Assembly: GCA_029964075.1 (NCBI GenBank) | Contig: CM057149.1 | Span: 13,154,465 to 13,218,464, forward strand | Origin: Patiria pectinifera | Lineage: Eukaryota; Echinodermata; Asteroidea; Valvatida; Asterinidae | DNA length: 64,000 nt | Direction: 5' to 3' | Shown here: positions 1 through 64,000 of the stretch, piece after piece | Layout: the number at the start of each line of letters is the position of its first letter | How positions within the stretch are numbered: the first letter of the stretch is position 1 | The notes under the pieces: model-generated | Databases searched by the model: none | The model's input: only the letters and a program-made list of their open reading frames with translations | What the model was told of the DNA's origin: nothing | Translations under genes and position numbers: made by a program

Positions 1-1123
1 AATGATCTCGTAACATTTATTGCTCTGACTTGAACATTTTTGTCCCACCAAAAGCGTGATATAAACACCGCTCATTTGTTATATGGCTCGTCAGTTCAAT
101 CAATCATCAACAATTCGTTTTGAATTCGATAAATATTAGGAAATTATGTTTTTTTATCAATAAAATTGCAGAAGTTATATTGTTCAGATTCAAATTCCAT
201 TTTCCGTTTCGAGGAGCAGATTTTGATGATTCCATCCGTTTTCTGCGATCGCGGAAAATCATTGGCCCTACCTTTTTGTGAATCGTCATACGGAGGCTTC
301 TGCATGTAGTCAATGGTAAAAGGTAGAAATTGATGGTTTTGGGTTTTATTTTCTCATTACAAATATCTCATTACAAATATCTCATTACAAATATGCTGAC
401 CAGTATCTCACCTGAAATTCACTCTTAAACATGGCAGCAGGTAGGCTCAGCTTACTCAGATAGAACTCAGAGATCTATACTAATGAACCTGCAGTCTATT
501 CTTCACATGTGCACGTTTATGAACCTCGTGGGCCTGGGCCATGATCTTGGCTCATGGCTGCTTAAAATCTAGCAGGGCTGAAGAGGAAAGAAAGATTAAC
601 ACCATCAATGAACAAACATGTCAAAAAGGAAAAAGTCAAACCATGGCTCGATGTTCAAAAAGGCAATTTAAAAAATGCAGTTAAATGGGCACTACGCACT
701 AGAAAGCGCAAACTAGGGCTGCAGAACGCATTTTTAAATAAAATGATACATGTATCACTATCAATTGAAAAAAGCATAGCAGCTTTCAGCTCGCAATTCT
801 AACCGTACTGATCATAAAGGGAACCAGTTCAAGTTGCCCAACACCAGTTCAAGTTGCCCTATGTCCGGATCGTAAGTGCGATTCCAAATTATCAGCAGCG
901 TTTATCATGAGGTCTTGTGATAGGCTAGTCTGACGCCGCCCGCGATATGCACTATAAAGACGGTCTATGTGGTCGGTTCCCAGACCAAAAGACTCTGAAG
1001 TCACGCCAACAACGCTTCGCGTGCACGTTAAAACGTCAAAACTCAAGCTGTAGCTTCGGTACAGAAAGGGGACTATTTTCATCATTTTTTTTGCACCATC
1101 GGGATCGATTCAACCCTTACACT
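1..1123. other. Intergenic, no gene recognised
   Basis: No open frame resembles a known protein and no splice-consistent exon was found. A short tandem repeat of about 14 bp (ctcattacaaatat, three copies) lies near 351-394. A 15-bp motif (accagttcaagttgcc) is repeated at about 823-860. Confidence 0.5.
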
Positions 1124-1651
1124 TTAAAGGGAATATACATCATTTGCTTTTACTGTAATTTTCAGAAATGGGTGGAATTGGGGGGTTGGAAATATACATG
1201 TATAGCAAATATAGTTACACTGACTTTTTTGAGGTTTTGGGTTCGAAAATGCTATAAAAACCAAGAAAAACAATCATTTTCTTGTAGTCTGGTTCCCTGA
1301 CTCCATATAAGAAGAAACAAAGCATTTTACATACATTGGGGAATTGTAATGTCAGGGAACCAGTCTAGCTGGCTCGTACCCGTTCACAGGTCTGTAACCG
1401 ATTGCAAACAAGTGCGATGGTCAATTGGGGCCAGTATTTGAAAAAAAGCCAGTTTTTTCCAACGCTGATCGGCCGATCAGCATTGGAAATTGATACAAAA
1501 ATACCACTTTTCTTGAAAATGACAGTATACCAGGTGCCATGATTTTACAGGATGCTTTACACTGTCATTCACTAACAGTCCAGCAAGGTACTTCAAAATG
1601 ATTTGGTAGTTTTATTTTTTGATGTTTGCAAATATTGTATTTTTCCTTTAA
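1124..1651. mobile_element. TTAA-flanked MITE, copy 1 of 3
   Basis: The element begins TTAAAGGGAATATACAT and ends ATTGTATTTTTCCTTTAA, so the ends are imperfect inverted repeats bounded by TTAA. Its middle holds a palindrome (gatcggccgatc, near 1467-1478). The same order of blocks, including the shared phrase tagtctggttccctga, recurs at 54187-54727 and from 63728 to the window edge. No coding capacity is seen. A TTAA boundary fits piggyBac- or Kolobok-type insertion, but the superfamily is not settled. Confidence 0.65.
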
Positions 1652-4059
1652 GCGAACAGAATATGACTACATGAATGTCAAGAAGTAGGCCTACAGCATG
1701 TACCGGTACAGGGCATCTATAGTCTTGGGGTACAAATATACAGTCACCGCTCCAAAACTCACTTCCAAATTGATATTCGTAGAGTATGCATGTTCGCGTT
1801 ACGTACCCATACTCCATGGGTACGGGGGGAGTACATGGGTACGGGGGAGGGGTGAAACCATGAAACCTTGTCGCCCCCCCCTCCCCTCGCCCCCCCCCTG
1901 AGATTTTGAATTTCTAAAAAAATTATCATTGATCTAAATCTAAATAGTTGTGAATGATCCACATGATGACCACTGAGAAACGACCGGTGACCGCGGACCA
2001 GTAAGCTGACAACCGGCGTGACATTGCGCATAATGATTATCTAAAATGCGTATTAACACCCACTGCACTGCTCACACCACGGAACACGTATTATAGACAG
2101 GTGGTCCGTGGGTCACACAGTTTCAGTCAGTGATATCACACGAATCGGCCACGCATGAAACCCACATGAAACCTTGTCGCCCCCCAGTCGCCCCCACTGA
2201 GATTTTGAGTTTCTAAAAAAATGATCATTGATCTACATGACGCCATGGGCGTCAATCCTAGGGGAAGACGAGGGCTGGTCCCCCTCCACTTTTTGAAGGG
2301 TGGGGGACACAATATCAAATGTCCCCCCCCCCCCAGATTTTTGAACTTGTGTCTCATTTACAGGGCCCTATTACATGTATGTACTACAATGTATCTTTTG
2401 CTTGGAAAATATTGGTTAAAGTGGTCAGAAATTGCGTCAGATAGCACCACAGAGCATTTAGAATCCAAAATTTTTCGGGGCCCTTAAGCGGACCCCGAAC
2501 CCCACGCCTATAGCTCAGAATTCTGGTAGCTGATTCAATGACTCCAACCTCGAAAACAATGTTCAAAAATTTTTCTTATGCCTTTAGCTGAGAAAACCTC
2601 GAAAATTATGTTTAAATTATCATCCCTTGTGCTAAGATAATTATTGGTTAAAGTGGTAAGAAATTGCCTCAGATCACACCACAGAGCATCGAGAATCCAA
2701 TTTTTTTCGGGGCCCTTAAGCGGGCCCCGAACCCCACGCCTATAGCTCAGAATACCAATAGCTGATTCAATGACTCCAGCCTCGAAAATGATGTTCAAAT
2801 AATTATCTTTTGCCAAGAAAATATTGGCAAGATTACCATATGCGAAGTTCACTAATTTTCCTCTGTATTGACTAACAAGCCCCCAGATAGCAATTTCATG
2901 TCATCAAAGTCAATTTGAGCAGTGAGAAAATGCAAGCATTTTCTGAGAAAACGCTTAGAATTTTTCAGTCCACTCTCATAGGGTTTGTACACGGAGTGTT
3001 GAGTGAACTTCGTATAATATGGAAATCTTTCCCAAATATTAGTTAAAGCATGGAGGAAAGTGGTAAGAAATTGCTTCAGATCACACCACAGACATGACAG
3101 AACATCTAGAATCCAATTTTTTTTCGGGGCCCGCCGAACCCCTACGCCGTAAGGACTTCGCGCTTCGCGCTCGCATCAGTTTTGATCAAGGTGTGTCCCC
3201 CCCCCCCCACTTTTGAGAAACGATTGACGCCCCTACATGACGCCCCATGAAATGTTCCAGCCCCCAACGCCCCCCTACTGAAAAATTCCTGGCTAGGCCA
3301 CTGTTTCAACCACATGTTTGAAATAAGATAAGTAAACAATTCAAAACATGAAAATTTCGGGGATTTCAGGACTTAGTGCTGAGTAGTGGCCCGGCCCTTT
3401 AACGTTACGTGATCGCCGCAATATTACAAATAAAAAATGACAATGTTTGCGATTTGGAAAACGCACTCACCTGCTAAGCTCACACTCCTAGTCCTACTTG
3501 GATACGTTTTTACCACAATCGCCAACTTAAAAACAAATCTTTAAGCCTACCATGGCATTAACAGTTCACCTGAAATTCGTTAACCTGTTGTAGATCTTGA
3601 AATGAGTTATTTAGTGAGCGCTAGCGTTGGACTTGTCTTGTTTACACCGTCTCCTTGCAGCTCATTCGGCCATTTTGAAACAAATTTTCAGGATCATTGA
3701 TAAGTGAGGGCGCCCTCTGTTGGGGACGAGCGCGTAGGTTCTTATGTCATGCGAGCGAGCGCGTGGCCCGGGCGACACCGCGGCGGTGGCCAGTGGATGA
3801 ATACGAGTAAATGCTGCACCAACTTCCAAAAACAGCTCGACTTCCAAAAATCATCAAAAATACTCACGACTCTCCAAGCGTTTTGAGACAAACGTTAACT
3901 TAAAGCTTATTTCATTGATTTTTATCATGTTCACTTTTTGGGCCAATATCCCGTAACTTTTGGGGAACCCCTATTACGAAACTAAGTGATCATCCCTGCT
4001 CATACCCATTACTACCACGTTGTCGTAAAAGTTGGTACCTTGGTACTCTCTTTACTTAT
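1652..4059. other. Repeat fragments, no gene recognised
   Basis: Several pieces of dispersed repeats lie here. Two related C-rich segments (about 1855-1945 and 2155-2235) share catgaaaccttgtcgcccc and a following stretch ending in atcattgatct. Three partial copies of the inner part of the 311-bp hAT-type MITE (about 2400-2520, 2640-2750 and 3040-3150) carry its ggttaaagtggtnagaaattgc and ggggcccttaagcgg blocks without the terminal repeats. A 3309-3410 segment resembles the end of the repeat at 44778-45269. No exon was recognised. Confidence 0.5.
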
Positions 4060-4292
4060 TCTATAAAATGGTGCTTGCATGCAGTCGCTGCCCAAGTTGA
4101 GCGTGATGGGGAGTAATGTGGAGGAAAAGAGACGACCATTATGTGCAGTCCATCATAGGGGACCATGATGGTTTCCTCACAGCCACCATCATTGAGGAAC
4201 ATGAGCCCAACATGCACTGGCAGAGACCTGCATAGCGACAACTGGTAGTCGACTACTCCGCAGCCGACCGATGATGATGATGATGATGTATA
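4060..4292 (+). mobile_element. Probable retrotransposon 3' end with GAT tail
   Basis: Non-repetitive sequence runs directly into a short GAT microsatellite (about 4270-4289). A simple-repeat 3' tail is typical of RTE-like and related non-LTR retrotransposons. The reverse-transcriptase fragment at 23919-24623 ends in the same kind of tail. No recognisable RT domain remains here, so the call rests on the tail and context only. Confidence 0.35.
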
Positions 4293-4307
4293 TAATCGTG
4301 TCAGCAG

Positions 4308-4618
4308 CAAGGGCGGATCCAGGGGGGAGGGGCAAAGGGGGCCATGCCCCCCCCCCCAAAAAAAACCAAACCAATTTTTTTTTAATGTGACGTCGCTATA
4401 AAGGCAGGCAATGAGTACACCACCATCTTTTCCTCAAAAAAATATTGGTTAAAGTGGTCAGAAATTGCCTCAGATCGCACCACAGAGCATCTATAATCCA
4501 CATTTTTTCGGGGCCCTTAAGCGGGCCCCGAACCCACGCCGTATTTTTGTTGACCCACTTTTTGGGGGTACCAAATTTTTTTGGCCCCCCAAAAAATTTT
4601 GTTCTGAATCCGCCCTTG
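4308..4618. mobile_element. hAT-type MITE, full copy 1
   Basis: Terminal inverted repeats CAAGGGCGGATCCAG and (reversed) CAAGGGCGGATTCAG enclose 311 bp. The element is flanked by an exact 8-bp duplication, GTCAGCAG (4300-4307 and 4619-4626). Eight-bp duplications with a CA-GGGC start are characteristic of the hAT superfamily. There is no coding sequence, so it depended on a transposase made elsewhere. The second complete copy at 25919-26229 has the same length. The right target duplication ends only 21 bp before the duplication of the large foldback element. Confidence 0.85.
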
Positions 4619-4685
4619 GTCAGCAGTCCATGTGTACATATACTGCCAAGTGTCTATGGCGTGTCAAACGTTGCAATATTCAATA

Positions 4686-5145
4686 TTTTGCAATATATAT
4701 GTTGGATGTTCAATATGTGTTTGTTATCTTTTACATTTATGTGCGATGTTCAATATAAGTGTGCGATGTTTTTCATTATTTGCGCGATGTTTAATATATT
4801 TGTGCGATGTTTTACAATATATGTGCGATGTTCAATATATGTGTGCGATGTTTTACATTTATATGCGATTTTCAATTTATATGTGGGATATTTTTGACGA
4901 TATATATGTGCGATGTTTTCAATATTATGTTCGATTTTTTGCATTAAATGTGCGATGTTTTTCGATACAAAAGGTGTGTTAGGTGTGTTGTTCTACAATA
5001 TATTTGCGATATTCTCAAATATGTGAGCAATGTTTCACACATATGTTTGACATTTCGAGCTATTTGTATTCGATGTTTCATCGGTATGTTTGCATTCGAT
5101 CTTTTGCAATATGCATTTGATATTTCCCTTTTCATTCGATGTTTC
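4686..5145. repeat. Outer tandem array, left foldback arm
   Basis: A degenerate tandem repeat with a GTGCGATGTT core recurs every 20-21 bp near 4740-4860 and becomes looser inward, to about 5145. It is the outermost domain of the left arm, about 30 bp inside the terminus. Its mirror lies at about 16085-16545. Translations of it are low-complexity artefacts, not genes. Confidence 0.8.
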
Positions 5146-5249
5146 TTTAAGAGTCAAAGTCTGGTTACTAGACCGCGAAAGTCTGACTATTTTGCCTAAA
5201 GTCAGTGTATGAGACGTCAGGGGATCGCGTAAAGTGATTAGAGCCACAC

Positions 5250-5460
5250 CTAAACGGTAAAAACCGGAGTTGTGGGTAATTCTTTAAGCATACGCAATGC
5301 GTTCATCACTGCTTGAGCAGTACCCCCAGCTGTGCCTGTACTACCCATAGTGTTATGTGCATCATCTATGCATTGAGGAGTGCATGACACATGGTCTGAG
5401 CTCCAAGGCCGATGTGCACCTGTCCCGTTTAATGATCCAGTTACCTGATAATTTGTTAGC
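5250..5460 (-). CDS. Conserved open frame in left foldback arm
   Basis: A reading frame of about 70 codons ends at a stop near 5250 and is preserved in both arms (counterpart at 15736-15948). It is Thr/Gly/Ala rich with several Cys and His residues and contains GSTGTAGGTAQAVMN. Only about four residues differ between the arms over the shared stretch. I do not recognise the family. It could be a remnant of a transposase exon or of a captured host gene, or simply an open frame kept by arm homogenisation. No start or splice context could be proved. Confidence 0.3.
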
Positions 5461-5703
5461 ATAAGCTGATGTAAAATTGGGCAAAATTTGATGTTTATGG
5501 GAAAAAAAATCAAATTGGTAGGGGTTAACCTTGCATTTTTTTTTAGCAAAATCGGGGAAAATCAGATGTTTCTGGAAAATTGCAGATTGTATGGGGTTAG
5601 ATGTTTATGAAACATTTCAAATTGTAAGGGGTGAACATTGCATATTTTAGCGAAATTGGGCAAAATCAGATGTTTCCGAAAAATTTCAGATGTAAGGGAT
5701 TAA

Positions 5704-6079
5704 GGCCAAAAAAAAAAAGTCTCCGGTTTCTGGTATGCGCGCGCGTCGCCGTAGCCATGCGCTTCGGCAAAATGAAAAAGTTTTTATTTTCAATGAACGA
5801 TGATGTCTCAAAACCGCCAAACTCACTGGTTTGACTGGAATCCTGCTGCTGCAAAATTTTAACGTGTTTTTAGATGGAGTTATGATCGAGAATAAGCTTT
5901 ATGTGGCCTCTCTGGTCTCCCATATTTTTTGCACTAAGTTTAGTCGGGCACCATTTGCAGTCATCAGCCGACATTTGAAGCAAAAAAAAAAAAACAGGTA
6001 AAAAAAAAAAACAAGCCGCGTCGCCGCACCACTTTTTGGGCAAGCTCCATACCAGAAACCGGAGATATTTTTTTAGGCC
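5704..6079. mobile_element. TAA-flanked (Harbinger-like) MITE in left arm
   Basis: The ends GGCCAAAAAAAAAAAAGTCT and (reversed) GGCCTAAAAAAATATCTCCGG continue into a shared ccggtttctggtatg block, giving terminal repeats of about 30 bp. The target duplication is TAA (5701-5703 and 6080-6082), inside the ~69-bp repeat array. A three-base TWA duplication with GG-C termini fits PIF/Harbinger. The same insertion sits at the mirrored position of the right arm. Confidence 0.7.
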
Positions 6080-6981
6080 TAACCTTGCTTTTTTAGTGAA
6101 ATTTTGCAAAGTTAGATGTTACGAAAAATTTCAAGTTGAAGGGGTTAACCTCGCATTTTTTTTAAAGCAAAAATCTGAAAAAAATCTAATGTTTTTGGAA
6201 AATTGCACATTGTAAGGGGTTAACCTTGCTTTTTGAATAAGATTGGGGAAAATTAGATGTTCATGAAAAAAAATCAAATTGTAAGGGGTTAACCTTGCAT
6301 TTTTTAAAAGCAAATAGGACACAATCAGATGATTCTGGAAAATTGCAGATTGTTAGGGCGTAACCTTGTATTTCTAGCAAAATTGGGCAAAAAGAATGTT
6401 TATGAAAATTTTTTAATTGTATATCTTGTATATTTAGTAAAATTTGACAAAATCTAAAATGGTAAGGGGTTAACCTTGCTTTTTTAGCAAAATTTGGAAC
6501 ATATTTTCAAATTGGGCAAAATCAGATGCTTCTAAAAAATCCAGATGTAAAGTTTCCGCAAAAACAGCTGTTGAAAAAGAGCCCAATGTTGAACTTTACT
6601 GAGTCTGAGGTCTATCGAGGGGACGATCCTTATTTCAACTCCCGGAGATTCGCTGACAGTCTCTATTTTTCTTTTTAAGAAAGTCGAAATAGCTGAAGAG
6701 GGGGTGAGAATGTGCCCAGATACAAAAAGTGGAAACCTACGCGTCTGCCTTTTGAAAATACACAATTGTGGTGTTCATTGTTGCGTAATGATCCGCCTAG
6801 CACACAACTGTTTTGCACATTAGGCTGTGTTATGCACCTTCCTAACAAACCAAACACACTGGGCTCATTATATCGACTTGTTTTTACCCATTAAGGTAAA
6901 GCAAATGGACCCAGTAATCTTCCTGGCGCGTTTGCTCACCTATAAAGACAACTTTTATCAGTTTAAGGAAAATTCTAAGGT

Positions 6982-7060
6982 AACGAAATGGCCGAGTGGT
7001 TACGATTCGTCGTCCACGGTTAGCGGGGTCCCGGGTTCGAATCCCGCTGGTGTCTTTTTT
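6982..7060 (+). ncRNA. tRNA-derived (Ser/Leu-like) segment, left arm
   Basis: A pol III A box (TGGCCGAGTGG, 6989-6999) and B box (GGTTCGAATCC, 7034-7044) stand at normal spacing and are followed by six T residues (7055-7060), a pol III terminator. The A box resembles class II tRNA-Ser/Leu. The stem around the B box mostly pairs, but the 5' acceptor side does not pair with the 3' side, so this is not a working tRNA. It looks like a tRNA-derived or SINE-like promoter captured in the arm. Confidence 0.55.
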
Positions 7061-7104
7061 GGTTTTTAACGTATGAGTTCAATTATTCACTATAAGAGAT
7101 TTAA

Positions 7105-7420
7105 ATATCCGTCGTAAAGTACCAACAGTACCTTAGCTTAATCGGTAAGCACTGCTGCTGGTACTGTCCGCGAGTTCCAGGTTGGCGCCTTCGTATAGGT
7201 TCAGGGCATGTGGTCCACTCGGAGGATCAGGGCTTAGGGGCCGCCCTGTTCCTCCCTTAGCTCTTTGCTTTTACATGGTGCCTGGCCCTCCGGGGTTATA
7301 TGGATGGATAGGGAAGGAAGTGTGTATTGGTCGGGGACGCCGAGACCCCGGAAGAGAACTAAGGGATCGGCTGGGGCATTGTTATGGCTCAGACCGATCC
7401 CTGAAAGCTTGACTAGCACA
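7105..7420. other. GC-rich structured segment, left arm
   Basis: About 315 bp, clearly richer in GC than its surroundings, follow the tRNA-like segment. It starts with a second tRNA-like A box (ttagcttaatcggtaagca, about 7133-7151), but the expected B box is poor. Near the end an 8-bp stem pairs GGGATCGG (7364-7371) with CCGATCCC (7394-7401). The right arm repeats it at 13806-14125. It may be a SINE body or a structured RNA; nothing decides between these. Confidence 0.35.
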
Positions 7421-7854
7421 TAACTTTTTGATTTTTTTTACCCTCTATCTTTTATACTTTGGTTTAGTTTGATATCTACAGCTGATCGGCAGCTGAGGTT
7501 TACGGGTAGTATCAAAATTGAAACAAAGGTGTATGTCATAAATCAATGAATATTTCATAATTGACTATAATCAAAACGGAGTTTCGTTCAATCAATTCGA
7601 CTATCATTATATAATGACGCGTTTGCCAATTTACGTAAGAAACGCCATTAATTATACCGGGAAAGAATAAAGATGTACATTGTAATATAAATATTATTTA
7701 TACATCTTTAAAATAACGTGTCTTTAATTGTGAGCATTCCAAACAATACAGTAATTCGCAATGGTATTAGAATGGTATATGATAGCACGATCAATGCGTC
7801 TCTATTAATTTTAAAAATATATAATTTAGGCCCCTATGTGTGAAATATTCTGTT

Positions 7855-10636
7855 TATGAAACATTTCAAATAGTAAGGGGTGAACCTTGCATTTTTTTTT
7901 TGGAAAATTGGGCAAAATCAGATCTTTCTGGAAAATTTCAGATTGTAAAGGGTTAACCTTGCTTTTGTAGTAAAATTTGGCAAAATAAGATGTGTATGAA
8001 AAATTTCAAATTGTAAGCGGTTAACCTTTCTTTTTTTAGTAAAATTGGGAAAATTTAAATATTTATGAAAAATTTCAAATTGTCAGTGGTTAGCCTTGCA
8101 TTTTTTAGCAAAATAGGGCAAAATCAGGTGTTCATGGAGAATATCAAATTGTAAGGGGTTAACTTTGAATTTTTTAGCAAAATACGGCAAAACCAGGTGT
8201 TAATGAAAAATTTCAGATTGTAAAGGGTTCACCTTGCATTTTTAGCAAAATTGGGAAAAATCAGATTTGTATGAAAAATCAAAAATTGTAAGGGGTTAAC
8301 CTTTGCCAAATTAGGGCAAAATCAGATGTTTCTGGAAAATTGCAGATTGAAAGGGGTTAACCTTGCATTTTAAGCAAAATTTGGCAAAATGAAAAATCTC
8401 AAATTGCCAGATTTGTATGAAAAATCAAAAATTGTAAGGGGTTAACCTTTGCCAAATTAGGGCAAAATCAGATGTTTCTGGAAAATTGCAGATTGAAAGG
8501 GGTTAACCTTGCATTTTTAGCAAAATTTGGCAAAATCAGATCTTTCTGAAAAATTTCAGATGTAAGGAATTAATCTTACTTTTTTCTTTAGTGAAATTTG
8601 GTAAAAAAATAGGTGTTTATGAAAAATTTCAAATAGTACGGGGTTCAGATTGCCTTTTTTTTAGCAAAATAGGGCAAAATCTGGTGTTTATGGAAAATTT
8701 CAAATTGTAAGGGGTTAACCTTGCATTTTAGCAAAATTGGGCAAAATCAGATGTTTCTGGAAAATTTCAGATGTAAGGGATTATCCTTGCTTTTTAAGTG
8801 AAATTTGGCAAAGTAAGATGTTTATGAAAAATCTCATATTGTAAGGGGTGAACCTTGTAGTTTTAGCAAAATTTGGCAAAATCAGATCTTTCTGGAAAAT
8901 TTCAGATTGTAAGGGTTTAACCTTGCTTTTTTAGTGATATTTGGCCAAATAACATGTGAATAAAAAATTTCAAATTGTGAGGGGATAACCTTGCATTTTT
9001 TAGCAAAATAGGGCAAAATCAGGTGTTTATGAAAAATGTCAGATCGTAAGGGGTTCACCTTGCATTTTTAGCAAAATTGGGAAAAATCAGATTTGTATGA
9101 AAAATCAAAAATTGTAAGAGGTTAACCGTTGCCCAATTACGGCAAAATCAGATGTTTCTGGAAAGTTGCAGATTGAAAGGGGTTAACCTTGCATTTTTAG
9201 CAAAACTTGGCAATATCAGATTTTTATGAAACATCTCAAATTGTAAGGGGTGAACCTTGCATTTTTAGCAAAATTGGGAAATATCAGATGTTTCTGGAAA
9301 ATTTCAGATGTAAGGGGGTTAACCTTGCACTTTTTAGCAAAATAGGGCAAAATCAGGTGGTTATGAAAAATGTCAGATTGTAAGGGGTTCACCTTGCATT
9401 TTTAGCAGAATTGGGAAAAATCAGATTTGTTTGAAAAATCCAATATTGTAAGAGGTTAACCTTTGCCAAATTAGGGCAAAATCAGATGTTTCTGGAAAGT
9501 TACAGATTAAAAGGCGGTTACCCTTGCATTTTTAGCAAAACTGGGCACTATCAGATTTTTATGAAAAATCTCAAATTGTAAGGGGTGAACCTTACATTTT
9601 TTAGCAAAATTGGGCAAAATCAGCTTTGTATGAAAAATCAAAAATTGTAAGGGGTTAACCTTTGCCAATTTAGGGCACTTAAAAAGCAAGGTTAACCCCC
9701 TTACATCTGAAATTTTCAGATATAAGGGGGGTTAACCTTGCTTTTTTTTAGTAAAATTGGGCAAATTTTAATGTGCATGAAAAATTTGAAACTGTTAGCG
9801 GTTAACCTTGCATTTTTTAGCAAAATACGGCAAAACCAGGTGTTAATGAAAAATTTCAGATTGTAAAGGGTTCACCCTGCATTTTTAGCAAAATTGGGAA
9901 AAATCAGATTTGTATGAAAAATCAAAAATTGTAAGGGGTTAACCTTTGCCAAATTAGGGCAAAATCAGATGTTTCTGAAAAATTGCAAATTGAAAGGGGT
10001 TAACCTTGCATTTTAAGCAAAATTGGGCAAAATGAGATTTTTATGAAAAATCTCAAATTGTAAGGGGTGAACCTTGCATATATTAGCAAAATTGGGCAAA
10101 ATCAGATGTTTCTGAAAAAAATTCCGATGCAAGGAATTAACCTTACTTTTTTTAAGTGAAATTTGGTAAATTAAGATGTTTATGAAAATTTTCAAATTGT
10201 AAGGGGTTCAGTTTGCATTTTTTAAGCGAAATTGGGAAAAAAATCTGATTTTTCTGGAAAATTGCAGAATGTAAGGGGTTAACCTTGCTTTTGGAATAAG
10301 ATTGGGAAAAATTAGATGTTCATGAAAAAAATTCAAATTGTAAGGGGTTAACCTTGCATATTTTTGGCAAAATAGGACACAATCAGATGATTCTGGAAAA
10401 TTGCAGATTGTTAGGGCTTAACCTTGTATTTCTAGCAAAATTGGGCAAAAAGAAATATTTATGAAAATTTTTTAATTGTTTATCTTGTATATTTAGTAAA
10501 ATTTGACAAAATCTTAAATGGTAAGAAATGTTTATGAAAAATATGCAAAATCAGATTTGTATGAAAAATCTAAAATGGTAAGGGGTTAACCTTGCTTTTT
10601 TAGCAAAATTTGGAACATATTTTACTAAAATTGGGC
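7855..10636 (+). repeat. ~69-bp minisatellite, plus-oriented core array
   Basis: A degenerate unit of about 66-70 bp is repeated roughly 40 times. The consensus contains ggggttaaccttgc, then ttagcaaaattgggcaaaat, then cagatgtttctggaaaat. The unit holds the palindrome GGTTAACC. The same unit fills 5490-5700 and 6080-6520 in the left arm. At about 9677-9746 the orientation flips locally and makes a tight hairpin. There is no coding capacity. Confidence 0.85.
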
Positions 10637-11048
10637 AAATCAGATGCTTCTAAAAAATCCAGATGTAAAGTTTCCGCAAAAACAGCTGTTGAAAAAGAGC
10701 CCAATGTTGAACTTTACTGAGTCTGAGGTCTATCGAGGGGACGATCCTTATTTCAACTCCCGGAGATTCGCTGACAGTCTCTATTTTTCTTTTTAAGAAA
10801 GTCGAAATAGCTGAAGAGGGGGTGAGAATGTGCCCAGATACAAAAAGTGGAAACCTACGCGTCTGCCTTTTGAAAATACACAATTGTGGTGTTCATTGTT
10901 GCGTAATGATCCGCCTAGCACACAACTGTTTTGCACATTAGGCTGTGTTATGCAGCTTCCTAACAAACCAAACGCACTGGGTTCATTATATCGACTTGTT
11001 TTTACCCATTGAGGTACAGCAAATGGACCCAGTAATCTTCCTGGCGCG
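10637..11048 (+). repeat. Second copy of the 6519-6930 arm segment
   Basis: This stretch repeats 6519-6930 in the same orientation at an offset of 4,118 bp, with only a few differences, and then returns to ~69-bp repeats. It has no mirrored partner in the right half of the core, so the element is not a simple palindrome. It probably arose by unequal exchange within the left half. Confidence 0.8.
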
Positions 11049-11214
11049 GTGTACCTTGTTTATTTAGTAAAATTTGGCAAAATCAGATTTGTATGAAAAA
11101 TCTAAAATGGTAAGGGGTTAACCTTGCTTTTTTAGCAAAATTTGGAACATATTTTACTAAAATTGGGCAGAATAAGATGCTTCTATAAATCCAGATGTAA
11201 ATTTTCCGCTAAAA

Positions 11215-13240
11215 ATACAAGGTTCACCCCTTACAATTTGAGATTTTTCATATGAATCTGATATTCCCCAGTTATGCTAAAAATGCCAAGTTAACCCCTT
11301 ACATCTGATTTTTCCCAATTTCGCTTAAAAAAGCAAGGTTAACCCCTTTCAATCTGCAATTTTCCAGAAACATCTGATTTTGCCCTAATTACAATTTTTG
11401 ATTGTCAATACAAATCTGATTTAGCCCAATTTTGCTAAAACTGCAAAGTTAACCCCTTACAATCTGAAATTTTCCATAAACACCTGATTTTGCCCTATTT
11501 TGCTAAAAATGCAAGGTTAACCACTGACAATTTGAAATTTTTCATAAACATTTAAATTTTCCCAATTTTACTAAAAAAGCAAGGTTAACACCTTACAATT
11601 TGAAATTTTCCACAAACATCTGATTTTGCCCTATTTTGCTAAAAAAAAAATGCAATCTGAACCCCTTACAATTTGAAATTTTCCATAAACATCTAATTTT
11701 TACCAAATTTCATTAAAAAAAAAGGTAAGGTTAATTCCTTACATCGGAATTTTTTTCAGAAACATCTGATTTTGCCCAATTTTGCTTAAAATGCAAGGTT
11801 AACCCCTTTCAATCTGCAATTTTCAAGAAACATCTGATTTTGCCCTAATTTGGCAAAGGTTAAACCCTTACAATTTTTGCTAAAAATGCAAGGTGAACCC
11901 TTTACAATTTGAAATTTTCAGATGTAAGGGGGTTAACCTTGCTTTTATAGTGCCCTAATTGGCAAAGGTTAAACCCCTTATACTTTGAAATTTCTCATAC
12001 AAATCTGATTTTTCCCAATTTCGCTAAAAAAGCAAGGTTAACCCCCTTACATCTGAAATTTTTCAGAAACATCTGATTTTGCCCAATTTTGCTAAAAATG
12101 CAAGGTTCACCCCTTACAATTTGAGATTTTTCATAAAAATCTGATATTGCAGAGTTTTGCTAAAAATGCAAGGTTAACCCCTTTCAATCTGCAATTTTCC
12201 AGAAACATCTGATTTTGCCCTAATTGGGCAAAGGTTAACCTCTTACAATTTTTGATTTTTCATACAAATCTGATTTTTCCCAATTTTGCTAAAAATGCAA
12301 GGCGAACCCCTTACAATCTGACATTTTTCATAAACACCTGATTTTGCCCTATTTTGCTAAAAAATGCAAGGTTAACCGCTAACAATTTCAAATTTTTCAT
12401 AAACATTTAAATTTGTCCAATTTTACTAAAAAAGCAAGGTTAACCCCTTACAATTTGAAATTTTTCATTCACATCTTATTTTGCCAAATATCACTAAAAA
12501 AGCAAGGTTAACCCCTTACAATCTGAAATTTTCCAGAAAGATCTGATTTTGCCCAATTTCGCTAAAAATACAAGGTTCACCCCTTACAATTTGAGATTTT
12601 TCATATAAATCTGATATTGCCCAGTTATGCTAAAAATGACAAGTTAACCCCTTACAATCTGCAATTTTCAAGAAACATCTGATTTTTCCCAATTTCGCTT
12701 AAAAAAGCAAGGTTAACCCCTTTCAATCTGCAATTTTCCAGAAACATCTGATTTTGCCCTAATTTGGCAAGGTTAACCCCTTACAATTTTTGATTTTTCA
12801 TACAAATCTGATTTTGTTAAAAATGCAAAGTAAACCCCTTACCGTCTGAAATTTTCCATAAACACCTGATTTTGCCCTATTTTGCTAAAAATTGCAAGGT
12901 TAACCACTGACAATTTGAAATTTTTCGTAAACATTTAAATTTTCCCAATTTTACTAAAAAAGGAAGGTTAACCCCTTACACTTTGAAATATTTCATACAC
13001 ATCTTATTTTGCCAAATTTTACTACAAAAGCAAGGTTAACCCCTTACAATCTGTAATTTTCCAGAAAGATCTGATTTTTCCCAATTTCGCTAAAAAATGC
13101 AAGGTTCACCCCTTACAATTTGAAATGTTTTATAAACATCTAAATTTTACTAAAAATGTAAGGTTAACCCCTTACAAGCTGCAATTTTCCAGAAACATCT
13201 GATTTTTCCTAATTTTGCTAAAATGTAAGGTTAACTAACA
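11215..13240 (-). repeat. ~69-bp minisatellite, minus-oriented core array
   Basis: The same ~69-bp unit in reverse-complement orientation, roughly 30 copies. The switch from plus to minus orientation falls near 11,200, close to the geometric centre of the foldback. A short local flip back to plus orientation occurs near 11925-11950. The 13240-13397 stretch that follows is unique to this side. Confidence 0.85.
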
Positions 13241-14183
13241 ATCAATACATGAAGTGTCCAATTTGACTTTTTTAAAACAAATTTTTTCCCCAGTTTTTAG
13301 GGTAAAGGAATTTTCTCTTTTTCCTTTCTCTTTTGTTGTTGCTATATTTTGCGAATTAACTCATTCGTATGGAATGCTCATAGTCAATCAAAGAACATTT
13401 CACACATAGGCGCCTAAATTATATATTTTTTTGAATTTAATAGAGACGCATTGATCGTGCTATCATATACCATTCTATTACTATTGCGAATTACTGTATT
13501 GTTTGGAATGCTCACAATTAAAGACACGTTATTTGAAAGATGTATAAATATATTTATATTACAATGTACATCTTTATTCTTTCCCGGTATAATTTATGGC
13601 TTTTCTTACGTCAATTGGCAATCGCGTCATTATATAATGATAGTCAAATTGATTGAACGAAACTCCGTTTTGATTATAGTCAATTATGAATTATTCATTG
13701 ATTTATAACATACACCTTTGTTTCAATTTTGATACTACCCGTAAACCTGCCGAGCAGCTGTAGATATCAAACTAAACCAAAGTATAAAAGATAGAGGGTG
13801 AAAAAAAATCAAAAAGTTATGTGCTAGTCAAGCTTTCAGGGATCGGTCTGAGCCATAACAATGCCCCAGCCGATCCCTTAGTTCTCTTCCGGGGTCTCGG
13901 CGTCCCCGACCAATACACACTTCCTTCCCTATCCATCCATATAACCCCGGAGGGCCAGGCACCATGTAAAAGCAAAGAGCTAAGGGAGGAACAGGGCGGC
14001 CCCTAAGCCCTGATCCTCCGAGTGGACCACATGCCCTGAACCTGTACGAAGGCGCCAACCTGGAACTCGCGGACAGTACCAGCAGCAGTGCTTACCGATT
14101 AAGCTAAGGTACTGTTGGTACTTTACGACGGGAAATTAAATCTCTTATAGTGAATAATTGAACTCATACGTTAAAACCCAAAA

Positions 14184-14261
14184 AGACACCAGCGGGATTC
14201 GAACCCGGGACCCCTCTATCCGTGGACGACGAATCGTAACCACTCGGCCATTTCGTTACCT
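14184..14261 (-). ncRNA. tRNA-derived segment, right arm
   Basis: Reverse-complement counterpart of the left-arm tRNA-like segment, with the same A and B boxes and two to three differences between them. The terminator is five T residues on this strand. The two copies would transcribe convergently toward the element core if pol III recognised them. Confidence 0.5.
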
Positions 14262-15121
14262 TAGAATTTTCCTTAAACTGATAAAAGTTGTCTTTATAGG
14301 TGAGCAAACGCGCCAGGAAGATTACTGGGTCCATTTGCTGTACCTCAATGGGTAAAAACAAGTCGATATAATGAACCCAGTGTGTTTGGTTTGTTAAGAA
14401 GCTGCATAACACAGCCTAATGTGCAAAACAGTTGTGTGCTAGGCGGATCATTACGCAACAATGAACACCGCAATTGTGTATTTTCAAAAGGCAGACGCGT
14501 AGGTTTCCACTTTTTGTATCTGGGCACATTCTCACCTCCCTCTTCAGCTATTTCGACTTTCTTAAAAAGAAAAATAGAGACTGTCAGCGAATCTCCGGGA
14601 GTTGAAATAAGGATCGTCCCCTCGATAGACCTCAGACTCAGTAAAGTTCAACATTGGGCTCTTTTTCAACAGCTGTTTTTGCGGAAACTTTACATCTGGA
14701 TTTTTTAGAAGCATCTGATTTTGCCCAATTTGAAAATATGTTCCAAATTTTGCTAAAAAAGCAAGGTTAACCCCTTACCATTTTAGATTTTGTCAAATTT
14801 TACTAAATATACAAGATATACAATTAAAAAATTTTGATAAACATTTCTTTTTGCCCAATTTTGCTAGAAATACAAGGTTAAGCCCTAACAATCTGCAATT
14901 TTCCAGAATCATCTGATTGTGTCCTATTTTGCTTTTAAAAAATGCAAGGTTAACCCCTTACAATTTGATTTTTTTTCATGAACATCTAATTTTCCCCAAT
15001 CTTATTCAACATTAGATTTTTTTCAGATTTTTGCTTTAAAAAAATGCGAGGTTAACCTCTTTCAATTTGAAATTTTTTGTAACATCTAACTTTGCAAAAT
15101 TTTACTAAAAAAGCAAGGTTA

Positions 15122-15493
15122 GGCCAAAAAAAAGTCTCCGGTTTCTGGTATGGAGCTTGCCCAAAAAGTGGTGCGGCGACGCGGCTTGTTTTTTTTTTCT
15201 ACCTGTTTTTTTTTTTGGCTTCAAATGTCGGCTGATGACTGCAAATGGTGCCCGACTAAACTTGTGCAAATATTATGGGAGACCAGAGAGGCCACATAAA
15301 GCTTATTCTCGATCATAACCCCATCTAAAAGCACGTTAAAATTTTGCAGCAGCAGGATTCCAGTCAAACCAGTGAGTTTGGCGGTTTTGAGACATCATCG
15401 TTCATTGAAAATAAAAACGTTTTCATTTTGCCGACGCGCATGGCTACGGCGACGCGCGCGCATACAAGAAACCGGAGACTTTTTTTTTTGGCC
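15122..15493. mobile_element. TAA-flanked (Harbinger-like) MITE in right arm
   Basis: Mirror-image copy of the MITE of the left arm, flanked by TTA (15119-15121 and 15494-15496), which is TAA on the other strand. Both arms carry the same nested insertion at the same site. One insertion was therefore copied to the second arm, either when the arms formed or later by gene conversion. Confidence 0.7.
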
Positions 15494-15735
15494 TTAATCC
15501 CTTAAATCTGGAATTTTTCGGAAACATCTGATTTTGCCCAATTTCGCTAAAATATGCAATGTTCACCCCTTACAATTTGAAATGTTTCATAAACATCTAA
15601 CCCCATACAATCTGCAATTTTCCAGAAACATCTGATTTTTCCCGATTTTGCAAAAAAAAAATGCAAGGTTAACTCCTACCAATTTGATTTTTTTTCCCCA
15701 TAAACATCAAATTTTGCCCAATTTTACATCAGCTT

Positions 15736-15948
15736 ATGCTAACAAATTATCAGGTAACTGGATCATTAAACGGGACAGGTGCACATCGGCCTTGGAGCTC
15801 AGACCATGTGTCATGCACTCCTCAATGCATGGATGATGCACATAACACTATGGGTAGTACAGGCACAGCTGGGTGTACTGCCCAAACAATGATGAACGCA
15901 TTGCGTATGCTTAAAGAATTACCCACAACTCCGGTTTTTACCGTTTAG
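15736..15948 (+). CDS. Conserved open frame in right foldback arm
   Basis: Right-arm counterpart of the open frame at 5250-5460, 70 codons from ATG to stop, reading outward toward the element end. It has GSTGTAGCTAQTMMN where the left arm has GSTGTAGGTAQAVMN. The frame lies between the inner ~69-bp repeats and the outer 20-21-bp array. No family was recognised. Preservation of the frame could reflect function or only recent copying between the arms. Confidence 0.3.
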   Translation: MLTNYQVTGSLNGTGAHRPWSSDHVSCTPQCMDDAHNTMGSTGTAGCTAQTMMNALRMLKELPTTPVFTV

Positions 15949-16084
15949 GTGTGGCTCTAATCACTTTACGCGATCCCCTGACGTCTCATACACTGACTTT
16001 AGGCAAAATAGTCAGACTTTCGCGGTCTAGTAACCAGACTTTGACTCTTAAAGAAACATCGAATGAAAAGGGAAATATCAAATG

Positions 16085-16545
16085 CATATTGCAAAAGATC
16101 GAATGCAAACATACCGATGAAACATCGAATACAAATAGCTCGAAATGTCAAACATATGTGTGAAACATTGCTCACATATTTGAGAATATCGCAAATATAT
16201 TGTAGAACAACACACACAATTGTATCAAAAAACATCGCACATTTAATGCAAAAAATCGAACATAAATTGAAAACATCGCACAAATATATATCGTCAAAAA
16301 CATCGCACATATAAATTGAAAATCGCATATAAATGTAAAACATCGCACACATATATTGAACATCGCACATATATTGTAAAACATCGCACAAATATATTAA
16401 ACATCGTGCAAATAATGAAAAACATCGCACACTTATATTGAACATCGCACATATATGAAAAACATCGCACACTTATATTGAACATCGCACATAAATGTAA
16501 AAGATAACAAACACATATTGAACATCCAACATATACATTGCAAAA
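16085..16545. repeat. Outer tandem array, right foldback arm
   Basis: Reverse-complement counterpart of the outer array of the left arm, with repeated AACATCGCAC units spaced about 20-21 bp. The copy pattern differs slightly from the left arm: an extra unit near 16420-16480 suggests copy-number change by slippage or unequal exchange. Confidence 0.8.
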
Positions 16546-16583
16546 TATTGAATATTGCAACGTTTGACACGCCATAAGTGTCC

Positions 16584-18583
16584 GGAGAAAAAGTGTCTAC
16601 ATAAATTTCAGCACGTATTTGCGAGTGTCCTTTTCAAGAAACTTTCACCCCGTTCCATTTTGTAAGATCATAGCGCATGGTCAGAGCATGTCTTCACTGC
16701 ATCACTAAAAGGGTCAATTTTGTGACAATTGCCGATTGCTTAGTTAGACCGAACAGGTCCTTGATGTATTACATGCAGTATCAATTAAACTTCTGTTTTT
16801 TTTTTGTCAGCAATGCGAGTCGTACCGTCAATAATCCATTTTTGAGGATTGTAACGCCCTTCGAAAAAAATCCAGCCAGTGCTTACGTTTTGTGGAGCTT
16901 CAGGAGTGCTACAAGTTGTTTTCTTCTGGTTTTGCATCGTTTCTCGTTGAACACTTTGCAAAAATTATACGGTAACGTTGAAGAACTCATTTTCAATAAC
17001 GAAATGTATCCGACTCTTATTAACTGAAGTATTTTATTTTAGTAATTTTTAAGCGATGGAAATGCAGGCAAATTGTTAATAAAACTGTTGATGTACAGCT
17101 ACTGTAATACTTAAAGCCAGTGTTGATGTTGAACATAGTTCTCATGAAAAAAAGGTCACTTGTGAAAAAGATGGCACTTGTGAAAAGAGGCGGTCGCGGT
17201 CGAACGTAAATTATACAGAGCACTCATGAAAAAAAGGGCGCTCGTGTGCAAAACGTTTTTAATTAGCGCCCTTTTCACGATTGCCTTTTTGTGACGAGTG
17301 TACGTCCTTTATTTTTACGACAGACCTTTTTCTAATATGGCGTGAATACGGCAATTTAGCCGACATGACACGAAGCGCCACCTCAATCCAACGCTGTACC
17401 CATGACGTCATGCATTGCTTACCCGTGTGCTTTCCTATGGGAGCCGTGTGGTGACGACACTTTGGTGGACCCGTAGAAAAGCACACAAGTAAACGGGAGA
17501 CGTAACAGTACAGACGCTTATTGTCCGATGGTGCCCATGATCGTTCGCTTTGAACAGCTAGGGCCACATGGGACGATTGTGTCCAGCCCCCTGGACAGAG
17601 GCCAAGACTTATCGGAGACAAAAAAACCTAGCTGTCTCAGCACGGGTGATGCGAGTACCCCTTTGCACGTTTGCCCCAAACCAAATGACCTTGCTACGCC
17701 ACAGTTCCTCTACGTGCTCCTGGTAAATTTCGCTTGACAGAATTAAGGAATCCTTTGAAAAAATAACCATTATTGAAGGGGCGTGACGGTTAACAAAACA
17801 ACACCCACAAAGTGTTTTAAAGTTCTCAAAATGTTTACATTTATTAGGCACTGAGCAAGAACTTCAACAGGTATTAGGTGCTATGCATATGCACGCTAGT
17901 AAAGAACAACGATTGCTTGAAAAAGAGCAAAGAGGGGTCATATGTACATGTACATTGAATGACTATTCTTTATGTTCCATATCCACTGTCACCGTCAACT
18001 GAGCCCATCCAAGTTTGCAAAGTTTTTCAAAGTAAAATTGACAGCGCTCGGTCCCTGGGCAAATTGACAAGTTTAAGCTTGGTTCACTTTGTATATGCCA
18101 AGTGCTCACATCATTGTGAAAAAGGAGGCACCAATTGGTATACAGTAAATGCTAATACAACGCATTACTTGGGGAGTGTTTTACAACCAATTAATTTCCC
18201 GTGGCAATGTCCAACATTACTTTTTGCTGACGGATGGGTAACCGTAGATGACTGAAGTTTAATAAAACTAAATTGTCAACTAAATGGTTGATCGTTATCA
18301 TAATGTACCCCATGCTGTCATTATTAGGTTACCATTATACCACAGTCCACAGAATGATGCCCCAAATTATTATTTTTTGGTATGGCTCGTGTTGTTTCTT
18401 AAGGCACTACCTTTCAGTGAGGGCCATTTAACGGAATTGTCACAAATAAATTATATTGCGGACCATCTAATATCGTCGTAGGCTACCCCTAATAGAGAAA
18501 CTTAATTTGCCACAAAATGTCACAAAGCAATGGTTTCTGAAATTAAGTGTGGACTACCGTATTTCCTTGTATTTTGCTAGAGC
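16584..18583. other. Intergenic, no gene recognised
   Basis: The longest frame is 116 codons on the plus strand (16677-17027); it has no recognisable domain, an ordinary AT-rich composition and no splice partner. Short phrases related to 'cttgtgaaaa' repeat near 17155-17245. Nothing here supports a gene. Confidence 0.4.
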
Positions 18584-19790
18584 TTAAGAGGCCTTTTCTA
18601 CTAAATGTCTCAAACAGTTCCAAGTACACGGTATAAATAGGCCTATTCTTTTGTTGTTGGAGGCTATTTTTCTGTGAAAAGCATTTTCAACAAACTTCAT
18701 ACCAACGAATAGTTTCTCATCAGTGTGGACCTTTAATATAGTTGAAGGTTGAATTTCCATGAGAAGCTTTTGCCACAAATAACACAAACAAACGGTTTTT
18801 TGCTAATCTGGATTACCTTATGTCGTCGTATTCACTGCTAATAGAGAAGCCTTTGACATAGATGTCACAAACAAAAGGCTTTACTTCATTACGGATCTTC
18901 TGATGTTCTTGCAAACTACATGTACCTTCATGCAAGATTTGCCACAAGTCTGTGGCATTTGCCACAAGCGTCACAAATAGTTTCTCATTAGTGTGACCCA
19001 TTTTATGTTGTTGTAGGTCATTCGTGTTTTAAACGCCAGTACCACAAACAGTTTCGCATTGATGTGGATATTCTAGTGTTGCTGGCTACCAATACGAGAG
19101 AAGCATCTGCGACAAAAGTCACAAGCAAATGGTTTGTCATTTAGTGTGGACACTGTGATGTCGCTGAAGAACACTTTTCTGAGAGAATGCTTTGCCACCA
19201 AAAACACAAACAAATGTTTATTCCTAAACTCAAAGGTGGATCGTCTTGTGTCGCCGTAGGTTGCTATACTGCTCGATAAAAAGCATTTGCCACAGATGTC
19301 ACATACCAATTGTTCTTCGTTGGTGTGGATCCTCTGGCGTCGCCTGATGCTGCTATTGCTTGAGAAGCCTTTGCCACCGTAAATGTCACAAGCAAAATGG
19401 TTTCTCATTGGTGTGGACAGTCTGGTGTTGTCGTTGGCTGCTACTATTTTAGAAGCCTTTGCCACAAAAGTCAAATGCAAATAATTTCCTGTTTGTGTGG
19501 ATCCTCTTGGGTCGCCGTAGTTGGCTACTTGTTGAAAAGCCTTTGCCACGTGTTAGAATCAAATGGTTGATCATTGGTGTGCATACTCTAGGTTGCTACT
19601 GCCTGAAAAGCTTGTTATAAATGTTAGAAGCAAAAGGTTTGCCATTGGGGCGGTCCTGCCTGGGTCGCCGTAGGCGGCTACTGGTTGAGAGGCCTTTGCC
19701 ACAAAGTCACAAACCAATTTTTTTTTATTTGTGTGAACTCTCTGACGCTGTTGAGGTTTAAGCTTCGTTAAGAAGGCTTTATCACACATG
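18584..19790 (-). pseudogene. Decayed C2H2 zinc-finger units
   Basis: The sequence is recognisably made of 84-bp C2H2 units (tttgccacaaa-tgtcacaa-gcaaa blocks on the plus strand), but the frame changes at almost every unit and cysteine/histidine pairs are lost. It continues the zinc-finger array that is intact upstream and marks its degenerated 3' side. Only short in-frame pieces remain, so no protein can be read through it. Confidence 0.75.
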
Positions 19791-20209
19791 TCTTAACATA
19801 TGGTTTCTCATTGGTGTGGACCTCATGATGTTGCCGAAGAGTACCTTTTTGAGAAAAGCCTTTGCCACAAATGTCACAAACAAACGGTTTCTCATCAGCG
19901 TGAACTCTCTGATGTCGTTGACAGTTGACTTTCTGAGAAAAGCCTTTGCCACACATGTCACAAGCAAATGGTTTATCATTGGTGTGGATACTCTGGTGTC
20001 GTCGTAAGTTGCTACTTTTTGAGAAGCCTTTGCCACAAATGTCACAAGCAAATGGTTTATCATTGGTGTGCATACTCTGGTGTTGTCGTAGGTGGCTACT
20101 TCTTGAGAAGCCTTTGCCACAAATGTCACAAGCAAATGGTTTCTCATTGGTGTGGATACTCTGGTGGTGTTGTAAGTTGCTACTTTTTGAGAAGCCTTTG
20201 CCACAAATG
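19791..20209 (-). pseudogene. Five intact fingers beyond a frameshift
   Basis: Five well-formed C2H2 fingers (recognition positions KSSNLQH, RSSHLRQ, KSSNLRR, QKVNCQR and QKGTLRQ) lie in a frame different from the upstream array. The break is a 13-bp tandem duplication (tgtcacaagcaaa) at about 20209-20234. Without it the array would run on by five fingers. The last finger is followed by a degenerate NEKPYV linker and a stop. Confidence 0.75.
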
Positions 20210-21853
20210 TCACAAGCAAATGTCACAAGCAAATGGTTTCTCATTGTCGTGGATACTCTGGTGTTGTTGTAGGTTGCTACTTTTTGAGAAGCCTTTGCCA
20301 CAAAAGTCACAAACAAATGTTTTTATATTTGTGTGAGCTCTCTGATGCTGTTGAAGTTTAACCTGCGTTGAGAAGCTTTTGCCACAAATGTCACAAGCAA
20401 ATGGCTTATCATTGGTGTGCATACTCTGGTGTTGTCGTAGGTTGCTACTCCTTGAGAAGAATTTGCCACAAATGTCACAAGCAAATGGTTTCTCATTGGT
20501 GTGGATCCTCTTGTGTCGCCTGAGGCTGCTAGTATAAGAGAAGCCTTTGCCACAAATGTCACAAGCAAACGGTTTCTCATTGGTGTGGGTTCTCTGGTGT
20601 TGTCGTACGTTGCTTCTTCTTGAGAAGAATTTGCCACAAATGTCACAAGCAAACGGTTTGTCATTGGTGTGCATACTCTGGTGTTGTCGTACGTTGCTAG
20701 TGCATGAGAAGCCTTTGCCACAAATGTCACAAGCAAATGGTTTATCATTGGTGTGTATACTCTGGTGTTGTCGTACGCTGCTTCTTCTTGAGAAGAATTT
20801 GCCACAAATGTCACAAGCAAACGGTTTGTCATTGGTGTGCATACTCTGGTGTTGTCGTACGTTGCTAGTGCTTGAGAAGCCTTTGCCACAAAAGTCACAT
20901 ACAAATGTTTTTATATTTGTGTGAACTCTCTGATGCTGTTGAAGTTTAACCTCCGTTGATAAGCCTTTGCCACAAATGTCACGAGCAAATGGCTTATCAT
21001 TGGTGTGCATACTCTGGTGTTGTCGTAGGTTGCTTCTTCTTGAGAAGCCTTTGCCACAAATGTCACAAGCAAATGGTTTCTCATTGGTGTGGATCCTCTT
21101 GTGTCGCCTGAGGCTGCTAGTATAAGAGAAGCCTTTGCCACAAATGTCACAAGCAAACGGTTTCTCATTGGTGTGGGTTCTCTGGTGTTGTCGTAGGTTG
21201 CTACTTTTTGAGAAGCCTTTGCCACAGATGTCACAAGCAAATGGTTTATCATTGGTGTGCATACTCTGGTGTTGTCGTAGGTTGCTACTTTTTGAGAAGC
21301 CTTTGCCACAGATGTCACAAGCAAATGGTTTATCATTGGTGTGTATACTCTGGTGTTGTCGTACGTAGCTTCTTCTTGAGAAGAATATGCCACAAATGTC
21401 ACAAGCAAACGGTTTGTCATTGGTGTGCATACTCTGGTGTTGTCGTACGTTGCTAGTGCATGAGAAGCCTTTGCCACAAAAGTCGCAAACAAATGTTTTT
21501 ATATTTGAGTGAACTCTCTGATGCTGTTGAAGTTTAACCTCCGTTGAGAAACCTTTGCCACAAATGTCACAAGCAAATGGCTTATCATTGGTGTGCATAC
21601 TCTGGTGTTGTCGTAGGTTGCTTCTTCTTGAGAAGCCTTTGCCACAAATGTCACAAGCAAATGGTTTCTCATTGGTGTGAACGCTGTGGTGTCGTTGAAG
21701 GTTACCTTTCTCAGAAAAGCCTTTGCCACACATGTCACAAGCATATGGCTTCTCATTGGTGTGGACCCTGTAATGTCTTTGTAGGCTGTTTTTGTTCGAG
21801 ACGCCTTTACCACAAACATGGCAAACAAATGATTGCTTTGTTGTGTGGACCAT
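20210..21853 (-). CDS. C2H2 zinc-finger array protein, frameshifted
   Basis: A 547-codon frame encodes 19 consecutive C2H2 fingers of 28 residues plus the start of a twentieth. The fingers follow CxxCGKGFSxxxxLxxHxxxH, with linkers TNEKP, TNDKP or TNIKT instead of the usual TGEKP. Proteins of this type bind DNA in the nucleus; no KRAB, BTB, SCAN or PRDM-like domain is seen. Finger 11 has lost a zinc ligand (Cys to Arg). Fingers 3-9 and 10-16 form a seven-finger block repeated in the same order, and 17-18 begin a third. The frame ends just after a 13-bp duplication. The chosen ATG precedes a VHT linker; finger-like sequence continues upstream without ATG toward a stop. The 3' side is decayed, so the gene may be dying or already a pseudogene. 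Confidence 0.7.
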   Translation of the reverse strand: MVHTTKQSFVCHVCGKGVSNKNSLQRHYRVHTNEKPYACDMCGKGFSEKGNLQRHHSVHTNEKPFACDICGKGFSRRSNLRQHQSMHTNDKPFACDICGKGFSTEVKLQQHQRVHSNIKTFVCDFCGKGFSCTSNVRQHQSMHTNDKPFACDICGIFFSRRSYVRQHQSIHTNDKPFACDICGKGFSKSSNLRQHQSMHTNDKPFACDICGKGFSKSSNLRQHQRTHTNEKPFACDICGKGFSYTSSLRRHKRIHTNEKPFACDICGKGFSRRSNLRQHQSMHTNDKPFARDICGKGLSTEVKLQQHQRVHTNIKTFVCDFCGKGFSSTSNVRQHQSMHTNDKPFACDICGKFFSRRSSVRQHQSIHTNDKPFACDICGKGFSCTSNVRQHQSMHTNDKPFACDICGKFFSRRSNVRQHQRTHTNEKPFACDICGKGFSYTSSLRRHKRIHTNEKPFACDICGKFFSRSSNLRQHQSMHTNDKPFACDICGKSFSTQVKLQQHQRAHTNIKTFVCDFCGKGFSKSSNLQQHQSIHDNEKPFACDICL

Positions 21854-22055
21854 CTTAGGTTTTCGTTTGATGCTACTGGTTGAGAATCCTTCACCACAAA
21901 TTAAACCAATTAGTCTGAACTGTCTGATGTATTCGTAGGTGCGCGACTTCTGGGCTAGATATCTTTGCCAAAAGTCTCACAAACTAAATGGTTTCCCATC
22001 CGTCTTGTTGGTTCTGTTGATGGCACTCATTCGGGGTTAAAGCACCGGTGGGCCC
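21854..22055 (-). pseudogene. Degenerate 5' part of zinc-finger exon 1
   Basis: Finger remnants with in-frame stops lead up to a good splice acceptor (catacag followed by GGGCCCACC), which places the exon start at about 22055. The second zinc-finger locus has a related acceptor and exon start at about 32229, with the shared phrase tgatggcactca downstream. The two loci are therefore paralogues with the same exon structure. Confidence 0.5.
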
Positions 22056-22691
22056 CTGTATGATGAAAAGAAACATTTAATTAATCAAGTAACAAGACAA
22101 GATATATACTTCCTAATCAGTAGATTTCATTTGACGGTGGCAGAAAATAAAGATTAAAATTATGATAACATTTTTCTTATTCTGGTAGAAACACTTAACT
22201 CAGGTAAACCGTCAAGTGCGTTACACCTTCTCCTCTAAATGTCTAACTATCAGGCGAAATTGCAGACATGCAGTTTGTTCAAAAATGATTTCAGTAGTTT
22301 CATCAAGGCCACGGACCAGGAAGCCAATCAATATAGGTAGCATTTTTTGCGCCACTCTGGCTGGACCTGTAAATATGGCGGTGTACACCACAATTCGGAA
22401 GACGCTGGAAATGCGCCCACAAAACAGTTACCTCCGTCAATGGACCGATCCAGTAAGCACCGCGCCCCATGGTGTTCTGACCAATCACAGCCGTGATTTA
22501 TGTCCGACATGCGTGCAGATGCGCGCGGAAGGAAAATGCAGTGTGGCATTGGAGAGGAGCACGTGCTAATTTGCCCACGTGCGCACACTGGGCGGAGCCT
22601 ACTGGATCGGTCCATTTCCATTTGCACGGGATCTGTCATTATCAAAAAGGAAGAGGAAACTACGGGTCCTGTGCAAATGGGAATTGGCATA

Positions 22692-23025
22692 AGGTCTCTG
22701 GTCAGCGCACACGTCGATTTTAATCATGCGCGTCAATTTTTTTTCCCAAAATGTTCCGCGTTAGCTCCAATTTTTCCGCGGTAGCTCAATTTTTTTTTAC
22801 CAAACAGCACCAAGGAATGGGAAATTTCACCAAGGCAAATGATCGAGAGCACCAAGGCAAATTATGAGGGACACCAATGTACATGAGGATACCAACAAAG
22901 CAAAATAGTACCCCATCTTGTCTGTACAATCCAAGCTTGAAGAAGAAAAAAAACCAAAAAAAACCCCCAAAAAACAAGCCGCGTCGCCGCGTCAAATCCG
23001 GAACTTCGGTCTGACCAGAGAGCCT
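22692..23025. mobile_element. Harbinger-like MITE family B, damaged copy
   Basis: The inverted ends read ggtctctggtcagcg and (reversed) ggctctctggtcagacc. The body matches the better copy at 33433-33751, sharing tcgattttaatcatgcgcg, caaaatgttccgcg and caccaaggcaaat. The outermost GGCC and T-rich termini are missing, so the exact ends are uncertain. There is no coding content. Confidence 0.6.
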
Positions 23026-23918
23026 CAGTTTTCAATTTTAACTGTGCAACGGGACGTTGGAGGCGCAATTGCAGCTGATAAAACATAGCGGACTCAAAGT
23101 CAAAAAATCGAATTTGTAACAGTCTTCCGATATATGGCTTACCGTCATGTTTACGGGTCTATACTCTGGTTAGTCTGGGACCAAGACTGGTTTTGTATTT
23201 TATTCCCCTGATACTGCCACTCCGTGACAAGCGAGGTCGCTATATCAAGAAGATCAATCAAATCCAGTACTTGGAAGTTAAAAATTGGAAGTTAACAAAA
23301 AAGGGACAATAGGGGGCCCCGATTGCAGGCAAATACATTCTAGGTTGTGTGTGCTGAGTAAAACTAGAGCTGAATTATCACGAGAATGTCAGTCCCTAAG
23401 AACCATTGTTTGCAAAACTAGTTGAGTCAGGCCTGCTTTTTTGAGGGATTTAAGGCGACAAAATACCTTCTGCAAAATATAATGCCTCTATGCTATTGGG
23501 GAAGATGTTGCATCCCGATGCCACTTTATTATCATTTATCTGATGACTGTCCTTCACAAATGTTTTGAAGATATAAATCTGGGCCTGCGAAACATTTTCA
23601 ATGTTGTTGGGCCGAGACAATGCTCTGCCTAGCCCCATTCAAGACTGGGACATTGGGTGCCGAAAAACATGCATAACGAAATCAGGCCATCTTGACTCAC
23701 TCTTCAGCCAGAAAAATTCTCCAAAGTTTTCATTTTGGCAAAGAAAAAGGCCTCAGTAATAAGTTTGTAGACTCCATTCAATTTTTAAAGGAGAATTTTC
23801 TTCATTTCTTTTACACATGAGAGGGAAGTCAAGTGATCAAAATGAGGCTATTAATCATTGACTGGTACGGCATGTCCAATCATGGCCAACTGTTTGAAAA
23901 GGTTGATCTCTTCATTCG
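23026..23918. other. Intergenic, no gene recognised
   Basis: No supported exon. A short segment (about 23300-23335, caatagggggccccgattgc) recurs in reverse orientation near 53285-53325, pointing to another dispersed repeat. Confidence 0.4.
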
Positions 23919-24650
23919 TTGCCATCATACTATAGTCTAGTGCCAGACTATGGAGAAATAGTCACTGGGAAGACCAAAGTGCTGGCATACAACACGACTG
24001 ACGCTACCGTCCACACCAGAGACAGCAAGCTGCTGAAGATCGTGTCCGATTTCAAATATCTTGGAGCGTATGTCGACTCAAGCGGAAAAGACATCAAGAC
24101 CAGACGAGGATTGGCATGGTCAGCACTTCACAGCATGAAAAAGGTATGGACGTCAGCCATCAGTACAAAGCTCAAAAGATCGCTCTTCATCTCCACGATT
24201 GAGTCCGTCCTACTCTATGGTGCAGAGACGTGGACCCTCACAACCAAGGAGAAGTCACTGGATGGATGCTACACTCGCATGCTACGTATAGCCCTCAACG
24301 TATCGTGGCAGGATCGTATGAGGAATGATGACCTCTACAACGGCATGCAGAGAGTGACTCACATGATCAGACAGCGTCGTCTTAATCTTGCTGGCCACTG
24401 CGTCCGCCACCCTGAGCTTGCTGCCCACCCAACCATACTGTGGAAGCCCACCCAGGGCACTGCCTTAAGACATGTAAGAGGGAGAAGAAGTCTGACCTTT
24501 GTGGACCAGCTCAAGAGGGACACTGATCTCACATCTACAGAGGAGCTGCGCACCTGCATGGTAGATCGAGACAGCTGGAGGAAGAGGACTCAGGGACTGG
24601 CTCGTGATGTCGTCACAACCTAGGCGACCCCGACATGATGATGATGATAG
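23919..24650 (+). mobile_element. Non-LTR retrotransposon, RT C-terminal fragment
   Basis: A 234-codon frame (23919-24623) matches the region after the reverse-transcriptase catalytic core of RTE/L2-type elements: a DFKYLGAYVDSSG motif, then LLYGAETWTLT, then RMLRIALNVSW, then RRLNLAGHCVRH and a final DRDSWRK. In these elements the protein copies element RNA into DNA at the target. The endonuclease and RT catalytic motifs are absent, so this is a 5'-truncated dead copy. It ends 20-odd bp before a GAT tail (about 24637-24649), as expected for the 3' end. The frame itself is still open, which suggests a fairly recent insertion. Confidence 0.8.
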
Positions 24651-24775
24651 AGAAATGTGTAGAAATGAGTACCAGACTACCAGATGTTTCTTTTGGCACA
24701 ACTGATTAATCGGATTCCCATATTATATGCCATCACTATTTTTTCCATTTAAGTCCATCAGCCATCATATTATGG

Positions 24776-25000
24776 GAAAGAATGTTGCAACCTGATGACG
24801 CTGCTTTTTTTTCTTCATATAATCATTTCAATGAAGGACAGTAATTGCAAAAATGATGACATGAAAATGGGACTAATTAAGACACATCTCCAATTTCGTT
24901 AGGAACTTGGGAAAAACTTTTATTTTAATAACTTTCTTGACTCTCCATAAACTTTGTACACCCGCTCAAGTAGCGTCAGGTCCCAACATTCAAAGTTAGC
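24776..25000. mobile_element. MITE with GTTGCAACCTGA ends, copy 1
   Basis: The left end reads aatgttgcaacctgatgacgc and the right end, reversed, gttgggacctgacgc. Internal blocks (atcatttcaatgaagg, gactctcc, aactttgtacac) match the copy at 46690-46886 inside the second foldback element. No coding sequence. Confidence 0.55.
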
Positions 25001-25320
25001 AGAGGAAATATTGAAGTATTTACCGAGAAAACACTTAGAAACACTCAGACCAGTAAGCCAAGGAAGTAATGGCCAGAAAAAAGGAATCTTTGCCTAACTG
25101 GTTGTTTCCGGTGTAAGTCTAATTTCTTGAATTGCATGATACATGTAATTTGTTGGGCGGGGCTCTCGTACACAGCATTAGTCTCCCAAATTTTCGGAGT
25201 AGCCCCATTCTATATGGTCTGGCCACACACTAGAGAGCACGTCACTGTACACACAAAGTGTGTTGCCATTTATAGCAATAGGGTTGCTCGTTGCATAGTA
25301 TTACCATGGTATATTTGTTG

Positions 25321-25465
25321 TAGTCGAGTCCTCCTCATCCGAGTCCGAGTCCGAGTCCTTGAGCAAAGGACTCGAGTCCGAGTCCGAGTCCTTGTCAATT
25401 TTTGATGTCCGAGTCCGAGTCCGAGTCCTTGAAAAAAGGACTCGAGTCCGAGTCCGAGTCCTTAT
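25321..25465. repeat. GAGTCC hexanucleotide array 1
   Basis: GAGTCC hexamers are arranged in blocks that alternate with their complement (aaggactcgagtcc), giving a foldback-like pattern. The left edge reads tgttgtagtcgagtcc. The array at 26245-26405 ends in the reverse of the same edge (gagtcctacaaca), so the arrays may be bodies of one small transposon family. Confidence 0.6.
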
Positions 25466-25918
25466 GTATCAAATTCAAGTCGCGGTTCACCAATACTATA
25501 TTAACGTTTTCAAAATGTCACTATCAAATGTCAGGTGATAGAGAAGGGGTAATGGTTTTGGCTGTATGCACTATGCAATGCATGCATTATGTTTATAATG
25601 TACATTAAAAAAAAATTGCATTAACTTTTACCTTAGTATGCGTAGAAGCCTACAGATATTGACGCAGATACTACAGTAAAGTGACAATTACAATTAGCAT
25701 ATGATCTTCAGTCCAACACATCGGCAAGCAACTGAATAACTGATGAATCGATTGATTTGGTGGGCAATTGGCTAGGTTAGGTTGGAATGAATCAATTGAT
25801 CATTGATCAATCGGCAAGTTATTTTTGCGAGCGGCAGAACTGCGGAATTCGGTTCCACAGCAAAACCAAATCAAGGTGAAAGACATAAAATAATTCAAAT
25901 AAAACACCTAAAAAAGAC

Positions 25919-26229
25919 CAAGGGCGGATCCAGGGGGGGCCAAAGGGGGCCATGGCCCCCCCCAAAACGAGACCAAATTTTTTTTTTTTTAATGTGACAT
26001 CGCAATAAAGGCAGGCAATGAGTACACCACCATCTTTTCCTCAAAAAACATTGGTTAAAGTGGCCAGAAATTGCCTCAGATCGCACCACAGAGCATCTAG
26101 AATCCTAAAAATTTTCGGGGCCCTTAAGCGGGCCCCGAACCCCACGCCGTAATTTTTGGGACCCACTTTTTGGGGGGTCCAAAAAATTTTTTGGCCTCCC
26201 CCCAAAATTGTGTTCTGGATCCACCCTTG
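25919..26229. mobile_element. hAT-type MITE, full copy 2
   Basis: The 311-bp element has the same terminal repeats as the copy at 4308-4618 (CAAGGGCGGATCCAG, and reversed CAAGGGTGGATCCAG). The duplication AAAAAGAC is exact (25911-25918 and 26230-26237). The two complete copies align throughout, including ggggcccttaagcgggcccc. Non-coding. Confidence 0.85.
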
Positions 26230-26244
26230 AAAAAGACCCGATTT

Positions 26245-26405
26245 TGCCGGACTCGAGCCGGACTCGAAGCCGAGTCCTCGAGTCCTTGGGGTCCGAGTCC
26301 GAGTCCGAGTCTGAGTCCTTGAGCAAAGGACTCGAGTCCAAGTCCGAGTCCTTGAAAAAAGGACTCGAGTCCGGACTCGAGTCCGAGTCCCGAGTCCGAG
26401 TCCTA
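26245..26405. repeat. GAGTCC hexanucleotide array 2
   Basis: GAGTCC/GGACTC repeats end in gtcctacaacactgg. Read on the other strand, this gives CAGTGTTGTAGGACTCG, a plausible hAT-like terminus. The matching left end is not clear, so the array may have lost one terminus. Confidence 0.55.
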
Positions 26406-26527
26406 CAACACTGGTATTAGTACATACAAGTAGCGCTGAGAATGTTTATTGAGGTCAACCAACCGTGACCTCGTACTCGTAGCCGGCTACGAGGTGGATA
26501 GATCGAGTGGCGGGGTATTCTGCAATT

Positions 26528-27368
26528 TAGCCCGACTGCGTCTGGCCGTACAGTACTATCGCAAGCTCTGTAGTACGGCCCGACGCCCGATGCTTCCACA
26601 GAGACTGAATTTTGTCGGCCGCCTATGTAGCGATTTTGCTACATCTTTCGATTGCGATTATCTTTTCATCCAGGACACAAATTTCCAAAGTTAAGGTTCG
26701 TAGTCGTAGAGCAACTCATACCTTTTCGAAAAAACGTTGTTTGGTCTCAATATTTTCATTCATCTGGCCAAAAGACGAATTTCAGTCATCAGATTCCACA
26801 AATATCGTCCCCCATGCGATCCCCCATGCGATTTCAAAATGGCGGCCGCGCTGTAATGTATGCAATATGCAGGCACGCCCGCGCAAACTCATGAATATGC
26901 ATAAACAGTCTGTGACGTATGACCTCGTGTTTTTGGACGTACGGCCCCGCCGCACGCACGTCCAAAAACACGAGGTCATACGTCACAGACTAATTATGCA
27001 TATTCATGAGTTTGCGCGGCGTGCCTGCATATTGCATACATTACAGCGCGGCCGCCATTTTGAAATCGCATGGGGGATCGCATGGGGGACGATATTTGTG
27101 GAATCTGATGACTGAAATTCGTCTTGTGGCCAGATGGATGAAAAAATTGAGACCAAACAACGTTTTTCGAAAAGGTATGAGTTGCTCTACGACTGCAAAC
27201 CTGAACTTTGGAAACTTGTGTCCAGGATGAAAAGATAATGGCGATCGAAAGATGTAGCAAAATCGCTACATCGGCGGCCAACAAAATTCAGTCTCTGTGG
27301 AAGCATCGGGCGTCTGGCCGTACTACAGAGCTTGCGATAGTACTGTACGGCCAGACGCAGTCGGGCTA
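26528..27368. mobile_element. Palindromic foldback element with 9-bp duplication
   Basis: The 841 bp are two nearly identical inverted arms of about 415 bp meeting near 26950. The ends read TAGCCCGACTGCGTCTGG and its reverse complement. An exact 9-bp duplication, TCTGCAATT, flanks it (26519-26527 and 27369-27377). Long terminal repeats with 9-bp duplications are typical of Mutator-like elements, and also of some foldback elements. Each arm end also contains a smaller hairpin (tctggccgta and its complement). Open frames in the arms are mirror images and match no known protein. Confidence 0.8.
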
Positions 27369-27377
27369 TCTGCAATT

Positions 27378-28135
27378 GTGCTCACACGGATGCCCACACG
27401 GATGCACAATCACTATGTTCCACCTAAGAACTCACCTGCAGTTCACAACTTGGTAGACTATACGTGTATTCATGTAGTTCAATTGTTGTCTGCACTCTGC
27501 AGCGTTGAACGAGTTTTTCGTTCGTGAACACGTTGCTCAGTCTGCGGCCATTTTAAAACAAAATTTATCTCCGCACGTGAGGGCGACCTCATGTGGTCGA
27601 GAAAAGGAAAGCCTAGAGCATGCACCCAGACCCCATATAGTGTAATGTGGTTCCCCCTCCCGGGTCCCCCCCCCCCTTCCCAATTTCGAATTCCCACGAC
27701 CGGAAATTTTTGGTTTTCTGTTGCTTTTCTTTCTTTCTTTTTCTTTTGATTTTCATCCCCATGGACCTTTTTCACGAGTTGACCATTTTTGTCGAGTTCA
27801 CTGAATGTATTTCATTAATTGTTAACTGTTGAATGGGATGGCGCCAGACTTTTCATGCAGGCACAATTCTTCTTCTTTTTTTAAATATGGCTTTAAACAT
27901 AAGGGACACTCTTACAATATTTTCATTTCATTTTATTTGTTTGTTTGTTTTTATTCCAACTTGGAACACAACCCTTAACCCCGGGGAGGGTTACATCAAC
28001 ATATTAAACCTGAATATTTAAATATGCATCGGCAGGAGAAAGCAAAGTTGTCAAGAGCAATCAAACATTAAGATTTTCTATTAAGTTCATAAACAAAAAG
28101 ATGAATTTGGCAACATAATTAATAGTAAATTCATC
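27378..28135. other. Intergenic, no gene recognised
   Basis: No exon is supported. The segment near 27540-27600 (cggccattttaaaacaaaattt and gtgagggcg) resembles 3665-3715, so part of it belongs to a dispersed repeat. A C-rich run lies at about 27665-27680. Confidence 0.4.
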
Positions 28136-28139
28136 TGTT

Positions 28140-28320
28140 GAACTCATAAGTGTTTTTATGTACCCATATTTTACTATTTACTATTTTTAGTGTTTTCTGT
28201 AATTGTAGTTTTAAATGAATTATTCTGTATAATTGCTGGGCACCTCTGGAAAACAGTGTACCACTGAGAGGTTTCCCCAGGGTAAATAAGAAATAAATAA
28301 ATAAATAAATAAATAAGAAA
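28140..28320 (+). mobile_element. Retrotransposon 3' end with AAAT tail
   Basis: About 160 bp ending in an AAAT repeat (28290-28316) recur in reverse orientation at 39290-39450. They share gggcacctctggaaaac and gaggtttccccagggtaaat. A common body with a simple-repeat tail indicates the 3' end of a non-LTR retrotransposon or a SINE mobilised by one. Confidence 0.6.
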
Positions 28321-29400
28321 TACAAATTGTTGACAGTAAGCAACTGAAAGTTTGCATGTTTTTCACTACAAAGTTAAACATTTTGTTCCCGAAGAGCACT
28401 GTATAATGGACAATAAAACTTGATCTTAGATTCAACCTCCAAATGCCAGTGAGGGCAAACTTGTTGGTTAAATTGTATACCTACATACCATCCAATTTTT
28501 ATAAAAAGCTTGTGTGTAGAACATCTAAACCGGGCAAGATAAGTTCGATAAGTTATACATGTACATGCTTTAGAAACGGAAACAAATTACGATACACTTT
28601 GAAATCATGCAGTTGGTGTTACCGTGTTTTATATTGTCTCAAAATAGAAACATGTACATCAGGCACAGAGGTAGAACGTCAACAGGTAAGGTGTTAATGC
28701 AAGGAATTTGTTGTTAATTGGTAAAACAAAATGCATAATGAGCAAAGAGGAAAAATAACATTGATGTTCCACACGCTGTCCCTTAATTTCCCTGTCCAAC
28801 TAAGCATCGGTCCTCATTTCGAGATAAAAATTAATAACACGCAATCCATGGGCGTTCAAGCTGGTGTTGAGCTTGGGTCATTTGGTGTATGACACGTACA
28901 AACAGTTGGGAAGGAGGAAGCTGGTACATGTATCTAATTGAAAGAAATTATAACACAATACAGATTAGAAGGGGAGTGTTTAACAACTGGGAGGCTGTTG
29001 TTATGTCAATGTTGTGTACACAAACCAAAATTAACTGTTAACAGATTTGGATTCAGCCAGGGGAGGGGGTGTCAAACGGACCCCCTCCCTCCACTCTGAC
29101 ACCCAATGAAAAATTATAACATAAATTATAATATAGTGATAACAAGGTATGCCTGTCCACAACAAGCGGACTGTATAACAAAATATGAAGGGCCTGAACC
29201 AGCCCCCCTTGCAAACATGTTTTGAGCTGCCTCTGGCTGATGCCTTGGGAGAGATTGACAATCGGGTATACATGACTGATGTTTCATAAAACTGAAATGT
29301 GTATGGACCCTCTTGTTTTCAAGACCACCTTCGACATAAACTGGTGTGATACGACTCAAGTCGTCTTTGATGGCCTCCCCTAGTATAGCCTTCCGCCAAG
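28321..29400. other. Intergenic, no gene recognised
   Basis: No frame over 105 codons and no recognisable domain. Composition is AT-rich, with one C/G-rich patch near 29050-29100. Confidence 0.4.
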
Positions 29401-29481
29401 GCCATCGTGGCTTAGAGCGGCGGAGCTGTAAAAGCATGCACGAAGCAACTTGTCTAATTCCGGCAAGTTAAGCCACGATGG
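29401..29481. repeat. Short perfect-stem palindrome
   Basis: GCCATCGTGGCTTA (29401-29414) pairs exactly with TAAGCCACGATGGC (29468-29481), leaving a loop of about 53 bases. It lies just downstream of the second zinc-finger array. It could be a tiny MITE or the residue of one. Confidence 0.5.
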
Positions 29482-29587
29482 CAAAAGGATACCCCTAGTA
29501 GAGAAGCCCTTGCCACAACAAATGTCACAAACGGATTCTCATTTGTGGACGCTCTGAATATCGTTGAAGGATACACTTTGTTCGTAA

Positions 29588-31993
29588 TCAAAATGTTTTT
29601 TCTTTAGTGTGGACCCTCTGATGTCTTAGAAGATTACCTTGCTGCGAAAAACATCTACTACAAAAGTCACAAGCATATGGTTTTTCATTAGTGTGAACTC
29701 TCTGATGCTGTTGAAAGTTACCTTTTTGTGAAAAGCCTTTGCCACAAATGTCACAAACAAATGGTTTATTTTTAGTGTGGACCATCTGATGTGGCCGAAG
29801 TGTCTTTTTCGCAGAGAAACCTTTGCCACAAATGTCACAAACAAATGGTTTCTCATTAGTGTGGACCCCTTGATGATCTTTAAGTCCACTTTTCTGTGAA
29901 AAACACTTCCCACAAACTTTGCAAACAAATGGTTTCTCATTAGTGTGAACTCTCAGGTGCAGTTGAAGGTTACCTTTTTGTGAATAGCCTTTTCCACAAA
30001 TGTCACAGACAAATGGTTTCTCGCTAGTGTGGACCCTATCATGTCGCTTAAGTATGCCTTTCTCAGAGAAACTTTTGCCACAAGTGTCACAAACAAACGG
30101 TTTCTCATTAGTGTGGCTAATCCTATGTCGTTGGAGGCTATTGTTATGAGAGAAGCATCTGCCACAAATGTTACAAACAAATGGTTTCTCATTACTGTGG
30201 ACCATCTGATGTCGTTGAAGCGAACCTTTCCAAGAGAAGCTTTTGTCACAGGAAGTGACAAATGTTTTTTCTTTAGAGTGGACCCTCTGATGTTTTAAAA
30301 GACTAACTTTCTGCGAAAAACATCTACCACAAACGTCACAAGCAAATGGTTTTTCATTAGTGTGAACTCTCTGATGCTGTTGAAAGTTACCTTTTTGTGA
30401 AAAGCCTTTGCCACAAATGTCACAAACAAATGGCTTTTCATTAGTGTGGACTATCTGATGTAGCTGAAGTGTACTTTTCGCAGAGAAACCTTTGCCACAA
30501 ATATCACAAACAAATGGTTTCTCCTTAGTGTGGATCCTCTGATGATCTTTAAAACTACCTTTCTGCGAAAAACATTTTCCACAAACTTCGCAAACAAATG
30601 GTTTCTCATTAGTGTGAACTCTCAGGTGCAGTTGAAGGTTACCTTTTTGTGAAAAGCCTTTTCCACAAATGTCACAGACAAATGGTTTCTCGCTAGTGTG
30701 GACCCTATCATGTCGCTGAAGTATGCTTTTCTCAGAGAAACTTTTGCCACAAGTGTCACAAACAAACGGTTTCTCATTAGTGTGGCTAATCCTATGTCGT
30801 TGGAGGCTATAATTATGAGAGAAGCATTTGCCACAAATGTTACAAACAAACGGTTTCTCATTACTGTGGACCATGTGATGTCGTTGAAGCGAACCTTTCC
30901 AAGAGAAGCCTTTGCCACAAATGTCACAAAGAAAGTGTTTCTCTTTAGTGTGGACCTTCTGATGATTTTGAAGACTGTATTTCTGCAAAAAACATTTACC
31001 ACAAACATCGCATACAAATGGTTTCTCATTACTGTGAATTTTTCGATGCTGTAGAAGGTTCCCGTTTTGTGAGAAGCTTTTGCCACAAACATCACAAACA
31101 TATGGTTTCTCGTTAGTGTGGACCCACTGATGCCGCTGAAGTTCACTTTCCTTAGAGAAGCCTTTGCTACAAATGTCACAAACAAATGGGTGCTCATTCG
31201 TGTGGGCACTCTGATGATATTTGAGGCTACCACTATGAGCGAAGCGTCTGCCACAAATGTCACAAACAAATGGTTTCTCAATAGTGTGGACCCTCTGACG
31301 TCGTTGAAGCATAGCTTTCGTAGGGAAGCCTTTTCCACAAATGTTACGAACAAAAGGTTCCTTTTTTATAGTATGGAGCATCTGATGGTCGTGAAGACTG
31401 CCTTTCTGCGAAAAGGTTTTGCCACAAACTTCAACAACAAGTGGTTTCTCATGACTTTGAAGTCTTTGATGGTGTAGAAGGTTCCCGTTTTGTGTGAAGC
31501 TTTTGCCACAAACGTCACAAACAAATGGTTTCTCGTTAGTGTGGACCCTCTGATGTTGCTGAAGTTCACTTTTCTTAGGGAAGCCTTTCCTACAGATGTC
31601 ACAAACATACGGGTGCTCGTTAGTGTGGGCACTCTGATGATATTTGAGGCTACTACCATAAGCGAAGCGTCTGCCACATATGTCACAAACAAATGGTTTC
31701 TCAATAGCGTGGGCCCTGTTGTGTTCCTGAAGTATACTTTTCTCTGAGAAACCTTTGCCACAAGTGTCACAAACAAACGGTTTCTCATTAGTGTGGCTAA
31801 TCCTATGTCGTTGGAGGCTATTATTATGAGAGAAGCATCTGCCACAAATATTACAAACAAAAACACCTTTCTGGGAGAAGCTGTTGACACACATGTCAGA
31901 AACAAATGGTTTCTCATTTGGTGTGGACCCTGTTATGTCTTTGTTGGTTTCCATTATGCGCGAATTGGCCTTTACCACAAATGTGACAAACAT
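29588..31993 (-). CDS. 27-finger C2H2 zinc-finger protein
   Basis: An 801-codon frame encodes 27 C2H2 units, most matching FVCDICGKGFSxxxxLxxHxxxH with TNEKP linkers. Nuclear DNA binding is the expected role; no accompanying effector domain is visible. Units 12-19 and 20-27 are an eight-finger block duplicated in order, and units 3-5 and 8-10 are a smaller repeated block. Units 5, 6, 7 and 20 have lost ligands or residues. The first 30 codons are out of finger register. A 1-bp insertion near 31918 (tcatttggtg where other units have tcattagtg) shifts upstream fingers out of frame, so the true start is unclear. A partial decayed unit follows the stop. The single uninterrupted frame over 2.4 kb suggests it is, or was until recently, functional. 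Confidence 0.75.
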   Translation of the reverse strand: MFVTFVVKANSRIMETNKDITGSTPNEKPFVSDMCVNSFSQKGVFVCNICGRCFSHNNSLQRHRISHTNEKPFVCDTCGKGFSEKSILQEHNRAHAIEKPFVCDICGRRFAYGSSLKYHQSAHTNEHPYVCDICRKGFPKKSELQQHQRVHTNEKPFVCDVCGKSFTQNGNLLHHQRLQSHEKPLVVEVCGKTFSQKGSLHDHQMLHTIKKEPFVRNICGKGFPTKAMLQRRQRVHTIEKPFVCDICGRRFAHSGSLKYHQSAHTNEHPFVCDICSKGFSKESELQRHQWVHTNEKPYVCDVCGKSFSQNGNLLQHRKIHSNEKPFVCDVCGKCFLQKYSLQNHQKVHTKEKHFLCDICGKGFSWKGSLQRHHMVHSNEKPFVCNICGKCFSHNYSLQRHRISHTNEKPFVCDTCGKSFSEKSILQRHDRVHTSEKPFVCDICGKGFSQKGNLQLHLRVHTNEKPFVCEVCGKCFSQKGSFKDHQRIHTKEKPFVCDICGKGFSAKSTLQLHQIVHTNEKPFVCDICGKGFSQKGNFQQHQRVHTNEKPFACDVCGRCFSQKVSLLKHQRVHSKEKTFVTSCDKSFSWKGSLQRHQMVHSNEKPFVCNICGRCFSHNNSLQRHRISHTNEKPFVCDTCGKSFSEKGILKRHDRVHTSEKPFVCDICGKGYSQKGNLQLHLRVHTNEKPFVCKVCGKCFSQKSGLKDHQGVHTNEKPFVCDICGKGFSAKKTLRPHQMVHTKNKPFVCDICGKGFSQKGNFQQHQRVHTNEKPYACDFCSRCFSQQGNLLRHQRVHTKEKTF

Positions 31994-32229
31994 ATGATTT
32001 GTTTTTTAGTGTGGACCCTAGAATGTTTTCGTAGGATACTACTAGTCGAGAATCCTTTTTCCACAAATGTCACCAACAAATTGTTTCTCATTCGTTTGGA
32101 CGCAGTCATGTCTTGGTTGTCTGCTTCCCTTTTGTTTGACGTTTGGATGAAGCGCTCTCTCGTTAGTTTTGCTGATGGCACTCACTGTAGCTGATACAAG
32201 GCTTCAATGACGGAAGCACTTCCAGGGTC
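31994..32229 (-). pseudogene. Out-of-frame 5' part of zinc-finger exon 2
   Basis: One recognisable finger lies in a different frame (GFSTSSILRKHSRVHTKK, about 32000-32060). Upstream is a probable acceptor (caccatgcag followed by GACCCTGG), giving an exon start near 32229. The layout parallels 21854-22055. No ATG in the finger frame is visible, so the start must lie in an unseen upstream exon or the gene is broken here. Confidence 0.45.
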
Positions 32230-33432
32230 CTGCATGGTGAAAAGCAGGCATTCTATTAATCAAGTATGATCTGAATGACATTATATATTGGTACTTCCTA
32301 GTCAGCAGATATTCCATTTGAAAGTTGTACAAAATATTTTGATGGCATAATCTTATTGTGGTATCAACACTGCCCAATAATCTCAATTAATATCCCTAGA
32401 AACAGGCAATTTGCACCTTGGGGTAATAATTTGGGGGAGAGACTGGACCAACAAGCCATCAATTTCTGGCTCCTACATGTATCAGTCTTATGTTTTAACC
32501 CTAACTCCCAAGGCTTTTTTGCTAGGATGTAGCCTCAATCCTGTAAAATCGTTCACTTGGCCTCATGGAAAAATATGCGAAAATAGCATACAGCCTCAAT
32601 CCTGCAAATTCCTCCATTATTTCTTGAATATGGTCCGTGGAGAGGTGACCGGTGCCTAAATCCTGCAAAACCCTCCGGCTATGTCTGTCAATGGGCTGAG
32701 GCAGAGGCAATGACATCCTGGAGCAGTGCGGAGGATTTCAAGTATAATATAGGCCTAAATTTATGCACGGCAGAGCATAAACAACACAAGGTCCGGCCCA
32801 AAACCTTGACACAGTGCGTCCTCCAAAATCAGCAACGCACTTTTGAAATGTAACCTCAATCCTGCAAATTCTTCCAATTTGCAAAAAGGATTTTGGAGGA
32901 TTTGGGATGGTTAGGGTTAATATGTAAATAAACCAGAGGAGTAGTGTCGGCATCTGTATTTCAATCAATGTTTCTCAATCCCTTTCCCTCTATGAATTTG
33001 TGACTTAACGTTGTATGACTACAGAGTGTACCAATGGGATGTGTGCACGAACAAGAGAGGGGGCTTTTTTACCACTTTGAAAGCCCCGTGGACGCGTGAG
33101 CATTAAGTGTCTTTGGAAGCAAGGGCTGATCCAGAACACATTTTTTTTGGGGGGGGGGGGCGCAACAAAATTTTGGTCCCCCAAAAAGTGGGTCAAAAAG
33201 ACTACGGCGTGGGGTTTGGGGCCCACTTAAGCAACCTCGTCCACAGTGCTTATTTATTTCCAACATCCTTTCCAATAGTAAGCCCTGGATGGGAATCTTT
33301 CTTTTGTATCATCATTCGATACCGCAATTTGCTAATAATGGATTTATATCGTGTAGTTGGTGTTGTAATTTCCAACGTGCATTACGTGTTTTCAAGATCA
33401 TTGTAATTATAACGTCCACGCTTTCTCAATAA
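32230..33432. other. Intergenic with a spaced 17-bp motif and MITE fragment
   Basis: The motif ctcaatcctgcaaattc or a close variant recurs at about 32532, 32592, 32650 and 32852 without being a regular tandem array. A truncated inverted copy of the 311-bp hAT-type MITE lies at about 33120-33235. No gene was recognised. Confidence 0.45.
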
Positions 33433-33751
33433 GGCCAAAAAAAATAATAAGTCAATCTCTGGTCAGCGCGCGCGTCGATTTTAATCATGCGCGTCGATCT
33501 TTTTTTTTCCAAAATGTTCCGCGGTAGCTCCAACAGCGCCCTTTATTTCCGCACCTAATCAATTTTTTTTACCAAAGATGGCCAAGGAATGGGAAATTGC
33601 ACCAAGGCAAATGATCGAAAGCACCAAGGCAAATTATGGAGGACACCGATGTACATGAGGACACCAAAAAAGCAAAATAGTACCTACCTTGTCTGTACAA
33701 TCCAAGCGAACTTTGGTCTGACCAGAGACCGAATATTTTTTTTTTTTGGCC
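33433..33751. mobile_element. Harbinger-like MITE family B, full copy
   Basis: The termini are GGCCAAAAAAAATAATAAGT and, reversed, GGCCAAAAAAAAAAAATATT. Both continue into ctctggtcag/ctgaccagag. The duplication is TAA (33430-33432 and 33752-33754), as for PIF/Harbinger. The copy at 22692-23025 shares its interior. The terminal block also resembles the MITE nested in the large foldback element. Confidence 0.7.
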
Positions 33752-35297
33752 TAATACTCCTTTTTTCCCCCCAGAACTTTTGCTCATAAGTCATATTAAT
33801 ATGAAATGTGACACTACTGTACATGTACATGTACATATTGGTGGGCCAGATAGTAACATTTAAAAAAAAAAATTTAAAAATGTGTTTTTATACATCACGG
33901 CGGGAGGAATTGATGTTGTTTTTACCCCAGACACCGCATACAAAAACAAACGCTAATGTAACGCACATGCAGGCACTAGACTATTCCTCATAATTTGCAT
34001 ACGTGTTAAAAATCTTGAACGTGCAAACGATCTAATACCAGGGTGAGTGGTAGGCGCGTTCTGCTCGACACCCTGGGTACGAGGTTGCCACTTAAGGGCT
34101 CCCCCAATTTTTTTGAATTCTAGATGCTCTGTGGTGCAATCAGAGGCAGTTTCTGACCATTTTTACCAATTTTAGGAAAAGACGGTAGTGTACATATATG
34201 TGTACACAGTGCCTGCCTTTATTGTGACGTCACTTTAAAAAAATGTAGGGGTTTTTTTTTGGGGGGGGGAGGCCCCTGTTTTCCCCCTGGATCCTCCCTT
34301 GTTTTGCAGTGCGTTCGAAGGTCTATTCAAGTGATATGCACCTACATTGTAAACTGACAATTTTGGATGAAGTTCCAAGATACCGTAGCTGCTGCTATTG
34401 GATCCCAACCAGGCTCTGATGATAGACTTTTCAAAAGATTTGTGATTTTGCAATCAACATAAATTACATACATCTGTAATACATGTATGTGACCTGCCAT
34501 AGCATAATGAGGAATAACCCCCACCTTTGACTTTTCACTTCATAAAGGGAAAATCAGTGGCTTTCCAATGATACCAAATTTATTTCCGTAGCTTAATTTA
34601 TTCCAAAGATATGACACAGGAAGTTCAACAGTGTCCTGCCGAGTTTCTCTAACCTCATTTTGAGAAAAAAAACGGCTTTGAAAAAAAGAAACGCCATTGC
34701 GCCGCCAATGGCAGTGAAAGACGTTCTTCAGTTTTTCCACTTTTGTGGGTATTTTTTTCCCTCAACTAAAATGCATATTGTGAATCTCGGATACCTTGGC
34801 TACTCAAAAATACAAAACAATCAATATCAATTTTCACATGATTTTTCTACGACTTCAGGCGTCGATTACTCAAAACAAGGTTTTGGGGGACATTCCTCAT
34901 TTTGCCTCAGTACATGTAGGTCACATACATGTATGCAAATGTTATAGCCTTGAACACTATCCGTGTGGCTCCATGTGCAAAATCATATAAAAGTTGGAGA
35001 AGACAGTTAGGGGTACATGGAGCTACGGGGCGATCGTGAAGTGTAGGGCCTCTGTATTGTTTTGATCAAATTAGAGTCAAAACTATTTTTGCTTGCTCAA
35101 AAATCACCTTTACAATCAAAAGCAGGCTTTTCTCAATTCTAATGACACCCGTTTTGCAATTTTGAATAGATTCTTGGGGTAGAAACCATGATTTTCCTGC
35201 CCGGTTTGTGCCTTGGTTGCTATTCAGCGAGCTGTGCGTGCTCACTGTACATCGCGCGGTGATTGCCATCGCATTGGGTACGTCGCGTGCCGTCATC
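33752..35297. other. Intergenic with a MITE fragment
   Basis: A partial, inverted copy of the 311-bp hAT-type MITE lies at about 34090-34302 (ctctggatcc-like end near 34285-34300 and tagatgctctgtggtg near 34121). Several tacatgtatgt/acatgtacatgt runs occur. No exon was recognised. Confidence 0.45.
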
Positions 35298-35471
35298 CAG
35301 TGGCGTCACCAGACTTTTCAGTCTGGGGGGGGGCACAGGGGGGGCACCAGCATTTGATGGGGGGGCACTTAGGTGAATATATATATATATGTTTTTACCA
35401 ACCCAAATCTCAGATGGGGGGGCACTCGGGGGGGGCACTAGGTTTTCCAGGGGCACGTGGCGACGCCACTG
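35298..35471. mobile_element. 174-bp hAT-type MITE, G-rich
   Basis: The ends CAGTGGCGTCACCAG and (reversed) CAGTGGCGTCGCCACGTG are inverted repeats. The flanks are an exact 8-bp duplication, CCGTCATC (35290-35297 and 35472-35479). The body is mostly G-runs on the plus strand around an AT dinucleotide run. There is no coding sequence. Confidence 0.8.
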
Positions 35472-35639
35472 CCGTCATCGTCATTTTACCCCAAAATTTC
35501 CCTCAAAAATCAAAACCCTGCCCTCTATCTATGACATACCTGTTTATTGAGAATGTCGCTAACTAGATTTTGTTCCCTTATAGAGGCCGGGCCCTACACT
35601 ACGATCGCCAAAATAGGGGCCCTAGTTAGCCCAGGTTGG

Positions 35640-37235
35640 ATGAAGTCTTCATTGCATTACGACTAACGTCCAGGAAGAGAATTCTCTACATAAGACCACC
35701 CAAAATTTGGGCCAGATTTTTGTTACATTTTACCTCGTTACAGAAGCTTATTTCACTCCTACATTTTCTATGTGTCCTTACCTATTGGGCGGCCGGGTTC
35801 AGGAATTCCATATGTGATGCTGACCAACATTAATCAGGAAAATAAACTCTAAAGCAGCGTTAAACTTGTACGTGTTTGTAGTCTCTTTTCATCAGTTTAT
35901 TCCCAGAGTCGTACGTCATGTACAATATGTACGTGCGTACGAAAGCACGCACGCTAGCGCCCTCATCTGTCTAGTTTTGGTTGGAACCGTGGCGTCACTC
36001 CAGCCAACCGATGTCACGAAAACGCTCAACCAATGACCAAAGCCTAAATGTGTTTCTGGTAACTGGCACGAAAACACGCTCGGTCATTGGATTAGCGACC
36101 GCGCCTTCAAGTAAGTGCGCGTGCGTATGAGGGTGGTTACTAAGCAAATCGTGCTTGCGCACTGCATATTCATGCTGCATAGTCTGGCCCCCGGACCAGA
36201 CGTGATTTGAGCGTCGAGAATAATTGTCCGGTCTAGGGAACCAGACTACACGCTGCACAGACGTACATCATCAGACTGGGACCGTGAGTGCATGAAAACG
36301 TGCAAAATTACTACTGACGTTTTTTTACTCACCATTTGGCTAATTAATGCCCACACAACACATACATCAAAATGATATAGTTGCAAGCATGTCACCTGCA
36401 AAATTTGAGACCTTAAATCCAATTTTAAGGCAAGGTTTTGGCAGTTCAAAAAACCACCCACGTCATTCTCCATGCTTAAGAAATGGTGGTGTGATTCCCA
36501 AGGTCTTCTGGGTAGGTGTAAGAAGAACCTTGCAGCTTACTTGTTTTTTAATCATTGCCCAAATGAACATAGCGCCCTCTGCTAATGAAACATTTTGCAT
36601 TCACTCAGATCAACAAGAGGGCGCTGTTTTATCTACACGATGAAAATGTTATAGCTGAGGAGTCTTTTTGGCACAATGCATTGCAGTACACATCAACGTG
36701 ATGTCTCACGTACAAAAATGTATGGATTTCGATAACTCTTTGCAAAATTAGAATTAAAAGATGAATTTTTGGTGATGAAATGCTCACAACAGCAACTTTG
36801 CTAGGCAGAAGTTTCGGGGATTATTGAAGAAACTGTAGGGAGTAAGAAGCTTGCAATTTGATTCACACTGGTTTTATCATGCAGCACAAAGTTTTGCACG
36901 ATATGGATACCTTAAGTTTTGGGACTCTCAATCTCATACACAGTATTGAGAGTCCCAAATTTTCGGACTAGTACATCATGTATGACTAGAATAGACTCGG
37001 CGGTGAGAAACTGATGAAAAGAGTCTACAAACACGTACAAGTTTAATGTTGCTTTCGAGTTTATTTTCCAGATTAAGGTCGGTCAGCATTGCATATATAT
37101 CTGCATATTGAATTTCTGAACCCAGCGGCCCAATACTGACACAAAGAATACTACCACGTAAAAATTGGCTTCTCCAACAAGGTAAAAATATTGAAAATAT
37201 CGGTCATAAATTTTTTCGCCCGGTTTTGAGCACTT
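35640..37235. repeat. Long diverged inverted repeat
   Basis: Arms at about 35730-35903 and 37014-37180 are reverse complements at moderate identity, sharing aacttgtacgtgtttgtag and ggaaaataaactc. Similarity fades outward to about 35690 and 37235. The interior (35910-37010) has no recognised gene. This fits an old DNA transposon with long terminal repeats, but no target duplication could be assigned. Confidence 0.5.
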
Positions 37236-38329
37236 CATACCCTGGACTCCCTCCGTCATGTCCGTTACGTAGGGAGGAAAGGGAGTCCAATATAGGCTGC
37301 TATAGTGCTAGGCCTACGTGTAGAATCGCCAGACCATGTCCGAATGTTAAAAAAGCGATAAGTTGGGTCCAAGCATCCTCCATGGTCCAAGTTACTCAGA
37401 CTACAGAAAGCCTACCTTTGAAATAAGTACCTTCTACTGAAGATGGAAGTGGGAAAATCCTCAATCTTGAGCTAAGCTAAACGCAGCAGAGAGCTACAGA
37501 TATGCAGGCAGAGATCTTACAAATGATCAGTGCGGAGTTCATTCGCAGTACAGTAAACACAAGCAGAACTACATTGCGTTCGTCACGTTTGGCGCGCTTT
37601 TTTTTTTACATCTGTCCTCGAGCACGAGACCCCCCCCCCCGTGCCGCTTTCCGTTTCGGTTACGATAGTTTTATTTTCTGCAAACTTATAAACGTGTAAA
37701 GCTTTACATTTTGCAGGCCATTTACTCAAGAGCAAATGGTTTTTAGTAAGAGCTTTTAATTATTTTTTTATTCATACAGCTGTGGCAGTCTGCAACAAAT
37801 CGTACGGTCCCCCATGACGGACCACAGAGAATAATGATAATGAGATGGGAGTAATGCAAATGCCAGTTTTTATTCATACGAACTACCGTATGGTATTATT
37901 TGTTCTTTTTCGAGATTAACATTAATAAGTGCAGTAATTTATGCGCAGAATTATGTGCGTTTACATTTTCAAGGTAGCCCCAGCCCAACCTCGATATATG
38001 ACAAGCAAATATTTGAAATCTGTATACATATAGCACTTACACCCAGCAGAAAGACAGACGGAAGACAAACAACCCAACAGACAAAAGTACTAATGAAGAA
38101 ACGACCCAGGACACAAGCAACAACGGCACAAGCAACGACGGCGCAAGCATACAAACAAAAGCCCCAAGCAAGATAAACAAACACACAAACACCCCAACAA
38201 ACAAGCACATTAAATAAGAACAAAAGGGATTAAAGTCCCATCCGTACAAAACTTAGGGAGTCATGTAGTTCACACCAGGAGTCAGCCAGTGTACCCTCAG
38301 TTTAGCAATGAAAGTGTTCAGACCAAAGA
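37236..38329. other. Intergenic, no gene recognised
   Basis: There is a C-run at about 37631-37640 and otherwise ordinary sequence. The longest frames are short and lack domains. The stretch borders the 3' side of the reverse-transcriptase remnant. Confidence 0.4.
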
Positions 38330-39082
38330 TCAGGCTACCCACAACGAAGGCGGGCAGGGTGTTCCACAAGTGTGGCACAAACGGGGGAATCTGACAAAAG
38401 GTGACTCATGAAAAGCTTTTGTTCTAGAATAATGTTGAATAAATTTAACATCGTCAACGTGTCTAGGATTAAGGTTGATATAGCTCTCTGATTCAATGTC
38501 GAATTTGTTATAGATGCATTTGGCTACAAAAACAACTGCCAAGAAGTTCAACCTATTCGTTAAGTAGGACAAACCCAGCTTGGTACAACGGATCGAATAC
38601 TCCATATTATCCCTGCTGGAATTCGGCAAATGACGTCTTGGAAGGCCCAAGCAGAAATGAGTAAATCTCCTCTGAACTCCTTCCGAGGATGTTAGTTGGG
38701 AAGGAGAACTTGAGTACCAAACTGGGACAGCAAACTCAAGAATAGGTCTGACAAGAGAGCTATAAAGTGTGACAAGAATATGAGGGTCTTTACAGTTAAC
38801 CGGTCTTCTAGTAAAACCAGACATCTTAGTAGCTTTAGAGACCACTGAATTTACATGATGACTACAGGAAAGATCTCTGGAGATAACCAACCCAAGATAT
38901 TTACAGTGATCAACAAAATCCGAGTTTCGAGAATCAATCTGATATGTGGGTCAATGTGGGGTCCTGGAGCGAGTAATAGACATCAGTTTACATTTGTCAA
39001 TGTTAAGCTTCATATGACTGAGATTACACCAGGTAACTATGCTACATAGATCATTTTGTAATGTGAGCTCATCATTCTTCGA
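38330..39082 (-). mobile_element. Non-LTR retrotransposon, jockey/CR1-like RT fragment
   Basis: The minus-strand frame 38330-38890 matches the C-terminal part of jockey/CR1-type reverse transcriptases: a KYLGLVIS-DLSCSHH motif, an SLVRPILEFAVPVW motif and VQRRFTHFCLGLPRR. Homology continues upstream to about 39082 (DLCSIVTWC, MKLNIDKCK) but is interrupted by a stop. The catalytic centre is missing, so this is a truncated, inactive copy. Related elements copy themselves through an RNA intermediate. Confidence 0.75.
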
Positions 39083-39475
39083 TTCAATTCAATTCATTTT
39101 AATTCAAAATACTTTATTTATCCCCAAAAAGGCAATTACATATAGTTGGACAGCTCATTAAAGACACTTAGTAAATTACAAGTCAAGTAAATATAAATAC
39201 ATAAAACTTACATCAATCACAAACAACATGTCCTTATCTCAATTAAAATTGGTGTAAAATCTCATCTTATCTAAAAAATAGTATCTTATTTGTTTATTTA
39301 TTTCGTATTTACCCTGGGGAAACCTCTCAGAGGTACACCGTTTTCCAGAGGTGCCCAGCAATTATACAGAGCAATTCATTTAAAACTACAATTACAAAAA
39401 ACACTAGAAAAAGTCAATAGTAAAATATGGGTACATAAAAACACGTGAAAATAATAATAATAATAATAATAATTA
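39083..39475 (-). mobile_element. Retroelement tails and AAT microsatellite
   Basis: A TTCAA/TTCAT run with cttatttatccccaaaaagg (39085-39160) looks like the reversed 3' tail of a LINE. The segment at 39290-39450 is the inverted partner of 28140-28320, with its AAAT tail at 39290-39305. An AAT microsatellite follows (39449-39472). Confidence 0.5.
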
Positions 39476-40540
39476 CTCTTTTCGCCCCAATAGGGTGACT
39501 TTCCCATAGACTTGTGCACAAACCTAAACTGTCACCTAACCCAAGTTTACCTTATGTTTTTTTCCACGAAATTTAGTACTTATACTAATTGGACCATGAG
39601 GAATCGATCTAGATGGTTAGCGACGGCAAAATTCTTTGTCCTAAGGGTCGTTTTCATAAAAGGGCGACAGTTATTTTGTCGCCTCAATAAGGTGTATCGC
39701 CCTATTGTGGACGGATTCGCAAAACCTGTCGCCCTATTACAGTAATAGTAGTAATCATGGACCATCCAGTAAAAACAAACAAAAAACAGATACACACACC
39801 CAAAAAAATTGCACTAGAAAAATCCAAGAGCACCCATGCACTGCATAAAACTCTGCGTGAATAATATTAAATCTTAATTGCGCATAAATTGTCAGCATGA
39901 TGAGCAGTTCTCAAAAAGCTTCAAGCAACCAAAGCCAGAGGTCAAGCAATTTGGCCCATTATAACAGGCGCATTATCGATGGGTACTGCACTAGTACATT
40001 AAAACAGCAGGTTTTCGTATGTTTAGACGATTAATGTACAAATGATGAAAAGAAAATGTTTACTTAAACAGTTTCCAATTTAAAATGATGAACCTAATGA
40101 TCTAATAGCCACTGGAGTAATGACAGCTCGATTAATGATAATGATACTGATACCCCTGACTAATGGTTGCATATAAAAATGACAAATAAAATGATTAACA
40201 TAAAAACATGCAAATAATAATCAGTTGTTTATAAGTCTAATAGCCACTGGGAGGAACGAGAACTTCCTTCTGTTGGTTTTACATGGAGGGCATCTTGGAT
40301 GGCGTCTCGATGGAAGAAACTCAAACATGCTACTTGCTAGAAATGGTCCTATAAATCACAGTGTCGTCCGCATACTGTCTAAACTACCGTCACCGTACGG
40401 TGGCAGCCATGTTAGAGTATGGCCTTATGGGATACTTACCCAAGTAACCGGCTAAGGGGTCGGTTACTTGGGCCATGCTCGAGTAAGCCTGAGAACGCAG
40501 TCGCTCTGACGAGTAAGTTCGTGACAAGTAGTTGAAGACG
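39476..40540. other. Intergenic, 3' side of transporter gene
   Basis: No exon recognised. The part adjoining 40540 should include the 3' untranslated region of the minus-strand transporter gene. Confidence 0.35.
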
Positions 40541-40653
40541 CTAAATATATCTGAAATATCGCAGCAGTAAGAGGGGAATTATGGGTAGAAACTGGATTCC
40601 GCCAATCACAGCAAGGGCTATGGTGTAGCTACCCATGGTGTCGTACAGCCAAC
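40541..40653 (-). CDS. Transporter exon 4 (terminal)
   Basis: The acceptor ctgtag|GTTGGCTG restores the GWLYDTMGSY motif across the junction. The exon then encodes helices 11-12 and a very short tail (LLLLRYFRYI) before TAG. Confidence 0.85.
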
Positions 40654-43600
40654 CTACAGCGGAGAAAAAAGAAAGACAGTTAAGAAACAGTGTTTTATTT
40701 ATCTGTTTGGCAGAAATAGTTATCTGTAAAGTTAGAACTTGGGAAATGGAATATAGCTTATTGTGTTTGTATTGGAACGAATTTGCCAAAAAATAACATG
40801 TTTGGCTGTAACGTTATTCCCATATTCATGTCTGGTGTTATGTTCTTATGTGTTGTTTGTGTGTGCAACTTGTATATTTTTGTATGATTGTAACTGGGGA
40901 TCTCTACTCGACAAGCATTGCTTTTTAGGGATCCCCATCCACATATTTTGTATACATTTAACTCTGATTGTCTTTTTTTCATGTGGAAAATAAAGTGAAT
41001 TGAATTGAATTGAATTAAATTTTCATCTATGATAAAACAAACAAACATTTTCGTATTCGTTTCAGACTTAAAATCATTCACAAATCATTCAGTATCAATT
41101 TCAGTCACAAGCTATTTTAATGATCAAAATGATCTGTAATGATGGAACTTGTGACTTAATTTGAGACTTGAATTGAGACTGGTCTTCTAATTGGCTTGTG
41201 ATGGACCTGCGATTGGACTGCGATTTACTGGTGATTTGACTTGTGATTGGTTTATGATTGACTTGTGACTTAACTTGTGATTTGACTTGTGATTGGTTTG
41301 TGATTGACTTGTGATTTGACTTGTGATTTTTTGTGTGATTGACTTGTGATTGGTTTGTGATCGGCTTGTGATTGACTTGCGATTTGACTTGTGATTGGAT
41401 TGTGACTTGACTTGTCATTGACTTGTGATTGGATTATGATAGACTTGTGAACTGACTTGAGTTCGATCTGTGACTGAATTGACTTGTGATTGGATTGTGA
41501 CTTGACTTGTCATTGACTTGTGATTGGATTATGATAGACTTGTGAACTGACTTGAGTTCGATCTGTGACTGAATCGTGATTGACTTGTCTACAAATTGAA
41601 TTTATCTTGCAAAAGCTTCAACTAAAAGGGTATTTGCACCAACCTGGGAAGAATCCAAGAGAGAATGCCAACAGACCAATCTTAATCCCGATCCAACCGT
41701 ACGCCCCGGCTAACAACTCAACTCCTAATAACTGCTTCATGAGAACGTCATTCAAACTGGATATTATGCCGTCACCGATCAGAATAAGGCACATCGTCGC
41801 CACGAGCGGCCAATACGAAGTCAGCCATGGCGTGGCGCAATACGACGCCGTACTGACCACGATAGCGATGGCCATGAGGCACCAAGCTGGTATCCATCCG
41901 CGGTCTACCAGTAACCCCTGGATGAGTTTCGTGACTAGACTCAAAATGCCGCCGATGGTGACGATAGACGCTGCCTCCCCGACTGTCAAGCCGTTTGACT
42001 CTGCGACCGACACAAAATATATGACAATCATGCCGCTTGCAAACTTGGTATTACAAATCATCAACGCGATGGACCAGTACCTAAGATCCTTCAGCAATCC
42101 GAGGTCCAAATTACTGGAAGCTTTCTTCACAAACTCCCCACAACAAGATGCGAGACCGCTTCTAGCTTCTTCAGAGGCAGCGGCATCATTACCCCCCTTG
42201 AGTTTTTGGTAGTCGTTTCTCGTGCCAATGTTCGCCGTCATCATCAGAGCCCCGCAAGCCGAGAAATGAAGCAGGATTCCGCCCATGAGCAGCATGGCGC
42301 CCCTCCAGCCGTACGTGTCTAAGAAGAGTTGGACTAGGGGCGCGAAGGAGAATAAGCCGATGTTGTAGCCAGTTTGTGCCCAGCCTGTGGCTGTGGCGTA
42401 GTTTGTTTGAAAGGTACGACCGACTGCCTCTTTTGCCAGCACACCTGAAACTCCGAAGCCAGTACCTGTTGAGACATTCAAAGAAACCATCACGATTATA
42501 ATATGGTATTGCACTGTGGCTTATGAAATTGGCTTTCCAGTCATTATTATTTTTGGTGTTACATATTTCTTTTTTTTAATATACAATATAATTTTGGGGG
42601 TTTGGGCTCAGCTTTTTTTGACTCACCCTGTATAGTCTGGACAAGCTTAACATGTTATACAACAGAAGCAAAAAGAGTTGCCGAAATAACCTTGCTTTTT
42701 TTCTGACACCGGGACATTTTCTTGTTAGGTTGTACTGTGTCCTTTTTGTTTTGCTCAGTGACATTAATTGAGTGTGTTTTCGGCCAGCAATTTATTCAAC
42801 AGGTCTCATAATTTGATCTAGTCCGATTGGACTATCTCAATACTGTTTATGAGAGTCCTAAAACTGAAGGTATTGAAAACATGCAGTACATGAAAATAGA
42901 CTGGCACACGATACAACCCTTCAGTAAGTACTGCATCAATCAACTGTGCCAAAAGAAACATATTACATGTCTGGTGCCACTCTCTATTTCTACATATTTC
43001 TCCGTAGTCAGCCACCAGACTAATGACAATTAGTTTTAATAACGAAGAGGTCAGTCCTTTTCAAACAGTTGGGCCTATGATGGATATGTACCAGTCTAGT
43101 CTTTAGCCTCATTTCGAAACCACTTGACTTCCTTCTCATATGCAAAATATTAACGAAAAGTCTGCTTTAAAAATTGATTTGAGTGCATGTTCAAAATCTG
43201 GTTGGTGAAATAATGAAGACCTTTTCTTTTGCCAATGAAAATTGTGGGATTTTGCTGACTAAAGAGTGAGTAAAGTTAGACTGCTCTTCTTTTGCATGTT
43301 TTGAGCAAGGTCCCAGTCTGGATTCGACATAAATATTGCTCACCTGCCAATAGGATACAGAAACAAGCCAACTGGAGCACACTGGTCGAATAGGAAGTTG
43401 CAATGGCGGACAGGCTAATCAGCGCACCACAAATCATGATGGAAAAACCCATGCCGAAACGCCTGCCGAGAAAACCTGCAAAAACACCTGTAGGGAGAGG
43501 GAAAAAACACCAAGCTAAATGAGTCGTTTGCCGGGAATTTTCATTTTGGAGACTCGGGGCAAAATAGGGCCACTTCATCACATCTCTCGGTGATCCGAAC

Positions 43601-45545
43601 TCCATAATTTTTGAACTAAAGACGGTAGCAGCATGCATTTCACAGCAGTAATGCTGAGATTGTGCCTTTTTCAAATCTGTAAAAAAATGAAATTGACCAG
43701 GGTCGACAAACGATTCATCTAGGTTGATCGCATCACTTAGAAATTGAGAAAAAAAACAGCTTTAATTTAGGTTTTCCCGGCTAATTTCGTGAAATGCTCA
43801 TTTACTTCTGAAAATCGGTCATTCGTTTTCGTGTGAATTTGAATGCACATCTTGAATCTCATTTCAATTCAATGAAAGTTCAATCGTTTTCATTGTCCGT
43901 GCATTCGGTTTTGAGAAACAAACGGCCAATTACGTTACCTGTGCATTCATTTACGCAAGCATACCTTTTTCTAAATTGATTCAGGTACAGCTAATTTGAA
44001 TGACGGTTAGTGAAAACGAAACCACTAATTGTATCTGGTGCCGATGTCATTAAACTAAAAGTGAAATAGAACGGTGAATGTTTGAAATCGCCCTGTAAAA
44101 GCGAAACAAAAGTCGTGTAAACGTAAACGAATCTGAATGGACATAAACGAAAGGTGCTGCTCAATCACTTAATTGATTGAACTGAAATGGAATCGAATGC
44201 TCTGGTAGCGAAAATGAAACGCATATTCAGAGCGATTCTCAAATTCAGACGGAAATGAATGACTGATTTTCAGAAGTGAATGAACATTTTAGGAAATTGG
44301 CCGGGAAAGCTTATAATAAACTTAAATCCAATCTGGACAATGGGATACTGGAAAAGAAAGATTTTGGCAGGCCTGGTGTGGAAGAGGTTGGGAGGGGGAG
44401 GGGGGGGGGAGGTGTCAGCCCCGTTTTATATCTCTGTCGTAGATCCTTTTCTTTAATTCCGTAAAATGACGAAGACATTATTAAAACGCGTCCTGAGTGG
44501 TCTTCGTTAATTAACAGCTGAGCGAAAATGTCTCAAACCAAAATATTTGTCGAAATGTTCTCCCCCAATGCACTACAGTGCATTTGGCAGGAATGTGATC
44601 ACTGCAGTGTCTGTCATACTTTGTTGCTTGCCAATTTGAACCATTGAATTGCTTATTTGTATATCGCTTTCGGTCTACAATGGAATGAAACGTGCATGCA
44701 ATAATATAAAACTGGCTCCTTTTTATCCAGTTATTTATTGTTTTGATATTTATGTGTCTGACTCCACGCGTGTCAAATTAAAGAGACACTACGGACTGGA
44801 ATTGGCCCTAGAGAACGCACTTTGAACGAAATGATGTTAATCGGAAAGATCATTTAATAAACGTAATATATGAACATCCGCAAAACTATCCTTTAAAAAC
44901 CGGGCGTTTTTGTGTGACCCGTGTTATTTTCTGCGAAAACAAATTCCGAGGTCCACTAAGTTGCGATTCCCCAAAATTGGGCTGTTCTGCTAGTTGTGAT
45001 TCCCGTCTTTTGTGTACGCGACCACATTTTGTGCGTTGGTGCTGTGTGTAAATTTATGTGACACACGCAACGTGTATCGTACATTGAATGAAAACGACAC
45101 GAGAATCGTATGCGTACTCCGTCGTGTCCGATGTAAACAACCGGGTTTTGATCTCGTCTTTTCTCAGAAGTAATTAGGCTGGTTTCTTTCAACCACATGT
45201 TTGAAATAGGCTAGGTAAACAATGCAAAACATGACATTTTCGGGGATTTCAGGCCGTATGCCACTTTAAATTAAGAGAATGCGACGCTTGCGACATGCGT
45301 GTTGGTGTGACGCTACTATTAAGCAAAGTTCGTGTACCTGAAATACCGGCCACGACTGTAATCAGTGACGATATCCATCCCATAGTCCACGTCGCTGCTC
45401 CAAGCTGGTCTTGTATCGTCGGCAACATGATGCCAAGTCCCTTGAGGACTCCAGGCCACATGAAATTCCTTGTCCAAAGGGCCAGGCCGGCGATCCAGGC
45501 GACTTTACCCCCGTCGACTGGCGGGCTGGACCTGGGCGCAGCCAT
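40541..45545 (-). CDS. Monocarboxylate transporter-like (SLC16/MFS), complete
   Basis: Four exons join with canonical splice sites: 45545-45338, 43487-43344, 42465-41644 and 40653-40541, totalling 1,287 bp or 428 residues plus stop. All three introns are phase 1, each falling in a glycine codon. The protein has about 12 hydrophobic segments split by a cytoplasmic loop rich in Gly, Ala and charged residues. It carries family marks: DGGKVAW before helix 1 (compare DGGWGW), YGWRGAML after helix 5 and GWLYDTMGSY before the last helices. Members move lactate, pyruvate or related carboxylates, often with a proton, across the plasma membrane; substrate here is unknown. The usual basic stretch in helix 5 is replaced by TNYATATGWAQTG, so an orphan subtype is likely. 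The ATG at 45545 has G at -3 and +4. A foldback transposon lies 46 bp upstream. Confidence 0.85.
40760..41025 (+). mobile_element. Probable LINE/SINE 3' end in transporter intron 3
   Basis: AT-rich sequence ends in aaataaag followed by a TTGAA tail (about 40997-41018), the kind of tail left by non-LTR elements. It faces opposite to the host gene. Confidence 0.4.
41130..41590. repeat. Minisatellite in transporter intron 3
   Basis: Tandem variants of the ~10-11-bp unit cttgtgattga. A longer period of about 90 bp is overlaid at 41395-41580, where a whole block (gattggattgtgacttgact and on) repeats. The apparent Gln/Ser/Asn-rich frame is an artefact. Confidence 0.7.
41644..42465 (-). CDS. Transporter exon 3
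   Basis: The large exon of 822 bp encodes helices 4-10 and the central cytoplasmic loop. Acceptor caacag|GTACTGG; donor TCCCAG|GTTGGTG. A large central exon is usual for SLC16 genes. Confidence 0.9.
42570..42642. mobile_element. Mariner-like terminal fragment
   Basis: Read on the minus strand, the end is TACAGGGTGAGTCAAAAAAA, the common terminus of mariner-family elements and their MITEs. It is bounded by TA. The opposite end was not found. It lies in transporter intron 2. Confidence 0.5.
43344..43487 (-). CDS. Transporter exon 2
   Basis: 48 codons between the acceptor ctacag|GTGTTT and the donor GGCAG|GTGAGC. Encodes the GRRFG loop and helices 2-3. This is a standard position for an SLC16 exon. 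Confidence 0.85.
43771..44310. mobile_element. MITE with ~70-bp terminal repeats, transporter intron 1
   Basis: The left end (ggttttcccggctaattt) and the reversed right end (gctttcccggccaattt) stay similar for about 70 bp, including acttctgaaaatc. The right half recurs at 58952-59110. The interior is non-coding. Confidence 0.65.
44778..45269. mobile_element. TTAA-bounded MITE in transporter intron 1
   Basis: The left end is TTAAAGAGACACTACGG and the reversed right end is TTAAAGTGGCATACGG. A related end piece lies at 3309-3410. TTAA bounds suggest a piggyBac- or Kolobok-like donor. Non-coding. Confidence 0.55.
45338..45545 (-). CDS. Transporter exon 1
   Basis: Start codon at 45545. Encodes a short Pro-rich cytoplasmic N-terminus, the DGGKVAW motif and the first hydrophobic helix. 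Ends at the donor TTTCAG|GTACACG in phase 1. Confidence 0.85.
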
Positions 45546-45631
45546 CGCAAAAAAAATATGGCAGCCTTGCACTCACTCAGTAATAACACTATGGTGTACT
45601 ATAAAAGGACACCTATCTGTTATCGTCGTGC

Positions 45632-45893
45632 GTGTGGGGAGCTCCGTCGTGCCTGTGAGCAGGTCCGTCGTGCCTGTGAGCAGGTCCGTCGTGTTTGTGA
45701 GCAGACCGTCGTGCGTGTGGGGAGCTCCGTCGTGCCTGTGAGCAGGTCCGTCGTGTTTGTGAGCAGACCGTCGTGTTTGTGAGCAGACCGTCGTGCGTGT
45801 GAGTAAAACCGTCGTGCCTGTGAGTAAAACCGTCGTGTTTGTGAGTAAAACCATCGTGCGTGTGAGTAAATCCGTCGTGCCTATGAGGCGCCA
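45632..45893. repeat. 21-bp minisatellite, left arm of foldback 2
   Basis: About a dozen copies of a 21-bp unit whose core is CCGTCGTG, alternating between tgcgtg, tgcctg and tgtttg variants. Reading frames across it give Ser/Arg/Val or His/Asp repeats and are artefacts. Confidence 0.85.
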
Positions 45894-45894
45894 T

Positions 45895-46325
45895 GTGTAA
45901 ATAAATTATTTAACAAAATTATTTATATATATAATTCATTATTTATTATATAATTCAGTTTTCCGGACAATTATATGTAAATAATTGATTGGCAGTTTGC
46001 ATTATATGTACATAAATGTATTTGCCACTGCATTATTTATATATATAATTTTTTGCAACCTTATTATTTATATATAATTTAATGCAAACGTATTATTTAT
46101 ATATAATTTATTTGCAAACTTATTATTTATATATAATTTATTTGGTACCTCATTATTTATATATATATATATATATTTTTGCACGCTTTAATCATTTATT
46201 ATATGATTTATTTGGTACCTCATTATTTAAATATAATTTTTGCACACTTTATTTACTTATATATAATGCATTATTTATTATATAATTCATTATTTATTAT
46301 ATAATTCATTATTTATTATATAATG
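45895..46325. repeat. AT-rich inner tandem repeat, left arm of foldback 2
   Basis: Units of about 25-30 bp built on ttatttatatataattt, mirrored at about 47735-48140. The region is almost pure AT and would melt or extrude easily. Confidence 0.75.
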
Positions 46326-46689
46326 CATTATTATATTTTATCACTACAAGATAAAATGCATCATGCGGCACAGACACACTGTTGATCAATCACGTAATTT
46401 TCTTCAATCAGCTGGTTGTTGCCATGGGGTACGTGTGCGCGGTAAACAGTAGGGGCGGCCAGAACACCTGGCCGCCCCACGGACGTGACATATTGAGGCG
46501 AGGGAAATTGTTCATATCGCTAAAATGATATGGATCGCGCGCCCAAAGGGGTAAAAGAAGCAATACCAATACAGTGTATTAAGTCAAGTTCATTAATTAG
46601 GTTAAGTTCGCGCCTCGTGAATTCTTAAATTACGAATCCACACTTGCGAGTGTATTCTTCGACTTAAACCATTGCGTCAACAGAAGTAT

Positions 46690-46886
46690 TGGAAAGAATG
46701 CTGCAACCTGACGCCACTCTTTGCTTCATATATCATCTCAATGAAGGTCATTCGTTGCAAAAATGATAATAATACATGAATCTGGGACTGAGAAATGTTT
46801 CAAATTTTGTTAGGAAATACTTGAAATGACTCTCCTTAGACTTCGTACACAAGCGCGGAAGTGGCGTCAGGTTGCAACATTTGTCC
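46690..46886. mobile_element. MITE with GTTGCAACCTGA ends, inside foldback 2
   Basis: The left end reads gaatgctgcaacctgacgcc and the right end, reversed, aatgttgcaacctgacgcc. It matches 24776-25000 internally. It occupies part of the unique spacer of the foldback element, either as a passenger or as a later insertion. Confidence 0.6.
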
Positions 46887-48141
46887 CTGGCATGTGTATC
46901 GCCACACCCGTACAACCAAGCCATTTTGTGTGTGTAGGCTCCTTACGACAAAATGGATAGTTCAGACGACGATTTCTTTCTGATTTAAAGTAGTTTTTGC
47001 AGTGACGGCGGCGAATGTGACAGTGAAGATGTGAAGATTCTTCGTTCCGAATCCACACTTTGTGACCAGTGTAAGAGATTCGTAGATCCGAATCCACAGT
47101 TTTAACAATAGTGTGACGTCATAGCAATGGTTTAAGCTCAAAGTTCACTTCGGCTTAGCTTCCCACCTCCCTTCGCCTCCAACATTAAGAAATTAATTGC
47201 AGTCCTCAATTCAAAAGAAATAAATAGTTCTTAAGTAAGATTTTGAATTTTGACCAAAAGTTCGTTTTAATCTTTAGAAACACTACCCTCTAGTACTGGT
47301 GGGGCTTATTCCAACCGTATTTTCCAACGGTGGGAAAAATCGGCGTGCCTTTTTCAAGTTTATTCTTAAGAAATTTTGGCATTTTTCAAGTTTATTCTAT
47401 AAATTCAACCGTAAATTAACGTGACAAATTCGACTGTGACTAACACCCATCTGTTCTGATGCTCGTTAGTATCCAACCGTACCCGGGGTTTGTAGCGGTG
47501 AATGTATTACCGGTGAATGATTGGCAAGCGTGCCAAGATTTGGGCCCACTGATGCCAAGCATGGCAAGGATTTGGAGAAACGTACACCCCCCCTTTTTTT
47601 TTTTTCGTGTGCCCAAACAGTTTGGATTAATAAAATCTGCATAAAACAAAATAGAATAGAGGCTCAAAATAACTATGGCAAAAAGTCAAAGTTTTATTTC
47701 GATGTGTTTTGTTGTGAGGTCTGAGAATAATTATTATATAATGCATTATATAATAAATAATGAAAGTGTGCAAAAAAAATATATATCAATAATAAGTTAC
47801 CAAATAAATTATATATAAATAAATAAAAAGCACAAACATTATATATCAATGAAAAAGGTTGCAAATAAATTATAAATAAATAAAAAAGTGTGCAAAAATT
47901 ATATATAAATAATAAGTTTGCAAATAAATTATATATGAATAATTCTAGTTTGCCCAAAATTATATGTAAATAATTAGGTTGCAAAAAAAATTATATCGTT
48001 AAATATTGCAGTGGCAAATACATTTATTTACATATAATGCAAACTGCCAAACAATTATTTACATATAATTGTCCGGAAAACTGAATTAGGCCTATATAAT
48101 AAATAATGAATTATATATAAATAATTTTGTTAAATAATTTA

Positions 48142-48690
48142 TACTCACACGCACGACGGTTTTACTCACAAACACGACGGTTTTACTCACAGGCACGACG
48201 GTTTTACTCACAAACACGACGGTTTTACTCACACGCACGACGGTTTTACTCACAAACACGACGGTTTTACTCACACGCACGACGGTTTTACTCACAAACA
48301 CGACAGTTTTACTCACACGCACGACGGTTTTACTCACAAACACGACAGTTTTACTCACACGCACGACGGTTTTACTCACAAACACGACGGACCTGCTCAC
48401 ACGCACGACGGACTTGCTCACAGGCACGACGGTTTTACTCACACGCACGACGCTCTGCTCACAAACACGACGGACCTGCTCGTACGACGCTCTGCTCACA
48501 AACACGACGGACCTGCTCACAGGCACGACGGTTTTACTCACACGTACGACGCTCTGCTCACACGACGGACCTGCTCACAAGCACGACGGAGCTCCCCACA
48601 CGCACGACGGTCTGCTCACAAACACGACGGACCTGCTCACAGGCACGACGGACCTGCTCACAGGCACGACGGAGCTCCCCACACGCACGA
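48142..48690. repeat. 21-bp minisatellite, right arm of foldback 2
   Basis: Inverted counterpart of the left-arm array, but about twice as long. Near 48150-48370 units strictly alternate acgcacgacgg and aaacacgacgg, a 42-bp higher-order repeat absent from the left arm. Confidence 0.85.
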
Positions 48691-48732
48691 CGATAACAGA
48701 TAGGTGTCCTTTATAGTACACCATATAACACT

Positions 48733-50424
48733 GCTCTGTGTATTTTACCTGGTTGAAAACCATGGTCGTTTGAGACTGGATCAAAAGACACAAAGGCACT
48801 CAGCAGGCCCATTATAATTGTTCAATGCGTGGTGCCCTGCCTCTTTCAATACTTTTGTCACAGCTGAAATAGCCTATTCTCTCTTCAAGGCTATATTTAT
48901 GAATATGAAACCTGGTAGCCTCGGCACTTCACCGGATTCGCTACACAGCGATTCCCACACTGCAAGGCAACCACACACACACACACACAATAATTGGCAT
49001 GTTGTATAAATCCCTCTTCCCTTTACCAGTTTGTTTGTACTAACTTTTTCGCAACATCTGTCATTGGTTTTGTACACGTTTTCTAATTGAGGTTGTCCCC
49101 GATTTGGTTCCTGTCCTCGATTCACTGATGATGTTTGAAAGTGCTAAAATCAAACACTTTCGATCTCAGGCATGTGCTCCGTGGTCATATATGGGTCGAT
49201 GGGCCGGCAGCCATAGGCGCTTTTACGTGCCAGCGGCCCGACCACGTTGTAGCCGCGTCCCAGCTGCGAGTAAGGATGATTAGCCTCCCAAATTATTATT
49301 ATTATTATTATTATGTTGCACGTGTGGCCTCGATTTACACCATAAACAAACTGAAGCACACACACGGTTCGTGTATAGAGGGAAAAGTATTCAATGTGTT
49401 TTTTTCTCTCTCTCTGTCTATTTTATTAATCATGTTGAAATTCTTCTCTTTTATTCTCTCAATCAGGTTTGATTTGTATGAAATCATTAATTAATTTGTT
49501 TATTCTGCAGACAACATTTGTGTATCAGTAATGTATTTTCATTCTGCTCCAACATTAATTTCTAGTACCTTGCTTTATTGACATTAAATCTGTTTATTCG
49601 TCTTTCTTGTTCATGACGTCCTAGGTTTCCTCCATGTCTTTTCTTTGCTGTACATGAGTGGTTGATTTATGCTTTATGAATCAAAGACATGAATTAAGTC
49701 CAGAGACGTGGTAGATTTAAGAACGCGGGTCATGATTATGCACAGCGGCGGCGGAACGGTTTTCAAACTGGGGAGGGGGGGGGGGCATCACCAAAAAGAG
49801 GCACTTGCTCAGTTAAAAGGCATCTTCCGTCGGTGCAGTAGCGTATCCAGCCTTGGGGGGGGGGGGGGGTGTGGGCACATCCGTGGTGAAATGTAGACGC
49901 CTCCGTAAACTCAGAGGGAGGAGGAAGGGGGTACCATCTTCCAAAAAAAGGGGTGTGCTCTTCAAAACCAGCCATTATGCGAACTACAAATTGGGTGCCC
50001 ATTTTCGGGGCCCAATGTGATTGTTTTGGGCCTTGCTTTAAATATTCATCGTTCATGTTACTGAAAAAAATTACAACAAAATTTAGGGCAAGTTTTACGG
50101 TGTTTATCTCGAGGGAGTACATGTATGATCGAGGAGCCACATTTATTTCAACAAGGGGGTACTTAGAAAAAAGGGGGGCAAGTGCCTCAAAACATAGGCA
50201 TATTCATATTGGGTTAACAGACACGTAAAGATCAATGAAAGCATTTTTAAATCTGTATGACGTCATCAAACTAGTGTTTTCCGATTGGCTATTATTGGGT
50301 ATATACAGTACCATGTATAGTTTATTAAAAACGACGAACACGGGGCACTTACACGCAGTATAGCAAGTTTTAGTAAATATAATTGGCATCATCAAAAAAC
50401 TTTCATAAACTACCTTTATTTGCT
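48733..50424. other. Intergenic with retroelement 3' end and microsatellites
   Basis: A CA microsatellite lies at about 48971-48988. At about 49130-49290 the sequence resembles the 3' end of a retroelement and runs into an ATT tail (49293-49312). Long G-runs occur at 49777-49785 and 49855-49869. A 5' untranslated exon of the transporter may lie here (possible donor CAACCAG|GTAAAAT near 48750), but this is unproven. Confidence 0.4.
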
Positions 50425-50735
50425 ACCTGTGCGTTCTTTCAGCACACCGAAAAATCACACACACATCCCTATGTGATTTGTTTTCGTTTTGCTGAAAGAA
50501 CACTTACCGTTTTGTGATCCGTGGACAGAACTTTAAAATGGTGGTTGTGTTTAAAAGCACGTAACTTGAAAAGTACATGAGTGATATGAATGATTCTTGT
50601 ACTAAAGGAAAGCTTATGGATTGAGCTATGAATCCTAGATTTTTGAAGTGCTATATTTAGAACTTCACTAAAAACAATGATCCCAACATTTGGGTTTCCA
50701 ACTTTCGATTTGTGTTTATCACCCTGTATTTGTAT
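50425..50735. mobile_element. Partial copy of the palindromic MITE at 56180
   Basis: Shares ttttgtgatccgtggaca and cacttgaaaagtaca with the right half of the 56180-56615 element. Left half incomplete. The right edge ends caccctgta, a mariner-like terminal signature. Confidence 0.55.
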
Positions 50736-51422
50736 ACTTGGATATCACCACAGTGTGTGGCATGCAGTTTCTTTCTCCAGACACGTGGCCGTCCTAGACC
50801 AATGAAGTTACAGTATCCAAGCGCACGATATAACAATAAACATTCTCCCATTTCCCATTATTCCACAAATCAAATGCATCAAATTACAAACGCATCAATC
50901 TTTTGTACTCGTAAAAATTCAGAATGATTATGAAGGAACATGAACAGACTAATTAAGAAATGCTTGCGATAAAGAACATTGTAAAGATAAACAACAATGT
51001 AAAGGGTTTTTACCATGTCATTTTCTTGTTAAATAATAAACACCTTCCCACTAATAATTGGGTCACCAATCAAAATGAAATAACAAACACACCAAGTTGT
51101 TTAATTAACATCTTAATCTCGGAAGACACGAGGAATATTTGTTTTTATAGTAGATCAAAGCTGTTAATCATCATGTAAAAGAAGTGAAATAAACGATATC
51201 GTGAAGCGTGGTATTTTCGGCCAAAAAATAATGATTCTGCTTCCAGTTACCCTACCTACCCTATTTTGACAGAGAGGGCAAAAAACGAAAACCATCAATT
51301 ACTACCTTTTACCCTTGACTACACGCAGACACATCAACATGATTGTACACAAACAAAATTGCCAACAACAAAAATTTCCCTCTTCGTATAGATTGGCTTC
51401 AATGTAATTATTTTTGTGCATA

Positions 51423-51902
51423 CAGGGCGAGTCAAAACATGGCTAGCCAACTCAATCATGTTATATCCTAAAAAAAAAAAAAGGATCAAAATATGAAACA
51501 ACAATGAAGTATAAAGAATAGAGAACATCTTCTTCTACTCATCTAAAAAAAAAAAAAAATTACTGAAATTGATCCACGCTATCTAGTTATGAACGTTTTA
51601 CTGAAAGAACCAATATTTATAGCAGTCCATGGAAAGGCATTGGAAGCTATTGAGCAGGGTGCACTACACAATTACACTTTCACGTTTCCTTGCATTCAAA
51701 TGACATTCATTGGTTCGTAGAATGGTACATGATCAATGGTGAGCAGCCGAGTTTTGTAATCTTTTTATTGATAACTTGGGAATAGAATTGGCACGTTACA
51801 TGAAATGTTCACAGTTTTATTAGGATTTACTTTATCCTGTGTGTTTTAATAAGAAATAGATCAAGCCAAATATTTTAAGAATATTTTTTTTGGCTCACCC
51901 TG
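51423..51902. mobile_element. Mariner-like MITE candidate
   Basis: The left end is CAGGGCGAGTCAAAA and the reversed right end is CAGGGTGAGCCAAAAAAAA. There is TA on the left, but the right-flank TA is not conserved. About 480 bp, non-coding, rich in A-runs. Confidence 0.5.
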
Positions 51903-52442
51903 TGCTTCTGCCATTTTCTAAGCCCAAACACCTATGTGCACCTATCTCCAAAGGAAGCCAAAATACTTTTAAAATCAAAAGAAGGAAAACTTCGAAATTG
52001 AATAACAATCCTTACACCATATGAACGGCTTACTTTGGCCATTAACTGGTAAAGATTCTGTGGTCAAAAACTGTATTACTGAGTCGGCCATATTAGATTG
52101 AAAGGAAGTTCAAAGTCAGTTTTGGACATTAAAGTAATAAAATATAGCTAATTACAAATTAATACCAGTCTACTCTAATGAAAAATTTGAAACTTGTGAT
52201 TTAACAAACCCTAATGTTTTAAGCCACATTTAATAAAAAATACGGCAGTGAGGCTTCGAAAGCATGCATATAGTCTGACACCAGCCAATTTAGCAGTTTA
52301 CAATGCATAGATTGCATTCAGGGAACACGATCAAAATTTGCTTCCCGTAGAATAATATATATTAAGAGCTAAGAAAATGTAGCAAGTTCTGAAGGGCATG
52401 CATACAGCCCTATCTAAAGCATGACCCATTCGCGAACGGTCT
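51903..52442. other. 3' flank of PEP-synthase-like gene
   Basis: AT-rich sequence downstream of the stop codon at 52443, likely including the 3' untranslated region. Nothing else was recognised. Confidence 0.4.
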
Positions 52443-54154
52443 CTACACTCCGTTGACCGAGGCTCCGTTTGCAGTGTGAGGGCGCTGTTTCTCTACCGTT
52501 CCACGCGAACCGTCGACAACAACAATCTCACCTAAAAGATAGACAAAGAATTGAACTTGAAATCGCTTTAAAAATTTAACTGTCTTTAAAAAAGACAGTT
52601 GGAGCATTTTAGGTTTGGAGTGCCGGGGGGGGGGGGCAAGGCGAATACAATTTGTTTACCTGATTTGATCAGAGATGTTGCTTTAGGAATGTTGACAACA
52701 CACGGAATACCGTACTCGCGCGCGACAATGGCACCTGAAAATTAAACAATGGCATCCGGAAATATTAACAGGCAGAAATTTAAGGGGTAAATAGGTACGG
52801 GTAATCAGCATTAAAAATTATATAAAAGTGTAAATTGTAATGCTTATATAGCGCTTTCTGTCGTATATTCAGGCCACGAGACCACGCTGCAGCCGGTATC
52901 AACCCACATTGCGTCTCTACCCTCACAGGTACCCATATACTCCTGGGGCCAATTTCATTTAGTTGCTTAAGCACAGAATTTGCTTAAGCACAAAAAACTT
53001 GCTTAATATTGTCAGGTTTACGGCTAAAACTCCATGCGATGACATTGCTTGTGACTGGTATTCAGATGTTGTTTACTTAGCATAACAATCGCATGGAGTT
53101 TTGGTGGGTAACCTGATTACATTAAGCTTGTTTCTTTTTTCTTTTTTTTTTGCTGAAGCAAATTTTGTGCTTAAGCAGCTCTATGAAATTGGCCCAGCTG
53201 GGTGGAGAGAGTCAATTGTAGTTAAGTGTCTAGCCTAAGGGCACAAACACAATGTTCCTGCTAGGATTCAAACCCACGCATACAAGTGTATATTTGCCTG
53301 CAATCGGGGACCCCTATTGTTCCTCATTTGTTTGTCCACCAACTTTTTAGGAAGACCTCCCATATGTTTTGTACACGAATCCAAATTGGGGACCTCTCGG
53401 GAATTGGGGACCCTATTGTCCTCTATTGTTCAACGTCCCATATTTGAATCAGAAACAAACTCATTATCGCACAAGAGTCAAACACCGCAAACACTGGACC
53501 AAAATCATTCAAAGCTAAAACTATTTGGAAAATGTCTCTCTAACCCGACAAGTGACGACGTCGCCTTAACGTTTAACTCACCGTGGGACACAACTCCGCC
53601 AATTTCTGTCACCAGTCCGCTGAGGATCGGGAAATATGGACTCCATCCAATATCTGTGGTTCTTGTGATCAAAATGTCACCCTTCTGGAAGAGACAATCA
53701 TAGAGAAAAACGACATTTATAAAACCCATATCAAACACAATTCGAAAAATTGCCAACCAGCCCGTTGCTAAAACTTTAAAATCATTATCGCTGTGCGTAC
53801 AGCACACAAATTTATTTATACAGCTTGGAACAGTAATATTTTGATAACCAATTCACCTTAATCTTGGTCGCATTCTTGAGATCGATGACGACAACAGCTT
53901 GACCTCTTATGACCCCTCGGCATATCGGTGTGCCTATAGGGAATAATACACATTATTAAAGGCTTCATCTCTTAATTACAGTCTCTGCAAATCACTTAGA
54001 ACCAGAGCTTACAATTCTTCAAGGAAAGCATGCCTATAAACGGTGATCGCGAGAGGGGGCTATTACAATAGTTTTAGGGGTCCTATCCCCAAAATAATGT
54101 ACCTTCCAAAGTCGTGACGTCACGTGAGTCGAAAGCGTCCTCTTCGTCGGCAAT
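52443..54154 (-). CDS. Exons encoding phosphohistidine swivel domain
   Basis: Exons 54103-54154, 53857-53933, 53582-53684, 52660-52734 and 52443-52531. The order is GTPICRGVIRGQAVV, KGDILITRTTDIGWSPYFP, LSGLVTEIGGVVSHG, AIVAREYGIPCVV and GEIVVVDGSRGTVEKQ, then a short tail and TAG. The histidine in SHGA is the residue phosphorylated in this family. The domain looks complete and intact. Confidence 0.9.
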
Positions 54155-57100
54155 CTTCAGAGCAAAACAAAAGTTACACAATGTTTGAAAGGGAATGTAA
54201 AACATTTGCTTTTGCTGCAATTTTCATAAATAAATGGATTTGGAGGATTAATATGTAATAGCAAATATTGTTAAACTGACTTTCACGTTTTAGGCTTGGA
54301 GATACTGGAAAATCAAAAAAAACAATCAACCATGTTCTTGTAGTCTGGATCCCTGACCCCACTTAAGATAAAATGGAGCAATTTATAGACTTTGGGAATT
54401 GCAAGGTTAGGGAATCCGTCTCGCAGGTTTTTACCTCTTCACAGAAATGTAATCAATAGCAAAGAAAGTGGGGATAACTAGATATGAAAAATAAGGAGCA
54501 GTTTTTGAAAAAAAAGCCAGTTTTCGCTAACGCTGGTCGGCCGACCAGCATTGGAAAAATACAAGATTTCTTGAAATGTCAGCACACCAGGAGCCACGAT
54601 TTTACAGAAGCCACGATTTTACAGAATGCTTTGAACTGTCATCATGCCTAACAATGCATTAAGATATTTGGTGATATTTGATCATTTAGTTTTTTTTATG
54701 TTTGCAAAATTTGTATCTTCCCTTTAACTGCCTATTGAATTAAGGTGTCACAAAATAAACGAAACCAAGAATGTATTGAACCGCATAGAAGAATGCACAT
54801 TCAGTAGGACATGAAAACTAAAAGGCGATTTACTGGTTCAGGTCGGCCATGCATCAACCGGGGAAACGTTTTGGCTTCTAACTCAGGCTCAATGCGGCGT
54901 CTTCGATGAGCTCTGTCAAAAAATATAAGGGAGTCAGTTAATTTGGAATAAATAATACAATTACACGGCTATTAGAAAACCTCAAATAGAGCAACCTCAT
55001 ATTTTGCTGACAATTTGAATTGCGTACCTGGCGACAAGAGAGGGCGCTCGTTCCTTCAGTAGTTGGCCGATCTCAGTCAGGGAGAAGTAGAACAGCAACT
55101 CCTCATCTGGGATAAGACCCTGCGGTAAAATAATTAGATTGGTGTCTATACGAGCAAGAACAGTTTGATGATGGAATGATCTTTTACCCACCACCTTTCC
55201 TTTGGTTTTACAGTTTGATTTTGGTTAAACCTGGTTCGATGGATTATGGATCTACAGTGATGTGTATAAAAAAAAAGGATACATTGGAAGATATTTTTAG
55301 TAAGTGAAAAAAATATTCGATGGGTTCAATTTGCTTCATAAATTTAGAAAACACGCTTTCTTCCCTATCCTTATTTTTGTTCTTTTATTTAAGTGTTCTG
55401 ATGAAAAGTTATGTCAAATTTACTGAAGCAGGCCAATTTCCGCTTGGTCCACTTGCTGCACCAGGAACTGATTCCATTCTCAGCCATGTAACTTATACCA
55501 TGTCAACATTACATGTATAACACTTGCAATTACATTTACCTGTTGTACTTTGCCAATCAATATTGAGTTGGAACAACTGAAACATTATGCTATACAATGA
55601 TTAAGTACACGAGTTACATAAAGATGAATCATAGGTTCCAACTAAACATTGATTGGCAAAGAACGAGAGGTAAGTTGGCCAACAGAGAGATTGCTGGCAT
55701 GGTAATCTCCTTCCATCCACTTTGCTGCAAATTAGACAACATTGAATATCATCCCTTTCAATTAACTGTCTATATCTCTCGATGTAAGTGTCCAAATGAG
55801 ATATAAAGCAGCATTGTGTTGAGAAATAACAATCTTTACTCGTATATAAGTTATTATTAAACTAAATAGCAGCTAGTATTTTCAATTTTGTTTTCTCTAA
55901 ATGTATCATTTTTGATACCTACTGTAGTGTTCATCTTCTAACAGGAAAACAGGGATAAACAATAACTTAAGCACTACCTTACCTCATTAACCATCAGTTT
56001 AGCGAGCCTCCAGTACGCTTGTTTGAAGTGATGAATGGATTTGATGTACATCGACTGCAGCAATATTGTACATTAGGTAAAAAATACATTCTCATTGTGT
56101 AATTAATTAATAATTGCAGCTGATCAAAACATTTATTTTTATAAAATATTTACAAGAAATACAGGAAGGGTAAAAAAAGGGCACCCAAATGTCAGGACCA
56201 ATTTTTAAATGAAGTTCTGCATGCAGCACTTTCAAAATCTAGGACATGAAAGCCTAATTAATAAGCTTTCTTTTAGTAGTAAAAGCATTAAATTCGCTCA
56301 TGTACTTTTTAAGTAAACACAACCCACTGTTTAAGAGTTGTCTCCACGGATCACAAAAAGGTAAGTGTTCTTTCAGTAAAACGAAAACAGTTGACATACA
56401 TCCCTACGTGAATGGTTTTATTTTGCTGAAGAGACTTACTCATTTTGTGATCCGTGGACATAACTTTTAAATGCGGTGCATGGTTGTGTTTAAAATTCCT
56501 TCACTTGAAAAGTACACGAGCAATTTGAATTGTTATTGTACTAACATTGGGCTTTCATATCCAAGATTTTGAAAGTGCTACATGCACAACTTCATTTAAA
56601 AATCGGTCCTGGCATTTGGGTTTCGTTTTTTTTTTTTGTATTTGATGAAAACGGAAGAGAGCCGGTACGGTGACTGCATGCACGTCCAAGCTTAAAAAAC
56701 AATACCCGCTCCTGGAGTCCATTAATTCCATCATTCAGCCAAAAAATACTGACTGATGTTCTTGTTGGTCAACCCACCTTGCAAATTTCTCTTTCGGCAA
56801 CGACAGATCTCGTCATGGGAACCAACCACTTCACTAGCATCCACCTACAGGAATCAAACAAAATCTCGCTTGAAATGGTATCCTTCCTTAATGTTGTAGT
56901 ACTCGTACTCGGTACTCGAACTCAAGTACTACTCCAGTACTTTTTTAGAGTACTCGTACTCGATTGTAAAAGTACTCGTACTCGAAAATGACGGTACTCG
57001 TACTCGACATGTCGAAATTGTACTCGATCATTTTAGTACTCGCACTCGAATAGCAGTACTCGGGAAAAAATGGTATAGCTTGACTTACCACGGCCTTATT

Positions 57101-60100
57101 TTATCAATACTTTCAGTTTGAAATGGTTGATTGGCTTGTGGAGAAATCAAAGTTTCCTGATTTTCCTCTGTGCACGTCAAGACACACACATTTAACAGCT
57201 AGCCGTGAGAGGGTCTGTATATGTATCGCGCTGACTTGGCCTGGGCCTTTTACGCACAATGAACAAATTGGCAGTATGGCCGTATTCGGAAATAGAAGTA
57301 TACTCGGAAGTACAATAACTCGTACTCACCTGACGACTGATGGCAGCGGCAACTCAAGCTGATCAACCAAGTCAGATACTGGCACCTCGAGTTTCTTTTT
57401 CGGCTCATCTGGTACGTGTCCGTTCAGATAGGCCTATAACAGACGGGACATTCCAATGTATGTATAAAAGGTCACAACTTTAAACTGAAGAATCGACGAG
57501 TCTACAGAGGCCTTTAATGATCTGTCAACATCAGACAACGGGAAGCAGGCTTCTGGTTGGATAAAGTCTGGTGCAATGAATACTGATTCATTGGCAGTTT
57601 CAATGAGGGCCAAAACTCTGCCTTTGCAGACAGTCGTGCTTTACCATACTCTCGAGGACAACCTTTTGTGTTTTCCTTTGTCCCCACAATAAAACATTCT
57701 CCCATAGACTAAGCACGCAAACGAACGATCGAGGACCTTTTTGAACAAAAGACCCAACTCCCGAGGACTGAAAAGATCTGTTGTTCTCCCTTTGTGGTCT
57801 GTCCTTGTGTGTGTGTAGTTTTAAGCCCCAAAACGCAAACATTTATTTCACTGGGGACTCGGAGTAAAAGAAATGACATATCCGAACCTAAGTTGGTGCT
57901 CCGATAGACTTTGTCAACAGGCGTTGTCTTTTGTTCAGAAAACGAAACATTCAAAACAAAAGCATCTTACCTGTACGGATGGAATGAGCTGTGTCGGATC
58001 CATAGCCCACGACTTGATCTCCAAGCCGATCTGAAACACACCAAGACGAGATCGAGAACTCATGACAAGATCTTTGCTTTGTTTGTTTTTAAAACAGCAC
58101 CTTTAATTAATAGTTGCTTCTGAAGTAAGTGTACAACGTCCCGCTCACCTGATGAACAGCATTCACGTGTTTAAACTCAGGGTGACATATTTAGGAAATG
58201 CTTTTCTCTCTAAAATTTTGTTTTCATTAGACTGATTTGTACTCTCAGGCAAAGAATTTAGGGTAATTCGATATTTTACAAGACGTACTTCTTTCAGCGA
58301 TCTGTGTCCGTGGTTTTCCAAGAAGGCTGAAAAACGTCTCCCCGCTTCACCGCTAGGGGGCGTCCTCAGCCACCGAACTGCCTGCTCTGATGTCATCATC
58401 AGAAACGCCTCACCCTTCCCATCTTCCTTTATCGCTCGGGCGATTCGCTGTTATTGAAATAATAATACATGTAATTTCATTTTTACCTCACAAAATAATA
58501 AACGGTAACATTTGCTGAAAGCACCAATAATACACATTCAAACAGTGCAATGTTTACCTCAATTTCGAATGGCGGCTTTGCAGTTTCAATGGCTGGTCCT
58601 GAAGAGAGCAATTTAACGAAGTCCGATTCGGCGTCTAGATAGAGAATGGTACCGAATTCTAGATTTCAGACATTCTAAGATGTAAAACCATATCAGAAAT
58701 TATGACATTTTCGACGTAAATCAAAATTAATTAAAAAGTTTTAAGTAAAAATTGGTAAATTTGATAAAACTAAATGCGCTAAAAGAAAATCTGGTAGTGA
58801 CTTACGTTTGCTGTATCGAGATAGAATGCCATCCAGAAGCAGTTGGGCAAAGGTAGCTTTCCAAAAAGACGTCGAATAGTGTTGACAAACCTACATTGAA
58901 TAACCATTCCCCAAAGAAATTCAAAATAGCAGATGACATCATAAATTACAAGCTATGTTTGAAATCGCCCTTTAATGGCAAAATGAAGTCTTTCGAATGC
59001 TCTGGTAGCGAAAATGAAACGCGTGTTCAAAGCGATTCTCAAATTTAGACGAAAATGAACGACCGATTTTCAGAAGTGAATGAACATTTTAGGAAATTGG
59101 CCGGGAAAACCTATAGATTGTATATTGTATTGCAACGGAATGACACTTCAGGACAACCATTCCAATTACTTTGTGTGGATGCATGCATGGTTGCAGCAAC
59201 CTCTACTGATATAAAGGGAAAGAAAATATCACATTTTGTGAATTTCCTTTGTCAACGCCAGGGTTTCCATTTCGAAAAGAAAAAAAACATACCCCTGGAT
59301 AGTCAGCGTGGTATCGTCCATGAATGATATCGTCATACTGCTCCTGCGCAGTAGAGAACGTTTGGGTGAAATAACCCTCAGCGTCTCGCAGGGAAGCCTC
59401 TACCCGTGCCTTGCAGTCCCAGAAATTCTTTTTAAAAAAATAAACAAAAGAAAATCGGTTATTAATGCCAATGACGGGTTTATCTCAGGAAGAGTGGATG
59501 ACCATCATTTTACACGAACCTTCAAGATGGTTCCCAAGTTCAGAATCCTCTTGAAAGCAGACGGAAGAGGTGCATGCAGGTGCTTCATCTCATCGATGAA
59601 GGAATCGTCAAACATCTGAAATGAAATAGCAGACTCAGGGATAACAACATTCTAGAGAGTCAAGGTGTGTCAAGCATCCAAGAAGAATCAAAACTCAGTG
59701 GCGAAATGGTCGCCTGTTGGCGCGCTATACACCGACACTGACCTAGCTCCTAGCAGCTGCTTGCGGTCGGCCGGTCGCCTGATCTATGCGTGATCACAGC
59801 GTGATCAACATATGTGCTTAACATTTGTGGCCTGCTTGCCGGGGATCGTACATTAAAGGGCTGTTTGTTGGGCTTCGAGGATCTAAATGAAATTGTAAGC
59901 AGCGCTTGGGAACTAACGTTTAGCTGTCAGGATCAGGTCAGTACCAAACAATTAGTTTGTGATTAAATACTAATCAGAGAGAGTAAGGAATAAACAATCC
60001 ATTAAAATCAAGACAAATAGTTCATCGTCCATTTCTTTAACGTGTTGAATAAAGTAACACAAACAGAACTACCACTCAAGTACACTACGTTACGCGGTTC

Positions 60101-63100
60101 ACTCTTCTTCAGAAAGTCGATCCTTTTATCATCCGCAATCGAATTGATGCATGCAGTTGCAGCTCTTTCCTTATTTATTTTTGCATCGTTGGTCCCAAGT
60201 TCGAGCCCAACTTGGTTTCGAACGTTGATTTGGTTAAATGTCATGTCCTGAATAATCGCAAAACTTGTGGCTGATAAATCTCTCTCCCAAGACCGACAAG
60301 TTAAACTTAATTCATTGGGTTTGACGACAAAAAAAAACTAATGCCTCGCACTTACCACTCCGATGGACTGAAGGAATGAATCTTGCTGCAGTTCCGATAT
60401 TTGTAGTACACAAGTCGACATAGCCTGTCACAATATAGAATATAGAACAGTTCAGATTTTTACCGTGCTAGTGTTTTCTTCTCATTTTCTGCTAGTGTTT
60501 TCTTCTCATGGGTTCTGATGACCACGAAGTAACACCCAAGTGGACTTGAGCGCTCGCTACGCGCGCGTATTTTACAGAACCGAGCGATTTTCGTTTTCAC
60601 GAAGTAACACTCGTGCACACTGTGCACTGAATCGGTCATTTTCGTTTTCACGAAGTTACACTCATCTTGATTTCACTAGTGTGAATGCTTCTTATTAAAT
60701 TTTTCTGTAACCCTACAACAATAGATATTTATTTCATTCCTCTTAAACGTTTTAAAACGCTGTAATCCAAATAGTATTTTCGTTAGAGCGTGAAAACAAA
60801 AATAGTTCCCACCAGCGTCTGATGTGCGCGCGCACACTTAAGTGTTACTTCGTGAAACCAAAGTGGACTTTGGTGTTACTTCGTGGTGCCGGTGTAGCGT
60901 GAACATCCGACTCCATGAAATGTGCACTCATTAGTAATATTGCGCATGCGTAAGTACGATAATACGCTATTTTTAGGATCATAATGGGAGAGTGACATGT
61001 CACGTGCGAGGGATTAACCAATAATTGGGAAAAGGAGTCCGATTTTCATAGGAGCCGGATTTTCATATGAGGCCGGTGACGATAATAATTATGTATACAA
61101 ACCACAACACTAAGTAGCATTTGATTGCAATGGTAGTTGCAGAATTTGCAGGCGGGAAAGCTTGTCGGTATGCCATAATCGTGGTATGCAGAAACCTTCA
61201 AATGAAACAAAAAGGGGAATGGAAATATTGTTATCGTGTCTGTCTTTATATTGAGGAGTAGTTGTGAAGCTTGGTATCGAACTGAAACGGCGAAAATTGG
61301 CAATTAAGATAATAAACAAAATTGTCCGCAAATAGAGTTTGTATACAAGAGGGATAGACAACTGACCTGGATGCCGAAATCCAATATGTCTGTCGATGCC
61401 GACAAGCTAAGTGGAGATGAACAACCAGGGCGCACTTCTCTGGGTTGAAAATCGTTTAAAAAAGACTAAACTGCAGCTGGATTCGACAATTTTTATTTGC
61501 AGTCATCTACTCAATGAAGAAACGCAGATATTTGAGAATTAATGACACACACACATCCAGCTAATGTTTACTATGAGGACCTGCCCCTTTCATTCATTTG
61601 TTCCCTTTTGTTTGTACTCTAACTTTTATCGACAGCTCCCATATATGGAGGAACATTTATGTTACAAAAAAAACCCGTGAGTTCCACATAAACCAGGTAG
61701 CAGCGACGTTGTGTGGACTTGCCCACGTCCACACAGTCTCCCCCTCCCCCTCTCTAGAAAATAGGTTCAGAAGCATTTTGTGGTTAGGTTTATCAGTAGC
61801 CAAATGAAGAAAAACACTGAAGGGAATCATAGAAAAAAATCTGGGTTGAAAGTGTTTTCACAGTGGAGTAAGATGATATTTTTTTCACAGGTTTTTCTTA
61901 ACTACACGAAAATAAAGGAATGTCCACACTATATGTAACGTAAACATGGGTGACTTACTGTGTGTTTGCTGTGGTAAGCCAAGAACTGTCAGACGGATGC
62001 CCCGAATCAAATTCGTGCATCAATTCGTACTGTGTCGGTGTGTCGTAGGTAGTTATTGGACGGGCCTGAAGATAGTACAAATGTCAGAACAGAATTTTAC
62101 TCAAAAGTGCCTCGTTTAAAGTTTGTAAGTGGCAAATTTGGTTATGACATTTACAATCCGTGTCGTAAGCGAGACGGTCATTCAACTTAAACCACGCCCA
62201 CTGCACACATGCACGGAGTAGTATTGGAACCATTGGAACCGGTGTCATACGAAAATCGGACTCGTATGAAAATTAGACTCTTTTCCCCTTTTATTGGTTA
62301 AACCCTCTCACGTGACCAGTCCCTCTCCTAATTATCTATGCATGAGCATGCGCAATACCACCAAAGAGTCCGTATTTCATAAAATCTAAATTCATGCTAC
62401 ACCGGCAGTAGTACAAACTATAGCGTGTTAGCCAATGGGCTCTAGTAATCATGGTGCATGCGCGTGTATGACACATCACTTACAAACCGGATTACATGCA
62501 AACGCTGATTCAAATGAAATAAATTGTAAAAAATTATTTAAAATGTACACATTTGAAAGGTAACCCTGTTGCAGCATAATACCTGCAGCAAGTAGATTTT
62601 GTCATGGACGACTGCCCACTCGATGTCAAGACCTTCGCCAAAATACTCATCAAGCTGTGAAGGAAACAACATATCATATGGTCATAAAAAAAACCGAGAA
62701 TATTTAAAACGTTCAAAGCACAATGGAAATCGTGGGTTCCACTTGCCAAAATCATGGGTTCCGTTGTCTAAATCGTGGGTTCCATTTGTCTAAATCGTGG
62801 GTTCCACTTGCCTAAATCCTGGGTTCCACTTGCCTAAATCCTGGGTTCCACTTGCCTAAATCGTGGATTCCACTTGTCTAAATAGTGGGTTCCACTTGCT
62901 TAAATCACGGGTTCCACTTGCCTAAAAAGTGGGTTCCACTTGCCAAAACCATGGGTTCCACTTGCCAAAATGCGCAATGGGAATTTTTTTGGTCTTTTGG
63001 AGCAATTTGAAGGATCGACATGAATGTATACAATTACTTAAAAACTACGAATTGTTTGCAAAGATGTTTGAAACCCCAGTCGAAAAGGTAAGGAAACAAT

Positions 63101-63308
63101 TCATCCCGGCGTTTTGGTTATTTGTGGAGAAAAAAAATTGCCCAACCAAGTGTCCGCTGGTGTTTTCTCATGTACATTCTGTCATATCAAGCTTGGATTT
63201 CACTAACCTCTTTGGCAATATGTCCCAGTTTGACACACACATCTTCCGCCAATGAACAGCGTGATTTTACGTCTTTTGGCAGCGTTTTGGTGTCTGTACC
63301 TCCATCCT
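52443..63308 (-). CDS. PEP synthase/rifampicin phosphotransferase-like, 3' part
   Basis: Twenty-one exons keep one frame for about 614 residues: 63308-63208, 62654-62583, 62065-61959, 61439-61367, 60424-60356, 59615-59520, 59427-59293, 58890-58806, 58634-58558, 58447-58289, 58030-57971, 57433-57330, 56844-56778, 56054-55983, 55119-55028, 54912-54834, 54154-54103, 53933-53857, 53684-53582, 52734-52660, 52531-52443. The first holds the end of the ATP-grasp (PPDK_N) domain, then the LQARPIT hinge, a long helical linker, and the C-terminal swivelling phosphohistidine domain with GGVVSHGAIVAREYG (catalytic His at the exon 19/20 junction). Bacterial relatives use ATP to make phosphohistidine and pass phosphate to pyruvate or rifampicin; the animal substrate is unknown. 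The ATP-binding N-terminus is beyond 64000. Every GT-AG site is canonical. Confidence 0.85.
52815..53290 (-). mobile_element. tRNA-derived SINE split by a MITE
   Basis: On the minus strand the head has a B-box-like gggtttgaatcc (near 53262-53276) and then gtgcccttaggctagacact, a conserved SINE motif. The tail ends agaaagcgctatataag (near 52846-52862), as in many deuterostome SINEs. The body is interrupted at 52945-53195 by another element. It lies in the intron between the exons that share the catalytic histidine. Confidence 0.65.
52945..53195. mobile_element. MITE inserted in the SINE
   Basis: The ends GGGGCCAATTTCATTTAG and (reversed) GGGCCAATTTCATAGAGC continue into tgcttaagca repeats, giving terminal repeats of about 45 bp. 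Superfamily uncertain. Its insertion separates the two SINE halves, so it is the younger event. Confidence 0.7.
54187..54727. mobile_element. TTAA-type MITE, copy 2 of 3
   Basis: Matches the element at 1124-1651 along its length, including the central palindrome (ggtcggccgacc). Its right end is ttccctttaa; the left TTAA is mutated. It sits in an intron of the PEP-synthase-like gene. Confidence 0.65.
54834..58030 (-). CDS. Exons encoding second half of central linker
   Basis: Exons 57971-58030, 57330-57433, 56778-56844, 55983-56054, 55028-55119 and 54834-54912. Landmarks are IKSWAMDP, LVPMTRSVVAERE, KLMVNE followed by GLIPDEELLFYFSLTEI, and RRRRIEPELEAKTFPRLMHG. The last leads into the phosphohistidine domain. 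The donor after 54834 (CCA|GTAAAT) is weaker than the others. Confidence 0.85.
56180..56615. mobile_element. Palindromic MITE in intron
   Basis: Two inverted arms of about 200 bp share cccaaatgtcaggacc/ggtcctggcatttggg, tttttaaatgaagtt and tccacggatcacaaaa. The loop is short. A partial relative lies at 50425-50735. Non-coding. Confidence 0.7.
56898..57066. repeat. TACTCG array with tgttgtag edge
   Basis: Hexamer-like tactcg/cgagta repeats begin directly after tgttgtagtactcg, the same edge as the GAGTCC arrays near 25.3 and 26.4 kb. A few more units occur near 57295-57325, next to an exon. Confidence 0.55.
57434..57970. other. Intron, nothing recognised
   Basis: Intron between exons 57971-58030 and 57330-57433. 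No repeat family or other feature was identified. Confidence 0.4.
58289..60424 (-). CDS. Exons encoding first half of central linker
   Basis: Exons 60356-60424, 59520-59615, 59293-59427, 58806-58890, 58558-58634 and 58289-58447. The sequence is mainly helical and varies across the family. The clearest landmark is FLENHGHRSLKE, which matches the FL--YGHR---E motif of rifampicin phosphotransferase-like proteins. Confidence 0.8.
58952..59110. mobile_element. Half copy of the 43771-44310 MITE
   Basis: Shares tcgaatgctctggtagcgaa and tgaacattttaggaaattgg with the right half of the transporter-intron MITE. The left half is missing. Confidence 0.6.
59616..60355. other. Intron, nothing recognised
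   Basis: Intron between exons 60356-60424 and 59520-59615. No repeat family or other feature was identified. Confidence 0.4.
60521..60888. mobile_element. MITE with CACGAAGTAACACC ends
   Basis: The left end is accacgaagtaacaccc and the reversed right end is caccacgaagtaacacc. Both are followed by an aagt-gactt block. The motif cgaagtaacactc also recurs inside. It lies in an intron of the PEP-synthase-like gene. Confidence 0.65.
60889..61077. mobile_element. Repeat with GCCGGTG ends, copy 1
   Basis: Begins gccggtgtagcgtga directly after the previous MITE and resembles 62252-62408 in reverse, sharing gcgcatgc, attaaccaataa-like and gagtccgattttcata-like blocks. Probably another small DNA transposon. 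Confidence 0.45.
61367..63308 (-). CDS. Exons encoding ATP-grasp end and LQARPIT hinge
   Basis: Exons 63208-63308, 62583-62654, 61959-62065 and 61367-61439. The motif FGEGLDIEWAVV plus LQARPIT, split across two exons, is the standard C-terminal end of the PPDK N-terminal domain. EVRPGCSSPLSLS follows, as in PEP synthase-like proteins, where the region reads GE-PG--SPL. The first exon could start at 63306 instead of 63308, because two AG dinucleotides are adjacent. Confidence 0.85.
62252..62408. mobile_element. Repeat with GCCGGTG ends, copy 2 (inverted)
   Basis: Inverted relative of 60889-61077, ending catgctacaccggc. Non-coding and intronic. Confidence 0.45.
62729..62965. repeat. 22-bp minisatellite in intron
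   Basis: About ten copies of a unit close to gtgggttccacttgcctaaa with small variants. It lies between the exon ending at 63208 and the exon starting at 62654. Confidence 0.8.
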
Positions 63309-63727
63309 CTGGGAAAAGAACGGCAAACAATAACTTTCTTCAAAGTAGAAGCAACGGTTACACGATTGAGTCGAGTAAAACACAATGTATTATGTCTTCA
63401 GTATCTGACAAATAAGTTGCACATTACAATTCTCAGAAAAAAAATCTCTTTGATATTTGATCTGTTATATTACATAAAGTCGCTTATAATGACAAAGAAA
63501 GGGTGTTATAAGCATACCGTGCACTAGTCTTTTTTGCAAACTTTTTGCTGTCAGCCTATTTGCTGTCTTTTTAAAAGTTTCTTTTTTCCCTTCTTTTTCT
63601 ACTGTCTTATTCGTGCTAGCCAAGGAGGGGTGGGGTGGTTAAGTACCGTGCATCAGTCTTTTTGCTGTCAGTCATTTTGGTGTCATTGAAAAAAAAATCG
63701 TCCTCTTTACTGGCATATTTTCATCAA
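63309..63727. other. Intron sequence, nothing recognised
   Basis: Intron upstream of the first exon seen of the PEP-synthase-like gene. A phrase (ccgtgcactagtctttttgc / ccgtgcatcagtctttttgc) occurs twice, near 63519 and 63647. Confidence 0.4.
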
Positions 63728-64000
63728 TTAAAAGGGAAAATACAACATCTGCTTTTGCTGTAATTTTCATAAATGGATGGATTTTGGAGTTTGTGTTTAA
63801 TAGTAAATATTAATACACAGTAAATATTAATACACTGACTTGTTTGAAAGTTTTGTGTTGGTAGATGCTGGGAAAACCAAGAAAAACAATCATGTTATTG
63901 TAGTCTGGTTCCCTGATCTTATTTGAACTGAAATGGAGCAATTTATAGACGTCGGGAAATTGTAGGGTCAGTGGAACTCTAGCTGGCTTGTACCTGTTCG
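63728..64000. mobile_element. TTAA-type MITE, copy 3, cut by window end
   Basis: Starts TTAAAAGGGAAAATACAAC and follows the 1124-1651 element up to the last base of the window (agctggcttgtacctgttcg). About half the element is visible. Confidence 0.6.

Follow-up and report, generated by a model that had tools for sequence, protein, structure and literature searches.

A giant foldback-shaped element in the sea star Patiria pectinifera, probably a non-autonomous member of the IS3EU superfamily

An 11.9-kb element with inverted, modular arms

The window analysed here is a 64,000-nucleotide stretch of the Patiria pectinifera genome (assembly GCA_029964075.1, contig CM057149.1, positions 13,154,465 to 13,218,464). 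It contains a structure of 11,922 bp that opens with TATGGCG at position 4655, closes with CGCCATA ending at 16576 and is flanked on both sides by the same 6-mer. Its parts, together with those of a second element in the window, are as follows.

4649..4654, no strand: left target-site duplication AGTGTC, same 6-mer as at 16577-16582
4655..16576, no strand: whole element, 11,922 bp, TATGGCGTGTCAAACG...CGTTTGACACGCCATA, delimited by terminal inverted repeat and 6-bp duplication
4655..4982, + strand: left subterminal ~20/41-bp tandem array, motif TGTGCGATGTT (TRF-type array, motif count)
4983..5509, + strand: module A, left arm, 98.9% identical to 15689-16215 inverted
5510..6391, + strand: left arm, degenerate units related to the 68-bp unit (TRF rows 5510-5702 and 6076-6392)
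6392..7850, + strand: module B, left arm, 97.9% identical to 13392-14850 inverted
7851..10479, + strand: left inner array, about 38 copies of a ~68-bp unit, mean unit identity 79%
10480..11254, no strand: centre, where module B recurs in a third, incomplete copy (10562-11048) recognised by identity to the arm copies
about 11255..13235, - strand: right inner array, inverted ~68-bp unit (tandem-repeat listing, anchor matches)
13392..14850, - strand: module B, right arm, 97.9% identical to left module B
14862..15688 (approximate bounds), - strand: right arm, degenerate repeat stretch (inverted matches I7, I10 and I13)
15689..16215, - strand: module A, right arm, 98.9% identical to left module A
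16216..16576, - strand: right subterminal ~20/40-bp array (tandem-repeat listing, motif count)
16577..16582, no strand: right target-site duplication AGTGTC, same 6-mer as at 4649-4654
45590..48725, no strand: another element of this class, 3,136 bp, TATGGTGTACTATAAA... (ends, duplication, inverted arrays)

The original prediction placed a foldback transposon of nested modular build, flanked by target duplications, at 4656-16575, one base short at each end, and its main architectural claims are borne out. The outer arms (4655-7850 and 13392-16576), said to be inverted and about 3.2 kb long, are indeed 3.2 kb and align at 98.0% identity over 3134 ungapped columns with 113 gap positions; modules A and B recur within them in inverted orientation, and the long inner arrays form an inverted pair with a period of ~68 bp, where ~69 bp had been claimed. 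The partial module B copy in the centre is 98.8% identical to 6443-6930 and 99.2% identical to 14309-14795 inverted. With up to two mismatches, the TGTGCGATGTT motif occurs 15 times in 4655-5100, every time forward, and 17 times in 16131-16576, every time in reverse, against a background of 6 forward and 8 reverse matches in 17001-64000, while the anchor of the 68-bp unit gives 59 matches in the window and none in shuffles. No protein-coding gene was recognised within 4655-16576. The second element carries the same end signature, is flanked by TAACAC (45584-45589 and 48726-48731) and has inverted arrays on the outside (21 bp) and on the inside (~30 bp); its end, TATGGTGTACTATAAA, is present at 108 places in the genome at up to three mismatches.

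A family of copies with 6-bp duplications

A genome-wide search for the terminal sequence in inverted pairs, which had been suggested as a check, located the 37-bp end at 151 places in the 613-Mb genome at up to three mismatches, with none for the reversed control, and yielded at least 31 inward-facing pairs among the matches listed. Exact 6-bp duplications flank 27 of the 30 pairs examined and, as these pairs were assembled separately, their matching duplications argue that the structure is real. Once six insertions that had been re-duplicated and one pair whose flanks are mirror images are set aside, 23 distinct insertions remain, 22 with an exact 6-bp duplication and none with an exact 7-bp one. 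The latter count rules out the 8-bp, one-mismatch reading of the duplication (AAGTGTCY) that had been offered beside the 6-bp AGTGTC, which stands. Insertion targets favour palindromic sequence, a preference reached in none of 2000 shuffles. The window copy and the other ends compared have no insertion-site flank in common. In the left flank of the window copy the outermost ~115 bp are a dispersed repeat, and no match among 40 scored of 1631 empty-site candidates spans the joined flanks. The structure at 4655-16576 is a genuine mobile element. As for its being very large for a foldback, its arms exceed those described in the portions of the foldback literature consulted, but 11.9 kb is simply the median length of the 30 paired copies.

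Superfamily assignment and a candidate transposase

We propose that the structure is, very probably, one copy of a giant non-autonomous, foldback-shaped IS3EU family whose movement would depend on an integrase-type (DDE) transposase supplied in trans. Two sources describe IS3EU elements as having TA..TA ends and usually a 6-bp duplication (PMC10045372) and, in rust fungi, TAYGG..CCRTA ends with a 6-bp duplication (PMC12730594). The window family shows both the duplication length, in 22 of its 23 distinct insertions, and the termini, TATGG..CCATA at 4655 and 16576. No IS3/IS481-like DDE transposase, which also marks IS3EU, was seen in the window element or two further whole copies; one is present in a sibling family whose ends bear the signature. 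Together, the ends, the 6-bp duplication and the sibling's integrase-type transposase point to IS3EU rather than FB/TU. The family differs from IS3EU as described, taken here together with GingerRoot, in being giant (median 11.9 kb, n=30), in having arms that are kilobases long and partly made of tandem arrays, and in that no transposase was found in it (three whole copies; 105 listed ends). It is the giant foldback form that is new; the superfamily is already known.

The sibling family, with TAYGGAAGTGTAG ends of the TAYGG..CCRTA type (212 in the genome, control 0), encodes, as judged from sequence matches, an integrase-type transposase of the PF24764 group, and we infer that PF24764 proteins are what Repbase names IS3EU. 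A 303-aa frame matches PF24764 at 6e-26, with rve, HTH_21 and Clr5 below cut-off (HTH_21 in two of four sibling-family frames scanned), and D142, D201 and E242 are invariant in all five aligned frames; the AlphaFold model is poor (mean pLDDT 55.7). Two inward TAYGGAAGTGTAG pairs enclose a PF24764 match, one on C17 (6,813 bp) with an exact 6-bp duplication and one on C15 (7,510 bp) without, and exact duplications flank only 8 of 18 sibling-family pairs. Tandem arrays of 21-43 bp lie near the gene in four of the five PF24764 types read over at least 5 kb, a count that omits six 3.5-kb loci (L094-L099), and none of this kind was seen in the fifth type (L100/L101). Types L104, L125 and L126 have short arrays, and in the stretches read of these three no pair of ends is flanked by a 6-bp duplication. 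Two chance-like end pairs at 10/14 letters occur at L125.

The search for an autonomous partner with TATGGCGTGTCAAACG ends found none. By tblastn, the five sibling frames gave no match in the window element or in two other whole copies (L039 and L040), and none of the 87 PF24764 matches lies less than 64 kb from the 105 family ends among those listed, a set that draws on 100 of the 151 places of the 37-bp end. Relatives sharing the first 15 bp are near chance (16, control 12), and three of these 16, the TACGGCGTGTCAAAC places, belong to a different dispersed repeat, as homology crosses the presumed end into the flank. Nor do the longest copies appear to hide a transposase: in about 10 kb read from each of two of the four 19-21-kb copies among the 30, the extra sequence resembles nested LTR retrotransposons, BEL-like and gypsy-like as judged from their reading frames. 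Probing with rve_3 (PF13683) gave 100 matches, and the five loci read of eight returned were all gypsy-like by eye. A three-piece PF24764 gene (C18:11.588, C20:14.10 and C1:12.28 Mb), found in part within or close to the zones of the family, was discarded as partner; the two loci read, which match each other at 98% for more than 5 kb, have neither family ends nor similarity to the window element.

In the mechanism that we put forward, an integrase-type transposase supplied in trans would recognise the subterminal ~20-bp arrays next to each terminus, which are putative binding arrays, cleave at TATGG..CCATA and insert the element into a target with a 6-bp stagger, giving rise to the 6-bp duplication. 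The arms may grow by gene conversion or template switching, whereby inner modules would be recruited into the inverted repeat, and the arrays may change by unequal exchange.

It is unlikely that the mover is some other 6-bp-duplicating system, such as Polinton/Maverick, a Ginger-like element or a retroviral-type integrase, with a merely convergent TATGG match to IS3EU. Polinton likewise makes 6-bp duplications, according to PMC10045372, and tblastn, PF24764 proximity and the first-15-bp search found no transposase with exactly the window element's ends. However, three families in this genome (the window element, TATGGTGTACTATAAA and TAYGGAAGTGTAG) all combine 6-bp duplications with TATGG/TAYGG ends and short arrays close to their termini. 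Moreover, the ends of Polinton/Maverick are AG..CT and not TATGG..CCATA.

Considerably less probable still is a classic FB/TU or Mutator-type foldback, the class originally suggested. The likeness to FB of Drosophila and TU of sea urchins is one of general architecture, with long, internally repetitive inverted arms, a variable centre and no recognised gene, and this denotes shape, not ancestry. Target duplications are 9 bp in FB and 8 bp in TU, which belong to another lineage, and the assignment is rejected because the duplication here is 6 bp, outside the 8-10 bp of the FB/TU/Mutator group; the TATGG..CCATA ends, of a kind that in the sibling family accompanies a predicted integrase, also speak against it. 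Most foldbacks seem to be Mutator elements and Galileo belongs to the P superfamily, as stated in PMC4079207 and PMC3573991. The latter describes Galileo of Drosophila as a foldback with long, internally repetitive inverted repeats, chimeric copies, and arms that have grown through tandem repeats and recruited inner sequence, all resembling the present family, but with 7-bp flanking sequences, a P-type transposase and arms up to about 1.25 kb; exact 7-bp duplications were found here in 0 of 23 insertions.

An immobile satellite block, palindromic segmental duplication or assembly artefact has next to no probability for, although the 68-bp unit is also found as a free array, several copies lie within segmental duplications and the entire structure is palindromic, 22 of 23 duplications are exact after removal of shared flanks and the window copy's flank is its own among the ends compared.

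Zones, free arrays and the history of the arms

Among the matches listed, family copies concentrate in narrow chromosome zones, whereas the siblings are dispersed. Some copies are located in direct, inverted and mirror-image duplications, but segmental duplication is insufficient as the sole cause of the clustering, which persists over the 23 distinct insertions. Outside the element, the 68-bp unit also forms an array of its own, and unit identity in one such free array is 88% versus 79-80% in the element. Tetris of Drosophila virilis is similar in that the tandem units of its arms are found elsewhere too, with greater mutual similarity outside the element than within it, but it has 8-10-bp duplications and a ~220-bp unit and is placed by its authors in Mutator (PMC4079207). 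Recent copying within each element, which would make its two arms mutual nearest relatives, is mostly not supported: in noisy alignments in which modules differ, the arms are mutually closest over 1.4 kb in one of six elements with long enough ends, the window copy, and over 560 bp three to four other ends are closer than the partner arm even there.

We tentatively raise a broader possibility, which we consider rather doubtful, that this giant IS3EU foldback family is largely limited to interior, perhaps pericentromeric, zones of its carrier chromosomes, where segmental and mirror-image duplications would break at its long arms and its 68-bp arrays would seed, or be drawn from, free satellite, so that the transposon would build and reshape its own chromosomal surroundings. 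The contrast between zonal clustering and dispersed siblings poses a testable choice between targeting and selective survival, and the many copies with readable insertion sites open the study of arm growth, array turnover, the satellite link and inverted duplications. If the assignment to IS3EU is true, the foldback shape would have arisen in another superfamily beyond Mutator and P.

Architecture, copies and target sites

The window corresponds to C21:13,154,465-13,218,464 in an assembly of 613.5 Mb. The window element occupies 4655-16576 (11,922 bp) and is bounded on both sides by an exact AGTGTC duplication, which bears out the original prediction of a foldback at 4656-16575 with target duplications outside it. 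Its inverted ~3.2-kb arms are likewise as predicted, with 4655-7850 and 13392-16576 aligning at 98.0% identity over 3134 ungapped columns, and the element is layered from its ends to its centre.

Layers of the window element, from the ends inwards
Layer 1, outermost: subterminal array, ~20/41-bp, carrying the TGTGCGATGTT motif
Layer 2: module A, 98.9% between arms
Layer 3: run of degenerate repeat units
Layer 4: module B, 97.9% between arms
Layer 5: ~68-bp array
Layer 6, centre: third, partial copy of module B, 98.8-99.2%

With up to two mismatches, TGTGCGATGTT matches 15 times in the left subterminal stretch (4655-5100) and 17 times in the right (16131-16576), its direction relative to the element end being constant at both arrays, against a background of 6 forward and 8 reverse matches in the 47 kb of 17001-64000. 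The anchor of the 68-bp unit matches at 59 places across the window, whereas shuffled sequence gives 0. Eight stop-to-stop frames of at least 100 aa overlap the element, and none of them matched any Pfam family at a cut-off of E = 0.1. A second foldback-shaped element lies at 45590-48725, with TATGGTGTACTATAAA ends, a 6-bp duplication (TAACAC) and outer 21-bp and inner ~30-bp arrays, both inverted; the TATGGTGTACTATAAA ends occur at 108 chromosomally dispersed places in the genome, many paired 3-5 kb apart. Two blocks of 84-bp period, at 19281-21765 and 29591-31861, stand beside the elements and were read by eye as C2H2 zinc-finger arrays.

The terminal 37-mer of the window element, at up to three mismatches, is found at 151 genome places (72 forward, 79 reverse), and its reversed control at 0. 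The places listed include 31 inward-facing adjacent pairs no more than 25 kb apart, of which 30 were scored for duplications (C6:13,894,698-13,913,591 being left out). These 30 are 3.9-20.9 kb long (median 11.9 kb), with an exact 6-bp duplication in 27 and one mismatch in two. The two flanks of the C20:27,216,131-27,231,352 element (L079/L080) mirror each other over 67 bp at 98.5%, so that it seems, on this likeness, to lie at the centre of an inverted duplication; a copy on C13 has a flank resembling these. Once six re-duplicated insertions and this mirror-flanked element are removed, 23 distinct insertions remain, of which 22 have an exact 6-bp duplication and none an exact 7-bp one. The 22 target sites, both orientations pooled, show a weak palindromic preference, GSC-N-GTTAAC-N-GSC, on which pooling itself imposes symmetry; its strongest position or total was reached by 0 of 2000 letter shuffles. 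The same GTTAAC is present in the 68-bp unit (7851-10479, 11255-13235), an overlap that may be coincidence, as the flanking preference does not match. Four copies are 19-21 kb long, and the two in which ~10 kb was read (L081 and L082, at C14:21.26 Mb and C18:11.65 Mb) look as if they hold nested LTR retrotransposons, BEL-like and gypsy-like, adjoining 68-bp arrays.

Probable placement in IS3EU and a gene-bearing sibling family

The FB/TU-like foldback class assigned in the original prediction holds for shape (inverted arms, arrays, duplication) but not for lineage, which is best placed in IS3EU by the TATGG..CCATA ends and 6-bp duplication. IS3EU elements are described as ending in TA..TA, with target duplications usually of 6 bp (PMC10045372), and those of rust fungi as having TAYGG..CCRTA ends and 6-bp duplications (PMC12730594); the window element agrees with both descriptions. 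The integrase core PF24764, searched against the genome, matched at 87 places, and 0 of 14 control prokaryotes had a match. C7 (44.9 Mb, ~7% of the genome) carries 38 of the 87, and 0 of the 100 listed ends of family 1, the window element's own family. One multi-copy PF24764 type has TAYGGAAGTGTAGATAGGACATGG ends, present at 212 genome places (control, 0), and in two cases a pair of these ends encloses the gene.

Gene-bearing pairs of the sibling family
C17: 6,813 bp, exact duplication TTATTC
C15: 7,510 bp, without exact duplication

A further 16 pairs that were read are short (308-881 bp), with exact duplications in 7 and no exact one in 9. Inverted 21-bp arrays stand behind both ends in all four short pairs printed whole, the shortest (308 bp) hardly exceeding its arrays and the other three keeping other middle sequence. 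Gene-bearing and array-ended short forms therefore coexist in this family. A 303-aa sibling frame matches PF24764 at 6e-26 and also rve, HTH_21 and Clr5, these last three below curated cut-offs; D142, D201 and E242, taken here to be the catalytic triad, are invariant across all five aligned frames.

Tandem arrays of 21-43 bp lie near the gene in four of the five PF24764 types with at least 5 kb read, the array-less type being that of L100 (C18:11584000-11592000) and L101 (C20:14096500-14104500). There, and at C1:12.28 Mb, the gene is split in three pieces; L100 and L101 agree at 98% across a stretch exceeding 5 kb, and no element ends were found in the stretches read of either. Of the three loci, those on C18 and C1 fall within or close to family-1 zones.

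For the window element, given the signature of ends and duplication, the gene-bearing sibling family and the second foldback of the window, its best placement is among the IS3EU elements, as a non-autonomous member. The source of its own transposase was looked for and not found: no PF24764 match lies within 64 kb of any of 105 known family-1 ends, and the five sibling frames found no match in the window element or two other whole copies (L039, L040). Foldback architecture and IS3EU are each already known. Within the literature searched, which did not extend to Repbase or most subscription papers, no foldback-shaped IS3EU family was found described; the two terms occur together solely in an oyster satellitome study, which has IS3EU as table labels. 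The giant foldback-IS3EU combination, the zonal clustering and the satellite link appear undescribed in that literature.

Chromosomal zones and duplicated flanks

The 100 listed ends of family 1 resolve into 64 loci on 14 chromosomes, 59 of them with a neighbour within 2 Mb (mean 23.5 and maximum 38 in 2000 random locus sets drawn over 20 contigs). Of the distinct insertions, 14 of 23 have such a neighbour (random mean 3.4, maximum 13, 0/5000). Median nearest-neighbour distance is 0.21 Mb for family 1. In the second family it is 3.17 Mb, calculated on 53 loci (94 of its 100 listed ends, the 6 on small contigs being excluded), and in the third 1.53 Mb, on 58 loci (100 listed ends); 7 of the 53 and 14 of the 58 lie no more than 2 Mb from a family-1 locus, among listed ends. 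Family 1 spans as little as 2.6% of C8 and 2.9% of C21, more widely 20% of C10 and 22% of C14, and C15 is an exception to the clustering (45%, p = 0.14). At C3:13.65 and C5:15.67 Mb copies of the 68-bp unit are found in the two orientations, an arrangement like that of an element, with no end there among those listed, and these places therefore count against strict zonal confinement.

One C14 copy pair has 1.49 kb of flank in common at 99.7%. Among six ends at C2:11.75-13.29 Mb (L004, L007, L014, L015, L017, L018), five have a common 1.49-kb flank (97.4-99.7%, both orientations) and the sixth ~0.66 kb of it (93-94%); as judged from these flanks, the DNA around a single insertion was duplicated repeatedly here, in direct and in inverted orientation. 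Copies with a common insertion site vary in length, for example 11,966 and 8,012 bp on C1.

Free arrays, arm evolution and a proposed mechanism

Exact matches to a 26-mer from the 68-bp unit number 442 on the forward and 219 on the reverse strand of the genome, and the first 100 places listed, which reach no further than C9, include one-direction clusters outside the listed family zones at C2:7.26, C7:29.55, C9:1.08 and C9:1.48 Mb. The C9:1.08-Mb array (L127, C9:1081900-1087100) has 64 anchors over 4.4 kb, with no family ends in the stretch read, which includes both flanks; its units are 88% identical, against 79-80% in the window element. On C2, the 2 kb of L128 (C2:7256400-7258400) lie entirely inside such an array, without family ends. 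Free arrays more homogeneous than the element units recall Tetris (PMC4079207). Element arrays and free satellite may be linked by seeding or, in the other direction, by capture.

In Galileo, inner sequence is described as having been recruited into the inverted repeats (PMC3573991), and the arms and extra central module B of the window element fit such recruitment. Two comparisons speak against a simple model of recent copying between the two arms of every element: among six elements readable at both ends over 1.4 kb, own arms are nearest relatives in the window copy only, and over the first 560 bp even its arms have 3-4 closer relatives elsewhere. The elements at C6:12.30 Mb and C14:20.45 Mb have the same pairing of two unlike arms; arm types therefore travel together or recombine.

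We propose that a PF24764-type transposase would act in trans on the TATGG..CCATA ends and would bind at the subterminal arrays, its putative binding sites, and that joining with a 6-bp stagger would yield the 6-bp duplications.
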